DNA of 64,000 nucleotides from Bryopsis sp. KO-2023 (taxonomy: Eukaryota > Chlorophyta > Ulvophyceae > Bryopsidales > Bryopsidaceae), in assembly GCA_030272585.1 (NCBI GenBank), contig BSYQ01000002.1:310001-374000 (forward strand), given 5' to 3'. The first letter of the stretch is position 1, and every line of letters begins with the position of its first letter. A program made the position numbers and the translations under genes. Below are positions 1 through 64,000 of this stretch, piece after piece. Below the pieces are notes generated by a model. The model searched no databases, was not told the DNA's origin, and saw nothing but the letters and a program-made list of their open reading frames with translations.

Positions 1-560
1 TGCCTAGCCCCGTGGATGATTTCTTTTTTTTGAACATGTTTTTTCCTCCCCCATTTTCTCTCCCTTCTTTTTTTCCCTTTTTTTTCTTCCTTTTTCTTTT
101 TTCTGTTTAAAAGTAGCCCCTTGTTGATTGAAACCAACAACAGAGGGAAAATTTCTTTTGGAAGTAATATTTTTCCCCTTTTGTTCTTAAAATAGATCCA
201 AAGCCTGCCTTCATTTTCCAGCCCCTGTTGTTATACCCCTGCCCCCCCCCCCAAAAAAAAGAAAAAAACACTTTCCCTGCTGGTGGTTTTATATGATTCC
301 TTTTTTTAGACATGTATTTTCCTCCCCCGTTTTCTCTCCCTGTCTTTTTTTTCCTTTTTTTCTATTTGGGTTTAAAAGTAGCCCCCTGTTGGTCAAACTG
401 TTGGTTTCTTCTTGAACTTTCTTTTCTTAAAATACAGCAAAAACCTCCATTTTCCAGCTCTGTTTTCATTTCTCAACGCCCCCCCCCCCCCCCCCCCCCA
501 GAAAAAAAAAAAAAACCCTAAAAAATCCCCTGGTCGAGACAGCAGATGAGTTATTCCAAA
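1..560. repeat. Low-complexity pyrimidine-rich tandem duplication
   Basis: Two diverged copies of a ~270-bp block (about 12-295 and 300-530). Each runs from an 'acatgt' and T/C-rich stretch through 'tttaaaagtagcccc' to a C-run followed by an A-run. The C-run near 480-500 is about 20 bases. The ORFs here come only from homopolymer runs; I see no gene. Confidence 0.6.
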
Positions 561-639
561 AAAGAAACGAACACTCAAAAAATGAAACTGCTGTTTTTAA
601 TATGAGGAGTTATTTTTTTTTGGTGGGTTATAGGAAAAA

Positions 640-1010
640 AGTACAAAAGGCGATCCATCATCTCAGAGCCAGCCCTGGACAAGTGCTGAAAGGAAGGGTT
701 TATAAAAGGAGAAATGGAGTTATTTTTTAATCCGTCAAGGTAAAAAAAAGAAACAAAACAAAATTCCGGTTGGAAAATTTGATTATTTCATGTTTTATAA
801 GTCAAGGTTGAAAAAAGAAACCAAAAAAACTGGCAGCTTAAGAAAAAAAAACCCAATAATTCGTATACAGAGGTGCTGCAAACAAACGGTGGTGGGGGTT
901 TGAAAAAAAAAACAGCCACAGATTGGGCCGAAGCGAAAAAAAACAAAAAATAAAAAAAAACGGAACAGTCCAAGTATTCCAACAAAAAACAGAAAAAAAA
1001 AAAAAAATTG
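640..1010 (+). repeat. Left copy of inverted repeat bracketing the AT-rich block
   Basis: This matches the reverse complement of 30240-30560. Shared landmarks in the same order are 'catctcag', 'ttataaaagg', 'gtcaaggtaaaa', 'cagaggtg' and 'ccacagattggg'. The copies differ by many substitutions and small gaps. They may be termini of one very large element or two independent dispersed copies. The sequence does not look coding. Confidence 0.6.
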
Positions 1011-1099
1011 GAAAACCAGGAATGTAAAAATATCTATTTATAAATATACTTTTTGCCCATTTTGCGTTACGTTTTTTTTTTTTTAATAAAAAGGGATGG

Positions 1100-4000
1100 G
1101 TGGGTAGGAGTGGAAGAAACATGTCGGTTCGCCCCCCCCCCCCCTTAATCTCTTGAGTATAAATTTCTTTACTATTTTTTTTTTTATTTTCTTATTTACG
1201 TTTTCTTGGTCATACTTTCAGGCTTCCGAAGGGGGGGGCGAAAAATTTGTTGAAAATTCGTCAAAAGTTGCCGCTAAGGATGTTGACTAGATTCGGAGGG
1301 AAAAAACACTCGAGGTAATATGTTTCACAATCAACTCTATTCTTTGCAACTCATTTTTGCACAAGACATTAAATAAATGAAGGGTGGTGATAAATGAAAG
1401 CCCCCAAAACATGCAGCACCGTGTCTCTACATGGGGGAAAGACATGGTGCCCCCTCCCATGTCTGACTGAATCAACGGTCCTCCCTTGGTGTTTAATATA
1501 CCCGCTATTGTTCGAAGAAATACGGCTAAATGCATGAGTTTGGGAAATGTAAGATAAAATTTAGTAAACAACTAGTTCCGACGGAATAATAATTTGCGAA
1601 GAATTGTATTGCAGACCTTGCCACGCCGATAGTCCAGATAAATTTGCATGGTGTTATTGTATGATCAATACCTTCAAGGGTTGACGAAACGAGTTTATTT
1701 TCTATTATATCAAAGGAACGGTGTGATAAGATAATTTCGCGCTATTGCAACACGGTGGATACTTCCTGACCATACCATAATAGCTGAGGTAAAGCTTTTG
1801 GAAATACTCACCTCCACTTGAAATCTTGCTGCTTCAAACCTGTTATCTCTTGCCCTTATCAAATAATATGTAAATATGGGTATATGGATGTGGATATGTA
1901 GATTGTCACAAAATATCACAACAAAACCATCGAGTGCGGATCCTCACCGCATCATAAGTATTCAATGTTTGGTAATCAAAGACCTTGAGATGTGAGTGGA
2001 TATAGGTGTGTCTTTATTTGGTTTTAAACCACCAAGAGGGGTTAGACTCGAGAGGTTTTTACTAATAATATAACAACAATTGACCCATAAGAACTGTACA
2101 CCTCCATCTGAACCCTATCACTGGAGGTGCATGATACAACACAGTGACGCTACCACGCCACTTAGAATGTGTGCGTTTCACACGTCTTCGTCAACAAAAT
2201 TTCCAGCGTAGAGATAATATGGAGCACATCACGTATGTGCTTCTCGTAAGATCAACGTTACTTATTCCTTAGAAAATGCCTCGGTGGTGCAATGCCCCTA
2301 ATTTCTAGCTTTCGCTTTTTCCAAACATACAAATTTGTAGCAGACCCTGTGTCGACGACAAGGGAGTATATGCACCCGTCTGTTGCAGTTCTTGAAACAC
2401 AGATTGCAGCCCTTGCTTGGCGCCATTAGCCCAGGTGCCTACAACATCATGAGACGCTTTTATCGCATCTGGAATCCAATAGGGGTGAATGCTTCTTTGC
2501 CTCCATTAAGCTCTATGATTAATTAAATAATGGCCAGATTTACGAAACTTCTCAAATTCTTTATAGGTGTCCCAAAAGTTTTGCACGATGACCTCGTGTC
2601 ATGTGCACAAACGAAGAGTTTCTGTACGTTTCCCAAAAGACAGTGACCCCCAAGTAGTCATTATCAAACACATGAGAGTCTTCCCCGGTACTCGTCCTAA
2701 TGCATTCAAATGTTCAAGATAAATAATTTTGCGGTCATGATAACACACGATCTCCGTAAGCCTTTCTATGGAGCTTGCATTGAGCTCGACGACATACTTG
2801 AGATCAAGGACAAGAGAATGTCAACGTTGAAACTTGTCGTTGAGCCGTCTTTTTCCTTAATAGTGTTGAGGTTAAGACCAACGACATAGGTCTCTCTCTC
2901 TTTGGTAAATTCCAAGCTTTATTCCCTCATATTCGTCATCACCTTATTTCCTTCTCCGTGTTCAAGTATGAGTAGAGTGTTAATAGGTTCCTTAACATCA
3001 TGGGCGAACCTTTCCGTTGTAGGAGACAATATTGGATTGAGATTAGTAGTTTTTTAATCGTTTTTTTAACGCCTACTATGTTTGTATATTATTGTGTACT
3101 ATTGCATGCTTTCTATGCAAGAGAGCTTAGCTACACTTGATACAAAAGGCTCGACGGTACACAAAAGGAAGACACACATCATTCTCGCCTAGAGCGAGTC
3201 TTGTTCTTTTCGTAGCCCTTATGTAACAGTGGCTAAAGTGACCGTCATTTTCATCTCGTAAAAACTTCACTATTTTTGTTATGGTCGTAGTCATCGGAAA
3301 AACTACGCGCCTCCAACAAGAAGCTCTTCTTCTTTAATTTCGCAACTCGAAAATCATATGGTGGGATTCGTCTTTTGTACGACTGAGATAATGATTCCTC
3401 TCTTCAAGGCAATTATTTGTCCGTGGACTAGAATAAAAGCTAAATTTTATTTACAAGAGATGTTGGTGCAACATGTGGCATGCCACCGCATATTAAGTCT
3501 TGGGATGTAGTAAAGCAATTGATGCCGAGTCGCATAATACTTTCAATGTCGTCCACTACTGTATTCTGACTTCTCCGGAGGCTGTCCTTGTTGTTGGATC
3601 CTTCCTGGTGGTCGATTTCTTCATGGGTATAAAACCTGGTCACATACTCAAGGCTTTTGGTGGCGCTATTCTCGTGATAACCATGCTCAAAATACACTCA
3701 TTTAAGAAAACTAAACTCTTTAAACCCAAAGCACGTACCAACGTACCAATCATGATAAACATAGGGTTTGAATAATTCTCATTATCCAAATTCGGGAATG
3801 TCTTCATAATCCTCTAGTTTGACCTGATATGGATATTTCCAGTTTTTTTTTTTATCGATATACTAACGAGAAGAAAAAACACGGACGGAAAGACAGCATA
3901 GCAATGAGCGACTGAATGCGTATTGACGGAGATATACAAACGCACATCACGATCCATCCTTCAATAAACTTTGTGCGAAACTTTAAATTGAGGGTCGACG

Positions 4001-6600
4001 TCTACAACGTTATCGCAAAGTAAACGTAATTCAAGACCTATTCTTGTTTTGGTCGTCGGGCCAAACACTGGAATACGTATCGAGAGGGAGTATTTTAACA
4101 GATTACCGTGAGGTCTAGGCATCCATCAACACTATCTAGGTTTCGATATTTTCCTAAAATGAAGGCTCAAACCCATATTAAGCTATTTCAAAGCTCGTTT
4201 TTAATTGGTTGGAACGATTTCAAAATACGGAGCGAGAGTTCCAACTCTCCGAGCCATGTTGCGGTGGAGATCCTCAAAAAAATATGAGCATTTTCCGCGT
4301 TGACGCTAAAAAATTATCCACTGAATCCCATATTAGCTTCGGGGCACACGTACTAAACGAAGATAGTGAATAATACTTTGAGCATCTAGTTCTGCTATCG
4401 TATAACATATGGCTTACCCACAACATTGGTTAGATATTATGATCCTGGATATTCTTTTCTTGCGTCAGAAATATTCAACCTTCGTCCTCAACCGGGTCAA
4501 TTGGGTCATGGAATAGTAAAAAATGCGGCGTGAACTCTGAACATGGTGTAGACCACTCCAACAAGATTATTGGAGGGCTCCCGATTCCCAAGATCGACCA
4601 AATTTTTTTATGGCGGGAGTGGTGAACCTACACCGAAGATTTCTCCACCTTCTGCTACCCCTACACATTCTCTTTTTTTCCAACCAATTTTTTTTCTAAA
4701 CTCTCGCGAGGACATAACTAAAAAATCCGGGAACCTTCATCCTAAACAAATCTTCGTTTAATTCCGACAAGTCGACACCTTTTCAGAATTGTCTATTTTT
4801 TCGAAGTTTACTTTCCACTTCAACAAACTCTATAATGGGTCGTTCCCATCATCGGTTGCATCCATCAACTAAAGATTAATTTAGGAAGAGCGCAATGAGG
4901 GTCAAACCCCATTAGGTCATAACTGTATGCCCTTGATCGGAATAATCAACTCATCAAATAATCCAAAAATTGAACAATTGTTTTCGCATAGTTAATAATA
5001 GTATTCGTGGTGTAATCTGTTGTTGAGATGCGAACGTTATTCTTAGTTCTCGCTAACCTAGTCGGGGGGTATATTCCAAAGAATCTTGTTCGTTGAGCCG
5101 TGGACAACGTCATGCTAAAATCATTAGGGATCATATCTTGTGTTAATAATAGCAAAATAATGGAAAATAATTTTCGAGAAAGATTTTATGAGCGTTGTAC
5201 TGCATTGACTTGAGCGACAAAGTCGACGTTATCGAGCAATGCCTAGATGGCATTCGCCAAGGTACGAATTTCTGTGTCGGTGTATGTAGGGGGGTTGTTA
5301 ACATCTCATGGGGAGTAGTGGGTGCGGTCTTCCCGAAATCCTTTACAAAAATCGGGCATCTTAATACGATCGACACTTCGAATGCGATAAGATCTCTCAA
5401 TTAAGTAACTTGCCATCTTTGCAAAATCTTTCGGCTTGGAAATTTCCCGATAAAAAAAAAATAATAAATAAATAAAATTGCGAAGTTCTTCCACCCCAAA
5501 GCCTACTCATCTTCAGTGTGTCGAATAAAACGCTCTGATAATTGGATTTGTCGGCCTTGCACACTTGGGAGGATCAAAGACTAAGTTTTCAAGCGCTCGA
5601 GGGTGGCGACTACGCTAGAGCTTTTAACGATCCTCTCTGACATTAGAAACGAGTATTTATCAACGATCGAAAAATCTTCTTCGAATTCGCTATCGAAACG
5701 CGCGACGCCTGCCAAGAAATATATTCAAACTTTCCTTTTTAATTTTAAATCTACGCTTTTTTTAGACAGAAAATACAGACATTTTTTTTTCGAAGGTCGG
5801 CTTAGATCGAATTGTAACTTTCAACGCAAGTGAATTAAGACTAGACTTTTTGCCTTAATTCAAGCGTAAGAAAAAAAATGTTTTGTTCGCTTTAATGTAC
5901 CTGTGAATCCTTATCTAAGATGACCATGAAGAAATATATTATCTTTCGATTTTCTGACAACGACATAGCTCTTGTCGCTAGGTAGTGTTAATAGGCTTTC
6001 TGATGTGGACCCCGAGGGCAGGAAATTTTTAATCCAACTTTTTTGCATCGTATTGCTCCATCAGCAATTTGGGGTCCGAATTTTTTTTGATGAAATTCCA
6101 TCATAACATTTTGGCCACGTGGTCGATCCAGTATCTAATTCTGAGTTTCCTAAAGAAAAGTCATTTCCAAGTATCTTCTAACTTACGTTATTGCTAGCAT
6201 TGCGTTTTGTTTCCTAGTACAAAACCTATCCCCTTGACCCCCAATGTGGTCCACCATACTTTTCTCCCAAAACATTTGGGCTCTACTTATTATTGTTTAC
6301 CAGTAATAAAGTATTGAAGTATTGAAGTTCATCAATACGATAGAGTTATTTCTTACGCTGAACATCGCATGAGCACATACACCCCCAACTTACAATCATT
6401 CAAGTGTTGATCGTTCAATATTGAAGAGGCGAACACCCTACCTCTGGCATTTTGAAGAAGCTGCTACAACAACGTTCGTCTCTTAGAAGTCTGTTCTTGA
6501 ATGACTTGGAAATGAATACCATCAACCCACATTAACAAACAGTAGTAGTGGGAGGTTAACGGCAGTTTTCAAGATGGGTCCCTCCCAGCCTTTAAGATTA
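1100..6600. other. AT-rich region without a recognisable gene
   Basis: Only short ORFs (below ~95 codons) occur on either strand. None shows a family I recognise, a sustained codon pattern or convincing splice sites. Parts such as 5150-5400 and 5590-5830 read like decayed coding sequence in mixed frames. I see no RNA gene here. Confidence 0.5.
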
Positions 6601-6694
6601 TCACGTTCCGGATCAGGGCATGACTAAACCAACGTTGATGCAAGCTTGAGCGGAGCTCACACGGACGAGGAACGTGTTTAATAGCGCAATCGAC

Positions 6695-6934
6695 TCATCC
6701 CTGAATCTCCTGGGCTCTAAGCATTCCCAACATAACTAGGTCCTTGCTTCTATCATCTCCTTTGAAATATACGACAAAATTGACGCCTGCATGAAGGATA
6801 GCTAACCGTTGCTTGCTCTTGTATTTCTTTGCATATTTGTTGAGACAGAAGAACCTGTTATGAATTGATCCCCATTTAACTTTGCTTTCAAAACGAATGC
6901 TTAAGAACGCAACCCTGATGGGGTAGCTATTCAA
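6695..6934 (-). pseudogene. Conserved ORF fragment in left arm, unknown family
   Basis: A 79-codon reading frame contains 'KYKSKQRLAILHAGVNF', followed by a segment with 'VYFKGDDR' and 'LVMLGMLRAQE'. The right arm encodes nearly the same peptide on the plus strand (15950-16075), where the frame runs on for ~45 residues. Differences between the arms are few and conservative (for example Val/Ile), as expected if the sequence was coding when it duplicated. I recognise no domain. No start codon or splice site is assured. Confidence 0.4.
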
Positions 6935-7014
6935 TCCGTTATCATTTACCTAATCTTGTCGCTTCAGAGGACAATCAGGTCGATATAAGTTCCTACGAGG
7001 AATGCGAATACAAA

Positions 7015-7210
7015 GAATATGTGTCAACTATCGAGAGGATAAATTCTCGACAATCGTGTAGTGCATCGACTTTAGCAACTTTAGCAATTCAAGGTGTCGC
7101 ACACCTATATCATCGCCTCGTAGAGATAATTCATTAGCTTCCAAGTCAGAGCAAAAACGTTTCGGTACTTTGTGGAGAATCTCAAAATTTTTGTATAAGA
7201 AACTTTGTAT
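7015..7210 (+). pseudogene. Second conserved ORF fragment in left arm, interrupted
   Basis: This encodes 'MSTIERINSRQSCSAST' and then a segment with 'GVAHLYHRLVEIIH'. A stop codon interrupts it in this copy after EIIH, whereas the right-arm copy (15241-15435, minus) reads through that point. It lies on the opposite strand from the KYKSKQ frame. Function unknown. Confidence 0.35.
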
Positions 7211-7799
7211 GTTAATCCAATCATCCGAGTTGGATGGGTGAGATAAAATGCGAGCTCCCTTTGAGTTCTAATAAGGACTCTAGAGTTTCGCTTCTAGTAT
7301 GGATGAGTTGCAATAGATCTTTTTCCTAAACTCTTGCTTCGTTCATTGCAAAATATGCCTGCATTGAAATTCGATGGTTCTTCCCCGTTTAATTCAACGG
7401 TTGCTTCTCTCCAAGCTGCAGTGATGTGGTTTTCAGCATAAAATACGGAAAAGCTCGCTCATCAACGCACGAAAAAATCGTTTTTCTCATTGTATGTTGG
7501 AAATATGCCAAATCAACGCCTTTCTGTTGGCCTCATTCATAACTATATTACAAAGATTTTAAGGGGCGAATTCGTTGGTTCATTCCATTCTTCGTCGCTA
7601 ATAGGAAACTGTTAAGTTCCTAAGGTGCTAAGGTAGATTGATACACGATACGGGACGTTGGTGGACCGGCCCGGCCCCTTTGCGGGCTCTTCTCGCTTTA
7701 TCCTGTATCATTTTTATTTTTTTTTCACTCCCGTTTCGTTTTCGACCACCACGACCTCTTGAGGAGCGACGTCGATCGACCCCAGCTCCGAAACCAATT

Positions 7800-7985
7800 G
7801 ATAGTGGGGTGTGTGGTGGAAATAAATTTTCTACATACTCCCCCTGGGAGCGTTCCCCTACAACAGCGAATCCAACCAAAACAACAACCCAACCAGTGTC
7901 CCTTAAATAGTACTCTAGGGCTATCACGAGTCACACTAATGATACAAGTCACCTCAACGCTCCCAGACCAGTCATTTCGTCTAAA
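7800..7985 (+). repeat. Inverted copy of 17447-17646
   Basis: About 190 bp containing 'tccccctgggagcgttcccc', 'tagtactctagggctatcac' and 'gtcatttcgtct'. It is the reverse complement of 17447-17646 and is inserted within the left arm of the long inverted repeat. It is a dispersed non-coding element of unknown class. Confidence 0.55.
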
Positions 7986-8531
7986 ATCACTATCAAAGAT
8001 AGTCTTTGCTTTCGGATATCGAACACAGTTAGATTTCCTCCACTTCACCGGGTGTTCACACTTACCCATGGTCCTTATTTCCCCTCTAAATCAATTGGCT
8101 TTTTGGCGAGCTCCCCACTCATTCTTCCCTCATCTGATTTGCCACTACAAAGTATCCTACGAACCCTATCCCCCGTTATCCTAAGTTTTGGTCAAGCTTT
8201 CAAAAAGAAAGTTCTTTTCCCATTTGTAAATAAGGAATGCCCGTGGTCAAACCCAAACATATCGACTTAAGGATGTCTTGAAAAACAAAAGAGCTGTTTT
8301 GGATTGTGAAATCTACCATCGTTGTCTTGGGTCTTTCAATTGTGAATTTCTACTTGGATCCGTGTTACAATCATTCATCATTCACAAAGGTTCGAAAACT
8401 CTGATGTTTACCTTCCAAGCATTGGACGAACCGGTAACTTATTGCAGGAGTCTTATTGGCAATAAGACTCCTTGATAGTGAAGCTTGTGGGTGACGCAAT
8501 AGTGGTTGGCTGTGTTAGTTGGATCCCTGAT

Positions 8532-9144
8532 CAGACCTGGGCGCCGGTAAGTTTTAAAGGACCAAACCGGACCGGAAAACCTGTCTTAGACCGGAAAACC
8601 TGTCTTAGATCGGATTTGACCTTTCTTAGACAGGTCAAACCGGTCTGGAAAGGTCAAATCCGGTCTAAGAAAGGTCAAACCCGGTCTAGTAAAGGACCAC
8701 CTTTCCTAGATCGGATTTGACCTTTCTAGACTTGTCTGACTTTTCCAGACAGGTTGTCGCCTGTCTAGTACCGGTGTGACCTGTTTTAGACCGGTGTGAC
8801 CCTGTTTTAGACCGGTGTGACGCCTAGTGTGACCTGTTTTAGACAGGCGCCAGGACGGTCTGGACAGGCAGCCCACCTGTTCAGACCGATCTGGCGCCGG
8901 TCTAAAACAGGTCACACTAGGCACCACACCGGTCTAAAACAGGTCACACTGGGCGTCACACCTGCCCAGACCGGTCTGGCTTGTCTCGACAGGTTGTTGT
9001 CTGTCTAGTACCGGTCTTATTGGTCTGGACAGGCAAGAAATCGAGAAAAAAAAAAGGAAATCCGGTCTAGACGGGTCAAATCCGATCTAAGAAAGGTTTT
9101 TCGGTCCGGTCCGGTCCTTTAAAACTTGCCAGCGCCTAGGTTTG
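8532..9144. mobile_element. Fold-back element with long terminal inverted repeats
   Basis: The ends are inverted copies: left 'cagacctgggcgccgg' then 'aagttttaaaggacc', right the reverse complement of 'caaacctaggcgctgg' then 'aagttttaaaggacc'. The interior is built of many short permuted inverted units around 'accggtctaaaacaggtcac' and 'gtgacctgttttagac', so the whole can fold into a branched hairpin. There is no coding capacity. No clear target duplication was found. It is best called a non-autonomous fold-back element, possibly hAT-like. Confidence 0.6.
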
Positions 9145-9584
9145 ACAACTGCAACTTCACAACATAGAAAACAATCATGTTACTTTTCCAAACTTATCGA
9201 TAAAGTGCAGTCTGATACGGCCAGAACCTGCCACCATCACTTGGCCACACTTGTTGCATTTTACTCCGGGATCCAATTTCAGGTCTTTGACGACTGTGAC
9301 GTACTTGAACTCAGGTACACGCTCCCCTTTTTTACCCATTGCACTCTATCGCAGAGACAAGCGCCTACAACCACAAGCCTCCACGCGTTAACTGCCATAA
9401 AAACCACGTTTTTCGCGGCCTTGGACCTAGAGTGATATGACTTTGCACCAAAAAAACAGAGAGAAAAAAGAAATGCCCTGAAAAACCGGCTACAACCACA
9501 GCCTCAATGTAACGAACGTGCCAGTTCGTGTTCCAAAGTGTGTGATAGAGAGAGAGAAGTGAATAAGGAAGAATGATTACAAGA

Positions 9585-9656
9585 AGTGTTGTCGCCTAAA
9601 TAATAAGACACCTCACTCATGGTGAGTCACCGGGGGTTCGATTCCCCGAGGTGTCG
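9585..9656 (+). ncRNA. tRNA-like sequence, probable SINE head
   Basis: A B-box-like 'ggttcgattcc' sits in a T-arm-like hairpin. It is preceded by an anticodon-arm-like hairpin whose 7-base loop 'ctcatgg' puts CAT in the anticodon place, and by an A-box-like 'tcgcctaaataataag'. The 5' acceptor strand at the expected distance does not pair with the 3' strand, so this is not a functional tRNA. It may be the tRNA-derived head of a SINE or a decayed tRNA gene. Confidence 0.35.
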
Positions 9657-10070
9657 GTCCGTGACTACCCCCAAGAGGGTTTGTTACACTCAAGGGCGAG
9701 CGAACACAACGAACACCTCAGCGAGGCGACCTCACTCGCTTTTACACCCAACAGTGCGCGTCCCTTCTTTGAAAAATACAACTGCTCCCTTTTCTTGGCC
9801 ATACCTCACTTGCAGGTGTTCAAAACGTCGCGCCACACAGTATCTCCATGCAGTTCACGAGTGTGACGAAAAAAAAAACTTCCAAAAAATTTCCATGCCT
9901 TCGATAATCCTCGCGTATTTACGCGCAACCACGATTATGACACGATTTGTGACAGATTGTGGATCGAACGGGGGTTTAGTGGCGAGTGTTTAGTGGAGAG
10001 TTTATTTGTGGATTAGTTTATTGTGGGGCTAAGTAGATTGGGTGATTTACTTGGTTTGGGCCTACCAATT

Positions 10071-10160
10071 ATGGAGTTTGGGAAGATCAGTTTGGATCGT
10101 TGTAACCCTGGGTAGATGGAGTTTGGGAAGATCAGTTTGGATCGTTGTAACCCTGGGTAG
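10071..10160. repeat. Perfect 45-bp tandem duplication
   Basis: The 45-bp unit beginning 'atggagtttgggaagatcag' and ending 'ccctgggtag' occurs twice in direct tandem with no visible difference, so the duplication is recent relative to the decayed surroundings. Confidence 0.8.
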
Positions 10161-10767
10161 TTGTGTACCGGATTAGGGAGAAGCGAGTACAAATGGGGTC
10201 TTGTCGTTTGAGATACAATTCGACTGGGTTATTTTGTAAGATTATTCGATCGTTTCACCGGGCGTGTTGTTCTCCCACAACCACAACCAAAGTCCCGTCA
10301 CACGATTTTACGCATTTATGCGCAAAGTGGCGCATTTAGCAACCTAGCTTTATTGATCACGTTTTGAACGTTTTTCCGGAATGATACATATGTTAATCAG
10401 ACCAAATCACTCCGTTGCTCTTACCACCAGCAAGAAATTGAAGTTATTATATGGCTTTCTTTTTGCGTTGCAAGGTCGTTTGGAGACCCAACTTCGAATG
10501 TCGTATGTTATGACGTCACACTTGTGTGTTGCCACAACGAGGCGAACCTGGCAAAGGCGAACCTCGGGAAAATGAGCTACTAGCGGGCTCTTGTGAAGGA
10601 GATACTGGGCGCCCTCGCGAAGATGAGAAGGGAGAACCATGCCACATAACCGCCAAAGTTATAACCATAACTATAACCTAGGAACAGATATATCTTTTTT
10701 TTTTTAATCTATGTTTGGCCACATAGAGCACTTCCATGAAAACATAGCATTGTTTCCTAGCTTCTTG

Positions 10768-10775
10768 TTTGCCAT
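10768..10775. repeat. 8-bp target duplication (left) of outer hAT-like element
   Basis: TTTGCCAT directly precedes the terminus CAGTCATGGGCTG and recurs at 12575-12582 directly after the inverted terminus. Confidence 0.85.
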
Positions 10776-10909
10776 CAGTCATGGGCTGAGACCCCTGTGC
10801 ACAAGACAGGACAAGACAGACTGTCTGTGCACAGGACAGGGTCGGACCTGTGCTGCACAGTCGCACAGACTGCACTGCATAGCACAGCACAGGCACGGTC
10901 TGTACAGAT

Positions 10910-11035
10910 TCTGTGCAGGTTCTGTGCAGTTCTGTGCACTGTCTATGCACTTTCTGTGCACTTTCTGTGCACATTCTGTGCAGATTCTGTGCACATTCTG
11001 TGCAGATTCTGTGCTGTTCTGTGCAGTCTGTGCGC
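10910..11035. repeat. Short tandem 'ttctgtgca' array
   Basis: About a dozen copies of a ~12-bp unit ('ttctgtgcacat', 'ttctgtgcagat', 'tttctgtgcact') fill the left interior of the outer miniature element. The GTGCAC/GTGCAG core is itself palindromic. Confidence 0.7.
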
Positions 11036-11446
11036 CTGTGCGCACAGGTCCGACCTTGTTCCGCGCATAGACAGTCTGTGCTGTTCCGGCCTGTGCAATT
11101 CCGCTGCACAGGACAGACCTGCACAGGGTGCACAGAACCAGAGTTGTGCGCCAGGCCGATTTTCCTTAACGACAACGGAACGGCAACGGCAACAGCAATT
11201 AACGGCCGTTAATTGCCGTGAAAACCGTTGCCGTTCCGTTGTTGCACAACGGTTTAACGGCCGTTAACGGTCGTTTAACGGCCGTTGCAACGGCCACCGT
11301 TAACGTCGCTTTGTGTGTACTTGAAAGCCTTAGTAAAAGTATGATTAGTATAGAATCCACCATCCCTTCCTCGTTCTCGCTCGTTTCGCGAGTGAGAAAG
11401 GGAATTAAGGCGTTAGAAAGTATAGCCAATGGGAAGAAGAAGTTGT

Positions 11447-11589
11447 TTCGAGCACGACGCACTTTGTCGCGTGCGAAACGAGCAAGAAACGAGGGAGATA
11501 TCCCAGTTTTTGTGGAAAATACAGAAACTGGGATATCTCCCTCGTTTCTTGCTTGTTTCGCACGCGACAAAGTGCGTCGTGCTCGGAAA
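11447..11589. repeat. Near-perfect ~143-bp hairpin, copy 1
   Basis: Each arm is ~65 bp and contains 'cactttgtcgcgtgcgaaac' and 'gaaacgagggagatatccca'. They meet at a short A/T loop around 'tgtggaaaatac'. A second copy lies at 12086-12229. Confidence 0.8.
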
Positions 11590-11684
11590 ACGTTTTTCTA
11601 TAGTCTTGTCACGTTCACACGTCAAAAACGACCTCTTGGAAGGGAAGTTTCGGTTCTGTAAGTCGAGATCTAATAAGATCTATT

Positions 11685-11995
11685 TTTAGGGTTATTGATA
11701 GTTCCGTCGTTGTGCTTTCTAGTTCCGCCAAAGTTCCGCAAAAGGCGAAACTTCCACGGGTCTCTTCACGAAGAAGAGGGCGAAAGAGAGCAAGTTCCGC
11801 CTTTTCCAAATACCTCCTTAAATTTTTTATTTCAGTTGGTTCTAATTCTGAAAATAGCATTTGGAAAAGGCGGAACTTGCTCTCTCTCGCCCTCTTCTTC
11901 GTGAAAAGACCCGTGGAAGTTCCGCTTTTTGGGGAACTTTAGCGGCAGTGAAAGCGTCACAACGACGAAAGTTCTTATCAACTTAAAAATAGATC
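11685..11995. repeat. Fold-back core with ~130-bp arms
   Basis: Left arm motifs 'ttccgtcgttgtg', 'aaacttccacgggtct', 'cacgaagaagagggcg' and 'gcaagttccgccttttcc' recur in reverse complement at 11867-11980. Both sides are flanked by 'agatctaat' and 'tagatct' sequences. The arms are separated by ~50 bp of unique AT-rich sequence. This is the centre of the nested palindrome. Confidence 0.75.
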
Positions 11996-12085
11996 TAATA
12001 CAGATCTTCACTCAGACCATCGGTCGTTTTAGTCAAAGAGTCGTTTTCGACCTGTAAAAGGCAGCTTAGAAAAAAGAAAAACTAT

Positions 12086-12229
12086 TTCCGAGCACGTCGC
12101 ACTTTGTCGCGTGCGAAACGAGCAAGAAACGAGGGAGATTTCCTTGTTTCTGTGGAAAATACAGAAACTGGGATACCTCCCTCGTTTCTTGCTCGTTTCG
12201 CACGCGACAAAGTGCGTCGTGCTCGAAAA
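12086..12229. repeat. Near-perfect ~143-bp hairpin, copy 2
   Basis: It has the same arms as the hairpin at 11447-11589 with a few substitutions. The pair is placed symmetrically about the fold-back core. Confidence 0.8.
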
Positions 12230-12987
12230 GTTCTCTTCTTTCGTTTGGTTTTATCCCCAAACGGGTTCACTACTTTCCTCACCCGCGAAACGAGCGAGAC
12301 AGGAACGGGACGGGGTGGATTGTTCATTCCATTACTCTTAGTTTAGTAACATTGACCGTTGTAATCGATGGCAACGGCAGGTGTTAATAACGGCTGTGTG
12401 ATCGTTAACGGTCAATTAACGGGTTTTAACGGGTTTGAACAACGCTCGCGACAACGGAACGGCAACGGCCCGTTACCGTTAACGGCGCCGTTATTAACGG
12501 AGCCGTTGCAACGGCGCACAACTCTGCACAGAACCCGCACAGGACAGGGGTCTGTCCTGTGCAGCCCATGACTGTTTGCCATTTTTAACGGCTCAATCAA
12601 AGTGGTATCTTTTTTTCTTTTTCATTGTCTAGAGGTATATAATGTGTGGAAATTCATAGGTTGCATGCGTATAGTATACACTGTATACAGAGGATCATGC
12701 TGACTTTTTTATATTTTAATTGTTATCAATATGAGGAGGAGCACTTTTGATAAGGCTAAGGAAGTTCTGAATCACAACAAAGAAAACTTTTAGATGGATT
12801 ATGTTGTTGATCATGTATCTTGCACCACTGAACTCTAGATTTTTTTTAATATGAAAAATGTCGATAAATTATTACCTCACACATCTTCTCTTACTTGTAT
12901 GTCATGATTCGTGTTCATGATTGTTGATCGTGCAGATCCAAGAGCGCTGTGTGGACTAATTATTTTTTCCTGCCCCAGTTTTCATCG

Positions 12988-13050
12988 GGGGGAGGGTGGC
13001 TGTATGAGTGGAGCGAATATGGTTTTTGAGGTTCAAATCCTCCTCACTCA
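12988..13050 (+). ncRNA. Second tRNA-like sequence (A-box and B-box)
   Basis: 'gaggttcaaatcctc' forms a T-arm with the B-box 'ggttcaaatcc'. About 27 bases upstream is an A-box-like 'tggctgtatgagtgg'. The distal 'tcactca' can pair with the upstream 'tgagtgg', but the spacing is too short for a full tRNA. It is probably a SINE head or tRNA remnant. Confidence 0.3.
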
Positions 13051-13151
13051 AAATATGCGATCATAATGATTTTGACTTGTTTTAGTGGAATTAGATGCAG
13101 CGGCGGCAATTATCCTCTCGATAAGATTGAGAGCATCTTGCTTTTTTTTCG

Positions 13152-13240
13152 GTTCTATCACTCCGACCCTGTCCTGTGCACAGACAGTCTGTCCTGTCCT
13201 GTCCTGTCCTGTGCACAGGGGTCTCAGCCCATGTCTGGTA
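13152..13240. mobile_element. Partial end of the CAGTCATGGGCTG-family element
   Basis: It holds 'gtgcacaggggtctcagccc' followed by 'atgtctg', matching the inverted left terminus of the element at 10776 with one change. It is preceded by repeated 'ctgtcctgtc'. The other terminus is not recognisable. Confidence 0.5.
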
Positions 13241-13249
13241 CGGAATTGA

Positions 13250-13570
13250 TCGAGTTGATTTCCCCATGAGTTTTGTTAACGCAAATCAATGAAAACGGTC
13301 GCAATCTCTCAAGATGGCGGTTGAGATCCGAGGATTAGCTTTGATTTTAGCCCACTTTCTCTCATACCCATGTACATTTTCGCACTCTTGGCGACAACAA
13401 AAAAAGACTCCATTCCCTTAAAACAATCCAAGACACAAGGCTATCATGAGTTTATCGGAAATAGATGCCTACCTCCTTGCTTATGGTGAATTCAAAGCTT
13501 ATGCATAGAATAAGGGTTTGATACAAATGTTGATTTAGTCTATGGAATAAAAAACGCGGTCATATGAAAA
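13250..13570 (+). repeat. Dispersed segment, unoccupied copy
   Basis: It runs from 'cgagttgatttccccatgag' to 'aaaaagcgttatag' and recurs at 19605-20215. The present copy is continuous through 'gattttagcccactt', exactly where the second copy is split by a miniature element. Confidence 0.65.
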
Positions 13571-13930
13571 AGCGTTATAGCGCAAACTCGCTCAGCAGCT
13601 CTTTCGAATCGTGAGTAATAATAATATCAAGGTTGAAAAAGTATGACGTGACATATTCGGCAGAAAAGTCAAGGTTACAACTTTAATCAACAAACTTCGC
13701 TAAAAATGGGATGACCCCGAGCAGTGCATTTCCTGGATGATGTACGCATTGTGATGGACGTCTCTATCAGCTAGAGGGCATTGCGGGTTTCACTCGTTCG
13801 TCTAATTTCGAAGGTAAACACCAGAGTTTTCGAACGCCCCAATAGTTTACCTCAACCCAATTGAAAAAAAAGGGAACATACGAGAGGTATACATGCATCT
13901 AAGTTTCTAAATTTTGAATGTCGTATTTTG

Positions 13931-14162
13931 CAGAGTTGTGCCGAAGTCGTGTTTGCGACAACGACAACGGCCGTTAACGGCGTTAACGGTTCACGGCCGT
14001 TGTCGTTGTCGCAAAAACGACGTCGGCACGACTCTGATACATTTTCCAATAATTTATCATTTTTTCAAAATCTCAAACGCACGATTGTCGACGAGCTGAT
14101 TGGCGATTGGGAGCGTCCCTTGGAGCCAGAGTTGTGCGCCGTTGCAACGGCGCACAACTCTG
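13931..14162. mobile_element. hAT-like miniature element (CAGAGTTGTGC family)
   Basis: The termini are CAGAGTTGTGC and GCACAACTCTG. Perfect 8-bp duplications GTATTTTG flank it at 13923-13930 and 14163-14170. Inside, 13958-14015 is an 'acaacgg' palindrome and 14127-14162 a 36-bp perfect palindrome of the two termini. That arrangement suggests a composite of two family members. No coding capacity. Confidence 0.75.
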
Positions 14163-14843
14163 GTATTTTGTCAAGGTTTGAAGCTAAAGTTATAGACTCG
14201 GATCATCAGTTGATAATGTCTTACCATTTGAATTGAAGAATAGTCCCCACCCATGTAGGCGACTTTTCAACCACGTGCATGAAGACCATGTTTGTTAGTC
14301 TTCTAAAATCTTTGTGAATGATGAATGATTGTAACACGGATCCAAGCTCCGAATCATAATTGAAAGAGCCTAAGACAACGATGGTAGATTTCGCAATCCA
14401 AGCCGAAAACAACTCTTTTATTTTTCAACAAATCCATAAGTCAATTTGTTCGGGTTTGACCACGGGCATTCCTTGTTTAAAAATGGGAAAAGAACTTTAT
14501 TTTGAAGGCTTGACCAAAACTTCGGAAAACGGGGGATAGGGTTAGTAGGGTACTTTGTAGTGGCAAATCGGATAAGGGAAGAATGAGTGGGGAGCCCGCC
14601 AAAAAGCCAATTCATTTAGAGGGGAAATGAAGACCATGAGTAAGTGTGAACACCCGGTGAAATCGAGGGAAATTAACAATGTTCTCGATGCTGGTCAGAC
14701 ATGTGGTTTCGAACCATTCGGCTTCCGAGGAGCACTTCAAGCTCCTGTCGACGCTGCCCAACCTCCACTAGTTGGTGGTTTCTACAGCAGGCGCGGAAGA
14801 AGAAGAAGAAGATCGTGATCACATTGTGAATGTCCCAAAACTG

Positions 14844-15029
14844 TTAAGTTCCTATCAGCGACGAAGAATGAAATGAACTAACGAATTCGCTCCTTGAAAT
14901 CTTTGTAATATAGTTATGAATAGGGCCAACAAAAAAGCGTTGATTTGGCATATTTTCAAGATACAATGAGAAAAACGATTTTTTCGTGCGTTGATGAGCG
15001 TAATTTCCGTATTTTACACTGAAAAACAC
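14844..15029 (-). pseudogene. Conserved ORF fragment in right arm
   Basis: The frame contains 'ENMPNQRFFVGPIHNYITK' and 'SRSEFVSSFHSSSLIG'. The left arm at ~7500-7610 (plus) encodes a near-identical peptide with a few replacements. Family unknown; no start or splice site can be assigned. Confidence 0.35.
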
Positions 15030-15240
15030 ATCACTTCAACTTGGAAAGAAGCAACCGTTGAATTAAACGAGAAGAACCATTGAAAATTTCAATGCAGGCA
15101 TATTTTGCAATGAACGAAGCAAGAGTTTAGGAATAAGATCTATTGCAACTCATCCATACTAGAAGCGAAACTCTAGAGTCCTTATTAGAACTCGGAGGGA
15201 GCTCGCATTTTATCTCACTCATACAACGCGGATGATTGGA

Positions 15241-15435
15241 TTAACATACATAGTTTCTTATACAAAACTTTATAGATTCTCCACAAAGTACCGAAACATT
15301 TTTGCTCTGACTTGGAAGCTGATGAATTATCTCTACGAGGCGATGATATAGGTGTGCAACACCTTGAATTGTTAAAGTTGCTAAAGTCGATGCACTACAC
15401 GATTGTCGAGAATTTATCCTCTCAATAGTTGACAC
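15241..15435 (-). pseudogene. Conserved ORF fragment in right arm, better copy
   Basis: A 64-codon frame starts 'MSTIERINSRQSC' and includes 'VAHLYHRLVEIIHQLPSQ'. It is the uninterrupted counterpart of 7015-7210. I recognise no domain. Confidence 0.35.
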
Positions 15436-15770
15436 ATATTCTTTGTATTCGCATTCCTCGTAGGAACTTATATCAACCAGATTTTTTTCTGAAGCGACAA
15501 GATTAGGTAAATGATAAGGGATTGAATAGCTACCCCATCCAGGCTACGTTCCCAAGCATTCGTTATAAAAGCAAAGTGAAGTGGCAACCAATTCATAACA
15601 GGTTCTACTTTCTCAACAAATATGCAGCGCGATGTGACGAGTGTGCATGCCAAGGAGCGATACGTTTCAGAAAACGTATCATGGCAACTTTCAAAGCGGA
15701 GAACTGCAAAGATGGTCTTGGAGTCCGTCAGACCAAAACCCATTCCGTTTTTTGGGATTCTTACACTACT

Positions 15771-15965
15771 CTACCACCCTCCACCCCCCTGGACCGATGA
15801 CAGCTCATAGACTTGCGTGTCGTCATCAGGAAAAAGCACCGTGAATGATGTTCCTGATATTTTCGTGACTCTTCCTGTATATTCCTTGAGTACACTTTTC
15901 CTCCTTGCACCCTTGCGTGACTTTGAAGGTCGCCTTGACTTCGCTCCCAGGAAATACAAGAGCAA
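15771..15965 (-). pseudogene. Tudor/agenet-like fragment, right arm only
   Basis: A 64-codon frame has a basic stretch followed by 'YTGRVTKISGTSFTVLF' and 'PDDDTQVYELSSV'. This pattern resembles the beta-barrel core of Tudor-like chromatin domains (glycine-valine strand, then an acidic DDDT turn, then a short strand). It lies in the ~325 bp present only in the right arm. The family resemblance is by eye and weak. Confidence 0.25.
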
Positions 15966-16209
15966 GCAACGATTAGCTATCCTTCATGCAGGCGTCAATT
16001 TTATCGTATATTTCAAAGGAGATGATAGAGGCAATGACCTAGTTATGTTGGGAATGCTTAGAGCCCAGGAGGACTTGCGTAGGACGTTAATGATTTCCCA
16101 CGACGTGCCAACGGGATTCAGGGATGAGTCGATTGCGCTATTGAACACGTTCCTCGTCCGTGTGAGCTCCGCTCAAGCTTGCATCAACGTTGGTTTAGTC
16201 ATGCCCTGA
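15817..16209 (+). pseudogene. Longest conserved ORF of the inverted arms
   Basis: A 130-codon frame whose part from about residue 47 contains 'KYKSKQRLAILHAGVNF', 'VYFKGDDR' and 'LVMLGMLRAQEDL', ending in 'SAQACINVGLVMP'. The N-terminal third is opposite the Tudor-like frame and is probably not coding. The conserved part matches the left arm at the protein level. Likely a remnant of an element-borne gene, function unknown. Confidence 0.35.
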
Positions 16210-16225
16210 TCCGGACGTGAATAAT

Positions 16226-17440
16226 ATGAAGTTTGAAAATTTGAAAATTGTTCCATAGGTAGTACCATGAAAAGAAGACAACCTAGAAAGTGTGACATGA
16301 CCCTTGTGAAGCGCAAATATTGCCCAACTTTTTTGTTAAGAAAAAAGGTTGAAAAAATGGGACAAAAAGAAAGAGTTAGAAAACCGTACAACTCGCCGAG
16401 AAGGGAAAAAATCGAAAGAAATTGGCTAAAAAACGAGCGGAAGGCTCGGTGGTTCATGTTAGAAAATATATCCTCCATGAGTTTGCTGATGAAAGTAATG
16501 AAAAAGGAAGTTCATTGCTTCTTAACACCTCCTTTTTTCCCGAGTCCCCCTAGAATACGGTTTGATGGTGGCCGCCCTTTTGGGTTCTATCTACCTTGTT
16601 GAAACTTACAGGTCGATCCTTTCAGCAAGACATCTCCGTATCTCCCGATTAGCAACTTTATGTTCCGCCCGGGCTTAGACTTTCATAAAGTGGCTCGATG
16701 AGTTCAAAGCCCTTGGTGAGCAAGTGGTGCAGCGCAATGAAACACTAGGAAAAGGGGTAAGAGAAGAGGTAGAAGAGGTGAGAATACTGAAGAAAGACCT
16801 TGAACGATGGTGGTGTGTGGGTGAAGTCCCTTAAATCTGTACGTTACAAAGAGTTCTACAATGCTAGGAGTGCGAAAAAAAAGTCGATAACTATACAAAT
16901 ATATATATATTGGTTTCATAGCAGATGGGCTCGACTTGGCCGGAAAAATTTGTATCACATAACATGTTTCAATTATTTATCTCTCGAACTCCACAGGTGG
17001 GGCACCAGATGCCAAGATTGGATGTCACGAGTAGATAAATCCCTCGAAGGCTTGAAGAATGCAATCTATCTATGTTCCGATACTATGAGTAACGTTGCCT
17101 TACAAAGAGAATACAATGATATCCACCAAACGACATGAAAGCGATGCAAAAATCAAACAAAATAGTGCTCTTTTCGAATAAAAAGTTGTGTAAACAAGGT
17201 TGTGCATGAATTTTTGCGTTGTAGTGACTATGGTCCTCAACCCGCAAGAGGTTCTTTGAGCACATGCAGATCTCTTCTTTGTGGCGACGATTGACGGAGA
17301 CGATTTCTTCTGGTACAAATTATTTGCAATAGGATTGCTTATTATTCGGTTCACCAATCAATTTCATCATAGGGGAGCCAAATTTACTGGGTTATGTTCT
17401 TATATCTATTCAACAATAACCTTTAACCAGAGCTGGTGAT
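16226..17440. other. Stretch with only weak ORFs
   Basis: It includes a lysine/arginine-rich 111-codon frame at 16267-16602 (plus) and a broken frame around 16980-17140 with 'RWGTRCQDWMSRVDKSLEG'. Neither is recognisable, and frames shift within the stretch. Probably decayed coding sequence. Confidence 0.3.
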
Positions 17441-17446
17441 AGTGAT

Positions 17447-17646
17447 TTGAGACGAAATGACTGGTCTGGGAGCGTTGAGATGACTTGTATCATTAGTGTG
17501 ACTCGTGATAGCCCTAGAGTACTATTTAAGGGACACGTAGTTAGTCACTGGTTGGGTGGTTGTTTGGTTGGATTCGCTGTTGTAGGGGAACGCTCCCAGG
17601 GGGAGTATGTAGAAAATTTATTTCCACCACACACCCCACTATCAGC
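17447..17646 (-). repeat. Copy of the 7800-7985 segment
   Basis: Reverse complement of 7800-7985, running from 'agacgaaatgac' to 'acaccccactatca'. It directly abuts the fold-back element that starts at 17643. Confidence 0.55.
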
Positions 17647-18527
17647 TGGGCAGCACACCGGTTGTACCGTACCGTACCGTACCGTAACGAGGACGATCGG
17701 TACGATAACGACCTTGGTCGGTACAATACCGACCGATTTAGAAGAGCACTCATAACTTCTCTTTTACTTATTTAAATTGCGTTTTTGAGGTATTCAATCG
17801 CAAGTCAAAGCAATTTCCTATCGATTGCAATTTGTTTGGGGTCTATCAGAGGTCTATGTGAGAAGTTATGAGCATTTAAAGTTCCAAGTTGAAAACCTGC
17901 CGTGGTCGGTATCGTACCGACCTAAATCGGTACTAGGGATGTTGCGCAAAACTACGTAGCTCCAATTTACGTACTGAATTTACGTGTGTAAATACGTACG
18001 TAGTTTGTGTCGTTGAGAGGTTGCGCAAATCGAAAGCAACGTGATAACGTGATATGACTGTGCCGATTGCATAATGGCCACACGCTCGAAAGCACTTTCG
18101 AGCGTGTGGCCATTTTCTGTCGCCGGCGCGCGTTCCGGAGACCTCCACACCCGTTCTGGAACTGAACAGGACAAGAAAGAACGGAGGGAGAGCGCAAAAC
18201 CAGGCGCCTGTGGTAGTCACTGATGCTGACAAGGATCCGTAAGTTAAACGAGTCCTGTTTGAAAAAACCCAAAATACGCACGTAGAAAACCTGCATTTCC
18301 GCGAAATTACGTTGTCGTATGTGACGTGGCTACGCAAATTGGAGCTACGTAGTTTTGCGCAACACCCCTACTATACCGACTTGGGCATTATTACACCCTA
18401 GTGTGAATGGGTGTAATCCCTTAAATCAACTTAGGCTTTAAGGTCATTTAAGGTGATTTAAACCCTAAAGTAAAATATCGATATTGACCCAGTTTTAGTA
18501 GGGTCGGTACGGTACTGCCCGGCTCTG
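17643..18527. mobile_element. Fold-back element rich in 'accgtaccg' with a nested element
   Basis: The ends are imperfect inverted repeats: CAGCTGGGCAG then 'accgtaccg' at the left, and CAGAGCCGGGCAG then 'accgtaccg' read inward from the right. The interior repeats the 'cggtac' motif, and a second miniature element is inserted at 17934-18370. The flanking 8-mers (cccactat, cctacaac) match at only 5 of 8 positions, so a target duplication is not established. Confidence 0.5.
17934..18370. mobile_element. hAT-like miniature element (TAGGGATG ends)
   Basis: The inverted termini are TAGGGATGTTGCGC followed by 'aaaactacgtagctccaatt', and on the other side TAGGGGTGTTGCGC with the same continuation. 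The centre has a perfect hairpin 'aatggccacacgctcgaaag' / 'ctttcgagcgtgtggccatt'. No coding capacity, and no matching target duplication was found. The outer TAGGG resembles the element at 27018. Confidence 0.6.
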
Positions 18528-18544
18528 CCTACAACATTTCTAAC

Positions 18545-18864
18545 ATCATCTTGATTTTGAAGATCGTCTGTCTTTGTGGCTAGATCGGGCGAGGGAAGTG
18601 ATTGGCATAGTGTTGGAGGAAGGGGTCGTCATTGATCCAAAGAGGGACCCAATCAAGATTGTGGCGCACGTGTACACGAGGGCAACGAAGGAGGTGTTGG
18701 AGAAGCTATACAAGGAGTGTTGTGGTATTGCCAAGGTGTTCGTGGTAGACCTGTTCGATGATGACGCCCCGGTCCAAGAACTCGTGCCCTTCTTAGAGGA
18801 TGCTTGGCCTGGAGATGACCATATGGACTTCGCGATAACTATTAATCCCAGTCCAGCTATCTAA
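18545..18864 (+). CDS. Unrecognised ORF with protein-like composition
   Basis: The frame gives ~105 residues, with the first ATG at 18574 (96 codons). Segments such as 'REVIGIVLEEGVVIDPKRD', 'KEVLEKLYKECCGIAKVF' and 'DDDAPVQELVPFLEDAWPG' look like an ordinary soluble alpha/beta protein rather than a chance frame. There is no domain I can name, no signal peptide and no membrane segment. It begins just right of the fold-back element, so the 5' part may have been lost. Confidence 0.35.
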
Positions 18865-19604
18865 AGAGTTTGCGCTTCCCGACAATTCCTTGAGTTATTC
18901 TAACCCGAATGATATCACATCACTAACGATGTTTGCGCTCTTCAACAACTTAGCCAGTTTTCCTCAGCAATATCACAGTTATCCCATCCGTGCTATTTAC
19001 ACATGCACTCTTGCATGCGGGGTAAGGGCGGCCTTGGATGAGAAACGTCACGACTCCTATTGTCATGGCATCTCATCACAGGTGATTGAGTGGACTTATC
19101 TCAAAAGAAGCCTCCTTGGGCGATGCGATCGAAAGTTGATTCGATTTCGCAACAATGGTGGTGTGTCTAACCGTCGAAATAATGAACCAAAAGGTTGTCT
19201 TATAAGTTCCGGTTCGACCGATTTGATTTTCGATACATGGCCGTCGTTGATGCCGTCGAACTAATGAATCGAGACAATTTTTTTTTTTACCAGTTTTTTG
19301 AAAGGGGAGAACGACTTTCAACGAATATCAAACAACAAAGAATATCGAAGAAGGGAGAACGATTAAAATCGAGTTTTTCCGACAAAACGGCAAAAATGAC
19401 GTACAAACACGCATTCATAAAACAATACAAGAGAGTATTCCTTGAATAAAAATTTGGAAAAAACGTGCCTTTTGTTAGCTCACAGGAAAGGCAAAGGAAG
19501 CGATCAAAGATTAGAGGAAGGGGTCGTGACTTGTTACGAATGCCAATCAAGAATGTGCTCCATGTCGACATACGAGCATAAAAGGAGGTGATGTAGAGTT
19601 GATA

Positions 19605-20215
19605 CGAGTTGATTTCGCCATGAGTTTTGATAACGTGCAAATCAATGAAATCGGTTGCAATTGCTCGAGATGGCGGTTGAGATCCGAGGATTAGCTTTGA
19701 TTTTAGCTAGAGTTGTGCATCAGCCCAAAAACCCTGAACGGGTACGGGCTTTACAGGGCTTTACAACAGGAACGGCCGCAACGGGTACTGATAGGGTAAA
19801 AAATCTACCCTAAGTAAACATACAAAGACCAGGCGTTAACGGCGCCTTGAAACCCGTTAGTCACCAAAAAACGGGTGTGAAAAACCTAGAACGGGAACGG
19901 GTTTTTCACATCCCGTTCCCGTTCCGTGACCCGTTATCACGGAAACCTGTTCCAACGGCGCACATCTCTTTTTTTAGCCCACCTTCTTTGATAGCCATAT
20001 ATATTTTCACACTCTTGGCGACAACCAAAAAAGACTCCATCCCCTTACAAAAAGCCAAGACACGACGCAACCGTGAGTTTCTCCGAAATAAATGTCGGCC
20101 TGCTCGTTTATGCTAAATTCAGAGCTGATGCAGAGGATAAGGGTTTGATATACAAATGCTGATTTAGTCTATGAAAAAAGGCGTTTGTGTGAAAAAGCGT
20201 TATGGATCACCTTGA
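19605..20215 (+). repeat. Dispersed segment, occupied copy
   Basis: Second copy of 13250-13570, interrupted by a miniature element at 19708-19970. Outside the insert the two copies align through 'gatggcggttgagatccgag', 'gacaac' and 'aagggtttgata'. Confidence 0.65.
19708..19970. mobile_element. hAT-like miniature element with known empty site
   Basis: The ends TAGAGTTGTGC and GCACATCTCTT are decayed versions of CAGAGTTGTGC. The flanking 8-mers ATTTTAGC (19700-19707) and TTTTTAGC (19971-19978) differ at one base. The paralogous segment at 13330-13345 has a single uninterrupted ATTTTAGC, which is direct evidence of insertion with an 8-bp duplication. The interior has 'aacgggaacgggtttttcac' repeats. 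Confidence 0.75.
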
Positions 20216-22740
20216 GCATAGGGCTAAATCTACAAGGTACATTAGATAGTGTTACAGCTGGCGGGGCGACTATCGTAAAAGATAGGGTTTGATAAAAGAA
20301 GTCATTTACATGATTGAAGCAAACTACCTTGAACGCATTATTTGCTCGGTTATTGATTGTATTAGGAATATAAATACAAAGTTAAGGGAAACTAAAGGCT
20401 TGCAACTTACCTTGTCTCTCTTTGTTTAGAACATCTGGGTTTATGAACTGTTTTGAAAGAATCGTAAAAGAAAAATTGTCTTATCTTAGAAGGAAAAAAA
20501 AAAAAGAGGGAACAAGTGAAGTTATAACTCCACCTCTTCTTGTTTAATTATTTGAAAAATTATTTTGTGAGGTTTTTTTGGAATCATGGTTCATGAGGCC
20601 GTTGCAGTTGCCGAGTGTGATTTGTTTTGTGGCTTGGAAGGAGAGAAGGTGTTACTATGACAGGGGGTGGGACTCTTTAAGTGCAAATTGTGTGGGCACC
20701 GTTTGTGGCAATAGCAAAGGTAATATGGTACCATGTCTTTATCGAGCATAGCGTTCCGGATATTTCTAAGTCATGCTTAAATGCTAGGCATTTATGTTTA
20801 TTGTGATAACGCATAGCAGAATTATGAAGACCTACACTTCTCTACGTCTTCCATGGGTTTCCGAGGATTATGTAATAAGGATTATGCAACGAGGATCAGT
20901 TGATCTTAAAGAGGCATATATATACTCCCACATCGAGTTAATGTCAATCTTAATACGAGTTAATGTCAATCTTAATATCAATCTTGGTCCATCCCCGAGA
21001 CCTAGGGAGAGCGGTTAGGGGACTAGAAGAGCTTTCATACCCCACACCCAGGTCGACAAATGACTTGGCAGAGTAAGGAAGGCCTAGAAAGGTGACCTTT
21101 AGGCGGTTCGTATAGCCGGTTCTATCACCAGAGAGATTTTCTTCAAAAGGAAAGGAGCCCTTTGTGAAATGTAAGCTTTATGAGGGAAGCCATAGTTACC
21201 ACCTTCATCCATAACAGTTAACAGCTGTGATTGTCGTGGGGGGTTAGCCATAAGAGGGTGAGTCATATTAACTACCTTCATTCATGACAGTTTGCATTTG
21301 TGATTGTCGAGGGGGGGAGGGATTATGGAGAATCCTCGAGGAGATCTCCTTTGTTTTTTGAGTGAGCTTAAAGCTCGATTTTTCTTGGCCTCCTTATGGA
21401 ATTCGAACAAGGAAGAGACCCAAATGCGGTTGGAGATTGATTGAGCCTCCATTGGCTTTCACCGGGGACGAAGGAGGCATCGTGGGTTGTTGGTGTTGTT
21501 TTTTAAGAGGTGATTGGGAGAGCTTTGCCACAAATGATTAAGGTAAGCATTATCTCAAAAAGCCAAACACAAAATTTTCCCGTGATGGCGCTAAAATTAG
21601 AGTGTTCAGAAAATAAAACAAGCGTTGACCCCCTTCCCACTCGGTATAACGAACAAAAGAACCACAGGATTCTGGCCTACTTGCCTTGGTCCTCTACGTG
21701 CTTATTAGGTATCCGGTTTTTCAAGATTTATTTCCTCGCTTCGATGATTAGAAATGACCCACGACATGGTGGGGAAAAAAGATTCTTGGACTCATCTTGT
21801 GCACACACTTTTTATGATGTTGAAATGTTGAAATCTGTATCGATTGATATGCGGAAATGCTTGGTCGCAATAGAGATTCTTCGACAAGAACAAGCTTAAA
21901 CGGATCCAAACTAGGTAGTTATGTAAGTTCTTGCTTGGTTTCACATTGCGCTTACAAGATTTGTGTGGTTTTTGTGGTTAATTTCTTTTCTTACGAATTT
22001 GTAGCCCTGTCGAAAGTTTTGGGGAAAAACACATCCCATCCAAAACTATGCGAGATTTTTTTTGCAGATTTTGCGAAAACGAGAAGGCTAATTTTGCTAG
22101 GGCTATATTCAAGGTGGTGGAAAGATGTTGCTACAATTTTTTCAACCCAAATCGAAAGTACTATCGAAAGCACTAGTAGCATTCAACGGAATGTAGTCGG
22201 GACATTGAAGGCTTTCAATAATTAAAGTAATTTCATTATTATAAACTTTTTTTGCTGATTAAAAACATAATAGTTGTGAAAACAATTTTAGTAAATAAAA
22301 TAGGGAAATAAATCGATAAGGAATCCTTACTAGCGTGGAAAGTATTGAGAACCAAGGCCTTGTCCGAAAGAGGGGAAAAAAAGATAGCCTTGGTCTCTTT
22401 GGTTGCCAAGAAGCAATTCATGAACTTGATAGAACAAAAAAAGAGTTGGAGTTAACTTCACCCCATCACATACACTACCAAGAAAGGCTTGTAGCTACGA
22501 CGAGAATATAGACACTTTCATAATTATTACCACTTTAAAAAGATGAATTCCAAGCGAAGGCACTTTATTATTACTTAATAACCCATGAACATAAACCTTT
22601 TTTCTTCCAGCTCAGCTTTATACGACTGTCTCCCAGTAACAAATATAGGGTTCTTGAACGTGAGTCATAAGAGTTTTTCTGCATAGCTACTCATATCTTT
22701 TACAAACTCGGGTGCCTGGCGAGGTTGTCCATTATCTTTA
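20216..22740. other. AT-rich stretch with unrecognised ORFs
   Basis: ORFs of 129 and 122 codons overlap at 21510-21899 and 21857-22225 (plus), in different frames. Neither shows a known motif. The second has a hydrophobic patch ('ICVVFVVNFF'). Decayed coding sequence is possible. Nothing else seen. Confidence 0.3.
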
Positions 22741-22741
22741 A

Positions 22742-22990
22742 TGTTGTTCACTACCAATCACGACAGGTTTCTATATTGATTACGACACACGGTGTTGTCT
22801 TTTTCAGTCATAAGACTATCTAGGAGCGATGGGGGGATCCCTTGCTCGTCCAGTTGATGCCACGTAAAATCCTGGCGCGTCTTGTCGAAAGCCTCGGTAA
22901 GATCTAGAAAAAGATTAAAATTAGTGTTCCGTGATCTTTTTGCCTGATGAATCAGTAGCACCCAATGAGTTATTGTCTTGCGGTATTGGC
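22742..22990 (-). pseudogene. LINE (non-LTR retrotransposon) reverse transcriptase fragment
   Basis: About 80 codons cover the region around the first catalytic block of a LINE reverse transcriptase. 'RQYRKTITHWVLLIHQAK' corresponds to the usual 'GFR.GRST.D....L.Q' stretch. It is followed by 'FNLFLDLTEAFD', with the FxDLxxAFD motif and its catalytic Asp, and then 'LDEQGIPPSLL', the 'L...GIP..L' block. The YxDD block, endonuclease and ends are not present here. It is a 5'- and 3'-truncated relic. Assignment to a LINE clade is not possible from this length. Confidence 0.6.
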
Positions 22991-23233
22991 GGAGAGACAA
23001 ATCCCTGTGTTTTGACTGCTTGAAGATGCATCAAGCTCCCCCGAACACATAGATCGATAGAACAGCAGAAAATAGGCCAAGAGAAAACTCGGGAAGGGCA
23101 TTCAGTGTAACTGTAGCGGTGAGGAAAAGGGAACAAGAGTGAAAGAGAACAGGGGTAACAAGGATGCCCTATGGTCTTAGAGAAACGCCTTTTTTTTTTT
23201 TCGGACAATGAACGAAATCTTTGAAGGACTTTA

Positions 23234-23330
23234 TTGAAATTTGTAGCCGCTTATTTAAACGATCTAATAGTTTTTTTAAACGGTATAGAAGAACATACGA
23301 AAGACTTAGAATCAATCTCAAGAGTTACAA
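23234..23330 (+). mobile_element. Fragment of a Ty3-type LTR element (fossil)
   Basis: A short stretch resembles the Ty3/gypsy reverse transcriptase segment around the YLDD-like block. The element is broken and only this fragment is recognisable. Old by its decay. Confidence 0.35.
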
Positions 23331-23499
23331 TATTCTACTTGACCGAATTGAGACTACCGCCCTCACCAGCAGACATGCAACCAACACCACTGATACTATC
23401 ACGATTATCTCTGAAAAGTGTATTAGATGTATATTAAAAAATGATATTAGTCTTAGGCTAGAAGGGGAACATAATGATATTAGTCTTTAGTCAACTGCA

Positions 23500-26400
23500 C
23501 TTGAGTGACGAGGGGCCAACGACGTTCCAAGCGACCCAGCGGACCTGATAGCATTGCAAACCCCGTTGAGGTCACACTTACTACAATCCCAGAGTCATCA
23601 CGATGACCCATCATCTGAGGATGAAGAATTCTTTGACATTCTTTGTATTCGTTGTAACATTTTTTGACTCCTATTCTTCCCGTCTCGACTCGATTTACGC
23701 CCTCTAGGCGTAACAATATTAAACATCTTTCCGCTTAGGCCTAGTCGAAAAGTACAAGTGGGGAGGGTCGACAATAAAGGTCGTATCAAAGTGCCTCGTT
23801 TTGAGCAAGAAAAGATATAATAACAAAAAGTCAAGAACACCTAGCTCCCCCCCATAATTGTAGCAATAGTTTTCATTGTATTTCGACATGCTAGCGCAAG
23901 ATAACTCGGGCATTTTTTTTTCCTCAAAAACAAGAAAGGAAGGATGGGATCCATGATGCACTTGAACCTTGGGCAAACATGACGTATATAATGCAGAATA
24001 TTGTTATTGGCTTGAAGCAGATATACAATAACTTTTTAAAGTTTTTGTTGAGCATTTGATGAATATGTTTTTGCAAGTTTCATAGAAACCATATTTTTGG
24101 CATCTTTAGAGCAAATTATGTGTTTTTTTTCGTCTTAACGCAAAACACTCGCAAGACACCTTTCGTCATGGCGCAAGAATACGAAAAGACGAAATATACA
24201 TGGTCGAGAAAAGAACATAGCAAATGTTGCCATACTTGCGGAGTAGACATACTTGTGGAGTAGACAGAGAAAGCCTTAATCGATTTTTGATTTCGGTTGC
24301 ACAATTCCTCCCTTTAGGGATGGGTGTGTGCTATCGTTTTTACGAGTTCTTGAGCATACGTTTCGTCATAATTGATACATACACTTTGGTGCCTTTACTG
24401 ATGCTACTTTCCCGTCGGTTCTGTTTGTCTGGACACCCCTCTCAACTCTCGAGAGCTGGTTATGGAAGTACCTTTATCTACTCTTGCCTATCTCACGTTG
24501 TCAAAGATAATTAAGTTATGGGAAGCACTTGGCAGTCTAAACCCATATATGATGTTGAGATCTACACACGCTTCCGGGAAACATTCGACTTTGGTCGTTT
24601 CTTCACCGGCGATGGGTTGTTTTGGAGCACGCACGGAGAACAAGGATCGAGTTCATGATAATTGGACATTGATTACATGTACATGGTCGTAATGACTCGT
24701 TGATTAATATAAGCGAGCGAGTTCTTCGTGCTCTAGCGTTAGAAAATATATTAGATGAGCGAAAAGTGATATGGATTCATGAAGTCTTAGAAGGGAACAT
24801 TCGTACGTGTGTGTGAAAAAGGAAAAAAATGATAATAGACCTTATAACCTCCACTTTCGGAAAAGTATCGATTTTATATTGATGACTTCAACCACATCTT
24901 AATGTTAGAAAGCTCATGGAGAAGGTGGTGTTAGCTCTGTTTGCGTGGCCAACCAGAGGGTATTGGATTGAAACGCTTTCAAAACCATGACTTCCTAGTG
25001 TTAGGCCACGCGTTACACGTAACATATTCTGAATTACATTAGGCATATTCTAGTTGATAGAACTCCTATCTAGGAAGGTGCTTGCATACATATATATAAG
25101 GTATTTCAATGCTATTCAAATTCTAATTTGTAAGCATAGCTAGCCACTGCGGGCATTTCGGTTTGATTTTGCATAAAAGTTGTCGAGAGTAATTGGCAAG
25201 ACCGTGTGGGTTCTACAAATTTATCCACAGATTTGGACATAAATTCCCACCGCTCAAAACCAGTTGGGGCCAATGTCTGCCAATTTGGGCGTCGAAAAGG
25301 GTTATAAGTTGGGGGACAAGCTATCTCAGATTAGACAATGTTACTCTAACAATTTTGAGCGCAAGAAGCTACAGATTATTTGGAGTCCTAACAATTTAGA
25401 TATGACCTACAATAAGATCGAGCATGAATTGTTGGAAGATTCAGGGGGTCGGTGACCTCATTGTGGGATTGTTACAGAATAAACAAAATATTATAAATTG
25501 GTGTTGTGAATAATTGAAGGCAACACACGCTTGGTGAAACAAAACAAGCGACAGGTAGATATAATGAATATGAGCGAATATTCTCGCATCACTTGACAGA
25601 AAAAACGTTATGTGGGTACAGAGTTGTGCCCCGTTGCAACGGCGCACAACTCTGGGGTGGGTTCAAGATCGAAAATTCTCATAGCGTTATATTTTTTTTC
25701 GAGACTTAACGCATTACACGGTACCCTTCCAGGTTTGACGAACATAGGTAGGCAACGAGTAGATATGTAGATACACATAAGGTAAGTGAGAATATTTATA
25801 AAATGTGCGCGAAAACTACGATCTTACCTCGACGACGTTTTTTCTGACTTGATTCGTTTTTTCAAGGCGCAATGGTTTTAGAGAACCAAGAGAGTTCCTT
25901 TTTTTTAATCCAAATAAAACTCGGCCCCGACAAACAATATTTGTCATGATGCAGTTACAAGGTCTTGCTCGCCCTTCTCCTTGGTCCTCAAAAAAAGATT
26001 GATTTAGCATGTTTACCATGATGGCTATACTTTTTGAGAAAGTCATGGTAACAATAAAGGGAATTAACAACCGATACAAAGGTAGGCATTCTTTACGAGA
26101 TTGCAACCCTTTTTCGTGTGCTTACGGCATTCATTGCAACCTGAAGGATAAAGGAGCACATAGTGCTACGTACCTACACAGTATAAGATTTTGGAAAAAA
26201 TAGGTTAATGAGTCGTGTGCACATAATGCAAAGGCCACATCATTGAACGTAATTCAAAAGAAAAAAATAGTGCGGAATTCCAAATTTCATTCGTGATTGT
26301 GCGTCATAATCGAACCTCACACGACCTCTTAAACGTTCTAGGGAACTCGTTGATTTTTGTGTTGTAGCCGTAGTGTGAATGGGGGAGAAGTTTAAAAGGT

Positions 26401-27009
26401 AACAATGTATAGAGCGTATTATAACCTTATCATTACCAGGATCGTTTAGTAGTAAACAATTAGTGTTAACATCACCGGGTCGGATATTTATACCGAAGAT
26501 CTACAAGCCCAATATCTATCCAGCCTGCGATTTCCACCTTTTTCCTTGTGCTCACGATATACATTGCCATCCAAATGATGGAGGAGTATGTAATCCTTGA
26601 AGAAGCCATAAAGTATATTATATGTATGTCATTCATACTTTTTCCATCAAGGAAATGAAAACCTTATGTTCAGCTATCTTGCACTTTAGCACAATGTCTT
26701 CCAAGATAAGCACATTGAAAAAAAAGAGTTGAATTGGGGACCACCAACCATTGACACTTCAATCCATCCACTCACTCATCTAGCCACTGAGTGGACAGGT
26801 ATGGAGTGTGTTATTTGACTAATTTACAATGGGTTATTTTAAGTTAAAGCGGATCAGTCGACCCGGTTTTGTAGCGCTTGTGCTAACACCGTAACAGGTA
26901 AGCTAGGTTCAAACCTAACTACCCAGGCAAACCAGGTTGAGACATAGACTAGCTATGATATTGATATAATATTGTGACGTTTGCGACAAAATCAAAGCCA
27001 CTCATATGA
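23500..27009. other. AT-rich stretch without a recognised gene
   Basis: Short ORFs only. The longest (24224-24514, 25816-26106, 25193-25455) have no family I recognise, and neighbouring frames break repeatedly. The 36-bp palindromic miniature element at 25619 is the only clear structure. Confidence 0.35.
25619..25654. mobile_element. Minimal palindromic remnant of CAGAGTTGTGC family
   Basis: 36 bp consisting only of the two termini back to back (CAGAGTTGTGC, then 'ccgttgcaacgg', then GCACAACTCTG). It matches the palindrome at 14127-14162 with one change. The flanks (tgtgggta, gggtgggt) give no exact duplication. Confidence 0.65.
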
Positions 27010-27017
27010 GGAACAAC
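27010..27017. repeat. 8-bp target duplication (left) of hAT-like element
   Basis: GGAACAAC; the identical right copy is at 27615-27622. Confidence 0.85.
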
Positions 27018-27614
27018 TAGGGATGGGAAAATTACGCCAAGAGAATTCGGCGTAAGTAATTGCGTAATACGTAACGCAATACGCGTAATGGCGTAACAGT
27101 TCACGTAACAAGGCATGATGAGGTGCAAATTTCGCGTAATAGCTATGAAAAGCTGCGTAATGAGCCCTTCCCCCAAGTGCTTCTTGAATATTTTTTGCAA
27201 AGGAGAGCTTACATACACATTCTTCCACGTTATAAGGTGAAATGGGCGCTCCTGGGAAGGATTCTGAAATGTCAATCCTCCTAAATTGTATTTTTAAATA
27301 ATCTTAACATGAATATCTTTATATGAAATTTGATTAGAAACCGAAAACATTCTATAAATCTCAAAGAGTGTGTTTTGGGAACACAGAAAAAGAAAAAGTG
27401 ATTAAAAGTCTTGACCCGATTCACTTTAAACGGATAAAAATGAAATAATGCGAAAAAATGGGACAATTTTTTTACGCTTGGGGGTTTGCAGTTCGCGTAA
27501 TTACGCGTAAAGTTTACGCACGAAACGTAACCTCATAAGTTTACGCTACCCCCCGCGTAATTTCGCGTAAAATTACGCGTAAATTCTGGCGTAAGGCGTA
27601 ATGTCCCATCCCTA
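27018..27614. mobile_element. hAT-like miniature element, 597 bp
   Basis: The termini TAGGGATGGGA and TCCCATCCCTA are inverted repeats that continue into 'ttacgcc' / 'ggcgtaa' blocks. The perfect 8-bp duplication GGAACAAC on both sides is the hAT signature. The subterminal regions carry many 'gcgtaa' / 'ttacgc' motifs in both orientations (about 27040-27160 and 27470-27600). These would suit multiple transposase-binding sites. The middle is unrelated AT-rich sequence. No transposase gene is inside. Confidence 0.85.
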
Positions 27615-27622
27615 GGAACAAC

Positions 27623-29130
27623 GCTAGTTTAGACATGTAACCTTCAGCGCGAAGTTACACACATAAACTACACATATATATATTACATGTTAGGGGTAAT
27701 ATCGTCCAACATATCGCTCGATTCGGTGGTTTAAAAACTAACTAAAGATACATACCTATGTTCACTCATATCTCCAAGACCACATGCGGTTGACTTTGCC
27801 CCACCAATGGTGCCGATTCGCATATTTGATGATTCTGTTGTGATTTTTTCGTGATGTAAGGATGGAAACCTAATTCTGTTTGGTCCTTTCCCTATTCTTA
27901 TGTACAAAGGTCAACCCTAGAGAATGACCCGGTGATGCCATATGCTCCTAATTCTTAGCCTTAGGTCTTTTTTTCTCTCTCATGTAGTGAGAATATTTGA
28001 AGGTTAACTTCGGGGTGGGCTCTTGGGCCTGCTTGATGAAATGAAACAACTCTAAATCGAGAAGATTGCGGCCAACTAAACCACAATTAATATGACTATC
28101 AAATCCTTACCGGAATGATTTATTTGATTTCAAGGGGATGAGAGTTATATATATCTATATTTAGAAGATTCGGTCATCACTTGGGACGGCTACCTAGTGG
28201 ACCAAGAGCCCACTTCTCACACACATGCGCCCACATCAATAAGGGCAGCACGAGGGTGCTAGTCTTGTTTCGTTTAATTATGCACCTTTAGAGCCATAGG
28301 CGATAAGTGCCCAACGTTAGGTCGGGTGATATATTAATGTCTGTATGTTAGTATTGATACTTTCGTACACCATTTCCCTTGCATATTAGAGCGATTGCAA
28401 CAACACTTTTTCTTCGACCAATTTTTGATTCATATCGATATGTTGATATGTTGGACCAGCGTAATGAGGTCGAAGATCCTTCACCAATCCACTTTATTTC
28501 GAGCACACCTTTTGGAAGTGAGTTTCTCCCCCAATGTGTGATACTTCCAAATCTATTCAGAAGCAAAATCAGTTGGTTAAATTTCTATTTTTCACATTCC
28601 ATTAGCAACTCAAGACATAAATTTTGATAGCACTATTGCTACTAAAGATGTTGGTTAGACAAGGAGGACACCATATCAACATGTGCCACGGTGGAAGAGT
28701 CCAAATTCTTTCGTTTTTGTATGTGTTTCGACTCATCTATTTTTAGTTTATTTCTGTATTGATATCGATTCATTAATCGCCAAAGAAGAAGCCGAAAATA
28801 AGGTTTGAGCAGGTTCCCAAAAAGCTCTTTTTAAGAAGCTATTTCGAGTATTTTCAAAGATTACCTCCCCTGTTGTCTACTATTATCACACATCAACTAC
28901 TAGTTTTCAGATAATTCCTAAATGTAGCTATGCAAAGACGGACATGGTACAAGTAAGACATGGGTGCAAGTAAGACACGGGTGCAAGTTAGACATAGGCA
29001 CAAGAAAGACATGAGCGCAAGTAAGACATGGCTTATTCCTCTAGAAACTTGTTCAAGAAAGAGCCGATTTGGCAAGAATTTTTGACATGAGCGCGTTTTT
29101 TATTACTCCCCAACACTTGTTTGTTAATTA
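27623..29130. other. AT-rich stretch without a recognised gene
   Basis: Short ORFs only, none recognised. The only local structure is the ~17-bp tandem array near 28944. Confidence 0.35.
28944..29030. repeat. Five-copy ~17-bp tandem repeat
   Basis: Unit 'gtgcaagtaagacatgg' with small variations, about five copies. Confidence 0.7.
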
Positions 29131-29132
29131 TC

Positions 29133-29680
29133 GTATACCGTATTTTCCCTAATAGTAACCCCAAGTTCCTATTTCAATGTAAGGGGAACACTATTGAAGA
29201 GTGGGTCACTATTAGAGACGGGTCTTATATTATATTACACCAGATTCTCCCCCCGCACCCGGGATTAGAAACCCCGGGTTACTATTGTTTTAATGTACCC
29301 CAGAGGGTGGTCACTTTTGGAGAGTGGGTCACCATCAAGAGCCGAGTCACCGCAAAAATGATTAAAAAAATGTGCCCATCAATGTGTTACAATCCAATAC
29401 AGGTGGGGAGTGGTTTCCCGGCGTGTCGTGGTGTAGGCGAGGGGGTCGATTTGTCACCAGCGGTCAGAAATTGCGGTAGAAAGAAAATTGTTCGTCGTAA
29501 CGCTACAAACGCACCACTATCGAACGCGGTTCGATAGTGGCGATTTTTCTGACATTTTCCAATAGTCATTATTGGAGATGGGGCTTGTATTCTTTCGACC
29601 CCTCCCCCCCCCCCGCACCCTACGTCACCATTGGAGAGTGGGTGACTATTAGAGATTGCGGCACTATTAGAGAACATACG
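29133..29680. mobile_element. Putative miniature element with 'ctaatagt' ends
   Basis: The left edge reads 'tatcgtata' then 'tattttccctaatagt'. The right edge, read in reverse complement, is 'tatcgtatgttctctaatagt'. Internally 'gagagtgggtcac' and 'actattagaga' recur in both halves. The ends fall at TA dinucleotides, as in Tc1/mariner-type relatives, but the class is uncertain. The ORFs crossing it on both strands are not convincing. Confidence 0.4.
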
Positions 29681-30239
29681 ATATATATAATACTTGTTTG
29701 AATTATCATATAATAGGGATTCCTTAACTACTTCTTCGTGAAGGAGGGGGGCTTTTTTTTGTGCGAAACTCCAAATTTGTTCATTCGCTTGTGCAAAAAA
29801 AGGAGTTGGGAAAAAAAATAGTCGATTGTGAAGTATAGTACCTGGGTGCTTCTTTCCTCCGATTTCGGTCAAAGTCCGTCGCAGCATTTTCCGACGATTT
29901 CCAACCAATATCCAGCAATATCCAGCAATTTCCAGTAAATTTTCGTCATTTTCCATCCATTTCCAGCACCCCTTTTAATAATTGGAAACCAAAAAAACAA
30001 TTAATATAAATAGTGAATAAAGAAATATGGAAGGAAAAAGCAAACACAACAAAAATATATCCAGAAATTAAGACACTCAGGAATAAATGATTCGTTCCCC
30101 ACCCCTATCCACCCCTATCCACCCCCTCCCATTTATTCTTTATCAATAAATTTTTCATCAATTTCTCACATTTTTTTTTGTTTTATTATTTGTTTTTTCC
30201 TGTTTTCCTGTTCTGGAACACTTGGATAGTTAAGATTTC

Positions 30240-30560
30240 TTTATTTTAGTTTTATTTTCCCGATTCTGCCCAATCTGTGGTTGTTCTTTGTTTTTTTCAA
30301 ATTCCCCACACCCCTTTTTTTTTCCATCACCTCTGATTCTGAATCCTTCCGATTGTTTTTTTCCCAACCAAAAAAAAAAATCAAATTACCCACCCAACCA
30401 GAATTTATTTTATTCATTTGTTTTTAATTCTCATTATTTTCATTTTTACCTTGACCGGGAAAAAAAAAACACTCCTGTTTGCTCCTTTTATAAAACCCCT
30501 TTCCCTTTCAGCATGTCCAAGGCTGGTGCTGAGATGACTAATTGTCATTAGTAGTTTCCT
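30240..30560 (-). repeat. Right copy of inverted repeat bracketing the AT-rich block
   Basis: Reverse complement of 640-1010, including the 'ccttttataaaa' and 'cccaatctgtgg' landmarks. It lies at the switch from AT-rich, gene-free sequence to the gene-bearing part. Confidence 0.6.
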
Positions 30561-30726
30561 ATTACCCAAAAAAAGAAAACAACTCATAAAAATCCAACAG
30601 ATCTATCGAATATGTAAGACAGCCGTTTCGTTTTTTTTTTGCTTTTCTTTTCTTTCTTTTCTTTTTTTTTTTTTTGGGGGGGGGTGCTTTTTAAATGTAA
30701 ATATTGGAGAAAAAGAAAAGAAAGAG

Positions 30727-30892
30727 TGATTTTGGAAAAGAAGAAACAGAGTGATTTTGGAAAAGAAGAAACAGAGTGATTTTGGAAAAGAAGAAACAGA
30801 GGGATTTTGGAAAAGAAGAAACAGAGGGATTTTGGAAAAGAAGAAACAGAGGGATTTTGGAAAAGAAGAAACAGAGTGATTTTGAAAAAGAA
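30727..30892. repeat. 25-bp tandem repeat, about 7 copies
   Basis: Unit 'gattttggaaaagaagaaac' plus 'agagt' (or 'agagg'), head to tail without spacers. The last copy is diverged. Confidence 0.85.
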
Positions 30893-31004
30893 AAACAAAC
30901 CCTTCCAGACAGACCAGTTGACACTGAAATGGCAATTTGAAAATAAGAAAACAGAAGAAGAGAAGGAAAAAAAAAACCTCACTTGCTGGCCTGTCCAGGG
31001 ATTT

Positions 31005-31354
31005 TTTTTTTGTTTTTTGGGAGGGGGGAGGGGGAATAAAAATAGAGCTGAGCAGAAACTCTTCCATCCGCACTTCGCGCCTTTTTTCTCGGTTGCTGAT
31101 GGTGGAGCAGGGGTAGCTGGCGGTGGAGATGGGGAAGCTGGTGGTGGTCAGTCGAAGAATGCGCGCCGGAAAAAGAATAAAACGCCTCCGCGGCAGGAAC
31201 TCGCGTGAAGATTCGTTCGCCCCCCCCCCCAGAGGCGGGGGGGGGGAAAAAAATGTCGTATGCTGGCGAGAAAGGGTTTCTGCACACTTCTCTGCGCGCA
31301 GGTCGGACTGCTGACTCCCGTCGGTCATAGCGACCACTCTCGCCAACTTGTGAT
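31005..31354. other. Flank of the LTR element; ORF of doubtful meaning
   Basis: A minus-strand frame covers the simple repeats and this flank, and one part ('MTDGSQQSDLRAEKCAE') looks protein-like. No splice pair or family can be assigned, so no gene is called. Confidence 0.25.
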
Positions 31355-31359
31355 TCGAC
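31355..31359. repeat. 5-bp target duplication (left) of Ty3-type element
   Basis: TCGAC; the identical right copy is at 36979-36983. Confidence 0.85.
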
Positions 31360-31622
31360 TATAGAAATTAACAGATAAACAATCGATTGTTGGCCGAGGC
31401 CGGGGTACAACACACTCTTCAACACCAAGGCTAAGCCTTAAGAGGACTTACAAAGCTTGCAACTCATAAACCACAGCACAAATATATATTCCCATATCCA
31501 TGCGTACTGACTGTCCCGCTTCTCGGCAATACATCCTTTTCCGTACTTCTTCTCCCTGACTCATCTCCCCTCACTCTCATTCTTTCCCTTCATTCTGTTC
31601 AATCTAACCCTCCTTTTCTACA
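31360..31622 (-). repeat. 3' LTR of Ty3-type element
   Basis: 263 bp, identical by eye to 36716-36978. In element sense it starts TGTAGAAAAGG and ends TTTCTATA. Confidence 0.9.
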
Positions 31623-31651
31623 CGCTTCCCCTGCGCTTCTGAGGCTATATC

Positions 31652-34600
31652 TTAATACTTCCACATAGACAGCTGACACGGTTTCACGAAATCCACATGA
31701 GTCAGAAACTTCCCATAACCAGGATCTTTAATCATACATCGATGCCTGGACACATATCCATCAAACAGACATGGTCCATGCCAATAAGCTTTCAGCTTAG
31801 CTCCTTCTGACCTCTCCCTTGTATGATCATAGCACCATACCCATTGACCCATCTTATAGTTCTCTTCAGAGTATTTCTGTTTCTTCAGCCTCCGCTGTCT
31901 TCCAGCCAAATCTTTTTTCCATGCTTCCTGCACCATGATTCGCCATTGCTCAGTTGTCATCACATTTCCTTGAGCATCCATACGTTTGAGCAGCTGACAC
32001 GGGGCTACTCCAGTGGCATCATGAGGAACCTTCTGGATAATGGCTTCAGCCTGTGGAACCACCTGCTCCCACTCGGAGAGATCTGAGCCAACCATCATGC
32101 GCTTGATTCTGTCCTCCAGATTTCTGTGATATCGTTCAATCAAGCCAGCACTTTTGTGCGAATATGGCGGGACATATTCATGCTTGATTCCATTCTTCTC
32201 TAAAACAGCACCAAATCTTAGTGAAGTGAAAATAGCAGCATTGTCTGTCATCACAACCTGGGGCTGTCCATGCCTGTCAATCCAAGTCCTCAAAGTTTGA
32301 ACAGCTGCACTAGCATTTGCATTCTGAATGGGATAAGCTTCTGCATACCGCGAACAGTGATCAATCACTGTCATCAAGTAACTGGCTCCTCCTGCCCCTT
32401 TTGGAAATGGTCCCACTACATCCATACTCAAAGCCTGCCCAGGCCACACTCCTTGTTTGGTATCACCCCAGGGTGCCTTTTCTCCAGGATGTTGATGCTG
32501 CTGACAACTGACACATGCTCGGACATATGACTCCACGACTGACCTCTTCAGTTTCCTTCCCTTCATCCTCAGAATCGTCAGCATCTTAGAGACTCCAAAA
32601 TGTCCTTGATGTGCATCGATTAGCCACTCGTTTATAACTGACTGGGATTCCTCGGTTTCCATAATCGCATGGGCCTGCACCTCCTGATTTTCATTTACTT
32701 CCCATCTGGATAACAAATCAGCCAATACATTTACCTTCCCCGGGAGATGTGTAAAACGCAGGTTTTCCCCAATAGTATAGTTGCCGATAATATACCCCAG
32801 CAATCGCAAAACTCGCAAATCGGTGTCATCCGTCAGGCTTCCTGTGTTGAATTTTTTCGCTGATCCCTCCGAGTCAGTATACACCTGCACATTTCCTCCC
32901 GCTGTAATCCACGCCACTTTTTTCAACGCGCGAACTATTGTCTGCGCTTCTCCCAGGAAGCTTGACACAGCCCGCTGGCTCGGTGAATTCAGATGCGATC
33001 CCAGAAACAGCAAATTGTTTCCTTGTGTTAATGCGAACCCACTGGCGCCTGAAGACCAGTCCGTATACAGTTGGAAGTCTGCCCCTCGATTCTCCATCCC
33101 GATGTCATACATGGAGCTCAATACGTCTGTCATCACTTCTTGAAACCTTGAGTTTACAGCATCCCAGTCTGCCTCCTTCCCAATTGCTGACAATTCCTTG
33201 TACATGTCCTGTACTTTTCCCGTATATCCAGCCACGTGTCCTTTGATCACGTTAAGCATTCCCATCGCCTGTTGTAGAGTTTTGCGCCCTTGGATCCGAG
33301 GTAATCCTTCCTGTAGCTTTTGGCAGTACGGTGTCAGACTCACTTTTCCTTGCGAAACCTCGAACCCGAGAAAGTTAACATGACTTTGTCGCAATTGGAG
33401 TTTTTCCCTTTTCACTTTGAATCCAAAACGATCCAATGCCCTAAAAAGGGACATTAGTTTCCTATCATGTTCCCACTCATTTCGCGCTCCGATGATGAGG
33501 TCATCGATATATACTTCCGCATCTAGATCTGGATCTATTTTTCTCGCTTCCTCCAACACTCGAGTGACTATAGAGTGAAAGAACAACGCGCTCCCGTTAA
33601 AACCTTGGACTAGTCGTTTAAACCTAAAACGTCGCTTCCCCAACGTAAAACAGAAGTACTGACTTAGCCCATCATCAATTCCGAGGTTAAAGAACCCATC
33701 CTTGAGGTCGATAACTGAGAAAACTCTGTACTCAGGGTTAAGCCGAGATAGGATAACTTTAGGAGGAGTGAGCGGTGCCTTCCAAACCCGAAATAGCTTG
33801 TTTACTCTTCTGCAGTCCAACGTAATCCTCACTGAGCTGCTGCCTGGTTTTTGGAATACCAACGGCTGAGAGAAGAGTCCCCGCTCATTCCAGGCGAGTT
33901 CTTTGATTATTCCTCGACGTTCAAGCGTGGCTAACTCCTCCTCCGCTGCCCCTGCCTGCGCGGACGATAATGGCTGCCAGTCGCTGTACGAACTGAAGTG
34001 CGTATTCCCGATTTGCTCCAGATCAGAAAGAGTAACCGTTAAAGCGGCCATATCACGTGTCAGACCGCTAGCGTCAGGAGTTAAATCGAACACTCGTGGG
34101 AAACGCTGTATCAACTGGGAAAGACATTCATCACCACTCTCAGGTTCAAGCAGATCATTGTTCATAACTTCCGCTTTTACAGCCCCGGTTTCCCCCTGTG
34201 CATCCCACTTTCCATATCTGCCCCACTTCGACCGACGCACATCCCAAAGTTTCACCGACTGTCTTTCCTCTCTCCAGTGACTATGTTCTCTTTGCTTCCA
34301 GTTTCCCTCATCCTGACACCTCTGCTCTCGATACTTCTTTTCCTGCCCTGTTTGCTGTTTGTTCTGTTGGTCATGAGTGCTGCGTCGCACTCTGGAAAGC
34401 GCACACCGTCCGTCAATATCACGTAGTTCACTTAGTTGTCCTGGGATGAACCATGCTTTAGTTTTAGGCGTCACGTGTTGAATTTCGTCACTATCATTGA
34501 CTAAATACCCGAACAAGGTCCCCCCAGCTCGCTGCTTTATCACCAGTCGTATTCCCTTCGTGTGTAGACAATCAATTATAGGTCCCCGAACTCCCTTTAG

Positions 34601-34816
34601 TTCATATGGCAAACTCAAAACCGCCACTTCCCTTGGTCCCAACACTACGCTGCGATTCAGGTAGAATACAACAACATCTTGACACTGCTCAGGAAAATAT
34701 TCTATTTCCTGAGTGAGCTGAATTCGTATCCCTTCTTTGTCCGTCCTACCACTTTCCCCGGAGAACGCGAACGACTTGTTTCCAGGCTCCCTTTTTTTGG
34801 ATCTTCCGTAAGACAC
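31652..34816 (-). CDS. pol: Ty3-type pol (reverse transcriptase, RNase H, integrase)
   Basis: One uninterrupted frame of 1,054 codons. Reverse transcriptase lies in roughly the first half, RNase H follows, and an integrase with its zinc-binding N-terminus and catalytic core fills the last third. The frame overlaps the end of gag-protease by ~115 bp in another frame. Elements of this family commonly reach pol by programmed frameshifting. The domain order identifies Ty3 rather than Ty1/copia. Confidence 0.9.
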   Translation of the reverse strand: MSYGRSKKREPGNKSFAFSGESGRTDKEGIRIQLTQEIEYFPEQCQDVVVFYLNRSVVLGPREVAVLSLPYELKGVRGPIIDCLHTKGIRLVIKQRAGGTLFGYLVNDSDEIQHVTPKTKAWFIPGQLSELRDIDGRCALSRVRRSTHDQQNKQQTGQEKKYREQRCQDEGNWKQREHSHWREERQSVKLWDVRRSKWGRYGKWDAQGETGAVKAEVMNNDLLEPESGDECLSQLIQRFPRVFDLTPDASGLTRDMAALTVTLSDLEQIGNTHFSSYSDWQPLSSAQAGAAEEELATLERRGIIKELAWNERGLFSQPLVFQKPGSSSVRITLDCRRVNKLFRVWKAPLTPPKVILSRLNPEYRVFSVIDLKDGFFNLGIDDGLSQYFCFTLGKRRFRFKRLVQGFNGSALFFHSIVTRVLEEARKIDPDLDAEVYIDDLIIGARNEWEHDRKLMSLFRALDRFGFKVKREKLQLRQSHVNFLGFEVSQGKVSLTPYCQKLQEGLPRIQGRKTLQQAMGMLNVIKGHVAGYTGKVQDMYKELSAIGKEADWDAVNSRFQEVMTDVLSSMYDIGMENRGADFQLYTDWSSGASGFALTQGNNLLFLGSHLNSPSQRAVSSFLGEAQTIVRALKKVAWITAGGNVQVYTDSEGSAKKFNTGSLTDDTDLRVLRLLGYIIGNYTIGENLRFTHLPGKVNVLADLLSRWEVNENQEVQAHAIMETEESQSVINEWLIDAHQGHFGVSKMLTILRMKGRKLKRSVVESYVRACVSCQQHQHPGEKAPWGDTKQGVWPGQALSMDVVGPFPKGAGGASYLMTVIDHCSRYAEAYPIQNANASAAVQTLRTWIDRHGQPQVVMTDNAAIFTSLRFGAVLEKNGIKHEYVPPYSHKSAGLIERYHRNLEDRIKRMMVGSDLSEWEQVVPQAEAIIQKVPHDATGVAPCQLLKRMDAQGNVMTTEQWRIMVQEAWKKDLAGRQRRLKKQKYSEENYKMGQWVWCYDHTRERSEGAKLKAYWHGPCLFDGYVSRHRCMIKDPGYGKFLTHVDFVKPCQLSMWKY

Positions 34817-36702
34817 TGAGCGGGCTGCACTTTGGCTTTCTCCAGGAAAATCGGCGTGCCCAACTTGGCTCCTTTTTTAAGCAGTACTGGATATTCCTGG
34901 TCATTGTCGACAGCAAGGACCAGAGGTTCTCCTTCTTTGGGCCCCGTAACAAAGTGTGCATGTACCCTAAGGCCATTCTTGCCTGCTTGTATGTTTCGTG
35001 GCTTAACAGCCAGAACCACATTCCCGTGCAAAAAGCATCGAGCAGAGGATACGACATGTGTAGTTCTTCCAGGCCCCAAAAGGGTGTCGCTTCCTAGAGT
35101 CAGCACACAGTCCCCTGAGTCCATTCGATCTTCAGGTTGCTTTCCATCTGATGATACCTTAGGCGACGCTGAAAAACAGATAATTTCCGCCTCTGTATTT
35201 TTATCCACCAGACGATCATTCGCGGGGTCGATAATAAACCCCAGCTGGCCAATTGCCTCCTTTCCAAGTATACTGCGTCCATGGCCTTCCAAAATAACGA
35301 ACTTGAGCTCCTTTTGATTCTGTCCCACTTCCACGATGGTCGTTGCAGTTCCCAGTGATTGTACGCTGTCCTTGGCAATTCCTTGAATTGATATCCTCCC
35401 TGGCTGAAGAGGTAACCCAAACTTACGCAAAGTTTTCTCATAGAGAATACTAACAGCAGCCCCTGTATCAACCAGAAATTTCACTTGCTGTCCTCGAATA
35501 ATCCCACTGACATGCATCAATCGCCGTCCGGAACTGGCTGAGTCCAAAGTCTCTCCCACCCCCACATAGACCTCCTCATCATCAGAATCAGAGTTTAACC
35601 AGACCGTCTTGACTGTTTGTTCCTCCTCGATGTGGGCGTTCTTGACCAATCGATCTGGGTTGCGTTTGCCCTCTTTCCCATTGCTATTTCTGTTGAGGCC
35701 GGCCTCCTGAGTAGTCGTTCCTTCCTTTGGAGCGTGAGTAACGATTTCCCTGATTCGTTCCGCTAACCAAGGATTTCGCATCGCCTTCTGGATGGTCGAC
35801 AGTAGCTCATTCATCCTTGAGAGCTGCAAAGGGAAAGTAACCAATCCCTTCCCATTGATTGGCAGCACATCAAAACAGTCCTCGTCATTGTTCGCCTGGA
35901 GTATATCTGCCGATTGCACCTTGTGTTCCTTATTGACTGTACTTCCCAGGGGTTCCCAGTCGGCAGCCAGCGAAGTTGCCTCTTCGAGCGTAGTAGGATG
36001 TCGGGATTCCACTTGAACCCTAATTGGTTGTTGTAAACCTGCAAGATAATGGCCTACTAATTCTTCCTCCCTTGCTTCTGGGATCCTGACAGCCAGTTTG
36101 CGGAAGACTGCATTGTATTCTTGTACTCCCTTGCTGCCCTGTGTGCAACTACGCATCAAACGTCGAACCCTGGTAGCATCATCTCTTCGAGCAAACTGTT
36201 TACCCATTCTCTCATGCAGATCATCAAAGGACAGGTCATGAATACTCGTGCGCTCTAACAGCACCCTGTACCAGCTTTTCGCGAAACCACGCAACATGGT
36301 CCCAACATAGCGAATCCGGGCCTGCTCCGAGCTTTCACCGATTAATTCAAGATACTCGTTTATGGAAAACCACCAATCCTCGAAACACGCCTCGAGGTTT
36401 TCCCCCGAATAAAATTCCGGCGTGCCAAATTTGACTTTGGCTGTCAAACTCGAGCGAATACCACTGCCTGATGATAAGGCCTGCCTTCGCGCACTGCGCA
36501 CTGTTAACATCTCGTCCGAGTCGCTTTGAGTGATTACCCGAGGTGGTCTAAGTCCTTGCGCCGACTCCAGTGCCGACATTCGTGCGTCCATTCTTTCGAA
36601 CTCCAACCGCAAGCTTTCCTTGATTGCTTGTACTACCTCGGACTCTGTGTCTGCTGTCTGTTCGAGACGTGAACCCTCCGGTAACTCGCCAGGTTCTGAC
36701 AT
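34702..36702 (-). CDS. gag: Ty3-type gag with C-terminal protease
   Basis: A 666-codon frame starting 14 bp after the 5' LTR. The first third has the acidic/arginine-rich capsid-type region of Ty3 gag. An aspartic protease region follows around residues 400-500. No zinc-knuckle is visible, as in a subset of gypsy elements. This element belongs to the mobile-element layer and not to the host gene set. Confidence 0.85.
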   Translation of the reverse strand: MSEPGELPEGSRLEQTADTESEVVQAIKESLRLEFERMDARMSALESAQGLRPPRVITQSDSDEMLTVRSARRQALSSGSGIRSSLTAKVKFGTPEFYSGENLEACFEDWWFSINEYLELIGESSEQARIRYVGTMLRGFAKSWYRVLLERTSIHDLSFDDLHERMGKQFARRDDATRVRRLMRSCTQGSKGVQEYNAVFRKLAVRIPEAREEELVGHYLAGLQQPIRVQVESRHPTTLEEATSLAADWEPLGSTVNKEHKVQSADILQANNDEDCFDVLPINGKGLVTFPLQLSRMNELLSTIQKAMRNPWLAERIREIVTHAPKEGTTTQEAGLNRNSNGKEGKRNPDRLVKNAHIEEEQTVKTVWLNSDSDDEEVYVGVGETLDSASSGRRLMHVSGIIRGQQVKFLVDTGAAVSILYEKTLRKFGLPLQPGRISIQGIAKDSVQSLGTATTIVEVGQNQKELKFVILEGHGRSILGKEAIGQLGFIIDPANDRLVDKNTEAEIICFSASPKVSSDGKQPEDRMDSGDCVLTLGSDTLLGPGRTTHVVSSARCFLHGNVVLAVKPRNIQAGKNGLRVHAHFVTGPKEGEPLVLAVDNDQEYPVLLKKGAKLGTPIFLEKAKVQPAQCLTEDPKKGSLETSRSRSPGKVVGRTKKGYEFSSLRK

Positions 36703-36715
36703 GGCTCCGAAACCA

Positions 36716-36978
36716 TATAGAAATTAACAGATAAACAATCGATTGTTGGCCGAGGCCGGGGTACAACACACTCTTCAACACCAAGGCTAAGCCTTAAGAG
36801 GACTTACAAAGCTTGCAACTCATAAACCACAGCACAAATATATATTCCCATATCCATGCGTACTGACTGTCCCGCTTCTCGGCAATACATCCTTTTCCGT
36901 ACTTCTTCTCCCTGACTCATCTCCCCTCACTCTCATTCTTTCCCTTCATTCTGTTCAATCTAACCCTCCTTTTCTACA
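36716..36978 (-). repeat. 5' LTR of Ty3-type element
   Basis: Same 263-bp sequence as 31360-31622. Confidence 0.9.
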
Positions 36979-37040
36979 TCGACAATCGAAAACGGAAACT
37001 TCATTTCAGCTTGCTGAGGGCGGAGAGGGGGGGGGAGGTC

Positions 37041-37113
37041 TTTGTGTTTCCCCCGATGCTATAGGCGCTGGCCTGGCATGTGTTGTGAAATTTCTGGTTG
37101 GTTGATTGGTTGG
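37041..37113 (+). repeat. Dispersed GGCTCTGGCCTGG repeat, copy 1
   Basis: Forward copy with 'ccccgatgctataggc' and 'tggttggttg'. In consensus the family reads CCCCGATGCTATAGGCTCTGG, then CCTGGCATGTCTTGTAATA, then TTTTTGGTTGGTTGG, usually after a 'tttccctttgtgttt' lead. Confidence 0.8.
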
Positions 37114-37250
37114 GCGGCGTACGAGAGCGCCTGTTTGATAAGGAAGGGTGGAGTGGTGGCGAGGACGAGTCTGACTGGTGTATGGTCGACTCGAGTCGCC
37201 ACACAGCGCTGTCGATTGATTAAAGCGATATAAGGCTTCCTGACTAGAGG

Positions 37251-37318
37251 GTGTTTCCTTTGTATTCCCCCAATGCTATAGCCTTTGGCCTGTCTTGTGA
37301 AATTTCTGCTTGGTTGGG
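37251..37318 (+). repeat. Dispersed repeat, copy 2
   Basis: Forward copy ('cccaatgctatagc', 'ggcctgtcttgtgaaat', 'cttggttgg'). Confidence 0.75.
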
Positions 37319-37627
37319 CATAGCGCTCTCGAATGCGCGCCAGTCTGACGCAGTTGGGCAATTTCGATCGTCACTCTTTTCTTGCTTTTGAATCCCATTG
37401 GAACCAAAAAAAAAAGGGGGGGGGGAGGGCGAGTAGTAGCTGTGCACAGGCTTTTACCAACCCCTGGTTGCTATCGACTTTCGTCAAAAAAACGGCTTTC
37501 TTAAAAAACGGGATGAGCTGGCGAAGAGGCAGTCGTGTTGTGTGTTTTTCGAATCGAGTGGGGTTTTTTCTTAAGTTTTACAAGCAACAGCGTTTTTTAC
37601 AGGTACAAGCGCAGCCAGGGGGTGGCG

Positions 37628-37690
37628 ACCAACCAAAAATGATTTCAAGACATGCCAGGCCAGAGCCTATAGCATCGGGGGAAAAGACAC
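37628..37690 (-). repeat. Dispersed repeat, copy 3
   Basis: Reverse copy, close to consensus ('catgccaggccagagcctat', 'agcatcgggg'). Confidence 0.85.
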
Positions 37691-37747
37691 AAGCAGAAAA
37701 ATCCTCAGCTAGCAAGGGTGGCGACTGTTGATCTTGCTGGCTAAGGG

Positions 37748-37819
37748 TGTTTCCTTCGTCTCTCCCATATGCTATAGGCTCCAGCTTAACATTGTCTTGT
37801 GTTTCTTTTCGTTGGTTGG
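37748..37819 (+). repeat. Dispersed repeat, copy 4
   Basis: Forward copy with a diverged middle ('gctataggctccagctt', 'cgttggttgg'). Confidence 0.65.
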
Positions 37820-38129
37820 CAGAGCATATCAACATCAACCCCCCCCCCTGATGAGTTGGTGTACTGTTTGCGTTTTTTGGGACAACAGGATGATTAGGCT
37901 TTGGTACAGTTCGTTATGACTGGCTTGAGGGACAATGTGTATTGCTGTATTGGTTGGGACACCTTATTTATGTGGAGCCGTGACCGTTTTAATATCCTTT
38001 CATTCTGACAACAACTTTTTCCATCTCATACAGCTATAACCGCCCCGAACTCAGACACCCCCCCAAAAAAAAATCTTATCCAGTATGAATCCTTCCGAGC
38101 ATTTAGCAATCATTACAAGCAATACGTCG

Positions 38130-38370
38130 TCTCGAAGACCCTCCCCCCCCCTTTCCAAAAAAAAAAGAACCAAAGTCACTTTGACCCTCCCCCCCCCTTT
38201 CCAAAAAAAAAAGAACCAAAGTCACTTTGACCCTCCCCCCCCCTTTCCAAAAAAAAAAGAACCAAAGTCACTTTGACCCTCCCCCCCCCTTTCCAAAAAA
38301 AAAAGAACCAATGTCACTTTGACCCTCCCCCCCCCTTTCCGAAAACAAAGAACCAAAGTCACTTTTGTCT
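38130..38370. repeat. ~48-bp tandem repeat, about 4.5 copies
   Basis: Each unit is a C-run, 'ttt', 'cc', an A-run and 'gaaccaaagtcactttgacc'. Copies are almost identical until the last. Confidence 0.85.
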
Positions 38371-38723
38371 TACATTTGACCTGACATTTCCACCCCCACC
38401 CCCCCCCAAAAGAAAGAATCAAAGTACTTTGTCGTATATCTGACTTTTACAAAACCCCCACCCCCCTCCAAAATCTGACCTCTCCTTATCTTTTTATGAA
38501 TTTATACAGCTCCACACAAAAGACAGCCGTACCCTTCCAACAATATCTCAAAACATCAAAAGGGGGATATAGCCCTCCCCCCTTTTTAAACAAAAAGAAA
38601 GAGGTCTATGGTTATACCCACCCCTCATGAATTAAGCCAAAAAACACCACAAAGACAGGAGCCCCCCCCCCCTCCCCCTTCTTCCCCCCCCCCCAAAAAA
38701 AGCAAGATTTTCACTTGGGAGGT

Positions 38724-40224
38724 CTAGATTTCCTTGAGCCGTTTCACAATTTTATCCTGCCACTCTTGGCCGTAATTCAACTTGGACTGGCCTTCAAGGA
38801 TATCCTCCCCGCCGCCGCCATGTTCGTGAAAGTCTTCCTCCACGAAAACTGCCTGCTCGACGCTGGATATGGGCCCAGCCAGCCGCCTCAGCCGCCCTGT
38901 TGCGATGTCGTATATCATTGCATGAACGTACAGCTCCTGGCCTTCTGCCCAAGCTGCTTGTACGACAGGGGTTGTGCAAACGTTGAACGCCTGTTCCACC
39001 GCGTTCGCTTCACAGAGCCTGGGGGAAACGTAAACGAAACAAACGAAACGAAACAGAAATTATACACACATATATCATATCGAAAACTCTGAACAGTCGG
39101 GCACATTCGCTCATGCAAAAACGAAACGAGCCAGTCACTCCCTGTTGAACGCTACACCCCCAACCCCTTGTGCCAAGTTCGCAGTCATGACTGACATCGG
39201 CACCGGTCAGACCGGTGGTGACCCTTTGTTTAGCGAACAAGAATCTAGGATTCATTTTAGGGATCATGCAGCGATCTCACTTGGACCAGCGTTGAGGCTC
39301 GTCCAACTGCTGGAGATCTTTGGCGTAAGCGTTGCGGACGTCCCTGATTGGGGAAATCCAGCTGTTGAGGATTCCACTCGAGTTCTGAGGGAGGTTGAGC
39401 GCTGCATCGACGGCGCCGCAGCCGTAATGCCCCCCAACCACCACATGTTTCACTCCCAGAGTAGATACGGAGAACTCCAGAGCGCTCATGAAGTTCATGT
39501 CTGTCTGCATGACGATATTGCCGACGTTTCTGTGGCAAAAGACGTCACCAGGACCGGTACCTGTGAAGAAGTTTGCCTAGTGGGGTTGAACAAACGGTTA
39601 AACGGTCAGCTGGGATAACACTGTGAAAAAATTCAATCGCCCCATTTGAGCTCGCAAAAAACACAAAAAGGGGGGGGGGGGGGGTTATTTCCCTGATGCT
39701 ATAGGCTCTGGCCTATAGACTCTGGCCTATAAACTCTGGCCTGTCATGTGTTTTTATGTTTCCGGTTGTTTGGTCTGACACAAAAAGAATCCACTGGGGT
39801 AAACTCAGCCGCTTACCAACACCCGTGCATCCGCGCAGCCAACCCAAAAGAACTCTGGTTGCTGCCCCTTAGCTAACTCTTTGAAGTATGTCGGCCTCTC
39901 GTCGTTGATTTTTTCCGCCCAATACCTTGCACAAAACGCATCCTCATACCCTCAATCAAAGTAACTGACATTAAGGGGGGTTTTTTGGCTTGGGTTTTTT
40001 CCCCAGATGCTATAGGCTCTGGTCAGAAATCTCGTGTAACGTTTTTGGTTGGTTGGAAAGAACTCATATCCGGGAAAATCGCAAGAACAGTGGCTAGCCA
40101 GCCGTCGACGCCGTTCTTTCATACATACCTGTTGTAATTCAGCAGCCGTTGAACGCTCGAAACGCCGTCCCACTTCTGGCCGCCGCCAGAACTCCCGTTT
40201 TCACCTCCAGCCGCCACCGCAAAC
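38724..40224 (-). CDS. Beta-carbonic anhydrase gene (first exon not found)
   Basis: Four exons joined by GT-AG introns encode the whole beta-class catalytic domain: 40224-40129, 39925-39817, 39576-39281 and 39018-38724 (stop TAG/TAA-class at 38724). Together they give ~265 residues. Exon 1 found here ends 'VQRLLNYNR'. Exon 2 gives 'YWAEKINDERPTYFKELAKG' and then the zinc/active-site block C-A-D-A-R, a variant of the usual CSDSR that keeps Cys and the Asp-Arg pair. Exon 3 carries 'PGDVFCHRNVGN' and 'VVVGGHYGCGA', which supply the other His and Cys zinc ligands. Exon 4 holds 'LCEANAVEQAFNVC' and 'LYVHAMIYDI'. The enzyme interconverts CO2 and bicarbonate. The glycine-rich start (residues 'AAGGENGSSGGG') and the phase-2 5' edge imply an upstream exon, possibly a targeting peptide, that I could not identify. 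Two of the three introns hold dispersed-repeat copies. Confidence 0.9.
39684..39773 (+). repeat. Dispersed repeat, copy 5, with internal triplication
   Basis: Forward copy lying in a carbonic anhydrase intron. The core 'ctatag-ctctggc' is present three times in tandem with a 17-bp period before the 'tgtcatgtg' part. Confidence 0.8.
39995..40056 (+). repeat. Dispersed repeat, copy 6
   Basis: Forward copy in the first resolved intron of the carbonic anhydrase gene ('ccccagatgctataggctct', 'tttttggttggttgg'). Confidence 0.8.
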
Positions 40225-40906
40225 CTGCAGATTTAAAAACCGATCATGTCACCCCCCCGTTTGGAAATGCATTTTCGTGCAGCTGATCGTGGACCGCGGT
40301 TTTGTGGCCGGTTCGAACCACAGAGCAGCCCGACCCGAGATTCACATGAATTGACCGGTCTTGGTTTTCAGTGCAACAGAGCGGCCGCACCCGCGATTCA
40401 CATGGATTTTTTCAAAAAACCAACCACGAAACCACGACTTTTCTTTTAGCGAACATGATAAAGAACGGTCATCTGGTCGGCGGCGCCGCCACAAGCCGCC
40501 GTTCCGAACCCCCGTTTTCGAGTAGCTACTACCTCCTCACGGCAGTCACGACACCACAGAGAAAACAGCCCAGCAAGGGTTCACCAGACGGCAAACGTTT
40601 CGCGCCGCCACCGCAAGCCCCCCAAAACCCGCTGCCTCCCGATAACTAGTGGCAAGAAAATCCCACAAGAAGACACCCGTTCGTCGAAACTTGAAAAATT
40701 CGCGCGACTCCTTTGAAATCGGCGGGCTTTATGCTCGGTAAACCTCTCCTTCTGGCCCGGTTGCGGAAAACGCTTAGCCCCTTTCACTCACTTAGCGCCC
40801 TGTCTCTGCAGCCGCCAGTAGGACCGATTTCGTGTCAATTTTCCACCAAGCGCCGCCAAATTCGACCTCATCGCCGCCGGTGGCTGTAGCTGCACGTGGA
40901 AAAAAC

Positions 40907-40960
40907 AGCCAAAAAAATATCACAAGACATACCAGGCCAGAGCCTGGAGCATCGGGGGAG
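40907..40960 (-). repeat. Dispersed repeat, copy 7
   Basis: Reverse copy ('cataccaggccagagcctgg', 'agcatcggggg'). Confidence 0.8.
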
Positions 40961-41120
40961 AAAAAAGTAAGAAAAACAGGTGGAAAACGCGCTTGCATGG
41001 TCCGCCACTTGATTCTTACAGCCAAATCGACATACCGGCAGCATTGCAAATCCATCCATCGTCTGAACACCCCGTGACTGTAAAGCAGGTGGGGGGGAAA
41101 TGCCAGGTCGTCCCACCTTT

Positions 41121-41169
41121 CAACCAAAACTGATACAATACGTTCCAGGCCAGAGACTATAGCACCAAG
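41121..41169 (-). repeat. Dispersed repeat, copy 8
   Basis: Reverse copy ('caaccaaaactgata', 'ccaggccagagactatagca'). Confidence 0.75.
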
Positions 41170-41284
41170 CGTGTCAAGCTGATTGAGGAGACGCTGTGGT
41201 TACGACAACCTTGGAGCAGAGCAGAATTGATCGTCGCACTCAATCATTCATTCATTAAGTCTTTCTGTCTGTCAGTCTGTATGT

Positions 41285-41340
41285 ATGTCAGTCAGTCAGC
41301 CATTCAGTCAGTCAGTCAGCCAGTCAGTCAGTCAGTCAAA
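41285..41340. repeat. (gtca)n microsatellite
   Basis: Tandem 'gtca' with a few 'gcca' variants. Confidence 0.9.
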
Positions 41341-41383
41341 AACAGTCGGTCATCTACCCCTTTCGGTCCTGTAGGTTTACCCC

Positions 41384-41444
41384 CGACCAACCAAAAATGT
41401 TACAAGCAATGCCAGGCCACAGTCTATAGAATCGGGGTGAAGAG
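41384..41444 (-). repeat. Dispersed repeat, copy 9
   Basis: Reverse copy ('ccaaccaaaaatgtta', 'tgccaggccacagtctatag'). Confidence 0.8.
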
Positions 41445-41541
41445 GGCTCCATCAAGCTTTTATTTTCATTTTCATTTCTTATTTTTTATTCTATTTTATT
41501 TTATTTTGTATATTGTATTTCCCCGCTGAAACAATTTCAGC

Positions 41542-41600
41542 AAACCACCAGCTAAAAGAATTACGAGACATGCCAGGGCAGAGCCCACAGCATCGTTGGG
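41542..41600 (-). repeat. Dispersed repeat, copy 10
   Basis: Reverse copy ('acgagacatgccagggcaga', 'gcccacagcatcg'). Confidence 0.75.
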
Positions 41601-41727
41601 TTACAAAAAAGCCAGGAAGGAGCTGAGAATCGAAAAAACCCTTAATCATCCCATACGATCATTGCTGCAAGGCCACCGGTTGGAAATCGAGCCGGTGTGC
41701 TAGGAAAGTACGAGCAAAACATCACAA

Positions 41728-41780
41728 ACCACCAAAAAAATATTACAAGACATGCCAGGCCAGAGCCTACAGCTCAAATC
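41728..41780 (-). repeat. Dispersed repeat, copy 11
   Basis: Reverse copy ('atattacaagacatgccagg', 'ccagagcctacagc'). Confidence 0.8.
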
Positions 41781-42339
41781 AAATTTCAGTTACAGGGTCA
41801 CATCATCCCCAGATGCTCATCCTTTCCAAACACGACCTGAAACTTTTTCCTTTCAGTTCCATGATCGCTGTGTAGAAAACACTTAGAAAAAATCAGTTCT
41901 ATGATCTACTAGTTTGGTTCAAACTGTGATTTCCACGACTCATTTGTCACACAGAAAGACCCATCTTCAGAACTTAAGTATGAAGATAACAAACGCAACA
42001 ACTACTCTAAGCATCCCTTGCCCCCGGGATGATTGAAACGGTCAGAATCCCAAAATAAAAAAAAAAAGAGGAAACATATTGCCAAACAAAAAACCGCACA
42101 ATTGTCTAAAAGCATTAAAAGTCCATTTCGGGCCATTCGTCCAAAACAGTTCATTGCTCTTTCTGCGCCTCAGACATGGAACAATGTTCCACTTATAAGT
42201 TTCGCCAAACAAGAAATCAAATTTACTCAAGGAGGTACGTTCCAGATATCTGTGCCCAGAGCAAGTTTCATGTATCCTCATGGTAGAAATTTGGCATCTG
42301 ACGTCAATGATACTATTCTCCTCATCAACCTGGAGTAGA

Positions 42340-45300
42340 TTATGGTGGCGGAGGAGTACCAGGTGGGGGAGCTGGTGTGGCTGGTGGAGGTGGAGGGGCC
42401 GGTGTGGCTGGTGGAGGTGGAGGGGCCGGTGTGGCTGGTGGGGGTGGAGGGGCCGGTGTGGCAGGTGGCGGTGTTGGAGTAGATGGTGGTGGTGTTGGTG
42501 TGGCAGGTGGGGGCGGAGCAGGAGTACTTGGAGGAGGGGCAGGAGTAGATGGGGGCGGAGCAGGAGTAGATGGGGGTGGAGCAGGAGTAGATGGGGGTGG
42601 AGCAGGAGTAGATGGGGGTGGAGCAGGAGTAGATGGGGGCGGAGCAGGAGTAGATGGGGGCGGAGCAGGAGTAGATGGGGGTGGAGCAGGAGTACTTGGA
42701 GGTGGGGCAGGAGTAGATGGGGGAGGAGCAGGAGTAGATGGGGGTGGAGCAGGAGTAGATGGAGTTGGGGCAGGAGTAGATGGGGGAGGAGCAGGAGTAG
42801 ATGGGGGTGGAGCAGGAGTACTTGGAGGTGGTGCAGGAGTAGATGGGGGTGGAGCAGGAGTACTTGGAGGAGGGGCAGGAGTCGATGGGGGTGGAGCAGG
42901 AGTACTTGGGGGTGGGGCAGGAGTAGATGGGGGCGGAGCAGGAGTAGATGGGGGCGGAGCAGGAGTACTTGGAGGTGGGGCAGGAGTAGATGGGGGCGGA
43001 GCAGGAGTAGATGGGGGCGGAGCAGGAGTACTTGGAGGTGGGGCAGGAGTAGATGGGGGTGGAGCAGGAGTAGATGGGGGTGGAGCAGGAGTAGATGGGG
43101 GCGGAGCAGGAGTAGATGGGGGCGGAGCAGGAGTAGATGGGGGTGGAGCAGGAGTACTTGGAGGTGGGGCAGGAGTAGATGGGGGCGGAGCAGGAGTACT
43201 TGGAGGTGGGGCAGGAGTAGATGGGGGGGGAGCAGGAGTACTTGGAGGTGGGGCAGGAGTACTTGGAGGTGGGGCAGGAGTAGATGGGGGTGGAGCAGGA
43301 GTAGATGGGGGTGGAGCAGGAGTAGATGGGGGTGGAGCAGGAGTACTTGGAGGTGGGGCAGGAGTACTTGGAGGTGGGGCAGGAGTAGATGGGGGTGGAG
43401 CAGGAGTAGATGGGGGTGGAGCAGGAGTAGATGGAGGTGGAGCAGGAGTAGATGGGGGCGGAGCAGGAGTAGATGGGGGCGGAGCAGGAGTACTTGGGGG
43501 TGGTGCAGGAGTAGATGGGGGTGGAGCAGGAGTAGATGGGGGTGGAGCAGGAGTACTTGGAGGTGGGGCAGGAGTAGATGGGGGCGGAGCAGGAGTACTT
43601 GGAGGTGGGGCAGGAGTAGATGGGGGTGGAGCAGGAGTACTTGGAGGTGGGGCAGGAGTAGATGGGGGCGGAGCAGGAGTACTTGGAGGAGGGGCAGGAG
43701 TCGATGGGGGTGGAGCAGGAGTACTTGGAGGTGGGGCAGGAGTAGATGGGGGCGGAGCAGGAGTACTTGGAGGTGGGGCAGGAGTAGATGGGGGTGGAGC
43801 AGGAGTAGATGGGGGTGGAGCAGGAGTACTTGGAGGTGGGGCAGGAGTAGATGGGGGTGGAGCAGGAGTACTTGGAGGAGGGGCAGGAGTCGATGGGGGT
43901 GGAGCAGGAGTACTTGGAGGTGGGGCAGGAGTAGATGGGGGCGGAGCAGGAGTAGATGGGGGCGGAGCAGGAGTACTTGGAGGTGGGGCAGGAGTAGTTG
44001 GGGGCGGAGCAGGAGTAGATGGGGGCGGAGCAGGAGTACTTGGAGGTGGGGCAGGAGTACTTGGAGGTGGGGCAGGAGTAGATGGGGGTGGAGCAGGAGT
44101 AGATGGGGGTGGAGCAGGAGTAGATGGGGGCGGAGCAGGAGTAGATGGGGGCGGAGCAGGAGTAGATGGGGGCGGAGCAGGAGTACTTGGAGGTGGGGCA
44201 GGAGTAGATGGGGGCGGAGCAGGAGTACTTGGAGGTGGGGCAGGAGTAGATGGGGGCGGAGCAGGAGTACTTGGAGGTGGGGCAGGAGTACTTGGAGGTG
44301 GGGCAGGAGTAGATGGGGGCGGAGCAGGAGTAGATGGGGGTGGAGCAGGAGTAGATGGGGGTGGAGCAGGAGTACTTGGTGGTGGTGCAGGAGTACTTGG
44401 AGGTGGGGCAGGAGTAGATGGGGGTGGAGCAGGAGTAGATGGGGGTGGAGCAGGAGTACTTGGAGGTGGGGCAGGAGTAGATGGGGGTGGAGCAGGAGTA
44501 GATGGGGGTGGAGCAGGAGTACTTGGAGGTGGGGCAGGAGTAGATGGGGGTGGAGCAGGAGTAGATGGGGGTGGAGCAGGAGTACTTGGAGGTGGGGCAG
44601 GAGTAGATGGGGGAGGAGCAGGAGTACTTGGAGGTGGGGCAGGAGTAGATGGGGGCGGAGCAGGAGTACTTGGAGGTGGGGCAGGAGTAGATGGGGGCGG
44701 AGCAGGAGTACTTGGAGGAGGGGCAGGAGTCGATGGGGGTGGAGCAGGAGTACTTGGAGGTGGGGCAGGAGTAGATGGGGGCGGAGCAGGAGTAGATGGG
44801 GGTGGAGCAGGAGTAGATGGGGGTGGAGCAGGAGTACTTGGAGGTGGGGCAGGAGTAGATGGGGGTGGAGCAGGAGTACTTGGAGGTGGGGCAGGAGTAG
44901 ATGGGGGCGGAGCAGGAGTACTTGGAGGTGGGGCAGGAGTAGATGGGGGTGGAGCAGGAGTAGATGGGGGTGGAGCAGGAGTAGATGGGGGTGGAGCAGG
45001 AGTACTTGGAGGTGGGGCAGGAGTAGATGGGGGTGGAGCAGGAGTACTTGGAGGTGGGGCAGGAGTAGATGGGGGTGGAGCAGGAGTACTTGGAGGTGGG
45101 GCAGGAGTAGATGGGGGTGGAGCAGGAGTAGATGGGGGTGGAGCAGGAGTACTTGGAGGTGGGGCAGGAGTAGATGGGGGTGGAGCAGGAGTAGATGGGG
45201 GTGGAGCAGGAGTACTTGGAGGTGGGGCAGGAGTAGATGGGGGTGGAGCAGGAGTACTTGGAGGAGGGGCAGGAGTCGATGGGGGTGGAGCAGGAGTACT

Positions 45301-48300
45301 TGGAGGTGGGGCAGGAGTAGATGGGGGCGGAGCAGGAGTAGATGGGGGTGGAGCAGGAGTACTTGGAGGTGGGGCAGGAGTAGATGGGGGTGGAGCAGGA
45401 GTAGATGGGGGTGGAGCAGGAGTACTTGGAGGAGGGGCAGGAGTAGATGGGGGGGGAGCAGGAGTAGATGGGGGTGGAGCAGGAGTAGATGGGGGTGGAG
45501 CAGGAGTACTTGGAGGTGGGGCAGGAGTAGATGGGGGTGGAGCAGGAGTAGATGGGGGCGGAGCAGGAGTAGATGGGGGCGGAGCAGGAGTACCTGGAGG
45601 TGGGGCAGGAGAACTTGGAGGTGGGGCAGGAGTAGATGGGGGTGGAGCAGGAGTAGATGGGGGTGGAGCAGGAGTAGATGGGGGTGGAGCAGGAGTACTT
45701 GGAGGTGGGGCAGGAGTACTTGGAGGTGGGGCAGGAGTAGATGGGGGTGGAGCAGGAGTAGATGGGGGCGGAGCAGGAGTACTTGGAGGTGGGGCAGGAG
45801 TAGATGGGGGTGGAGCAGGAGTAGATGGGGGTGGAGCAGGAGTACTTGGAGGTGGGGCAGGAGTAGATGGGGGTGGAGCAGGAGTACTTGGAGGAGGGGC
45901 AGGAGTCGATGGGGGTGGAGCAGGAGTACTTGGAGGTGGGGCAGGAGTAGATGGGGGCGGAGCAGGAGTAGAGGGGGGCGGAGCAGGAGTACTTGGAGGT
46001 GGGGCAGGAGTAGATGGGGGCGGAGCAGGAGTAGATGGGGGTGGAGCAGGAGTACTTGGAGGTGGGGCAGGAGTAGATGGGGGTGGAGCAGGAGTAGATG
46101 GGGGTGGAGCAGGAGTAGATGGGGGCGGAGCAGCAGTAGATGGGGGCGGAGCAGGAGTAGATGGGGGTGGAGCAGGAGTATTTGGAGGTGGGGCAGGAGT
46201 AGATGGGGGCGGAGCAGGAGTACTTGGAGGTGGGGCAGGAGTAGATGGGGGTGGAGCAGGAGTACTTGGAGGTGGGGCAGGAGTACTTGGAGGTGGGGCA
46301 GGAGTAGATGGGGGTGGAGCAGGAGTAGATGGGGGTGGAGCAGGAGTAGATGGGGGTGGAGCAGGAGTACTTGGAGGTGGGGCAGGAGTACTTGGAGGTG
46401 GGGCAGGAGTAGATGGGGGTGGAGCAGGAGTAGATGGGGGTGGAGCAGGAGTACTTGGAGGTGGGGCAGGAGTAGATGGGGGGGGAGCAGGAGTACTTGG
46501 AGGTGGGGCAGGAGTAGATGGGGGTGGAGCAGGAGTACTTGGAGGTGGGGCAGGAGTAGATGGGGGTGGAGCAGGAGTAGATGGGGGTGGAGCAGGAGTA
46601 CTTGGAGGTGGGGCAGGAGTAGATGGGGGTGGAGCAGGAGTAGATGGGGGTGGAGCAGGAGTACTTGGAGGTGGGGCAGGAGTAGATGGGGGTGGAGCAG
46701 GAGTACTTGGAGGAGGGGCAGGAGTCGATGGGGGTGGAGCAGGAGTACTTGGAGGTGGGGCAGGAGTAGATGGGGGAGGAGCAGGAGTAGATGGAGGTGG
46801 GGCAGGAGTACTTGGAGGTGGGGCAGGAGTAGATGGGGGTGGAGCAGGAGTAGATGGGGGTGGAGCAGGATTAGATGGGGGTGGAGCAGGAGTACTTGGA
46901 GGTGGGGCAGGAGTAGATGGGGGTGGAGCAGGAGTAGATGGGGGCGGAGCAGGAGTAGATGGGGGCGGAGCAGGAGTAGATGGGGGTGGAGCAGGAGTAG
47001 ATGGGGGTGGAGCAGGAGTAGATGGGGGTGGAGCAGGAGTACTTGGAGGTGGGGCAGGAGTAGATGGGGGTGGAGCAGGAGTACTTGGAGGTGGGGCAGG
47101 AGTAGATGGGGGCGGAGCAGGAGTAGTTGGAGGTGGAGCAGGAGTAGATGGGGGTGGGGCAGGAGTAGGTGGGGGTGGGGCAGGAGTAGATGGGGGTGGA
47201 GCAGGAGTACTTGGAGGTGGGGCAGGAGTAGATGGGGGCGGAGCAGGAGTACTTGGAGGTGGGGCAGGAGTAGATGGGGGTGGAGCAGGAGTACTTGGAG
47301 GTGGGGCAGGAGTAGATGGGGGTGGAGCAGGAGTAGATGGGGGCGGAGCAGGAGTAGATGGGGGCGGAGCAGGAGTACTTGGAGGTGGAGCAGGAGTAGT
47401 TGGGGGTGGAGCAGGAGTAGATGGGGGTGGAGCAGGAGTAGATGGGGGCGGAGCAGGAGTAGATGGGGGAGGAGCAGGAGTAGATGGGGGTGGAGCAGGA
47501 GTACTTGGAGGTGGGGCAGGAGTAGATGGGGGCGGAGCAGGAGTACTTGGAGGTGGGGCAGGAGTAGATGGGGGTGGAGCAGGAGTAGATGGGGGTGGAG
47601 CAGGAGTAGATGGGGGTGGAGCAGGAGTACTTGGAGGTGGGGCAGGAGTAGATGGGGGTGGAGCAGGAGTAGATGGGGGTGGAGCAGGAGTACTTGGAGG
47701 TGGGGCAGGAGTAGATGGGGGCGGAGCAGGAGTAGATGGGGGTGGAGCAGGAGTAGATGGGGGTGGAGCAGGAGTAGATGGGGGTGGAGCAGGAGTAGAT
47801 GGGGGCGGAGCAGGAGTAGATGGGGGCGGAGCAGGAGTAGATGGGGGTGGAGCAGGAGTACTTGGAGGTGGGGCAGGAGTAGATGGGGGCGGAGCAGGAG
47901 TAGATGGGGGCGGAGCAGGAGAACTTGGTGGTGGGGCAGGAGTAGATGGGGGTGGAGCAGGAGTACTTGGAGGTGGGGCAGGAGTAGATGGGGGTGGAGC
48001 AGGAGTAGATGGGGGTGGAGCAGGAGTACTTGGAGGTGGGGCAGGAGTAGATGGGGGTGGAGCAGGAGTAGATGGGGGTGGAGCAGGAGTACTTGGAGGT
48101 GGGGCAGGAGTAGATGGGGGCGGAGCAGGAGTAGATGGGGGTGGAGCAGGAGTACTTGGAGGTGGGGCAGGAGTAGATGGGGGTGGAGCAGGAGTACTTG
48201 GAGGAGGGGCAGGAGTCGATGGGGGTGGAGCAGGAGTACTTGGAGGTGGGGCAGGAGTAGATGGGGGTGGAGCAGGAGTAGATGGGGGTGGAGCAGGAGT

Positions 48301-51300
48301 ACTTGGAGGAGGGGCAGGAGTCGATGGAGGTGGAGCAGGAGTACTTGGAGGTGGGGCAGGAGTAGATGGGGGTGGAGCAGGAGTAGATGGGGGTGGAGCA
48401 GGAGTACTTGGAGGTGGGGCAGGAGTAGATGGGGGCGGAGCAGGAGTAGATGGGGGTGGAGCAGGAGTAGATGGGGGTGGAGCAGGAGTACTTGGAGGTG
48501 GGGCAGGAGTAGATGGGGGTGGAGCAGGAGTACTTGGAGGTGGGGCAGGAGTAGATGGGGGCGGAGCAGGAGTAGATGGGGGTGGAGCAGGAGTAGATGG
48601 GGGTGGAGCAGGAGTACTTGGAGGTGGGGCAGGAGTAGATGGGGGTGGAGCAGGAGTACTTGGAGGAGGGGCAGGAGTCGATGGGGGTGGAGCAGGAGTA
48701 CTTGGAGGTGGGGCAGGAGTAGATGGGGGCGGAGCAGGAGTAGATGGGGGCGGAGCAGGAGTACTTGGAGGTGGGGCAGGAGTCGATGGAGGTGGAGCAG
48801 GAGTACTTGGAGGTGGGGCAGGAGTAGATGGGGGCGGAGCAGGAGTACTTGGAGGAGGGGCAGGAGTCGATGGGGGTGGAGCAGGAGTACTTGGAGGTGG
48901 GGCAGGAGTAGATGGGGGCGGAGCAGGAGTAGATGGGGGTGGAGCAGGAGTAGATGGGGGTGGAGCAGGAGTACTTGGAGGTGGGGCAGGAGTAGATGGG
49001 GGTGGAGCAGGAGTACTTGGAGGTGGGGCAGGAGTAGATGGGGGCGGAGCAGGAGTACTTGGAGGTGGGGCAGGAGTAGATGGGGGTGGAGCAGGAGTAC
49101 TTGGAGGTGGGGCAGGAGTAGATGGGGGTGGAGCAGGAGTACTTGGAGGTGGGGCAGGAGTAGATGGGGGAGGAGCAGGAGTACTTGGAGGTGGGGCAGG
49201 AGTAGATGGGGGCGGAGCAGGAGTAGATGGGGGTGGAGCAGGAGTAGATGGGGGTGGAGCAGGAGTACTTGGAGGTGGGGCAGGAGTCGATGGGGGTGGA
49301 GCAGGAGTACTTGGAGGTGGGGCAGGAGTAGATGGGGGTGGAGCAGGAGTAGATGGGGGTGGAGCAGGAGTAGATGGGGGCGGAGCAGGAGTACTTGGAG
49401 GTGGGGCAGGAGTAGATGGGGGTGGAGCAGGAGTACTTGGAGGTGGGGCAGGAGTAGATGGGGGCGGAGCAGGAGTACTTGGAGGTGGGGCAGGAGTAGA
49501 TGGGGGTGGAGCAGGAGTACTTGGAGGTGGGGCAGGAGTAGATGGGGGCGGAGCAGGAGTACTTGGAGGTGGGGCAGGAGTAGATGGGGGTGGAGCGGGA
49601 GTACTTGGAGGTGGGGCAGGAGTAGATGGGGGCGGAGCAGGAGTAGATGGGGGAGGAGCAGGAGTACTTGGAGGTGGGGCAGGAGTAGATGGGGGTGGAG
49701 CAGGAGTACTTGGAGGTGGGGCAGGAGTAGATGGGGGTGGAGCAGGAGTACTTGGAGGAGGGGCAGGAGTCGATGGGGGTGGAGCAGGAGTACTTGGAGG
49801 TGGGGCAGGAGTAGATGGGGGCGGAGCAGGAGTAGATGGGGGCGGAGCAGGAGAACTTGGAGGTGGGGCAGGAGTAGATGGGGGTGGAGCAGGAGTACTT
49901 GGAGGTGGGGCAGGAGTAGATGGGGGCGGAGCAGGAGTACTTGGAGGAGGGGCAGGAGTCGATGGGGGTGGAGCAGGAGTACTTGGAGGTGGGGCAGGAG
50001 TAGATGGGGGCGGAGCAGGAGTAGATGGGGGTGGAGCAGGAGTAGATGGGGGAGGAGCAGGACTAGTGGGAGGTGGAGCAGGAGTACATGGGCGGGGATC
50101 AGGAGTAGATGGGGGAGGAGCAGGAGTAGATGGGGGCGGAGCAGGAGAACTTGGAGGTGGGGCAGGAGTAGATGGGGGTGGAGCAGGAGTACTTGGAGGT
50201 GGGGCAGGAGTAGATGGGGGCGGAGCAGGAGTACTTGGAGGTGGGGCAGGAGTAGATGGGGGTGGAGCAGGAGTACTTGGAGGTGGGGCAGGAGTAGATG
50301 GGGGCGGAGCAGGAGTACTTGGAGGTGGGGCAGGAGTAGATGGGGGTGGAGCGGGAGTACTTGGAGGTGGGGCAGGAGTAGATGGGGGCGGAGCAGGAGT
50401 AGATGGGGGTGGAGCAGGAGTACTTGGAGGTGGGGCAGGAGTAGATGGGGGTGGAGCAGGAGTACTTGGAGGTGGGGCAGGAGTAGATGGGGGGGGAGCA
50501 GGAGTACTTGGAGGAGGGGCAGGAGTCGATGGGGGTGGAGCAGGAGTACTTGGAGGTGGGGCAGGAGTAGATGGGGGTGGAGCAGGAGTAGATGGGGGCG
50601 GAGCAGGAGAACTTGGAGGTGGGGCAGGAGTAGATGGGGGTGGAGCAGGAGTACTTGGAGGTGGAGCAGGAGTAGATGGGGGTGGAGCAGGAGTACTTGG
50701 AGGTGGGGCAGGAGTACTTGGAGGTGGGGCAGGAGTAGATGGGGGTGGAGCAGGAGTAGATGGGGGTGGAGCAGGAGTAGATGGGGGTGGAGCAGGAGTA
50801 CTTGGAGGTGGGGCAGGAGTACTTGGAGGTGGGGCAGGAGTAGATGGGGGTGGAGCAGGAGTAGATGGGGGTGGAGCAGGAGTACTTGGAGGTGGGGCAG
50901 GAGTAGATGGGGGTGGAGCAGGAGTAGATGGGGGTGGAGCAGGAGTACTTGGAGGTGGGGCAGGAGTAGATGGGGGTGGAGCAGGAGTACTTGGAGGAGG
51001 GGCAGGAGTCGATGGGGGTGGAGCAGGAGTACTTGGAGGTGGGGCAGGAGTAGATGGGGGTGGAGCAGGAGTAGATGGGGGTGGAGCAGGAGTACTTGGA
51101 GGTGGGGCAGGAGTAGATGGGGGCGGAGCAGGAGTAGATGGGGGTGGAGCAGGAGTACTTGGAGGTGGGGCAGGAGTAGATGGGGGTGGAGCAGGAGTAG
51201 ATGGGGGTGGAGCAGGAGTAGATGGGGGTGGAGCAGGAGTACTTGGAGGTGGGGCAGGAGTAGATGGGGGTGGAGCAGGAGTAGATGGGGGTGGAGCAGG

Positions 51301-54300
51301 AGTACTTGGAGGTGGGGCAGGAGTAGATGGGGGCGGAGCAGGAGTAGATGGGGGTGGAGCAGGAGTAGATGGGGGTGGAGCAGGAGTACTTGGAGGTGGG
51401 GCAGGAGTAGATGGGGGCGGAGCAGGAGTAGATGGGGGTGGAGCAGGAGTAGATGGGGGTGGAGCAGGAGTAGATGGGGGTGGAGCAGGAGTAGATGGGG
51501 GCGGAGCAGGAGTAGATGGGGGCGGAGCAGGAGTAGATGGGGGTGGAGCAGGAGTACTTGGAGGTGGGGCAGGAGTAGATGGGGGCGGAGCAGGAGAACT
51601 TGGAGGTGGGGCAGGAGTAGATGGGGGTGGAGCAGGAGTACTTGGAGGTGGGGCAGGAGTAGATGGGGGTGGAGCAGGAGTAGATGGGGGTGGAGCAGGA
51701 GTACTTGGAGGTGGGGCAGGAGTAGATGGGGGTGGAGCAGGAGTAGATGGGGGTGGAGCAGGAGTACTTGGAGGTGGGGCAGGAGTAGATGGGGGTGGAG
51801 CAGGAGTACTTGGAGGAGGGGCAGGAGTCGATGGGGGTGGAGCAGGAGTACTTGGAGGTGGGGCAGGAGTAGTTGGGGGCGGAGCAGGAGTAGATGGGGG
51901 TGGAGCAGGAGTAGATGGGGGCGGAGCAGGAGTACTTGGAGGTGGGGCAGGAGTAGATGGGGGTGGAGCAGGAGTACTTGGAGGAGGGGCAGGAGTCGAT
52001 GGGGGTGGAGCAGGAGTACTTGGAGGTGGGGCAGGAGTAGATGGGGGCGGAGCAGGAGTAGATGGGGGAGGAGCAGGAGTACTTGGAGGTGGGGCAGGAG
52101 TAGATGGGGGTGGAGCAGGAGTACTTGGAGGTGGGGCAGGAGTAGATGGGGGTGGAGCAGGAGTACTTGGAGGAGGGGCAGGAGTCGATGGGGGTGGAGC
52201 AGGAGTACTTGGAGGTGGGGCAGGAGTAGATGGGGGCGGAGCAGGAGTAGATGGGGGTGGAGCAGGAGTAGATGGGGGTGGAGCAGGAGTACTTGGAGGT
52301 GGGGCAGGAGTAGATGGGGGTGGAGCAGGAGTAGATGGGGGTGGAGCAGGAGTAGATGGGGGCGGAGCAGGAGTACTTGGAGGTGGGGCAGGAGTAGATG
52401 GGGGTGGAGCAGGAGTACTTGGAGGTGGGGCAGGAGTAGATGGGGGAGGAGCAGGAGTACTTGGAGGTGGGGCAGGAGTAGATGGGGGTGGAGCCGGAGT
52501 ACTTGGAGGTGGAGCAGGAGTAGATGGGGGCGGAGCAGGAGTAGATGGGGGCGGAGCAGGAGTACTTGGAGGTGGGGCAGGAGTAGTTGGGGGTGGAGCA
52601 GGAGTACTCGGAGGTGGGGCAGGAGTAGATGGGGGCGGAGCAGGAGTAGATGGGGGTGGAGCAGGAGTACTTGGAGGTGGGGCAGGAGTAGATGGGGGAG
52701 GAGCAGGAGTACTTGGAGGTGGTGCAGGAGTCGATGGGGGTGGAGCAGGAGTAGTTGGGGGTGGTGCAGGAGTAGATGGGGGCGGAGCAGGAGTAGATGG
52801 GGGCGGAGCAGGAGAACTTGGAGGTGGGGCAGGAGTAGATGGGGGTGGAGCAGGAGTACTTGGAGGTGGGGCAGGAGTAGATGGGGGCGGAGCAGGAGTA
52901 CTTGGAGGTGGGGCAGGAGTAGATGGGGGTGGAGCAGGAGTACTTGGAGGTGGAGCAGGAGTAGATGGGGGCGGAGCAGGAGTACTTGGAGGTGGGGCAG
53001 GAGTAGATGGGGGCGGAGCAGGAGTACTTGGAGGTGGGGCAGGAGTAGATGGGGGTGGAGCAGGAGTAGATGGGGGTGGAGCAGGAGTAGATGGGGGCGG
53101 AGCAGGAGTAGATGGGGGGGGAGGAGCTGGCGTTGACGGAGGAGGAGGAGCTGGCGTGCTTGGAGGAGGAGGTGCTGGCGTTGATGGAGGAGGAGGAGCT
53201 GGGGTGCTTGGAGGAGGAGGAGCTGGGGTGGATGGAGGAGGGGGAGCTGGGGTGCTTGGTGCTGGCGTTGATGGTGGAGGAGTAGGGGTGGACGGCGGAG
53301 AGGCTTCTCTTGTTGTCTCGAGAAGAGAATCGGTTGCAGAACCTTGATATTCACACATAGAAAAAAATCCGGTATCAGACCAAGTTAGAGGCAAGATGAA
53401 AACAGAAACCTGATTATGTCGGAGATTGGGTGGGAGAGAGACTTCTGGTTGCCCATGAATGATGGATTTGTTGTTGCGGAAACCCTCAAAGACGTGGCCA
53501 ACTACCTGAAGTGTCATCCACAGTGACTTGTATACGGTTTCTCAGATCTTGTGTACCTAGGGTCAAGAAACACACAGTTTTAGGCACACAAGACTTCAGC
53601 TAAAGTGCTCTGCTTCACACCTCTAGCTTTAGGTGGCAGTTGTATCCTGCATCTATAGTATACGCGCCTCCTTCACAAGGATATCTCAACAGAACCTCAA
53701 TTGCCACGCAGTGTGATGCAAGATTTCTTTCCCTCCTGAAAGTCTGGACGTGGCTCCATCGACCCAATTTTTGGCCTACTCTCTGCCTCTCGCCCCCCCC
53801 CCCTAAAGCTCACAAGAAGAGTCTGACATGGAGCACTATGAAACTGCCTACCATGTTGTATATCAACCCTAACCCTCGAACCCAGAAAATGAGTGAGAGT
53901 GTAGTTTGCCCTTCTCGAACATAGTTAATCGACATTCTCAAGAAAACATGTGAACGAAAGCCAAAGAATAGGTCTTAGGGCTCTTTGGAGCTTGTTGGGC
54001 AGAACTGGAGCGTATGAATGCAAAAACACATGATTTTTCTGCTCCTTCGTATCCATCTGACGAATGCCTCATTGATTGAGACTTGAAAATAGGCCTCAGG
54101 AGCACACCCACAGCAAACGTACTCAAGTGTAAACAGGTGTCTAAGAATCCCTCCATTGGATTTCTAGGTAGGATGCTTACCATCAGTGCCGTCGTCGTCG
54201 TCAGAGCTGCTGATGCCTGTTCCCAACAGCAAAAAGTCAGGCCCATCACAACCAATCAAAAATATTACAAGACATGCCAGGGCAGAGCCTATAGCACCAT

Positions 54301-54453
54301 CAGGGGAGTACAAAGAGGGAACCCTGAGCCAGCAAGACATGCCAGCCCATCACAACTATTTCAGGAGAACAAAACGTTGGGCTGGGGATTCACACTAAGG
54401 AGAGAAGCTATGTAAGTTGCAAGCTCAGGAGAAGAGGTTTGACTGGGGGATAG

Positions 54454-54493
<40 letters not shown>

Positions 54494-56021
54494 GCAACAG
54501 AACTTCTAACCTATGTGCTACGTGAAGTTTTACCTTGAATTGCCTGCAAAGTTTCCGATGTCGTACTCACGCCGTCGTCGTCTGCACAAGGGCAAGAAGG
54601 GATATCAGAAAGAAACAACACATATAACCTTTTGTGTGGAAGCCATCAGGATGATTCACCCCAGAGCAAAATCAAAATCGATGAATGGACAAACGAAAAA
54701 ACAGTGGGTGCCTTCCCTCTTTCGCCCCCAAAACCAAAAAGATGACAAGATATCCCAGGCCAGAGACTACGGCATCGGGGGAGCACAAAGAGGAAACCCT
54801 CAGCTACCGAGGTTTATAACCCTGAATCAAGCATCCACTATGTGAGGGGAGCCATCCGACTCACCATTGTTTTCTTCGAGAGTCTGTCCCAAGGAAGTAG
54901 CCAGGTTGCCAAGACCGCTGTTGGTCTGTGTACCAGAGAAATCATTCAACCGGCTCTGTATCCCGCTGGTCTGACCGCCTCCGTCGTTTAGACCATCGTC
55001 CTGACCTGCTTGACCGTCTCCGCCTTGTGGTAGCGTCTGCCGAATGCCACCGGCATCATCGTTCTGCAGCTGATTCCTGAGGTTATCAGTACCCGACTGC
55101 CCGGAAACACCTATCGTTTAATCCACAGAACACAGCAGTCAGGTTTAGAGCAAAAGACTCCACCCCTGTTGTCACCGCAACAGGGCAGAGCAGTCAGGTT
55201 TTTAGAGCAGAAGAATTCACCCCTGTGGGGGTACCCACAGGGCAAAGTGATCAGGGTTAGAGCAGAAGTATACACCCTGGTAGGTCGAGGGGCGTCACAT
55301 TGCAACCGACCCAAAACATTACATGACACGCCCAGGCCAGAGCCTATAGCATCGGGGAAACACAAAGAAACAAACCAGCAAGCAGCCAGGAAGGTCCATA
55401 TATCGCTGTAAACCTTGTTTGTGTCATAACATTCACTAAACACTGCCAACCAGAAATATAACAAGACATGCTAGGCCAGAGCCTAAACACTGCCGTACAG
55501 TATTGCCTGCTCTTGTGTAAGCACCAAATCGTGGAATGGGGAAGGGGGGGGTTCGAATCGAAAATCTCCGGGAAGGATAATTTGCACTTCTTCCTCCGCC
55601 AGCGGTATCCGACGGTTTCTTGCCGTTCGACACGGTAAACTCCGTGCGTTTTTCCAAAAAAAAACTCCGCCGTTCACCGAGGGTTGACGGGGGTAGGCAG
55701 ATTCCTTCGATAGCGCACCGGTGGGCATCCGGTTTCGTGATTCCACGGCAAGAAACAACACTACTGCGGAAAACGTGTGGGGGGGGGGGGGATCGTGGAC
55801 GAAGAGTCCGGAGGGAAAAGAAAGCTGATGCGCGAGAGGTTTATCCCTCGGAGTTTGTCTACCACGTAAAAATGTACCTCAGATGAAAAGGTGGCCGGGA
55901 GATCAGAGCGGAAAACAGAACGAGGAAAGTTTCCATGCATGTCTTAACAAACCACGTTACCTGAGTTAGCGGCGAGCAACACCGCAAGCGCTAGCCACAG
56001 CGCGGAGCGGTTGGTTGTCAT
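42340..56021 (-). CDS. Giant secreted proline-rich (APPPSTP)n protein, six exons
   Basis: Assembled exons are 56021-55961, 55110-54865, 54581-54534, 54216-54181, 53556-53506 and 53342-42340 (stop TAA). All five introns are GT-AG and phase 1, and the sum is 3,815 codons including the stop. An in-frame TAA lies 12 bases before the ATG at 56021. Exon 1 is a signal peptide (MTTNRSALW, then a Leu/Ala-rich core, then 'AANSG'). Exon 2 adds ~80 residues rich in Gln, Gly, Asp and Asn. Exons 3 and 4 are short and both carry Asp-Asp-Asp-Gly runs. Exon 5 contributes 17 residues ('QDLRNRIQVTVDDTS'). The last exon codes six 8-residue APPPPSTP-type units, then ~500 units of APPPSTP, and ends in PPPPATP-type units. 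By composition this is a hydroxyproline-rich extracellular-matrix or wall glycoprotein; proline hydroxylation and O-glycosylation are inferred. No membrane anchor or globular C-terminal domain is seen. The exon joins rest on splice signals and phase only, and another small exon in the 624-bp fourth intron is possible. Confidence 0.8.
42520..53290 (-). repeat. 21-bp coding minisatellite, about 510 units
   Basis: The unit encodes APPPSTP. There are two main DNA versions. One writes serine as TCT (plus strand 'gtagatgggggtggagcagg'), the other as AGT (plus strand 'gtacttggaggtggggcagg'). A third, rarer pair uses 'gtcgatg' next to 'ggaggagg'. Third-position changes are common, but amino-acid changes are rare (scattered TTP, SSP, GTP, NTP, and one strongly altered patch near 50045-50110). 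The plus strand is almost entirely purine with T and little C, so strand asymmetry is extreme. Confidence 0.95.
53291..53341 (-). other. Non-repeat N-terminal part of the giant exon
   Basis: It encodes 'SATDSLLETTREASP', joining the last intron to the first proline-rich units. The acceptor 'atatcaag' at 53343 keeps phase 1 with the preceding exon and follows a T-rich tract. Confidence 0.65.
54248..54320 (-). repeat. Dispersed repeat, copy 12
   Basis: Reverse copy in intron 3 of the proline-rich gene, ~30 bp from the acceptor of the 36-base exon. Confidence 0.85.
54455..54490. repeat. (ca)n microsatellite
   Basis: About 17 uninterrupted CA units in intron 3 of the proline-rich gene. Confidence 0.95.
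54729..54799 (-). repeat. Dispersed repeat, copy 13
   Basis: Reverse copy in intron 2 of the proline-rich gene ('cccaggccagagactacggc', 'atcgggggagcacaaagagg'). Confidence 0.85.
55302..55370 (-). repeat. Dispersed repeat, copy 14
   Basis: Reverse copy in intron 1 of the proline-rich gene. Confidence 0.85.
55446..55487 (-). repeat. Dispersed repeat, copy 15 (partial)
   Basis: Reverse copy in intron 1, ending after 'ggccagagccta'. Confidence 0.75.
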
Positions 56022-56623
56022 CTTCCCTGCTTATATCCGAGGGTCCCGGGGGTAGTAGAGAATCGGCAGCCCTTCACTTCGTCGAAACGTCCGAGATCTC
56101 CTTGACCAACCAACGCCCGTCGCTGTTTTGCGGCAGAAAAAAGGGGGTGGCTGATTCAGCCCGACCTAACCCTTCGCTGTCTCAAAAGACTGCGCGGTTT
56201 GTTTTATGATAAAACCTCCAGGTTTTCGTTAGTCGTGCAGCGAGGCGTCGACAATGGGGGGCCACGACCGGCGAGGAAAATCCAAATGCAAGGGGCCGAG
56301 AGCTGTTGTCCACAGAGATTGCTCCGTGTTGAACAACGGTCGAGAGCTTGCACATGATGTCATGGACATTCTGGTTGAGTGGTGGTGGAGACTACACTGC
56401 CGTTTACTGCGTTTACTCCATCCCCACGACGAATCTGGTCCGCTAATGAGGTTATTCACTGACGCTGAACGGTGAATCCCACCTGCTGGCAAGTACGACT
56501 TCTGGTGAACCATCCAGACACCGCGCTGGATGCTCCAAGCTTGCGAGCTTGTAATGGTTTTTCTTTGTATTTCCTCGACGCCACAGTCTGGCCTGGGGTG
56601 TCTTGTAATGAACATGGTTGGTG
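56022..56623. other. Upstream region of the proline-rich gene
   Basis: No coding sequence seen. On the minus strand 'ggatataagc' lies only ~10 bases before the ATG, too close for a usual TATA box. Dispersed-repeat copy 16 is at its far end, abutting the tyrosine-recombinase element. Confidence 0.4.
56558..56623 (+). repeat. Dispersed repeat, copy 16, cut by a retrotransposon
   Basis: Forward copy that runs to 'catggttggtg' and stops exactly where terminal repeat A1 of the tyrosine-recombinase element begins. Confidence 0.7.
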
Positions 56624-56832
56624 AACCACTAGTTATGGAATGCATCAAAGAGGAATGAAGTGAGTACAGTTATTTTGTCAGTAAGGAATTTGGGTGGGAA
56701 TTTCCTAGCTGAGTGGCCAGCTAGGAAGGCATCAGAATGCCACTGTGTGGTTGTGAGGCTAGCACTACAGATGTAGTGTTTCCTTACCTCCCCCTTAAAA
56801 AGGCAAGGAAAAGGGGGAGAGTAACTTATTTT
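56624..56832 (+). repeat. Split direct repeat A1
   Basis: 209 bp starting 'aaccactagttatgg', ending 'gagtaacttatttt'. Identical by eye to 61043-61251. It contains inverted motifs 'tcctagctgagtggccagct' and 'ctccccctt-aaaagg'. Confidence 0.9.
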
Positions 56833-56890
56833 ATTTGTCCCGTTCGCGCCAGAACGTTCCAACCGCCGCCGACGGCGTGCTATCCCCTTC

Positions 56891-57703
56891 ATGGGTGACG
56901 CTCTTAAACAAGAGCTTGAAGCGTTGATTACATCCCAGCTGCAGGCGTTGCGCGCGGAGCTATCAATCCCAGTTCCGCCCTCCCCTGCCGAAGAAACCGG
57001 TCGGGCCAGGACTTCTCGAGGGGTACTGCAGACGTGGTATACGAAACTCACCGGTGACCCTCCGCCCACTTCGTCCACCGAGTGTGCGATTGGCAGCCCC
57101 ACTGAGCTCCGCCATTTTCCAGGGAACCCCGTGCCCAGGCCAGAAGGGATAAAAGATATCGGCATCCAATTCGATATCACACGGACTTCTTACGGCCAGT
57201 CTCTCAACGGCCTCGCCAAAGGGTTTTTCGCGGAAGTGAAGAGGTGGGCCCCCGCTGTTTCCTTTTTATTCGACTCCGTCTGCAGCCTCCTGGGAATCCT
57301 CGCTGCCCCTGATACACCGGACACAGTGCTCAACGCTACCTCGGGGGTGACTCTCTCCCTGGTCGAAGTCCTCAACCAAGCAGTACGCTCGCTCCGCGTA
57401 CACGAATTCCGAGCCTCGCACGGAGCCCATTTCGCGGAAGCCGTGGACAGCCACCTTGTCCTCCGTGGCCAACAAGCCACCTACGCCCCTGACGACATCA
57501 ACGCCTTGGAGCAGGCCCTTTTACAGAGCCAGACGTCAACCGTCGCCAAGGAAGCCGCGAAAGCTCGTGCGCAAGCCGTTCTCGGACAGGACCAACCCAA
57601 GGGATCCCGTCGTGGAAAGGGAAACAAGGGCCGACCTCGCTCCTCTTCCAACCAGTTCCGTGCCAGTGACCCCTCCCCATCTGCCCCTGCCCCTGACGCA
57701 TGA
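56891..57703 (+). CDS. gag-like frame of tyrosine-recombinase element
   Basis: A 270-codon frame in the first position, where DIRS-order elements carry gag. The N-terminus is helical-looking, the middle has a hydrophobic segment, and the tail is basic and Ser/Pro-rich (nucleic-acid-binding type). It ends 10 bp before the pol start. Assigned by position and composition. Confidence 0.7.
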   Translation: MGDALKQELEALITSQLQALRAELSIPVPPSPAEETGRARTSRGVLQTWYTKLTGDPPPTSSTECAIGSPTELRHFPGNPVPRPEGIKDIGIQFDITRTSYGQSLNGLAKGFFAEVKRWAPAVSFLFDSVCSLLGILAAPDTPDTVLNATSGVTLSLVEVLNQAVRSLRVHEFRASHGAHFAEAVDSHLVLRGQQATYAPDDINALEQALLQSQTSTVAKEAAKARAQAVLGQDQPKGSRRGKGNKGRPRSSSNQFRASDPSPSAPAPDA

Positions 57704-60700
57704 GCCGTCGGCATGTTCCCCGACGCCCCACTGGCGTCGGCTTCTCCGCCAGCTCGCTCCTCAAGCCGCTGGCGACGCCGCCTCGCCCGTCTGGACCCCA
57801 CCAACCAATTTCCCTATCACAGGATTCGCACCCGTCTCGCGGCCTGGCGCCGGATAGGGACAGGAGCGACAATCCTCCGTTGGTTTCAAAACGGAGTCGA
57901 GCTCCCGTTGACCCAGGACCCTCCCCCGTTCCACCGCGGTACGACTCACCTCGATCCCGAGAGTCGTCACGCCTGGGAGAATATCGTCAGACCCCACTAC
58001 CTCCAAGCGGGTGCGATCGTCCCAGTGACCCACGCTCGCCATGTGAGCCGCGCCTTCCTGATCCCCAAGGACCCAGCGCGCACCCAGTGGCGCCTCGTGA
58101 TCGACCTGCGCCCCTTGAACCGGTTCCTCGCCCCACTTCCCCTGAAGCTCGCCAACCTTCGCAGCCTACCTCCCCACGTTCGCCCTGGTGCCCACCTTCT
58201 GATGTTCGACATCGCGGACGCGTTCTTCCATGTTCCCCTGAGCCCTCACGCCAGCTCCCTGTGCGTGTTCTCCCTCGACGGCCAATTGTACCGTCTCCCC
58301 GCTCTTCCCTTCGGTCTCGCCTCCTCGCCTTTCTTCTTCCAGAAAGCGATGGCTCCCCTGCTGGCGTTCCTGAGGAATCCTCGAGCCCAGTGCCCATGCC
58401 CACCACCTTGGATGCCCGCAGCCAAAGCGATTTGGTCGCTGGACTTGCCGCCCTTTGTTCTTCAGTATTTGGACGACTTCCTCCTGGTCCACGAAGATGT
58501 GCCAGCCCTGCGTCGCCTGGGCCTCCTGATCCCAGCGCTGTTGGAGGAGTTGGGAGTGACCCTGCGCCTGGAGAAGTCGTGCCTCGTTCCAGTTACGCGT
58601 CGCAAGCACTTGGGCCTCCTCGTCGACCTGGACGCACAGACATTCGGGGTTCCTCCTGCGCAACTGGAGAAATTGCAAGTCGTGGCCCAGAAGTTACTCA
58701 CCCTGCGCCACCCCCCTGTCAAACTCATTCTACGTTTTACCGGGATTGCCAATTCATTGTGCCTCGCGATCCGTCCCACGAGGTGGTACTTACGTCACCT
58801 CTACAATTGCGTGAAGACTGCGCAATGTGCATCGACAACCCTGACACCCCAGGCGAAGACCGAGCTTCAGTTTTGGATGCACCTCCCCCTTGCTCTCCAG
58901 TCCACTCCTTTTGCCCCTCTTCCCAATGTGTTCCTCCTCCACACCGATGCCTCGCTGGAGGGCTGGGGGGCCACACTTTCGGACCTGACCCGCCCCAAGG
59001 AGATCGTTTGCAGCCGCGGATTTTGGACCTTCCAGGAGCGGCAGGCGCACATCAACGAGCTGGAACTGCTGGCGGTCCTGCGTGCCTTGGAGACGTTCCG
59101 ATCCCAACTCTCCCAGCGCCAGTTACACCTGAAGACAGACAGCCAAGTTACCATGCACGTCCTGCGCAACCTGACGTCCCGGTCACCCCGCCTGCATTCC
59201 CTCTTGGGTCGTGTCCTCGACCTCATTTTATTCGAGCGCATCACTCTCGACTTGGCGTGGCTCAAGTCGAGCGAGAATTCTCTCGCCGATGCACTCAGTC
59301 GTCAGCAGGATGCGGACGACTACATGCTGCAACCAGCACTGTTCCAACACCTGGACCGCGCCCTGGGCCCCCACTGTATCGACCGCTTTGCCACCCCGGA
59401 GAATGTCCTGGTCCAGTCGGGCCGGTTCAACTCTTTGTGGCCTCGGAGCGGCAGCGAGGGAAACGCGTTTGCCTCAGCTACCTGGAGCGAGACCAACTCA
59501 TGGTGCAACCCCCCCTGGTCCCTGCTTCCCCGCCTTACCCCCTTCTTCCTCCAGTTTCCGAGCCTCCACGTCTCCCTGCTGGTGCCGAAGTGGACGTCAG
59601 CCCCATGGTGGCGCCCCTTGCAGCGCCTGGCGTGGCTCCAGGTGTTTCTTCCTGCCCAACCCCAGATGTTCGTGTCGGGCCGCTCAGCGTGTGCGCTGGA
59701 CCGTCCCTCCTGGGACCTGGTGCTCTTTCGGTTGGACTGGCCACAGCCGTGGCCCCACCTGCGTCTGGATCTTCTGCCCTCACAATTTCCGTGCCTTTTC
59801 ACACAAGACTGGGTGCCTCCTTCAATCCTGCCCCCACCTGGCCTCCGTTCACCACTCCTGACTTCGTGCCCCTCCCGGGCATGCTGAGCCTGTCGTCCGT
59901 GGAGCGCGACGCGATTCTCTCTTCCCTGTTCTCTTCCAATGCCCCCACCGGTCGTCAAAGTATTGTTACCCGGTTCCGAAAATTCTGGAAGTATTGCGCC
60001 TCGCTCCAGCTGCCCCCTGTGCCCTCGTCCGAACATCGCGTGGCCGCTTACGTCTTGTGGCTGCAGCGCGAAGGCAAAGTCTCAGTCAAGTCGGCCGGCC
60101 AGTATCTGTCCGCTGTCTCGACGGTTCATCAATGGCTGGGCGTGGACTTCTCGGCCCACTCCCTCACCATCGGTCGCCTCGTTCAAAGCTGGACGCTTTC
60201 TTCAGCCCCTGCCCTCTCCACGGACGCCGTCCTCGCCTTCCCAGCCTCCGTCATCTGGACCCTGCTCATCGACGCCATCGACGCCTCCGACGTCCTCAAA
60301 GTCCGGGCCGCTCTCGTCTGCGTCCTGAGCTTCGTTTTCTTCAATCGTTGTGACACGACCCGGAGCCTGTGTGTCGATGACTTCACGGAGGAGGATGTAT
60401 TCCTCGTCTACCGGGAACGCGAGTTCAAACGGAAGCGTGTGGAATCCTCGACCTGCCGAGTCCGACGTTTCTGTGCCGAGCACTGTCTGGAGCTATTTCA
60501 ACTCTACAATCACTACGTGGCCCTTTGGCGTGGCGCCTGGCACCCCGACCGACGACCGACCAACCTCCTGCGCTTACCGGGCGAGCCTGCTCCGACGTCT
60601 CGCACTGTGGCCAGCATCTTCAATGCCGCCTCGACCTTCTGGGCGTCTTCCTGGCCTGTGCGCATGACGCCACACTCGCTGCGCCGTGGTGGCGCAACGT

Positions 60701-60903
60701 CTGCGTTCAGCGTGGGCGTTCCCCTCCAATCGGTTTCGCACTGGGGCGGCTGGTCCTTGCAGTCCGGCACCGCCACCACTTACATCGACTTCACTCACGT
60801 GGCGTCCGAGTTTGATGGTCGGTTTTTTGCCTGGATGCGGTCCCGGGGCGACGAGGTCGCCCGCCTTTTTCTGCGACGTCCTGGAGACGTCGCCACCCCT
60901 TGA
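57700..60903 (+). CDS. Tyrosine recombinase frame overlapping pol
   Basis: An open frame of 1,067 codons. The last ~340 residues (from about 59880) are a tyrosine recombinase, with an N-terminal SAM-like DNA-binding part and then the catalytic region including the conserved HSLRRGGA-type block and terminal tyrosine. The first two thirds lie over the reverse transcriptase gene in another frame and are proline/arginine-rich. The true start is probably far downstream of 57700. The family is known for overlapping RT and YR frames. Confidence 0.8.
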   Translation: MSRRHVPRRPTGVGFSASSLLKPLATPPRPSGPHQPISLSQDSHPSRGLAPDRDRSDNPPLVSKRSRAPVDPGPSPVPPRYDSPRSRESSRLGEYRQTPLPPSGCDRPSDPRSPCEPRLPDPQGPSAHPVAPRDRPAPLEPVPRPTSPEARQPSQPTSPRSPWCPPSDVRHRGRVLPCSPEPSRQLPVRVLPRRPIVPSPRSSLRSRLLAFLLPESDGSPAGVPEESSSPVPMPTTLDARSQSDLVAGLAALCSSVFGRLPPGPRRCASPASPGPPDPSAVGGVGSDPAPGEVVPRSSYASQALGPPRRPGRTDIRGSSCATGEIASRGPEVTHPAPPPCQTHSTFYRDCQFIVPRDPSHEVVLTSPLQLREDCAMCIDNPDTPGEDRASVLDAPPPCSPVHSFCPSSQCVPPPHRCLAGGLGGHTFGPDPPQGDRLQPRILDLPGAAGAHQRAGTAGGPACLGDVPIPTLPAPVTPEDRQPSYHARPAQPDVPVTPPAFPLGSCPRPHFIRAHHSRLGVAQVEREFSRRCTQSSAGCGRLHAATSTVPTPGPRPGPPLYRPLCHPGECPGPVGPVQLFVASERQRGKRVCLSYLERDQLMVQPPLVPASPPYPLLPPVSEPPRLPAGAEVDVSPMVAPLAAPGVAPGVSSCPTPDVRVGPLSVCAGPSLLGPGALSVGLATAVAPPASGSSALTISVPFHTRLGASFNPAPTWPPFTTPDFVPLPGMLSLSSVERDAILSSLFSSNAPTGRQSIVTRFRKFWKYCASLQLPPVPSSEHRVAAYVLWLQREGKVSVKSAGQYLSAVSTVHQWLGVDFSAHSLTIGRLVQSWTLSSAPALSTDAVLAFPASVIWTLLIDAIDASDVLKVRAALVCVLSFVFFNRCDTTRSLCVDDFTEEDVFLVYREREFKRKRVESSTCRVRRFCAEHCLELFQLYNHYVALWRGAWHPDRRPTNLLRLPGEPAPTSRTVASIFNAASTFWASSWPVRMTPHSLRRGGATSAFSVGVPLQSVSHWGGWSLQSGTATTYIDFTHVASEFDGRFFAWMRSRGDEVARLFLRRPGDVATP
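57713..59887 (+). CDS. Reverse transcriptase-RNase H of tyrosine-recombinase element
   Basis: A 724-codon frame with the reverse transcriptase blocks of DIRS-order elements in the first half, including a YLDD-type active site. An RNase H domain follows in the second half. There is no integrase and no protease. It overlaps the recombinase frame. Confidence 0.85.
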   Translation: MFPDAPLASASPPARSSSRWRRRLARLDPTNQFPYHRIRTRLAAWRRIGTGATILRWFQNGVELPLTQDPPPFHRGTTHLDPESRHAWENIVRPHYLQAGAIVPVTHARHVSRAFLIPKDPARTQWRLVIDLRPLNRFLAPLPLKLANLRSLPPHVRPGAHLLMFDIADAFFHVPLSPHASSLCVFSLDGQLYRLPALPFGLASSPFFFQKAMAPLLAFLRNPRAQCPCPPPWMPAAKAIWSLDLPPFVLQYLDDFLLVHEDVPALRRLGLLIPALLEELGVTLRLEKSCLVPVTRRKHLGLLVDLDAQTFGVPPAQLEKLQVVAQKLLTLRHPPVKLILRFTGIANSLCLAIRPTRWYLRHLYNCVKTAQCASTTLTPQAKTELQFWMHLPLALQSTPFAPLPNVFLLHTDASLEGWGATLSDLTRPKEIVCSRGFWTFQERQAHINELELLAVLRALETFRSQLSQRQLHLKTDSQVTMHVLRNLTSRSPRLHSLLGRVLDLILFERITLDLAWLKSSENSLADALSRQQDADDYMLQPALFQHLDRALGPHCIDRFATPENVLVQSGRFNSLWPRSGSEGNAFASATWSETNSWCNPPWSLLPRLTPFFLQFPSLHVSLLVPKWTSAPWWRPLQRLAWLQVFLPAQPQMFVSGRSACALDRPSWDLVLFRLDWPQPWPHLRLDLLPSQFPCLFTQDWVPPSILPPPGLRSPLLTSCPSRAC

Positions 60904-60930
60904 TACTGCCAGGGGGATCTTTGGGATATT

Positions 60931-61044
60931 TGGCAAGTGTAATTCGAATGGTTGGTTTTGGTTTGTTTCTGATTTGATGGGAGTTACTGTTCAGTTTTCT
61001 GGGTGGTTCTCCAAGGGTGGGTTTTTTCCGGAATCAAAAAATAA
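60931..61044 (+). repeat. Split direct repeat B1
   Basis: 114 bp from 'tggcaagtgtaattcg' to 'aatcaaaaaataa'. It overlaps the start of A2 by two bases (AA). Confidence 0.9.
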
Positions 61045-61251
61045 CCACTAGTTATGGAATGCATCAAAGAGGAATGAAGTGAGTACAGTTATTTTGTCAG
61101 TAAGGAATTTGGGTGGGAATTTCCTAGCTGAGTGGCCAGCTAGGAAGGCATCAGAATGCCACTGTGTGGTTGTGAGGCTAGCACTACAGATGTAGTGTTT
61201 CCTTACCTCCCCCTTAAAAAGGCAAGGAAAAGGGGGAGAGTAACTTATTTT
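61043..61251 (+). repeat. Split direct repeat A2
   Basis: Second copy of the 209-bp A repeat, directly after B1. Confidence 0.9.
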
Positions 61252-61342
61252 CCCGCCCTCCCCACCCTAAGGACTGGGTGGTTCTTTTTTGGATTGGGTG
61301 GTTTGTTTTAATTTTGTGAGAGAGCCAATTTACGGGACAAAC

Positions 61343-61456
61343 TGGCAAGTGTAATTCGAATGGTTGGTTTTGGTTTGTTTCTGATTTGATGGGAGTTACT
61401 GTTCAGTTTTCTGGGTGGTTCTCCAAGGGTGGGTTTTTTCCGGAATCAAAAAATAA
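61343..61456 (+). repeat. Split direct repeat B2
   Basis: Second copy of the 114-bp B repeat and right end of the element. Confidence 0.9.
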
Positions 61457-62464
61457 TCATACAGGATGTCTTCCTTTGATTGCTCAGTCACTCAGCAAAA
61501 TTTGGTTTGGTTTCAAAAACAACGGTTGCTGTTCTTTCTCAAGGACGTTCCTTAGTTATAGCGTAAACCCCAGTTGTTTAAAAAGGACGTTCCTTAGTTA
61601 TAATAGCGTAAACCCAGCCACTGTCCATCCACAAAGCGTTCGCTGCGCTAGACCGACGGCGAGGTAGACTGACTGTCGACTGTCGGACTGTGACGCTGTC
61701 CCGATGTCAGACATGGACGAAGTAGTGGGGCTGTTATCTTCTATGATTTTTTTTTTGGAGTAATCGTTTGCAACATTGGTTGCGACAGGGGCAAGTGGCC
61801 CCTCAGGCAATATGTAATTATTGGTATTGTTATTTATTGTTATTGTTATCTTCTACTATGATTTCCCAACACGTGATCAGGAGAAATCGAGTTGGTGTTG
61901 TCACTCCGATCAACTCTGTCACGTGAACCAAACCGAACCAAAAATGTCACGTGAACACTTGCAAACAAACAAACATAAATTACATTATGGAGGAGAATCA
62001 CTTGCAACTCGGAATCGCTAATTGCGAGCCGGCGTAAGGAGCTGTTCAGATTGAACGACCTGAACAATCCTTGTGCTGTTGGGGATTGAGAACACACTCA
62101 AGGCCAAAATTCATAAAAGTTCTCCCCCTGAAAACATCTTTCTTGCGCGTGTGATTGTCTAGAAAAATGGGCCTGTGCGGTTGAAGTGCCTGGAAAGACA
62201 GTGGTTAAGCTTCCCAAAAAAAGAAGATGGAAATGGCGAGCTGGTTACATCCCAACCTGCTTTCCATGCCAGAGTATGGAACAATATGGATAACGAAACC
62301 ACCACCCAGCCCGCTCTTGTACCTCCCTGACGATTCCAGAATGAACGAATCTACTTACTACCTCGGATCTAACCCAGCCGCCATGCAAGATACGACTGCC
62401 CCATTCCCTGTCACCAGAGCGACTCCCTCGCTGTTGTCAGACATCGTGAATCCTTACCCCAGTA

Positions 62465-62507
62465 ACCACCAACCAAAAATATTACAAGACAAGCCAGGCC
62501 AGAGCTC
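62465..62507 (-). repeat. Dispersed repeat, copy 17
   Basis: Reverse copy ('accaaccaaaaatattacaa', 'agccaggccagagctc'). Confidence 0.8.
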
Positions 62508-62845
62508 AGCCCAAGTCTCACCCCCCCAGCAACCACCGATTTCTGTTCCCATGACTCACTGTCTTCCTGCCATACCTCGTGCTGAAACTCTGGATACTTG
62601 AGAGCTTTATCGATTCAACAACGCGCTCTGCGTGCTGGCAGAATCCCAGTGATATGTGGCCGTGTTGCCCGTGGAACCCCTCTTTGAGCGCGACTTCATG
62701 ACCTGGTGCAGGAATTCCTGAAACTCCCGAACTCGATTCGAATCGAGCTCGGGAGTGGCGACTCGTCATTCAGTGGCAATGGTCAGGGAACTGGATGAGA
62801 GCTTCAGTATAAGTCAGAGATTTTTTTATTTTTTTATTTTTTTGG

Positions 62846-62899
62846 GAGGGGCACTCTGGCTTGGCAAGTCTTGCGATATTTTTTGTTGGTTGGTTGGTG
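62846..62899 (+). repeat. Dispersed repeat, copy 18
   Basis: Forward copy ('gcactctggcttggcaagtc', 'ttgttggttggttgg'). Confidence 0.75.
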
Positions 62900-63184
62900 G
62901 TGAATCTGAGAGCGTTTGAGTCAGAAGCTTTAAAGTCACAAATTTGTGGTGGCGACCATCCATAACGCACCCAACTATGGCGTTACGTAAGACACTCGGA
63001 TCTCATGACAAAAAAAGAGTCGGCCAAATCGCCCGTACAGCGACCTTTAGTCGCCTTCCGTTAAATACGTGAGACCCCACACAGCATTCCCACAGCACCA
63101 CGCCGAGAGACAGGTCTTTCCACAGCTAAGTACTGGCCGACATTTCCACAGCCTGAGTGTGTGTGTGTGTGTGTGTTCGCCGCA

Positions 63185-63694
63185 ATGTCGAAACTACTCG
63201 CGGCCGCTCTCTTGGTCGTCGTGCTGTCGACAGTGGGGGTGCTTTCCAGACCAGTTCCTTTCGAGACAGACGAGCTCGCGATGGAGTGGGCTACCAAGCT
63301 TGGTTATCCTTTTGGTGCGTTTTATCATATATCCAGCAACACGTGGCTTCCTTTCCCCGTTGTGAGTGTGCGTTTTGCTCGAGGGCGTTTCCGACACCGA
63401 CCCCTGGTGGGAAGGAAGTCGCGCTAAGAGTTTTCCGCTTGTGTTTTCCCCCGATCCTGTAGGCTCTGGCCTGGCATGTCTTGTGATTTTTTTGGTTGGT
63501 TGGTTTCTCACTGAGGAATCGTGTGTTTTGCAGAGGATTGGTGCGAAAATGGGAAAGGAATTATCGTGTTCCATGCGTTGGAGCGTCACTGTTACCACGC
63601 AGGGGGGGAAGGATCATATACGGGCAAAGAATCTGAGCATTTCGTGTATTGTTGCACTCATCCTGGATTTCCTCCTGCGTCGTGGATGCCATAG
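63185..63694 (+). CDS. Small secreted four-cysteine protein, two exons
   Basis: Exon 1 is 63185-63314, the intron 63315-63533 (GT-AG, phase 1), and exon 2 63534-63694 ending in TAG, for 96 residues. Residues 1-21 are a signal peptide (MSKLL, then an Ala/Leu/Val core, then 'GVLS'). The mature part begins RPVPFETDELAMEW. Exon 2 gives 'EDWCENGKGIIVFHALERHC', then a Gly/Ser/Lys stretch, 'FVYCCTHPGF' and 'PPASWMP'. The four cysteines (one, one, and a CC pair) could form two disulfides. I recognise no family; a secreted effector, wall-associated or defence-like peptide are all possible. The intron holds dispersed-repeat copy 19, and the last two codons plus the stop lie in copy 20. Confidence 0.75.
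63440..63503 (+). repeat. Dispersed repeat, copy 19
   Basis: Forward copy in the intron of the small secreted-protein gene, ending ~30 bp before the acceptor. Confidence 0.85.
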
Positions 63695-63735
63695 ACTCTG
63701 GCCTGGCATGTCTCGTAATATTTTTGGTTGGTTGG
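63685..63735 (+). repeat. Dispersed repeat, copy 20
   Basis: Forward copy whose left edge 'gatgccatag' is the end of the coding sequence of the secreted-protein gene. Confidence 0.85.
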
Positions 63736-63888
63736 AGTGGATTGTTGAGCTATTTTTGGTTGGTTGAGGAAGCGCTGTTGCGTTTTGAAGCGTGTGGGGG
63801 TTATTTGCGTGCGTTTTTTGGCTGAGGGGGGGGGGGCTGTTTGATCGACTTTCCCAAGATCAAGTCGTAATTTGGAGTGGATTGTACA

Positions 63889-63935
63889 AGCTTTGCCCTG
63901 GTCTGGCATGTCTCGCAATATTTTTGGTTGGTTGG
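63889..63935 (+). repeat. Dispersed repeat, copy 21
   Basis: Forward copy. The downstream 'agtggat-gttgagctatttttg' also follows copy 20, so a block of ~60 bp was duplicated locally. Confidence 0.8.
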
Positions 63936-64000
63936 AGTGGATCGTTGAGCTATTTTTGTTTATGTTTTTTCCGGACAACTTGATTTTGCTCCGTGAGAGA

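Follow-up and report, generated by a model that had tools for sequence, protein, structure and literature searches.

The secreted proline-rich tandem-repeat proteins of plants and algae, among them the extensins and SPn proteins such as agglutinins, are described as carrying proline-rich, serine-containing repeats (PMC3149072). In Chlamydomonas, the mastigoneme protein MST3 is described as having a likely signal peptide, with repeated proline-rich sequence extending over thousands of residues; it has been proposed that its 42 repeats, at 19 nm each, limit the filament to a maximum length of about 800 nm (PMC11015965). The coding serine repeat of dentin phosphoprotein is thought to expand by slippage and recombination; as reported, its serines are written with both TCN and AGC/T codons in the anole and almost exclusively with AGC/T in mammals (PMC2803795). 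Staphylococcal SD repeats, as described for the R domain of ClfA, also mix TCN and AGY serine codons (PMC3324548).

Here we analyse a 64,000-nucleotide stretch of contig BSYQ01000002.1 from the green alga Bryopsis sp. KO-2023 (hereafter the window), in which a 21-bp unit is tandemly repeated and encodes the heptad APPPSTP with two classes of serine codon (Table 1). Our main reading, to which we assign a probability of roughly 0.7, is that the array encodes the repeat region of a proline-rich rod protein and arose by the copying of blocks of units from a mixed founder block. Copying from such a block accounts for the two spellings of serine more readily than exceptionally strong selection on that residue would, making this a large but largely ordinary case.

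Table 1. Repeats and putative exons at the locus (positions are those of the window).
Feature	Positions	Strand	Description
Main array	42520..53103	(-)	10584 bp; 21-bp unit repeated 504 times (APPPSTP in 483 units); two haplotypes of linked sites (TCT, AGT)
Adjacent repeats	53104..53283	(-)	24-bp APPPPSTP repeated six times, with three shorter units; TRF period 48 over 53113..53259
3' run-out	42343..42519	(-)	proline-rich units, Ser mostly replaced by Ala (GCC), e.g., APPPPPATP; then APPPGTPPPP
Putative exon 1	55961..56021	(-)	start codon and MTTNRSALWLALAVLLAANS, signal-peptide-like as read by eye; GT donor; read from sequence
Putative exon 2	54865..55110	(-)	AG/GT boundaries, 246 nt, both ends phase 1; Gln/Asn/Asp/Gly-rich
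Putative exon 3	54534..54581	(-)	AG/GT boundaries, 48 nt, both ends phase 1
Putative exon 4	54181..54216	(-)	AG/GT boundaries, 36 nt, both ends phase 1; contains SSSDDDDG
Putative exon 5	53506..53556	(-)	AG/GT boundaries, 51 nt, both ends phase 1
Putative exon 6	42340..53342	(-)	11003 nt; AG acceptor; carries the proline-rich repeats; terminal TAA stop

The putative gene has six exons joined by GT-AG introns, every one of them in phase 1, and a single stop at its end. The frame entered at exon 1, immediately upstream of which the TATA-like GGATATAAG can be read from the sequence, runs on through the remaining exons, and a minus-strand ORF (42340..53517) underlies the last of them. The predicted protein has 3814 residues, 2092 of them proline, with 3528 residues in the main array; a Pfam profile search with the 163-residue N-terminal non-repeat part returned no family at E up to 1. 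On this gene model the array is probably the repetitive coding part of a eukaryotic gene whose product is a giant proline-rich rod protein, itself probably secreted. The product is likely an extended polyproline-II rod with many hydroxyl residues, for which O-glycosylation is predicted, and its likely role is that of a spacer or of a wall or extracellular-matrix shaft whose length tracks repeat number.

Over the whole window, ARAGORN found no tRNA and no Rfam family reached its gathering score, the frame at 57700..60900 had no PDB match at E up to 0.01, and a Ty3-like ORF had no match among phage records. The window also contains a beta-carbonic anhydrase, the best match of which, 1ddz, is a two-domain protein, which raises its score, and does not serve to mark the lineage. 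Searches with DNA patterns of the array hit two viral contigs (two-unit pattern) and one Chloroflexi contig (three-unit pattern); these matches are uninformative as relatives, L001 and L003 encoding APPPTTP and L002 three units with TCG serines.

The main array greatly exceeds anything expected by chance (TRF score 14797), and all 504 units lie in register with zero indels and no frameshift across 10.6 kb. A preliminary description of this DNA had reported a nearly constant APPPSTP over about 510 units between 42520 and 53290; the near-constancy is borne out (483 of 504 units), and the extent holds as far as 53103, beyond which the sequence up to 53283 is a different repeat of 24-bp and shorter units. 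The serine codons of this adjacent series read, in order, TCC, TCA, AGC, TCC, AGC, TCA, AGC, TCA and TCT, with the first TCC just upstream of 53283, and the spacing of AGC is not significant alone (three non-adjacent AGC among eight serines, 20/56 by hand count). The main array contains 34 distinct DNA units, and every unit type with at least 12 copies encodes APPPSTP. Codon 5 is TCT in 291 units, AGT in 181, TCG in 21, ACT in 7 and TGT, CCT, AAT and GGT in one each (TCN 312, AGT 181, other 11), while the codons for Thr (ACT, 495), Pro4 (CCA, 501) and Pro7 (CCT, 500) are nearly uniform. When per-site minor counts are summed over the 504 units, third positions account for 530 unit-sites, positions 1 and 2 of codon 5 for 375 and the remaining 12 sites for 13. 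Differences sit mostly at third positions, as had been noted, but unevenly among them: 503 of the 530 fall in codons 1 to 3, 21 in codon 5 (TCG) and only 6 in codons 4, 6 and 7.

The units carry two linked haplotypes, GCT..CCC..TCT and GCC..CCT..AGT, with sites 3, 9, 13 and 14 in near-complete linkage (306 units T-C-TC and 171 C-T-AG of 504). The two types are interspersed, as first described, with 18 to 25 AGT units in each of eight 63-unit bins spread over the whole array. AGT units are seldom neighbours: there are 10 AGT-AGT adjacencies against a permutation mean of 64.8 and minimum of 47 (5000 permutations), and six of the 10 sit in three copies of a single local context, aabbaaabb. Marker units likewise keep their context, 'd' following 17 of 19 'e' units and 'a' preceding all six 'g' units. 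Words of 6 to 12 units are repeated more often than in every one of 300 first-order Markov runs; the excess is weaker under a second-order null, which it surpasses in 289 to 299 of 300 runs (11, 2, 1 and 5 null runs reach the observed repeats for k = 6, 8, 10 and 12). For 8-unit words, the 104 repeated pairs observed compare with means of 15.8 at first order (reached in 0/300) and 41.1 at second order (reached in 2/300).

Judging from this unit order, the founder block would already have held the two unit types, AGT units standing singly among TCT units, and would have been copied many units at a time via unequal crossing-over or slippage. Such copying would have made most sites uniform, whether silent or replacement, and carried both linked haplotypes, hence the two serine classes, along the 10.6 kb. 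We simulated neutral block duplication with founders and block sizes chosen by hand rather than fitted (300 runs each), counting as matches runs with an A fraction of 0.28 to 0.45, AA ≤14 and TT ≥100. With a mean block of 16 units, four founders with isolated AGT units matched in 122 to 167 of 300 runs; with a mean block of 8 units, such founders matched in 43 to 64. One-unit duplication produced the pattern in 0/300 for all six founders, and a strict alternating TA dimer was rejected as founder after fitting poorly (at most 10/300 runs). Linkage and repeated words support one of the two origins proposed earlier, that two unit types were founded early and amplified together, and the neutral simulation can generate the pattern.

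The other origin proposed was strong protein-level selection. That purifying selection has acted strongly on the whole APPPSTP unit while its DNA drifted, leaving the two serine classes as its mark, is in our view rather unlikely, although the zero indels across 504 units, the invariance of Pro2 and Pro4 (504/504 each) and a silent share of 27/44 rare changes in the APPPSTP frame against 0.325 expected (p 8e-5) all speak for it. Of those 27 silent changes, however, 14 only bring in, at site 3 or 9, the base that the other haplotype has; once founder states are excluded, 17 rare changes are replacement and 13 silent (13/30, p 0.14, dN/dS about 0.63). The silent sites outside the founder differences (sites 12, 18 and 21) are themselves nearly frozen, changing in 6/1512 unit-sites against 13/6048 for replacement outside serine (p 0.25) and 24/7056 with serine included (p 0.64); counted as events, the 12 replacement sites show 7 against 5 silent, which leans towards selection (rate ratio about 0.35, p 0.07). 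Serine is the least conserved residue (non-serine in 11/504, Thr in 7), with Thr second (9/504), and counted by site both change at least as often as silent positions (11/1008 and 9/1008 against 6/1512; p 0.046 for the higher rate at serine). When replacement sites were divided into Pro/Ala and Ser/Thr after the data had been seen, those of Pro and Ala changed less often than silent ones (4/5040 against 6/1512, p 0.013; 4 against 5 silent hand-counted events, p 0.035). Strong selection is thus unsupported for the protein as a whole, and what survives of that proposal is a likely purifying selection on the proline scaffold (Pro, Ala), with no sign of constraint on Ser or Thr in the residue split. 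A silent excess confined to the APPPSTP frame had been suggested as support for selection, but the plus-strand GVDGGGA frame has almost the same excess (25/44) and, because it has the same third positions, the comparison cannot isolate APPPSTP. This plus-strand silent variation, with an ORF at 42377..53347 (+) open for 3656 aa, would fit a true product read from that strand, namely a glycine-rich GGGAGV(D/L) protein whose unit types encode Asp or Leu and pose no serine puzzle. Such a product is most unlikely: the plus ORF starts within the 3' run-out repeats and stops about 60 bases past the last repeat, and on the minus strand a start resembling a signal peptide and a chain of exons consistently in phase 1 lead into the array. 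Open reading is in itself weak evidence for a frame, since long ORFs cross the array in four of the six frames.

The choice between early founding and selection also omits two single-base steps via Thr, TCT to ACT to AGT, each represented among the present units. Because Ser and Thr positions exchange with each other, serine need not have been under exceptional selection for the TCT/AGT difference to exist. That the AGT class arose once within the 21-bp array by this route and was then amplified is a tentative proposal, to which we give somewhat less than an even chance; it is a version of block copying, not its opposite, and its alternative is inheritance from the neighbouring 24-bp repeats. 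A single-base path connects the main units (copies 178, 1, 1, 3, 142 or 178, 2, 1, 3, 142), Thr occupies the serine position in 7 units, and in both classes the serine codon ends in T and is followed by ACT CCT, which sets them apart from the neighbouring AGC/TCA units. Yet those neighbours already contain TCN and AGC, each intermediate is present in 1 to 3 copies, some of which may be recombinants, and a single crossover within a unit could also yield the common 3' half. It is hardly credible that the two codons were kept to split the translation of more than 500 serines between two serine tRNAs; the spaced AGT units fit this idea but also emerge in the neutral block model, and we reject it since translation demand is not shared at Thr, Pro4 or Pro7, where one codon is used almost throughout. 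Unit order and copy number are those of the assembly, and the array could in principle have been collapsed or inflated; we regard such an artefact as very unlikely, given the absence of any frameshift over 10.6 kb and a longest exact repeated string of 306 bases, so that considerably longer reads should resolve the array.

Provided that the gene model is right, this is a proline heptad array of great length and in perfect register, and its 504 units are a within-gene record of repeat growth by blocks. More generally, silent third-position differences in tandem arrays can be founder differences copied many times over, rather than evidence of selection, and the array offers a concrete case for asking whether serine codon-class switches pass via a tolerated Thr rather than by double substitution. 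Polyproline II rises 0.31 nm per residue. We find it doubtful that the 3528 residues form a molecular ruler of about 1.1 micrometres and that the array keeps every single-base TCN-to-AGY intermediate via Thr; were this so, a serine codon-class switch would be reconstructable within one gene.

Compared with known systems, the array has the proline-rich repeats with Ser, Thr and Ala of the broad class of hydroxyproline-rich glycoproteins, of which its protein would be a candidate member, and as far as extensins and SPn proteins are described it has in common with them proline-rich, serine-containing repeats (PMC3149072). A text search for the string APPPSTP gave no match in the papers covered. 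The repeat of dentin phosphoprotein is described as an acidic SSD in an unrelated protein (PMC2803795). The ClfA R domain is described as having a bacterial 18-bp Ser-Asp unit with both serine classes inside a single unit, in 63 repeats (25 of them exact) in the described strain (PMC3324548), whereas the Bryopsis array has 504 copies of a 21-bp proline-rich unit in two whole-unit types and is without Asp in 503 of them. MST3, of 8572 residues, is described with long complex repeats (42 repeats, P13, P11(XXP)3; PMC11015965), whereas the array here is a simple run of APPPSTP heptads; the two proteins nevertheless are alike in thousands of repeated proline-rich residues, and the signal-peptide-like start read by eye here may correspond to the likely signal peptide of MST3.

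The 21-bp coding repeat runs through 504 units on the minus strand (53103..42520) without an indel, and 483 of these encode APPPSTP; the 21 others are APPPSSP (n = 7), APPPTTP (n = 6) and eight further types seen once each. At the DNA level there are 34 distinct units, the three commonest being present in 178, 142 and 90 copies. Codon 5 is TCT in 291 units, AGT in 181, TCG in 21 and another codon in 11, which bears out the preliminary description of a near-constant protein written with two serine codon classes (TCN and AGT). The extent proposed there, to 53290, is correct for the 21-bp array as far as 53103, beyond which lies a separate repeat made up of six APPPPSTP units of 24 bp each plus three shorter ones. 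Codon 5 co-varies with sites 3, 9, 13 and 14 of the unit, giving the haplotypes T-C-TC (306/504) and C-T-AG (171/504), and the two classes are interspersed along the whole array, with 18–25 AGT units in each 63.

The array is contained in the last exon of a predicted six-exon gene. The five inferred introns all begin with GT, end with AG and are in phase 1. Splicing them out leaves a frame with a single, terminal stop and predicts a product of 3814 residues of which 2092 are proline; as the exons were picked by eye, this agreement of frame lends the gene model support without testing it. The N-terminal part of the predicted protein matched no Pfam family at E values up to 1. The neighbourhood is eukaryotic, with a Ty3-like element, a second retroelement that we take to be DIRS/PAT-like and, downstream of the repeat gene, a β-carbonic anhydrase gene. 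The DIRS/PAT-like element ends ~600 bp upstream of the repeat gene's inferred start codon. Its 57700..60900 frame also gives a weak match to a SAM-like integrase that stays under the Pfam cut-off, and the element carries two pairs of direct repeats, one 209 nt long (56624, 61043) and one 117 nt long (60931, 61343). The window contains 13 copies, with at most three mismatches (0 expected), of a short interspersed sequence around CTCTGGCCTGGCATGTCTTGTAA; they lie in both orientations within 37066..63718 (e.g., 54265, 54743, 55459, 41743), and three of the introns inferred for the repeat gene contain such copies.

Predicted exons of the repeat gene and neighbouring elements
Feature	Position	Strand	Remarks
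Exon 1	56021..55961	minus	inferred; signal-peptide-like as judged by eye
Exon 2	55110..54865	minus	inferred
Exon 3	54581..54534	minus	inferred
Exon 4	54216..54181	minus	inferred
Exon 5	53556..53506	minus	inferred
Exon 6	53342..42340	minus	inferred; last exon, contains array
Retroelement, presumably DIRS/PAT-like	56624..61459	plus	reverse transcriptase and RNase H matches, weak Dam match, in 57713..59884
Ty3-like retroelement	31652..36702	minus	capsid, protease, reverse transcriptase and integrase matches; two overlapping long ORFs
β-Carbonic anhydrase gene	38727..39950	minus	apparently with introns; PF00484, E 1.3e-27 for 39283..39576
Five near-identical 46-bp tandem repeats	38137..38365		~0.4 kb past carbonic anhydrase gene's inferred 3' end

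Selection was assessed within this array by a frame test in which the six commonest units served as parents, each change was counted once for every distinct rare unit (28 such sequences in 43 units, yielding 44 changes) and transitions were given a weight of 2. The APPPSTP frame had 27/44 silent changes where a fraction of 0.325 was expected (p = 8e-5), and the plus-strand GVDGGGA frame had 25/44 where 0.318 was expected (p = 5e-4), the second excess arising because the two frames have their third positions in common; the remaining four frames, with 2 to 5 silent changes of 44, had no excess. The test thus sets two frames apart from four without singling out APPPSTP. At sites 3 and 9, 14 of the 27 changes that are silent in the APPPSTP frame simply carry the other haplotype's base, and without them 17 replacement changes stand against 13 silent (p = 0.14, dN/dS ~0.63). 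A cleaner test leaves aside the sites at which the founders differ: silent change is then seen at 6/1512 unit-sites (sites 12, 18 and 21) versus 13/6048 for the replacement sites of codons 1–4, 6 and 7 (p = 0.25; 5 versus 7 hand-counted events, p = 0.07), or 24/7056 when the two of serine are included (p = 0.64). When the residues were split after the data had been seen, proline and alanine replacement sites had changed less than silent sites (4/5040, p = 0.013; 4 versus 5 events, p = 0.035), and threonine (9/1008) and serine (11/1008) no less. This deficit, the invariance of Pro2 and Pro4 and the encoding of APPPSTP by all unit types at ≥12 copies count against a purely neutral reading. A fair reading is that the proline scaffold is constrained and the hydroxyl residues are interchangeable, the protein not being held constant at serine.

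Serine is indeed the least conserved residue, absent from position 5 in 11/504 units; threonine is absent from position 6 in 9/504, and the other five positions lose their residue 0 to 2 times. Threonine accounts for 7/11 serine replacements and serine for 8/9 threonine replacements. The two serine codon sets are disjoint and a tandem change is needed between them, as discussed in PMC6872785. A network of single-base steps takes in 32 of the 34 unit sequences and joins both main types via APPPTTP units: GCT..CCC..TCT (178 copies) leads through CCT..TCT (1) or CCC..ACT (2) to CCT..ACT (1), then to CCT..AGT (3) and GCC..CCT..AGT (142). This leaves a mutational route between the serine classes by way of a threonine that is tolerated. 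Some of the intermediate units may be recombinants. The sole two sequences off the network, DPRPCTP and APPPTSP, adjoin one another (units 143 and 144, 0-based; 50059..50100, minus) with four changes each, which points either to locally clustered mutations or to a sequencing error.

The second class may have been inherited from the adjoining repeats, whose serine codons read, in order, TCC, TCA, AGC, TCC, AGC, TCA, AGC, TCA and TCT, or it may stem from a class switch within the array or from crossing-over inside a single unit. That TCN and AGC already stand beside the array favours inheritance, as does the last 24-bp unit (53104..53127, minus), a hybrid that keeps the 24-bp length, has the array's TCT ACT CCT end and marks the start of the 21-bp array. 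However, a T-ending serine codon, ACT and CCT are common to both array classes and absent from the AGC units, which favours the switch or crossover over inheritance.

Growth appears in the order of the units: recurring 8-unit words form 104 pairs, where a first-order Markov model gives a mean of 15.8 (0/300 simulations as high) and a second-order model a mean of 41.1 (2/300). Exact repeats within the array reach 306 bases at most, and the copied blocks are therefore not all recent. AGT units avoid adjacency (10 neighbouring pairs versus a permutation mean of 64.8), and there are 137 TCN–TCN pairs. Neutral growth was simulated 300 times for each combination of six founders and five mean block sizes as a plausibility check with parameters chosen rather than fitted, a match being an AGT fraction of 0.28 to 0.45, ≤14 AGT–AGT pairs and ≥100 TCN–TCN pairs. 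Mean blocks of one or two units gave 0/300 matching runs for all six founders, and blocks of four gave 0 or 1 of 300. Strictly alternating TCN–AGT founders reached ≤10/300 whatever the block size, and the four founders with isolated AGT units matched in 43 to 64 of 300 runs at mean 8 and 122 to 167 at mean 16.

A heptad with four prolines is expected to form a polyproline-II rod rather than a compact fold, and at the polyproline-II rise of 0.31 nm per residue the extended array would measure about 1.1 µm. The protein would probably serve as a shaft or spacer. Within open-licence PMC papers, the string APPPSTP was not found and combined searches for similar descriptions gave no match. Among the described proteins that were found, the closest in working is MST3 of Chlamydomonas mastigonemes, a protein of 8572 residues whose 42 proline repeats are proposed, in PMC11015965, to set a length of ~800 nm.
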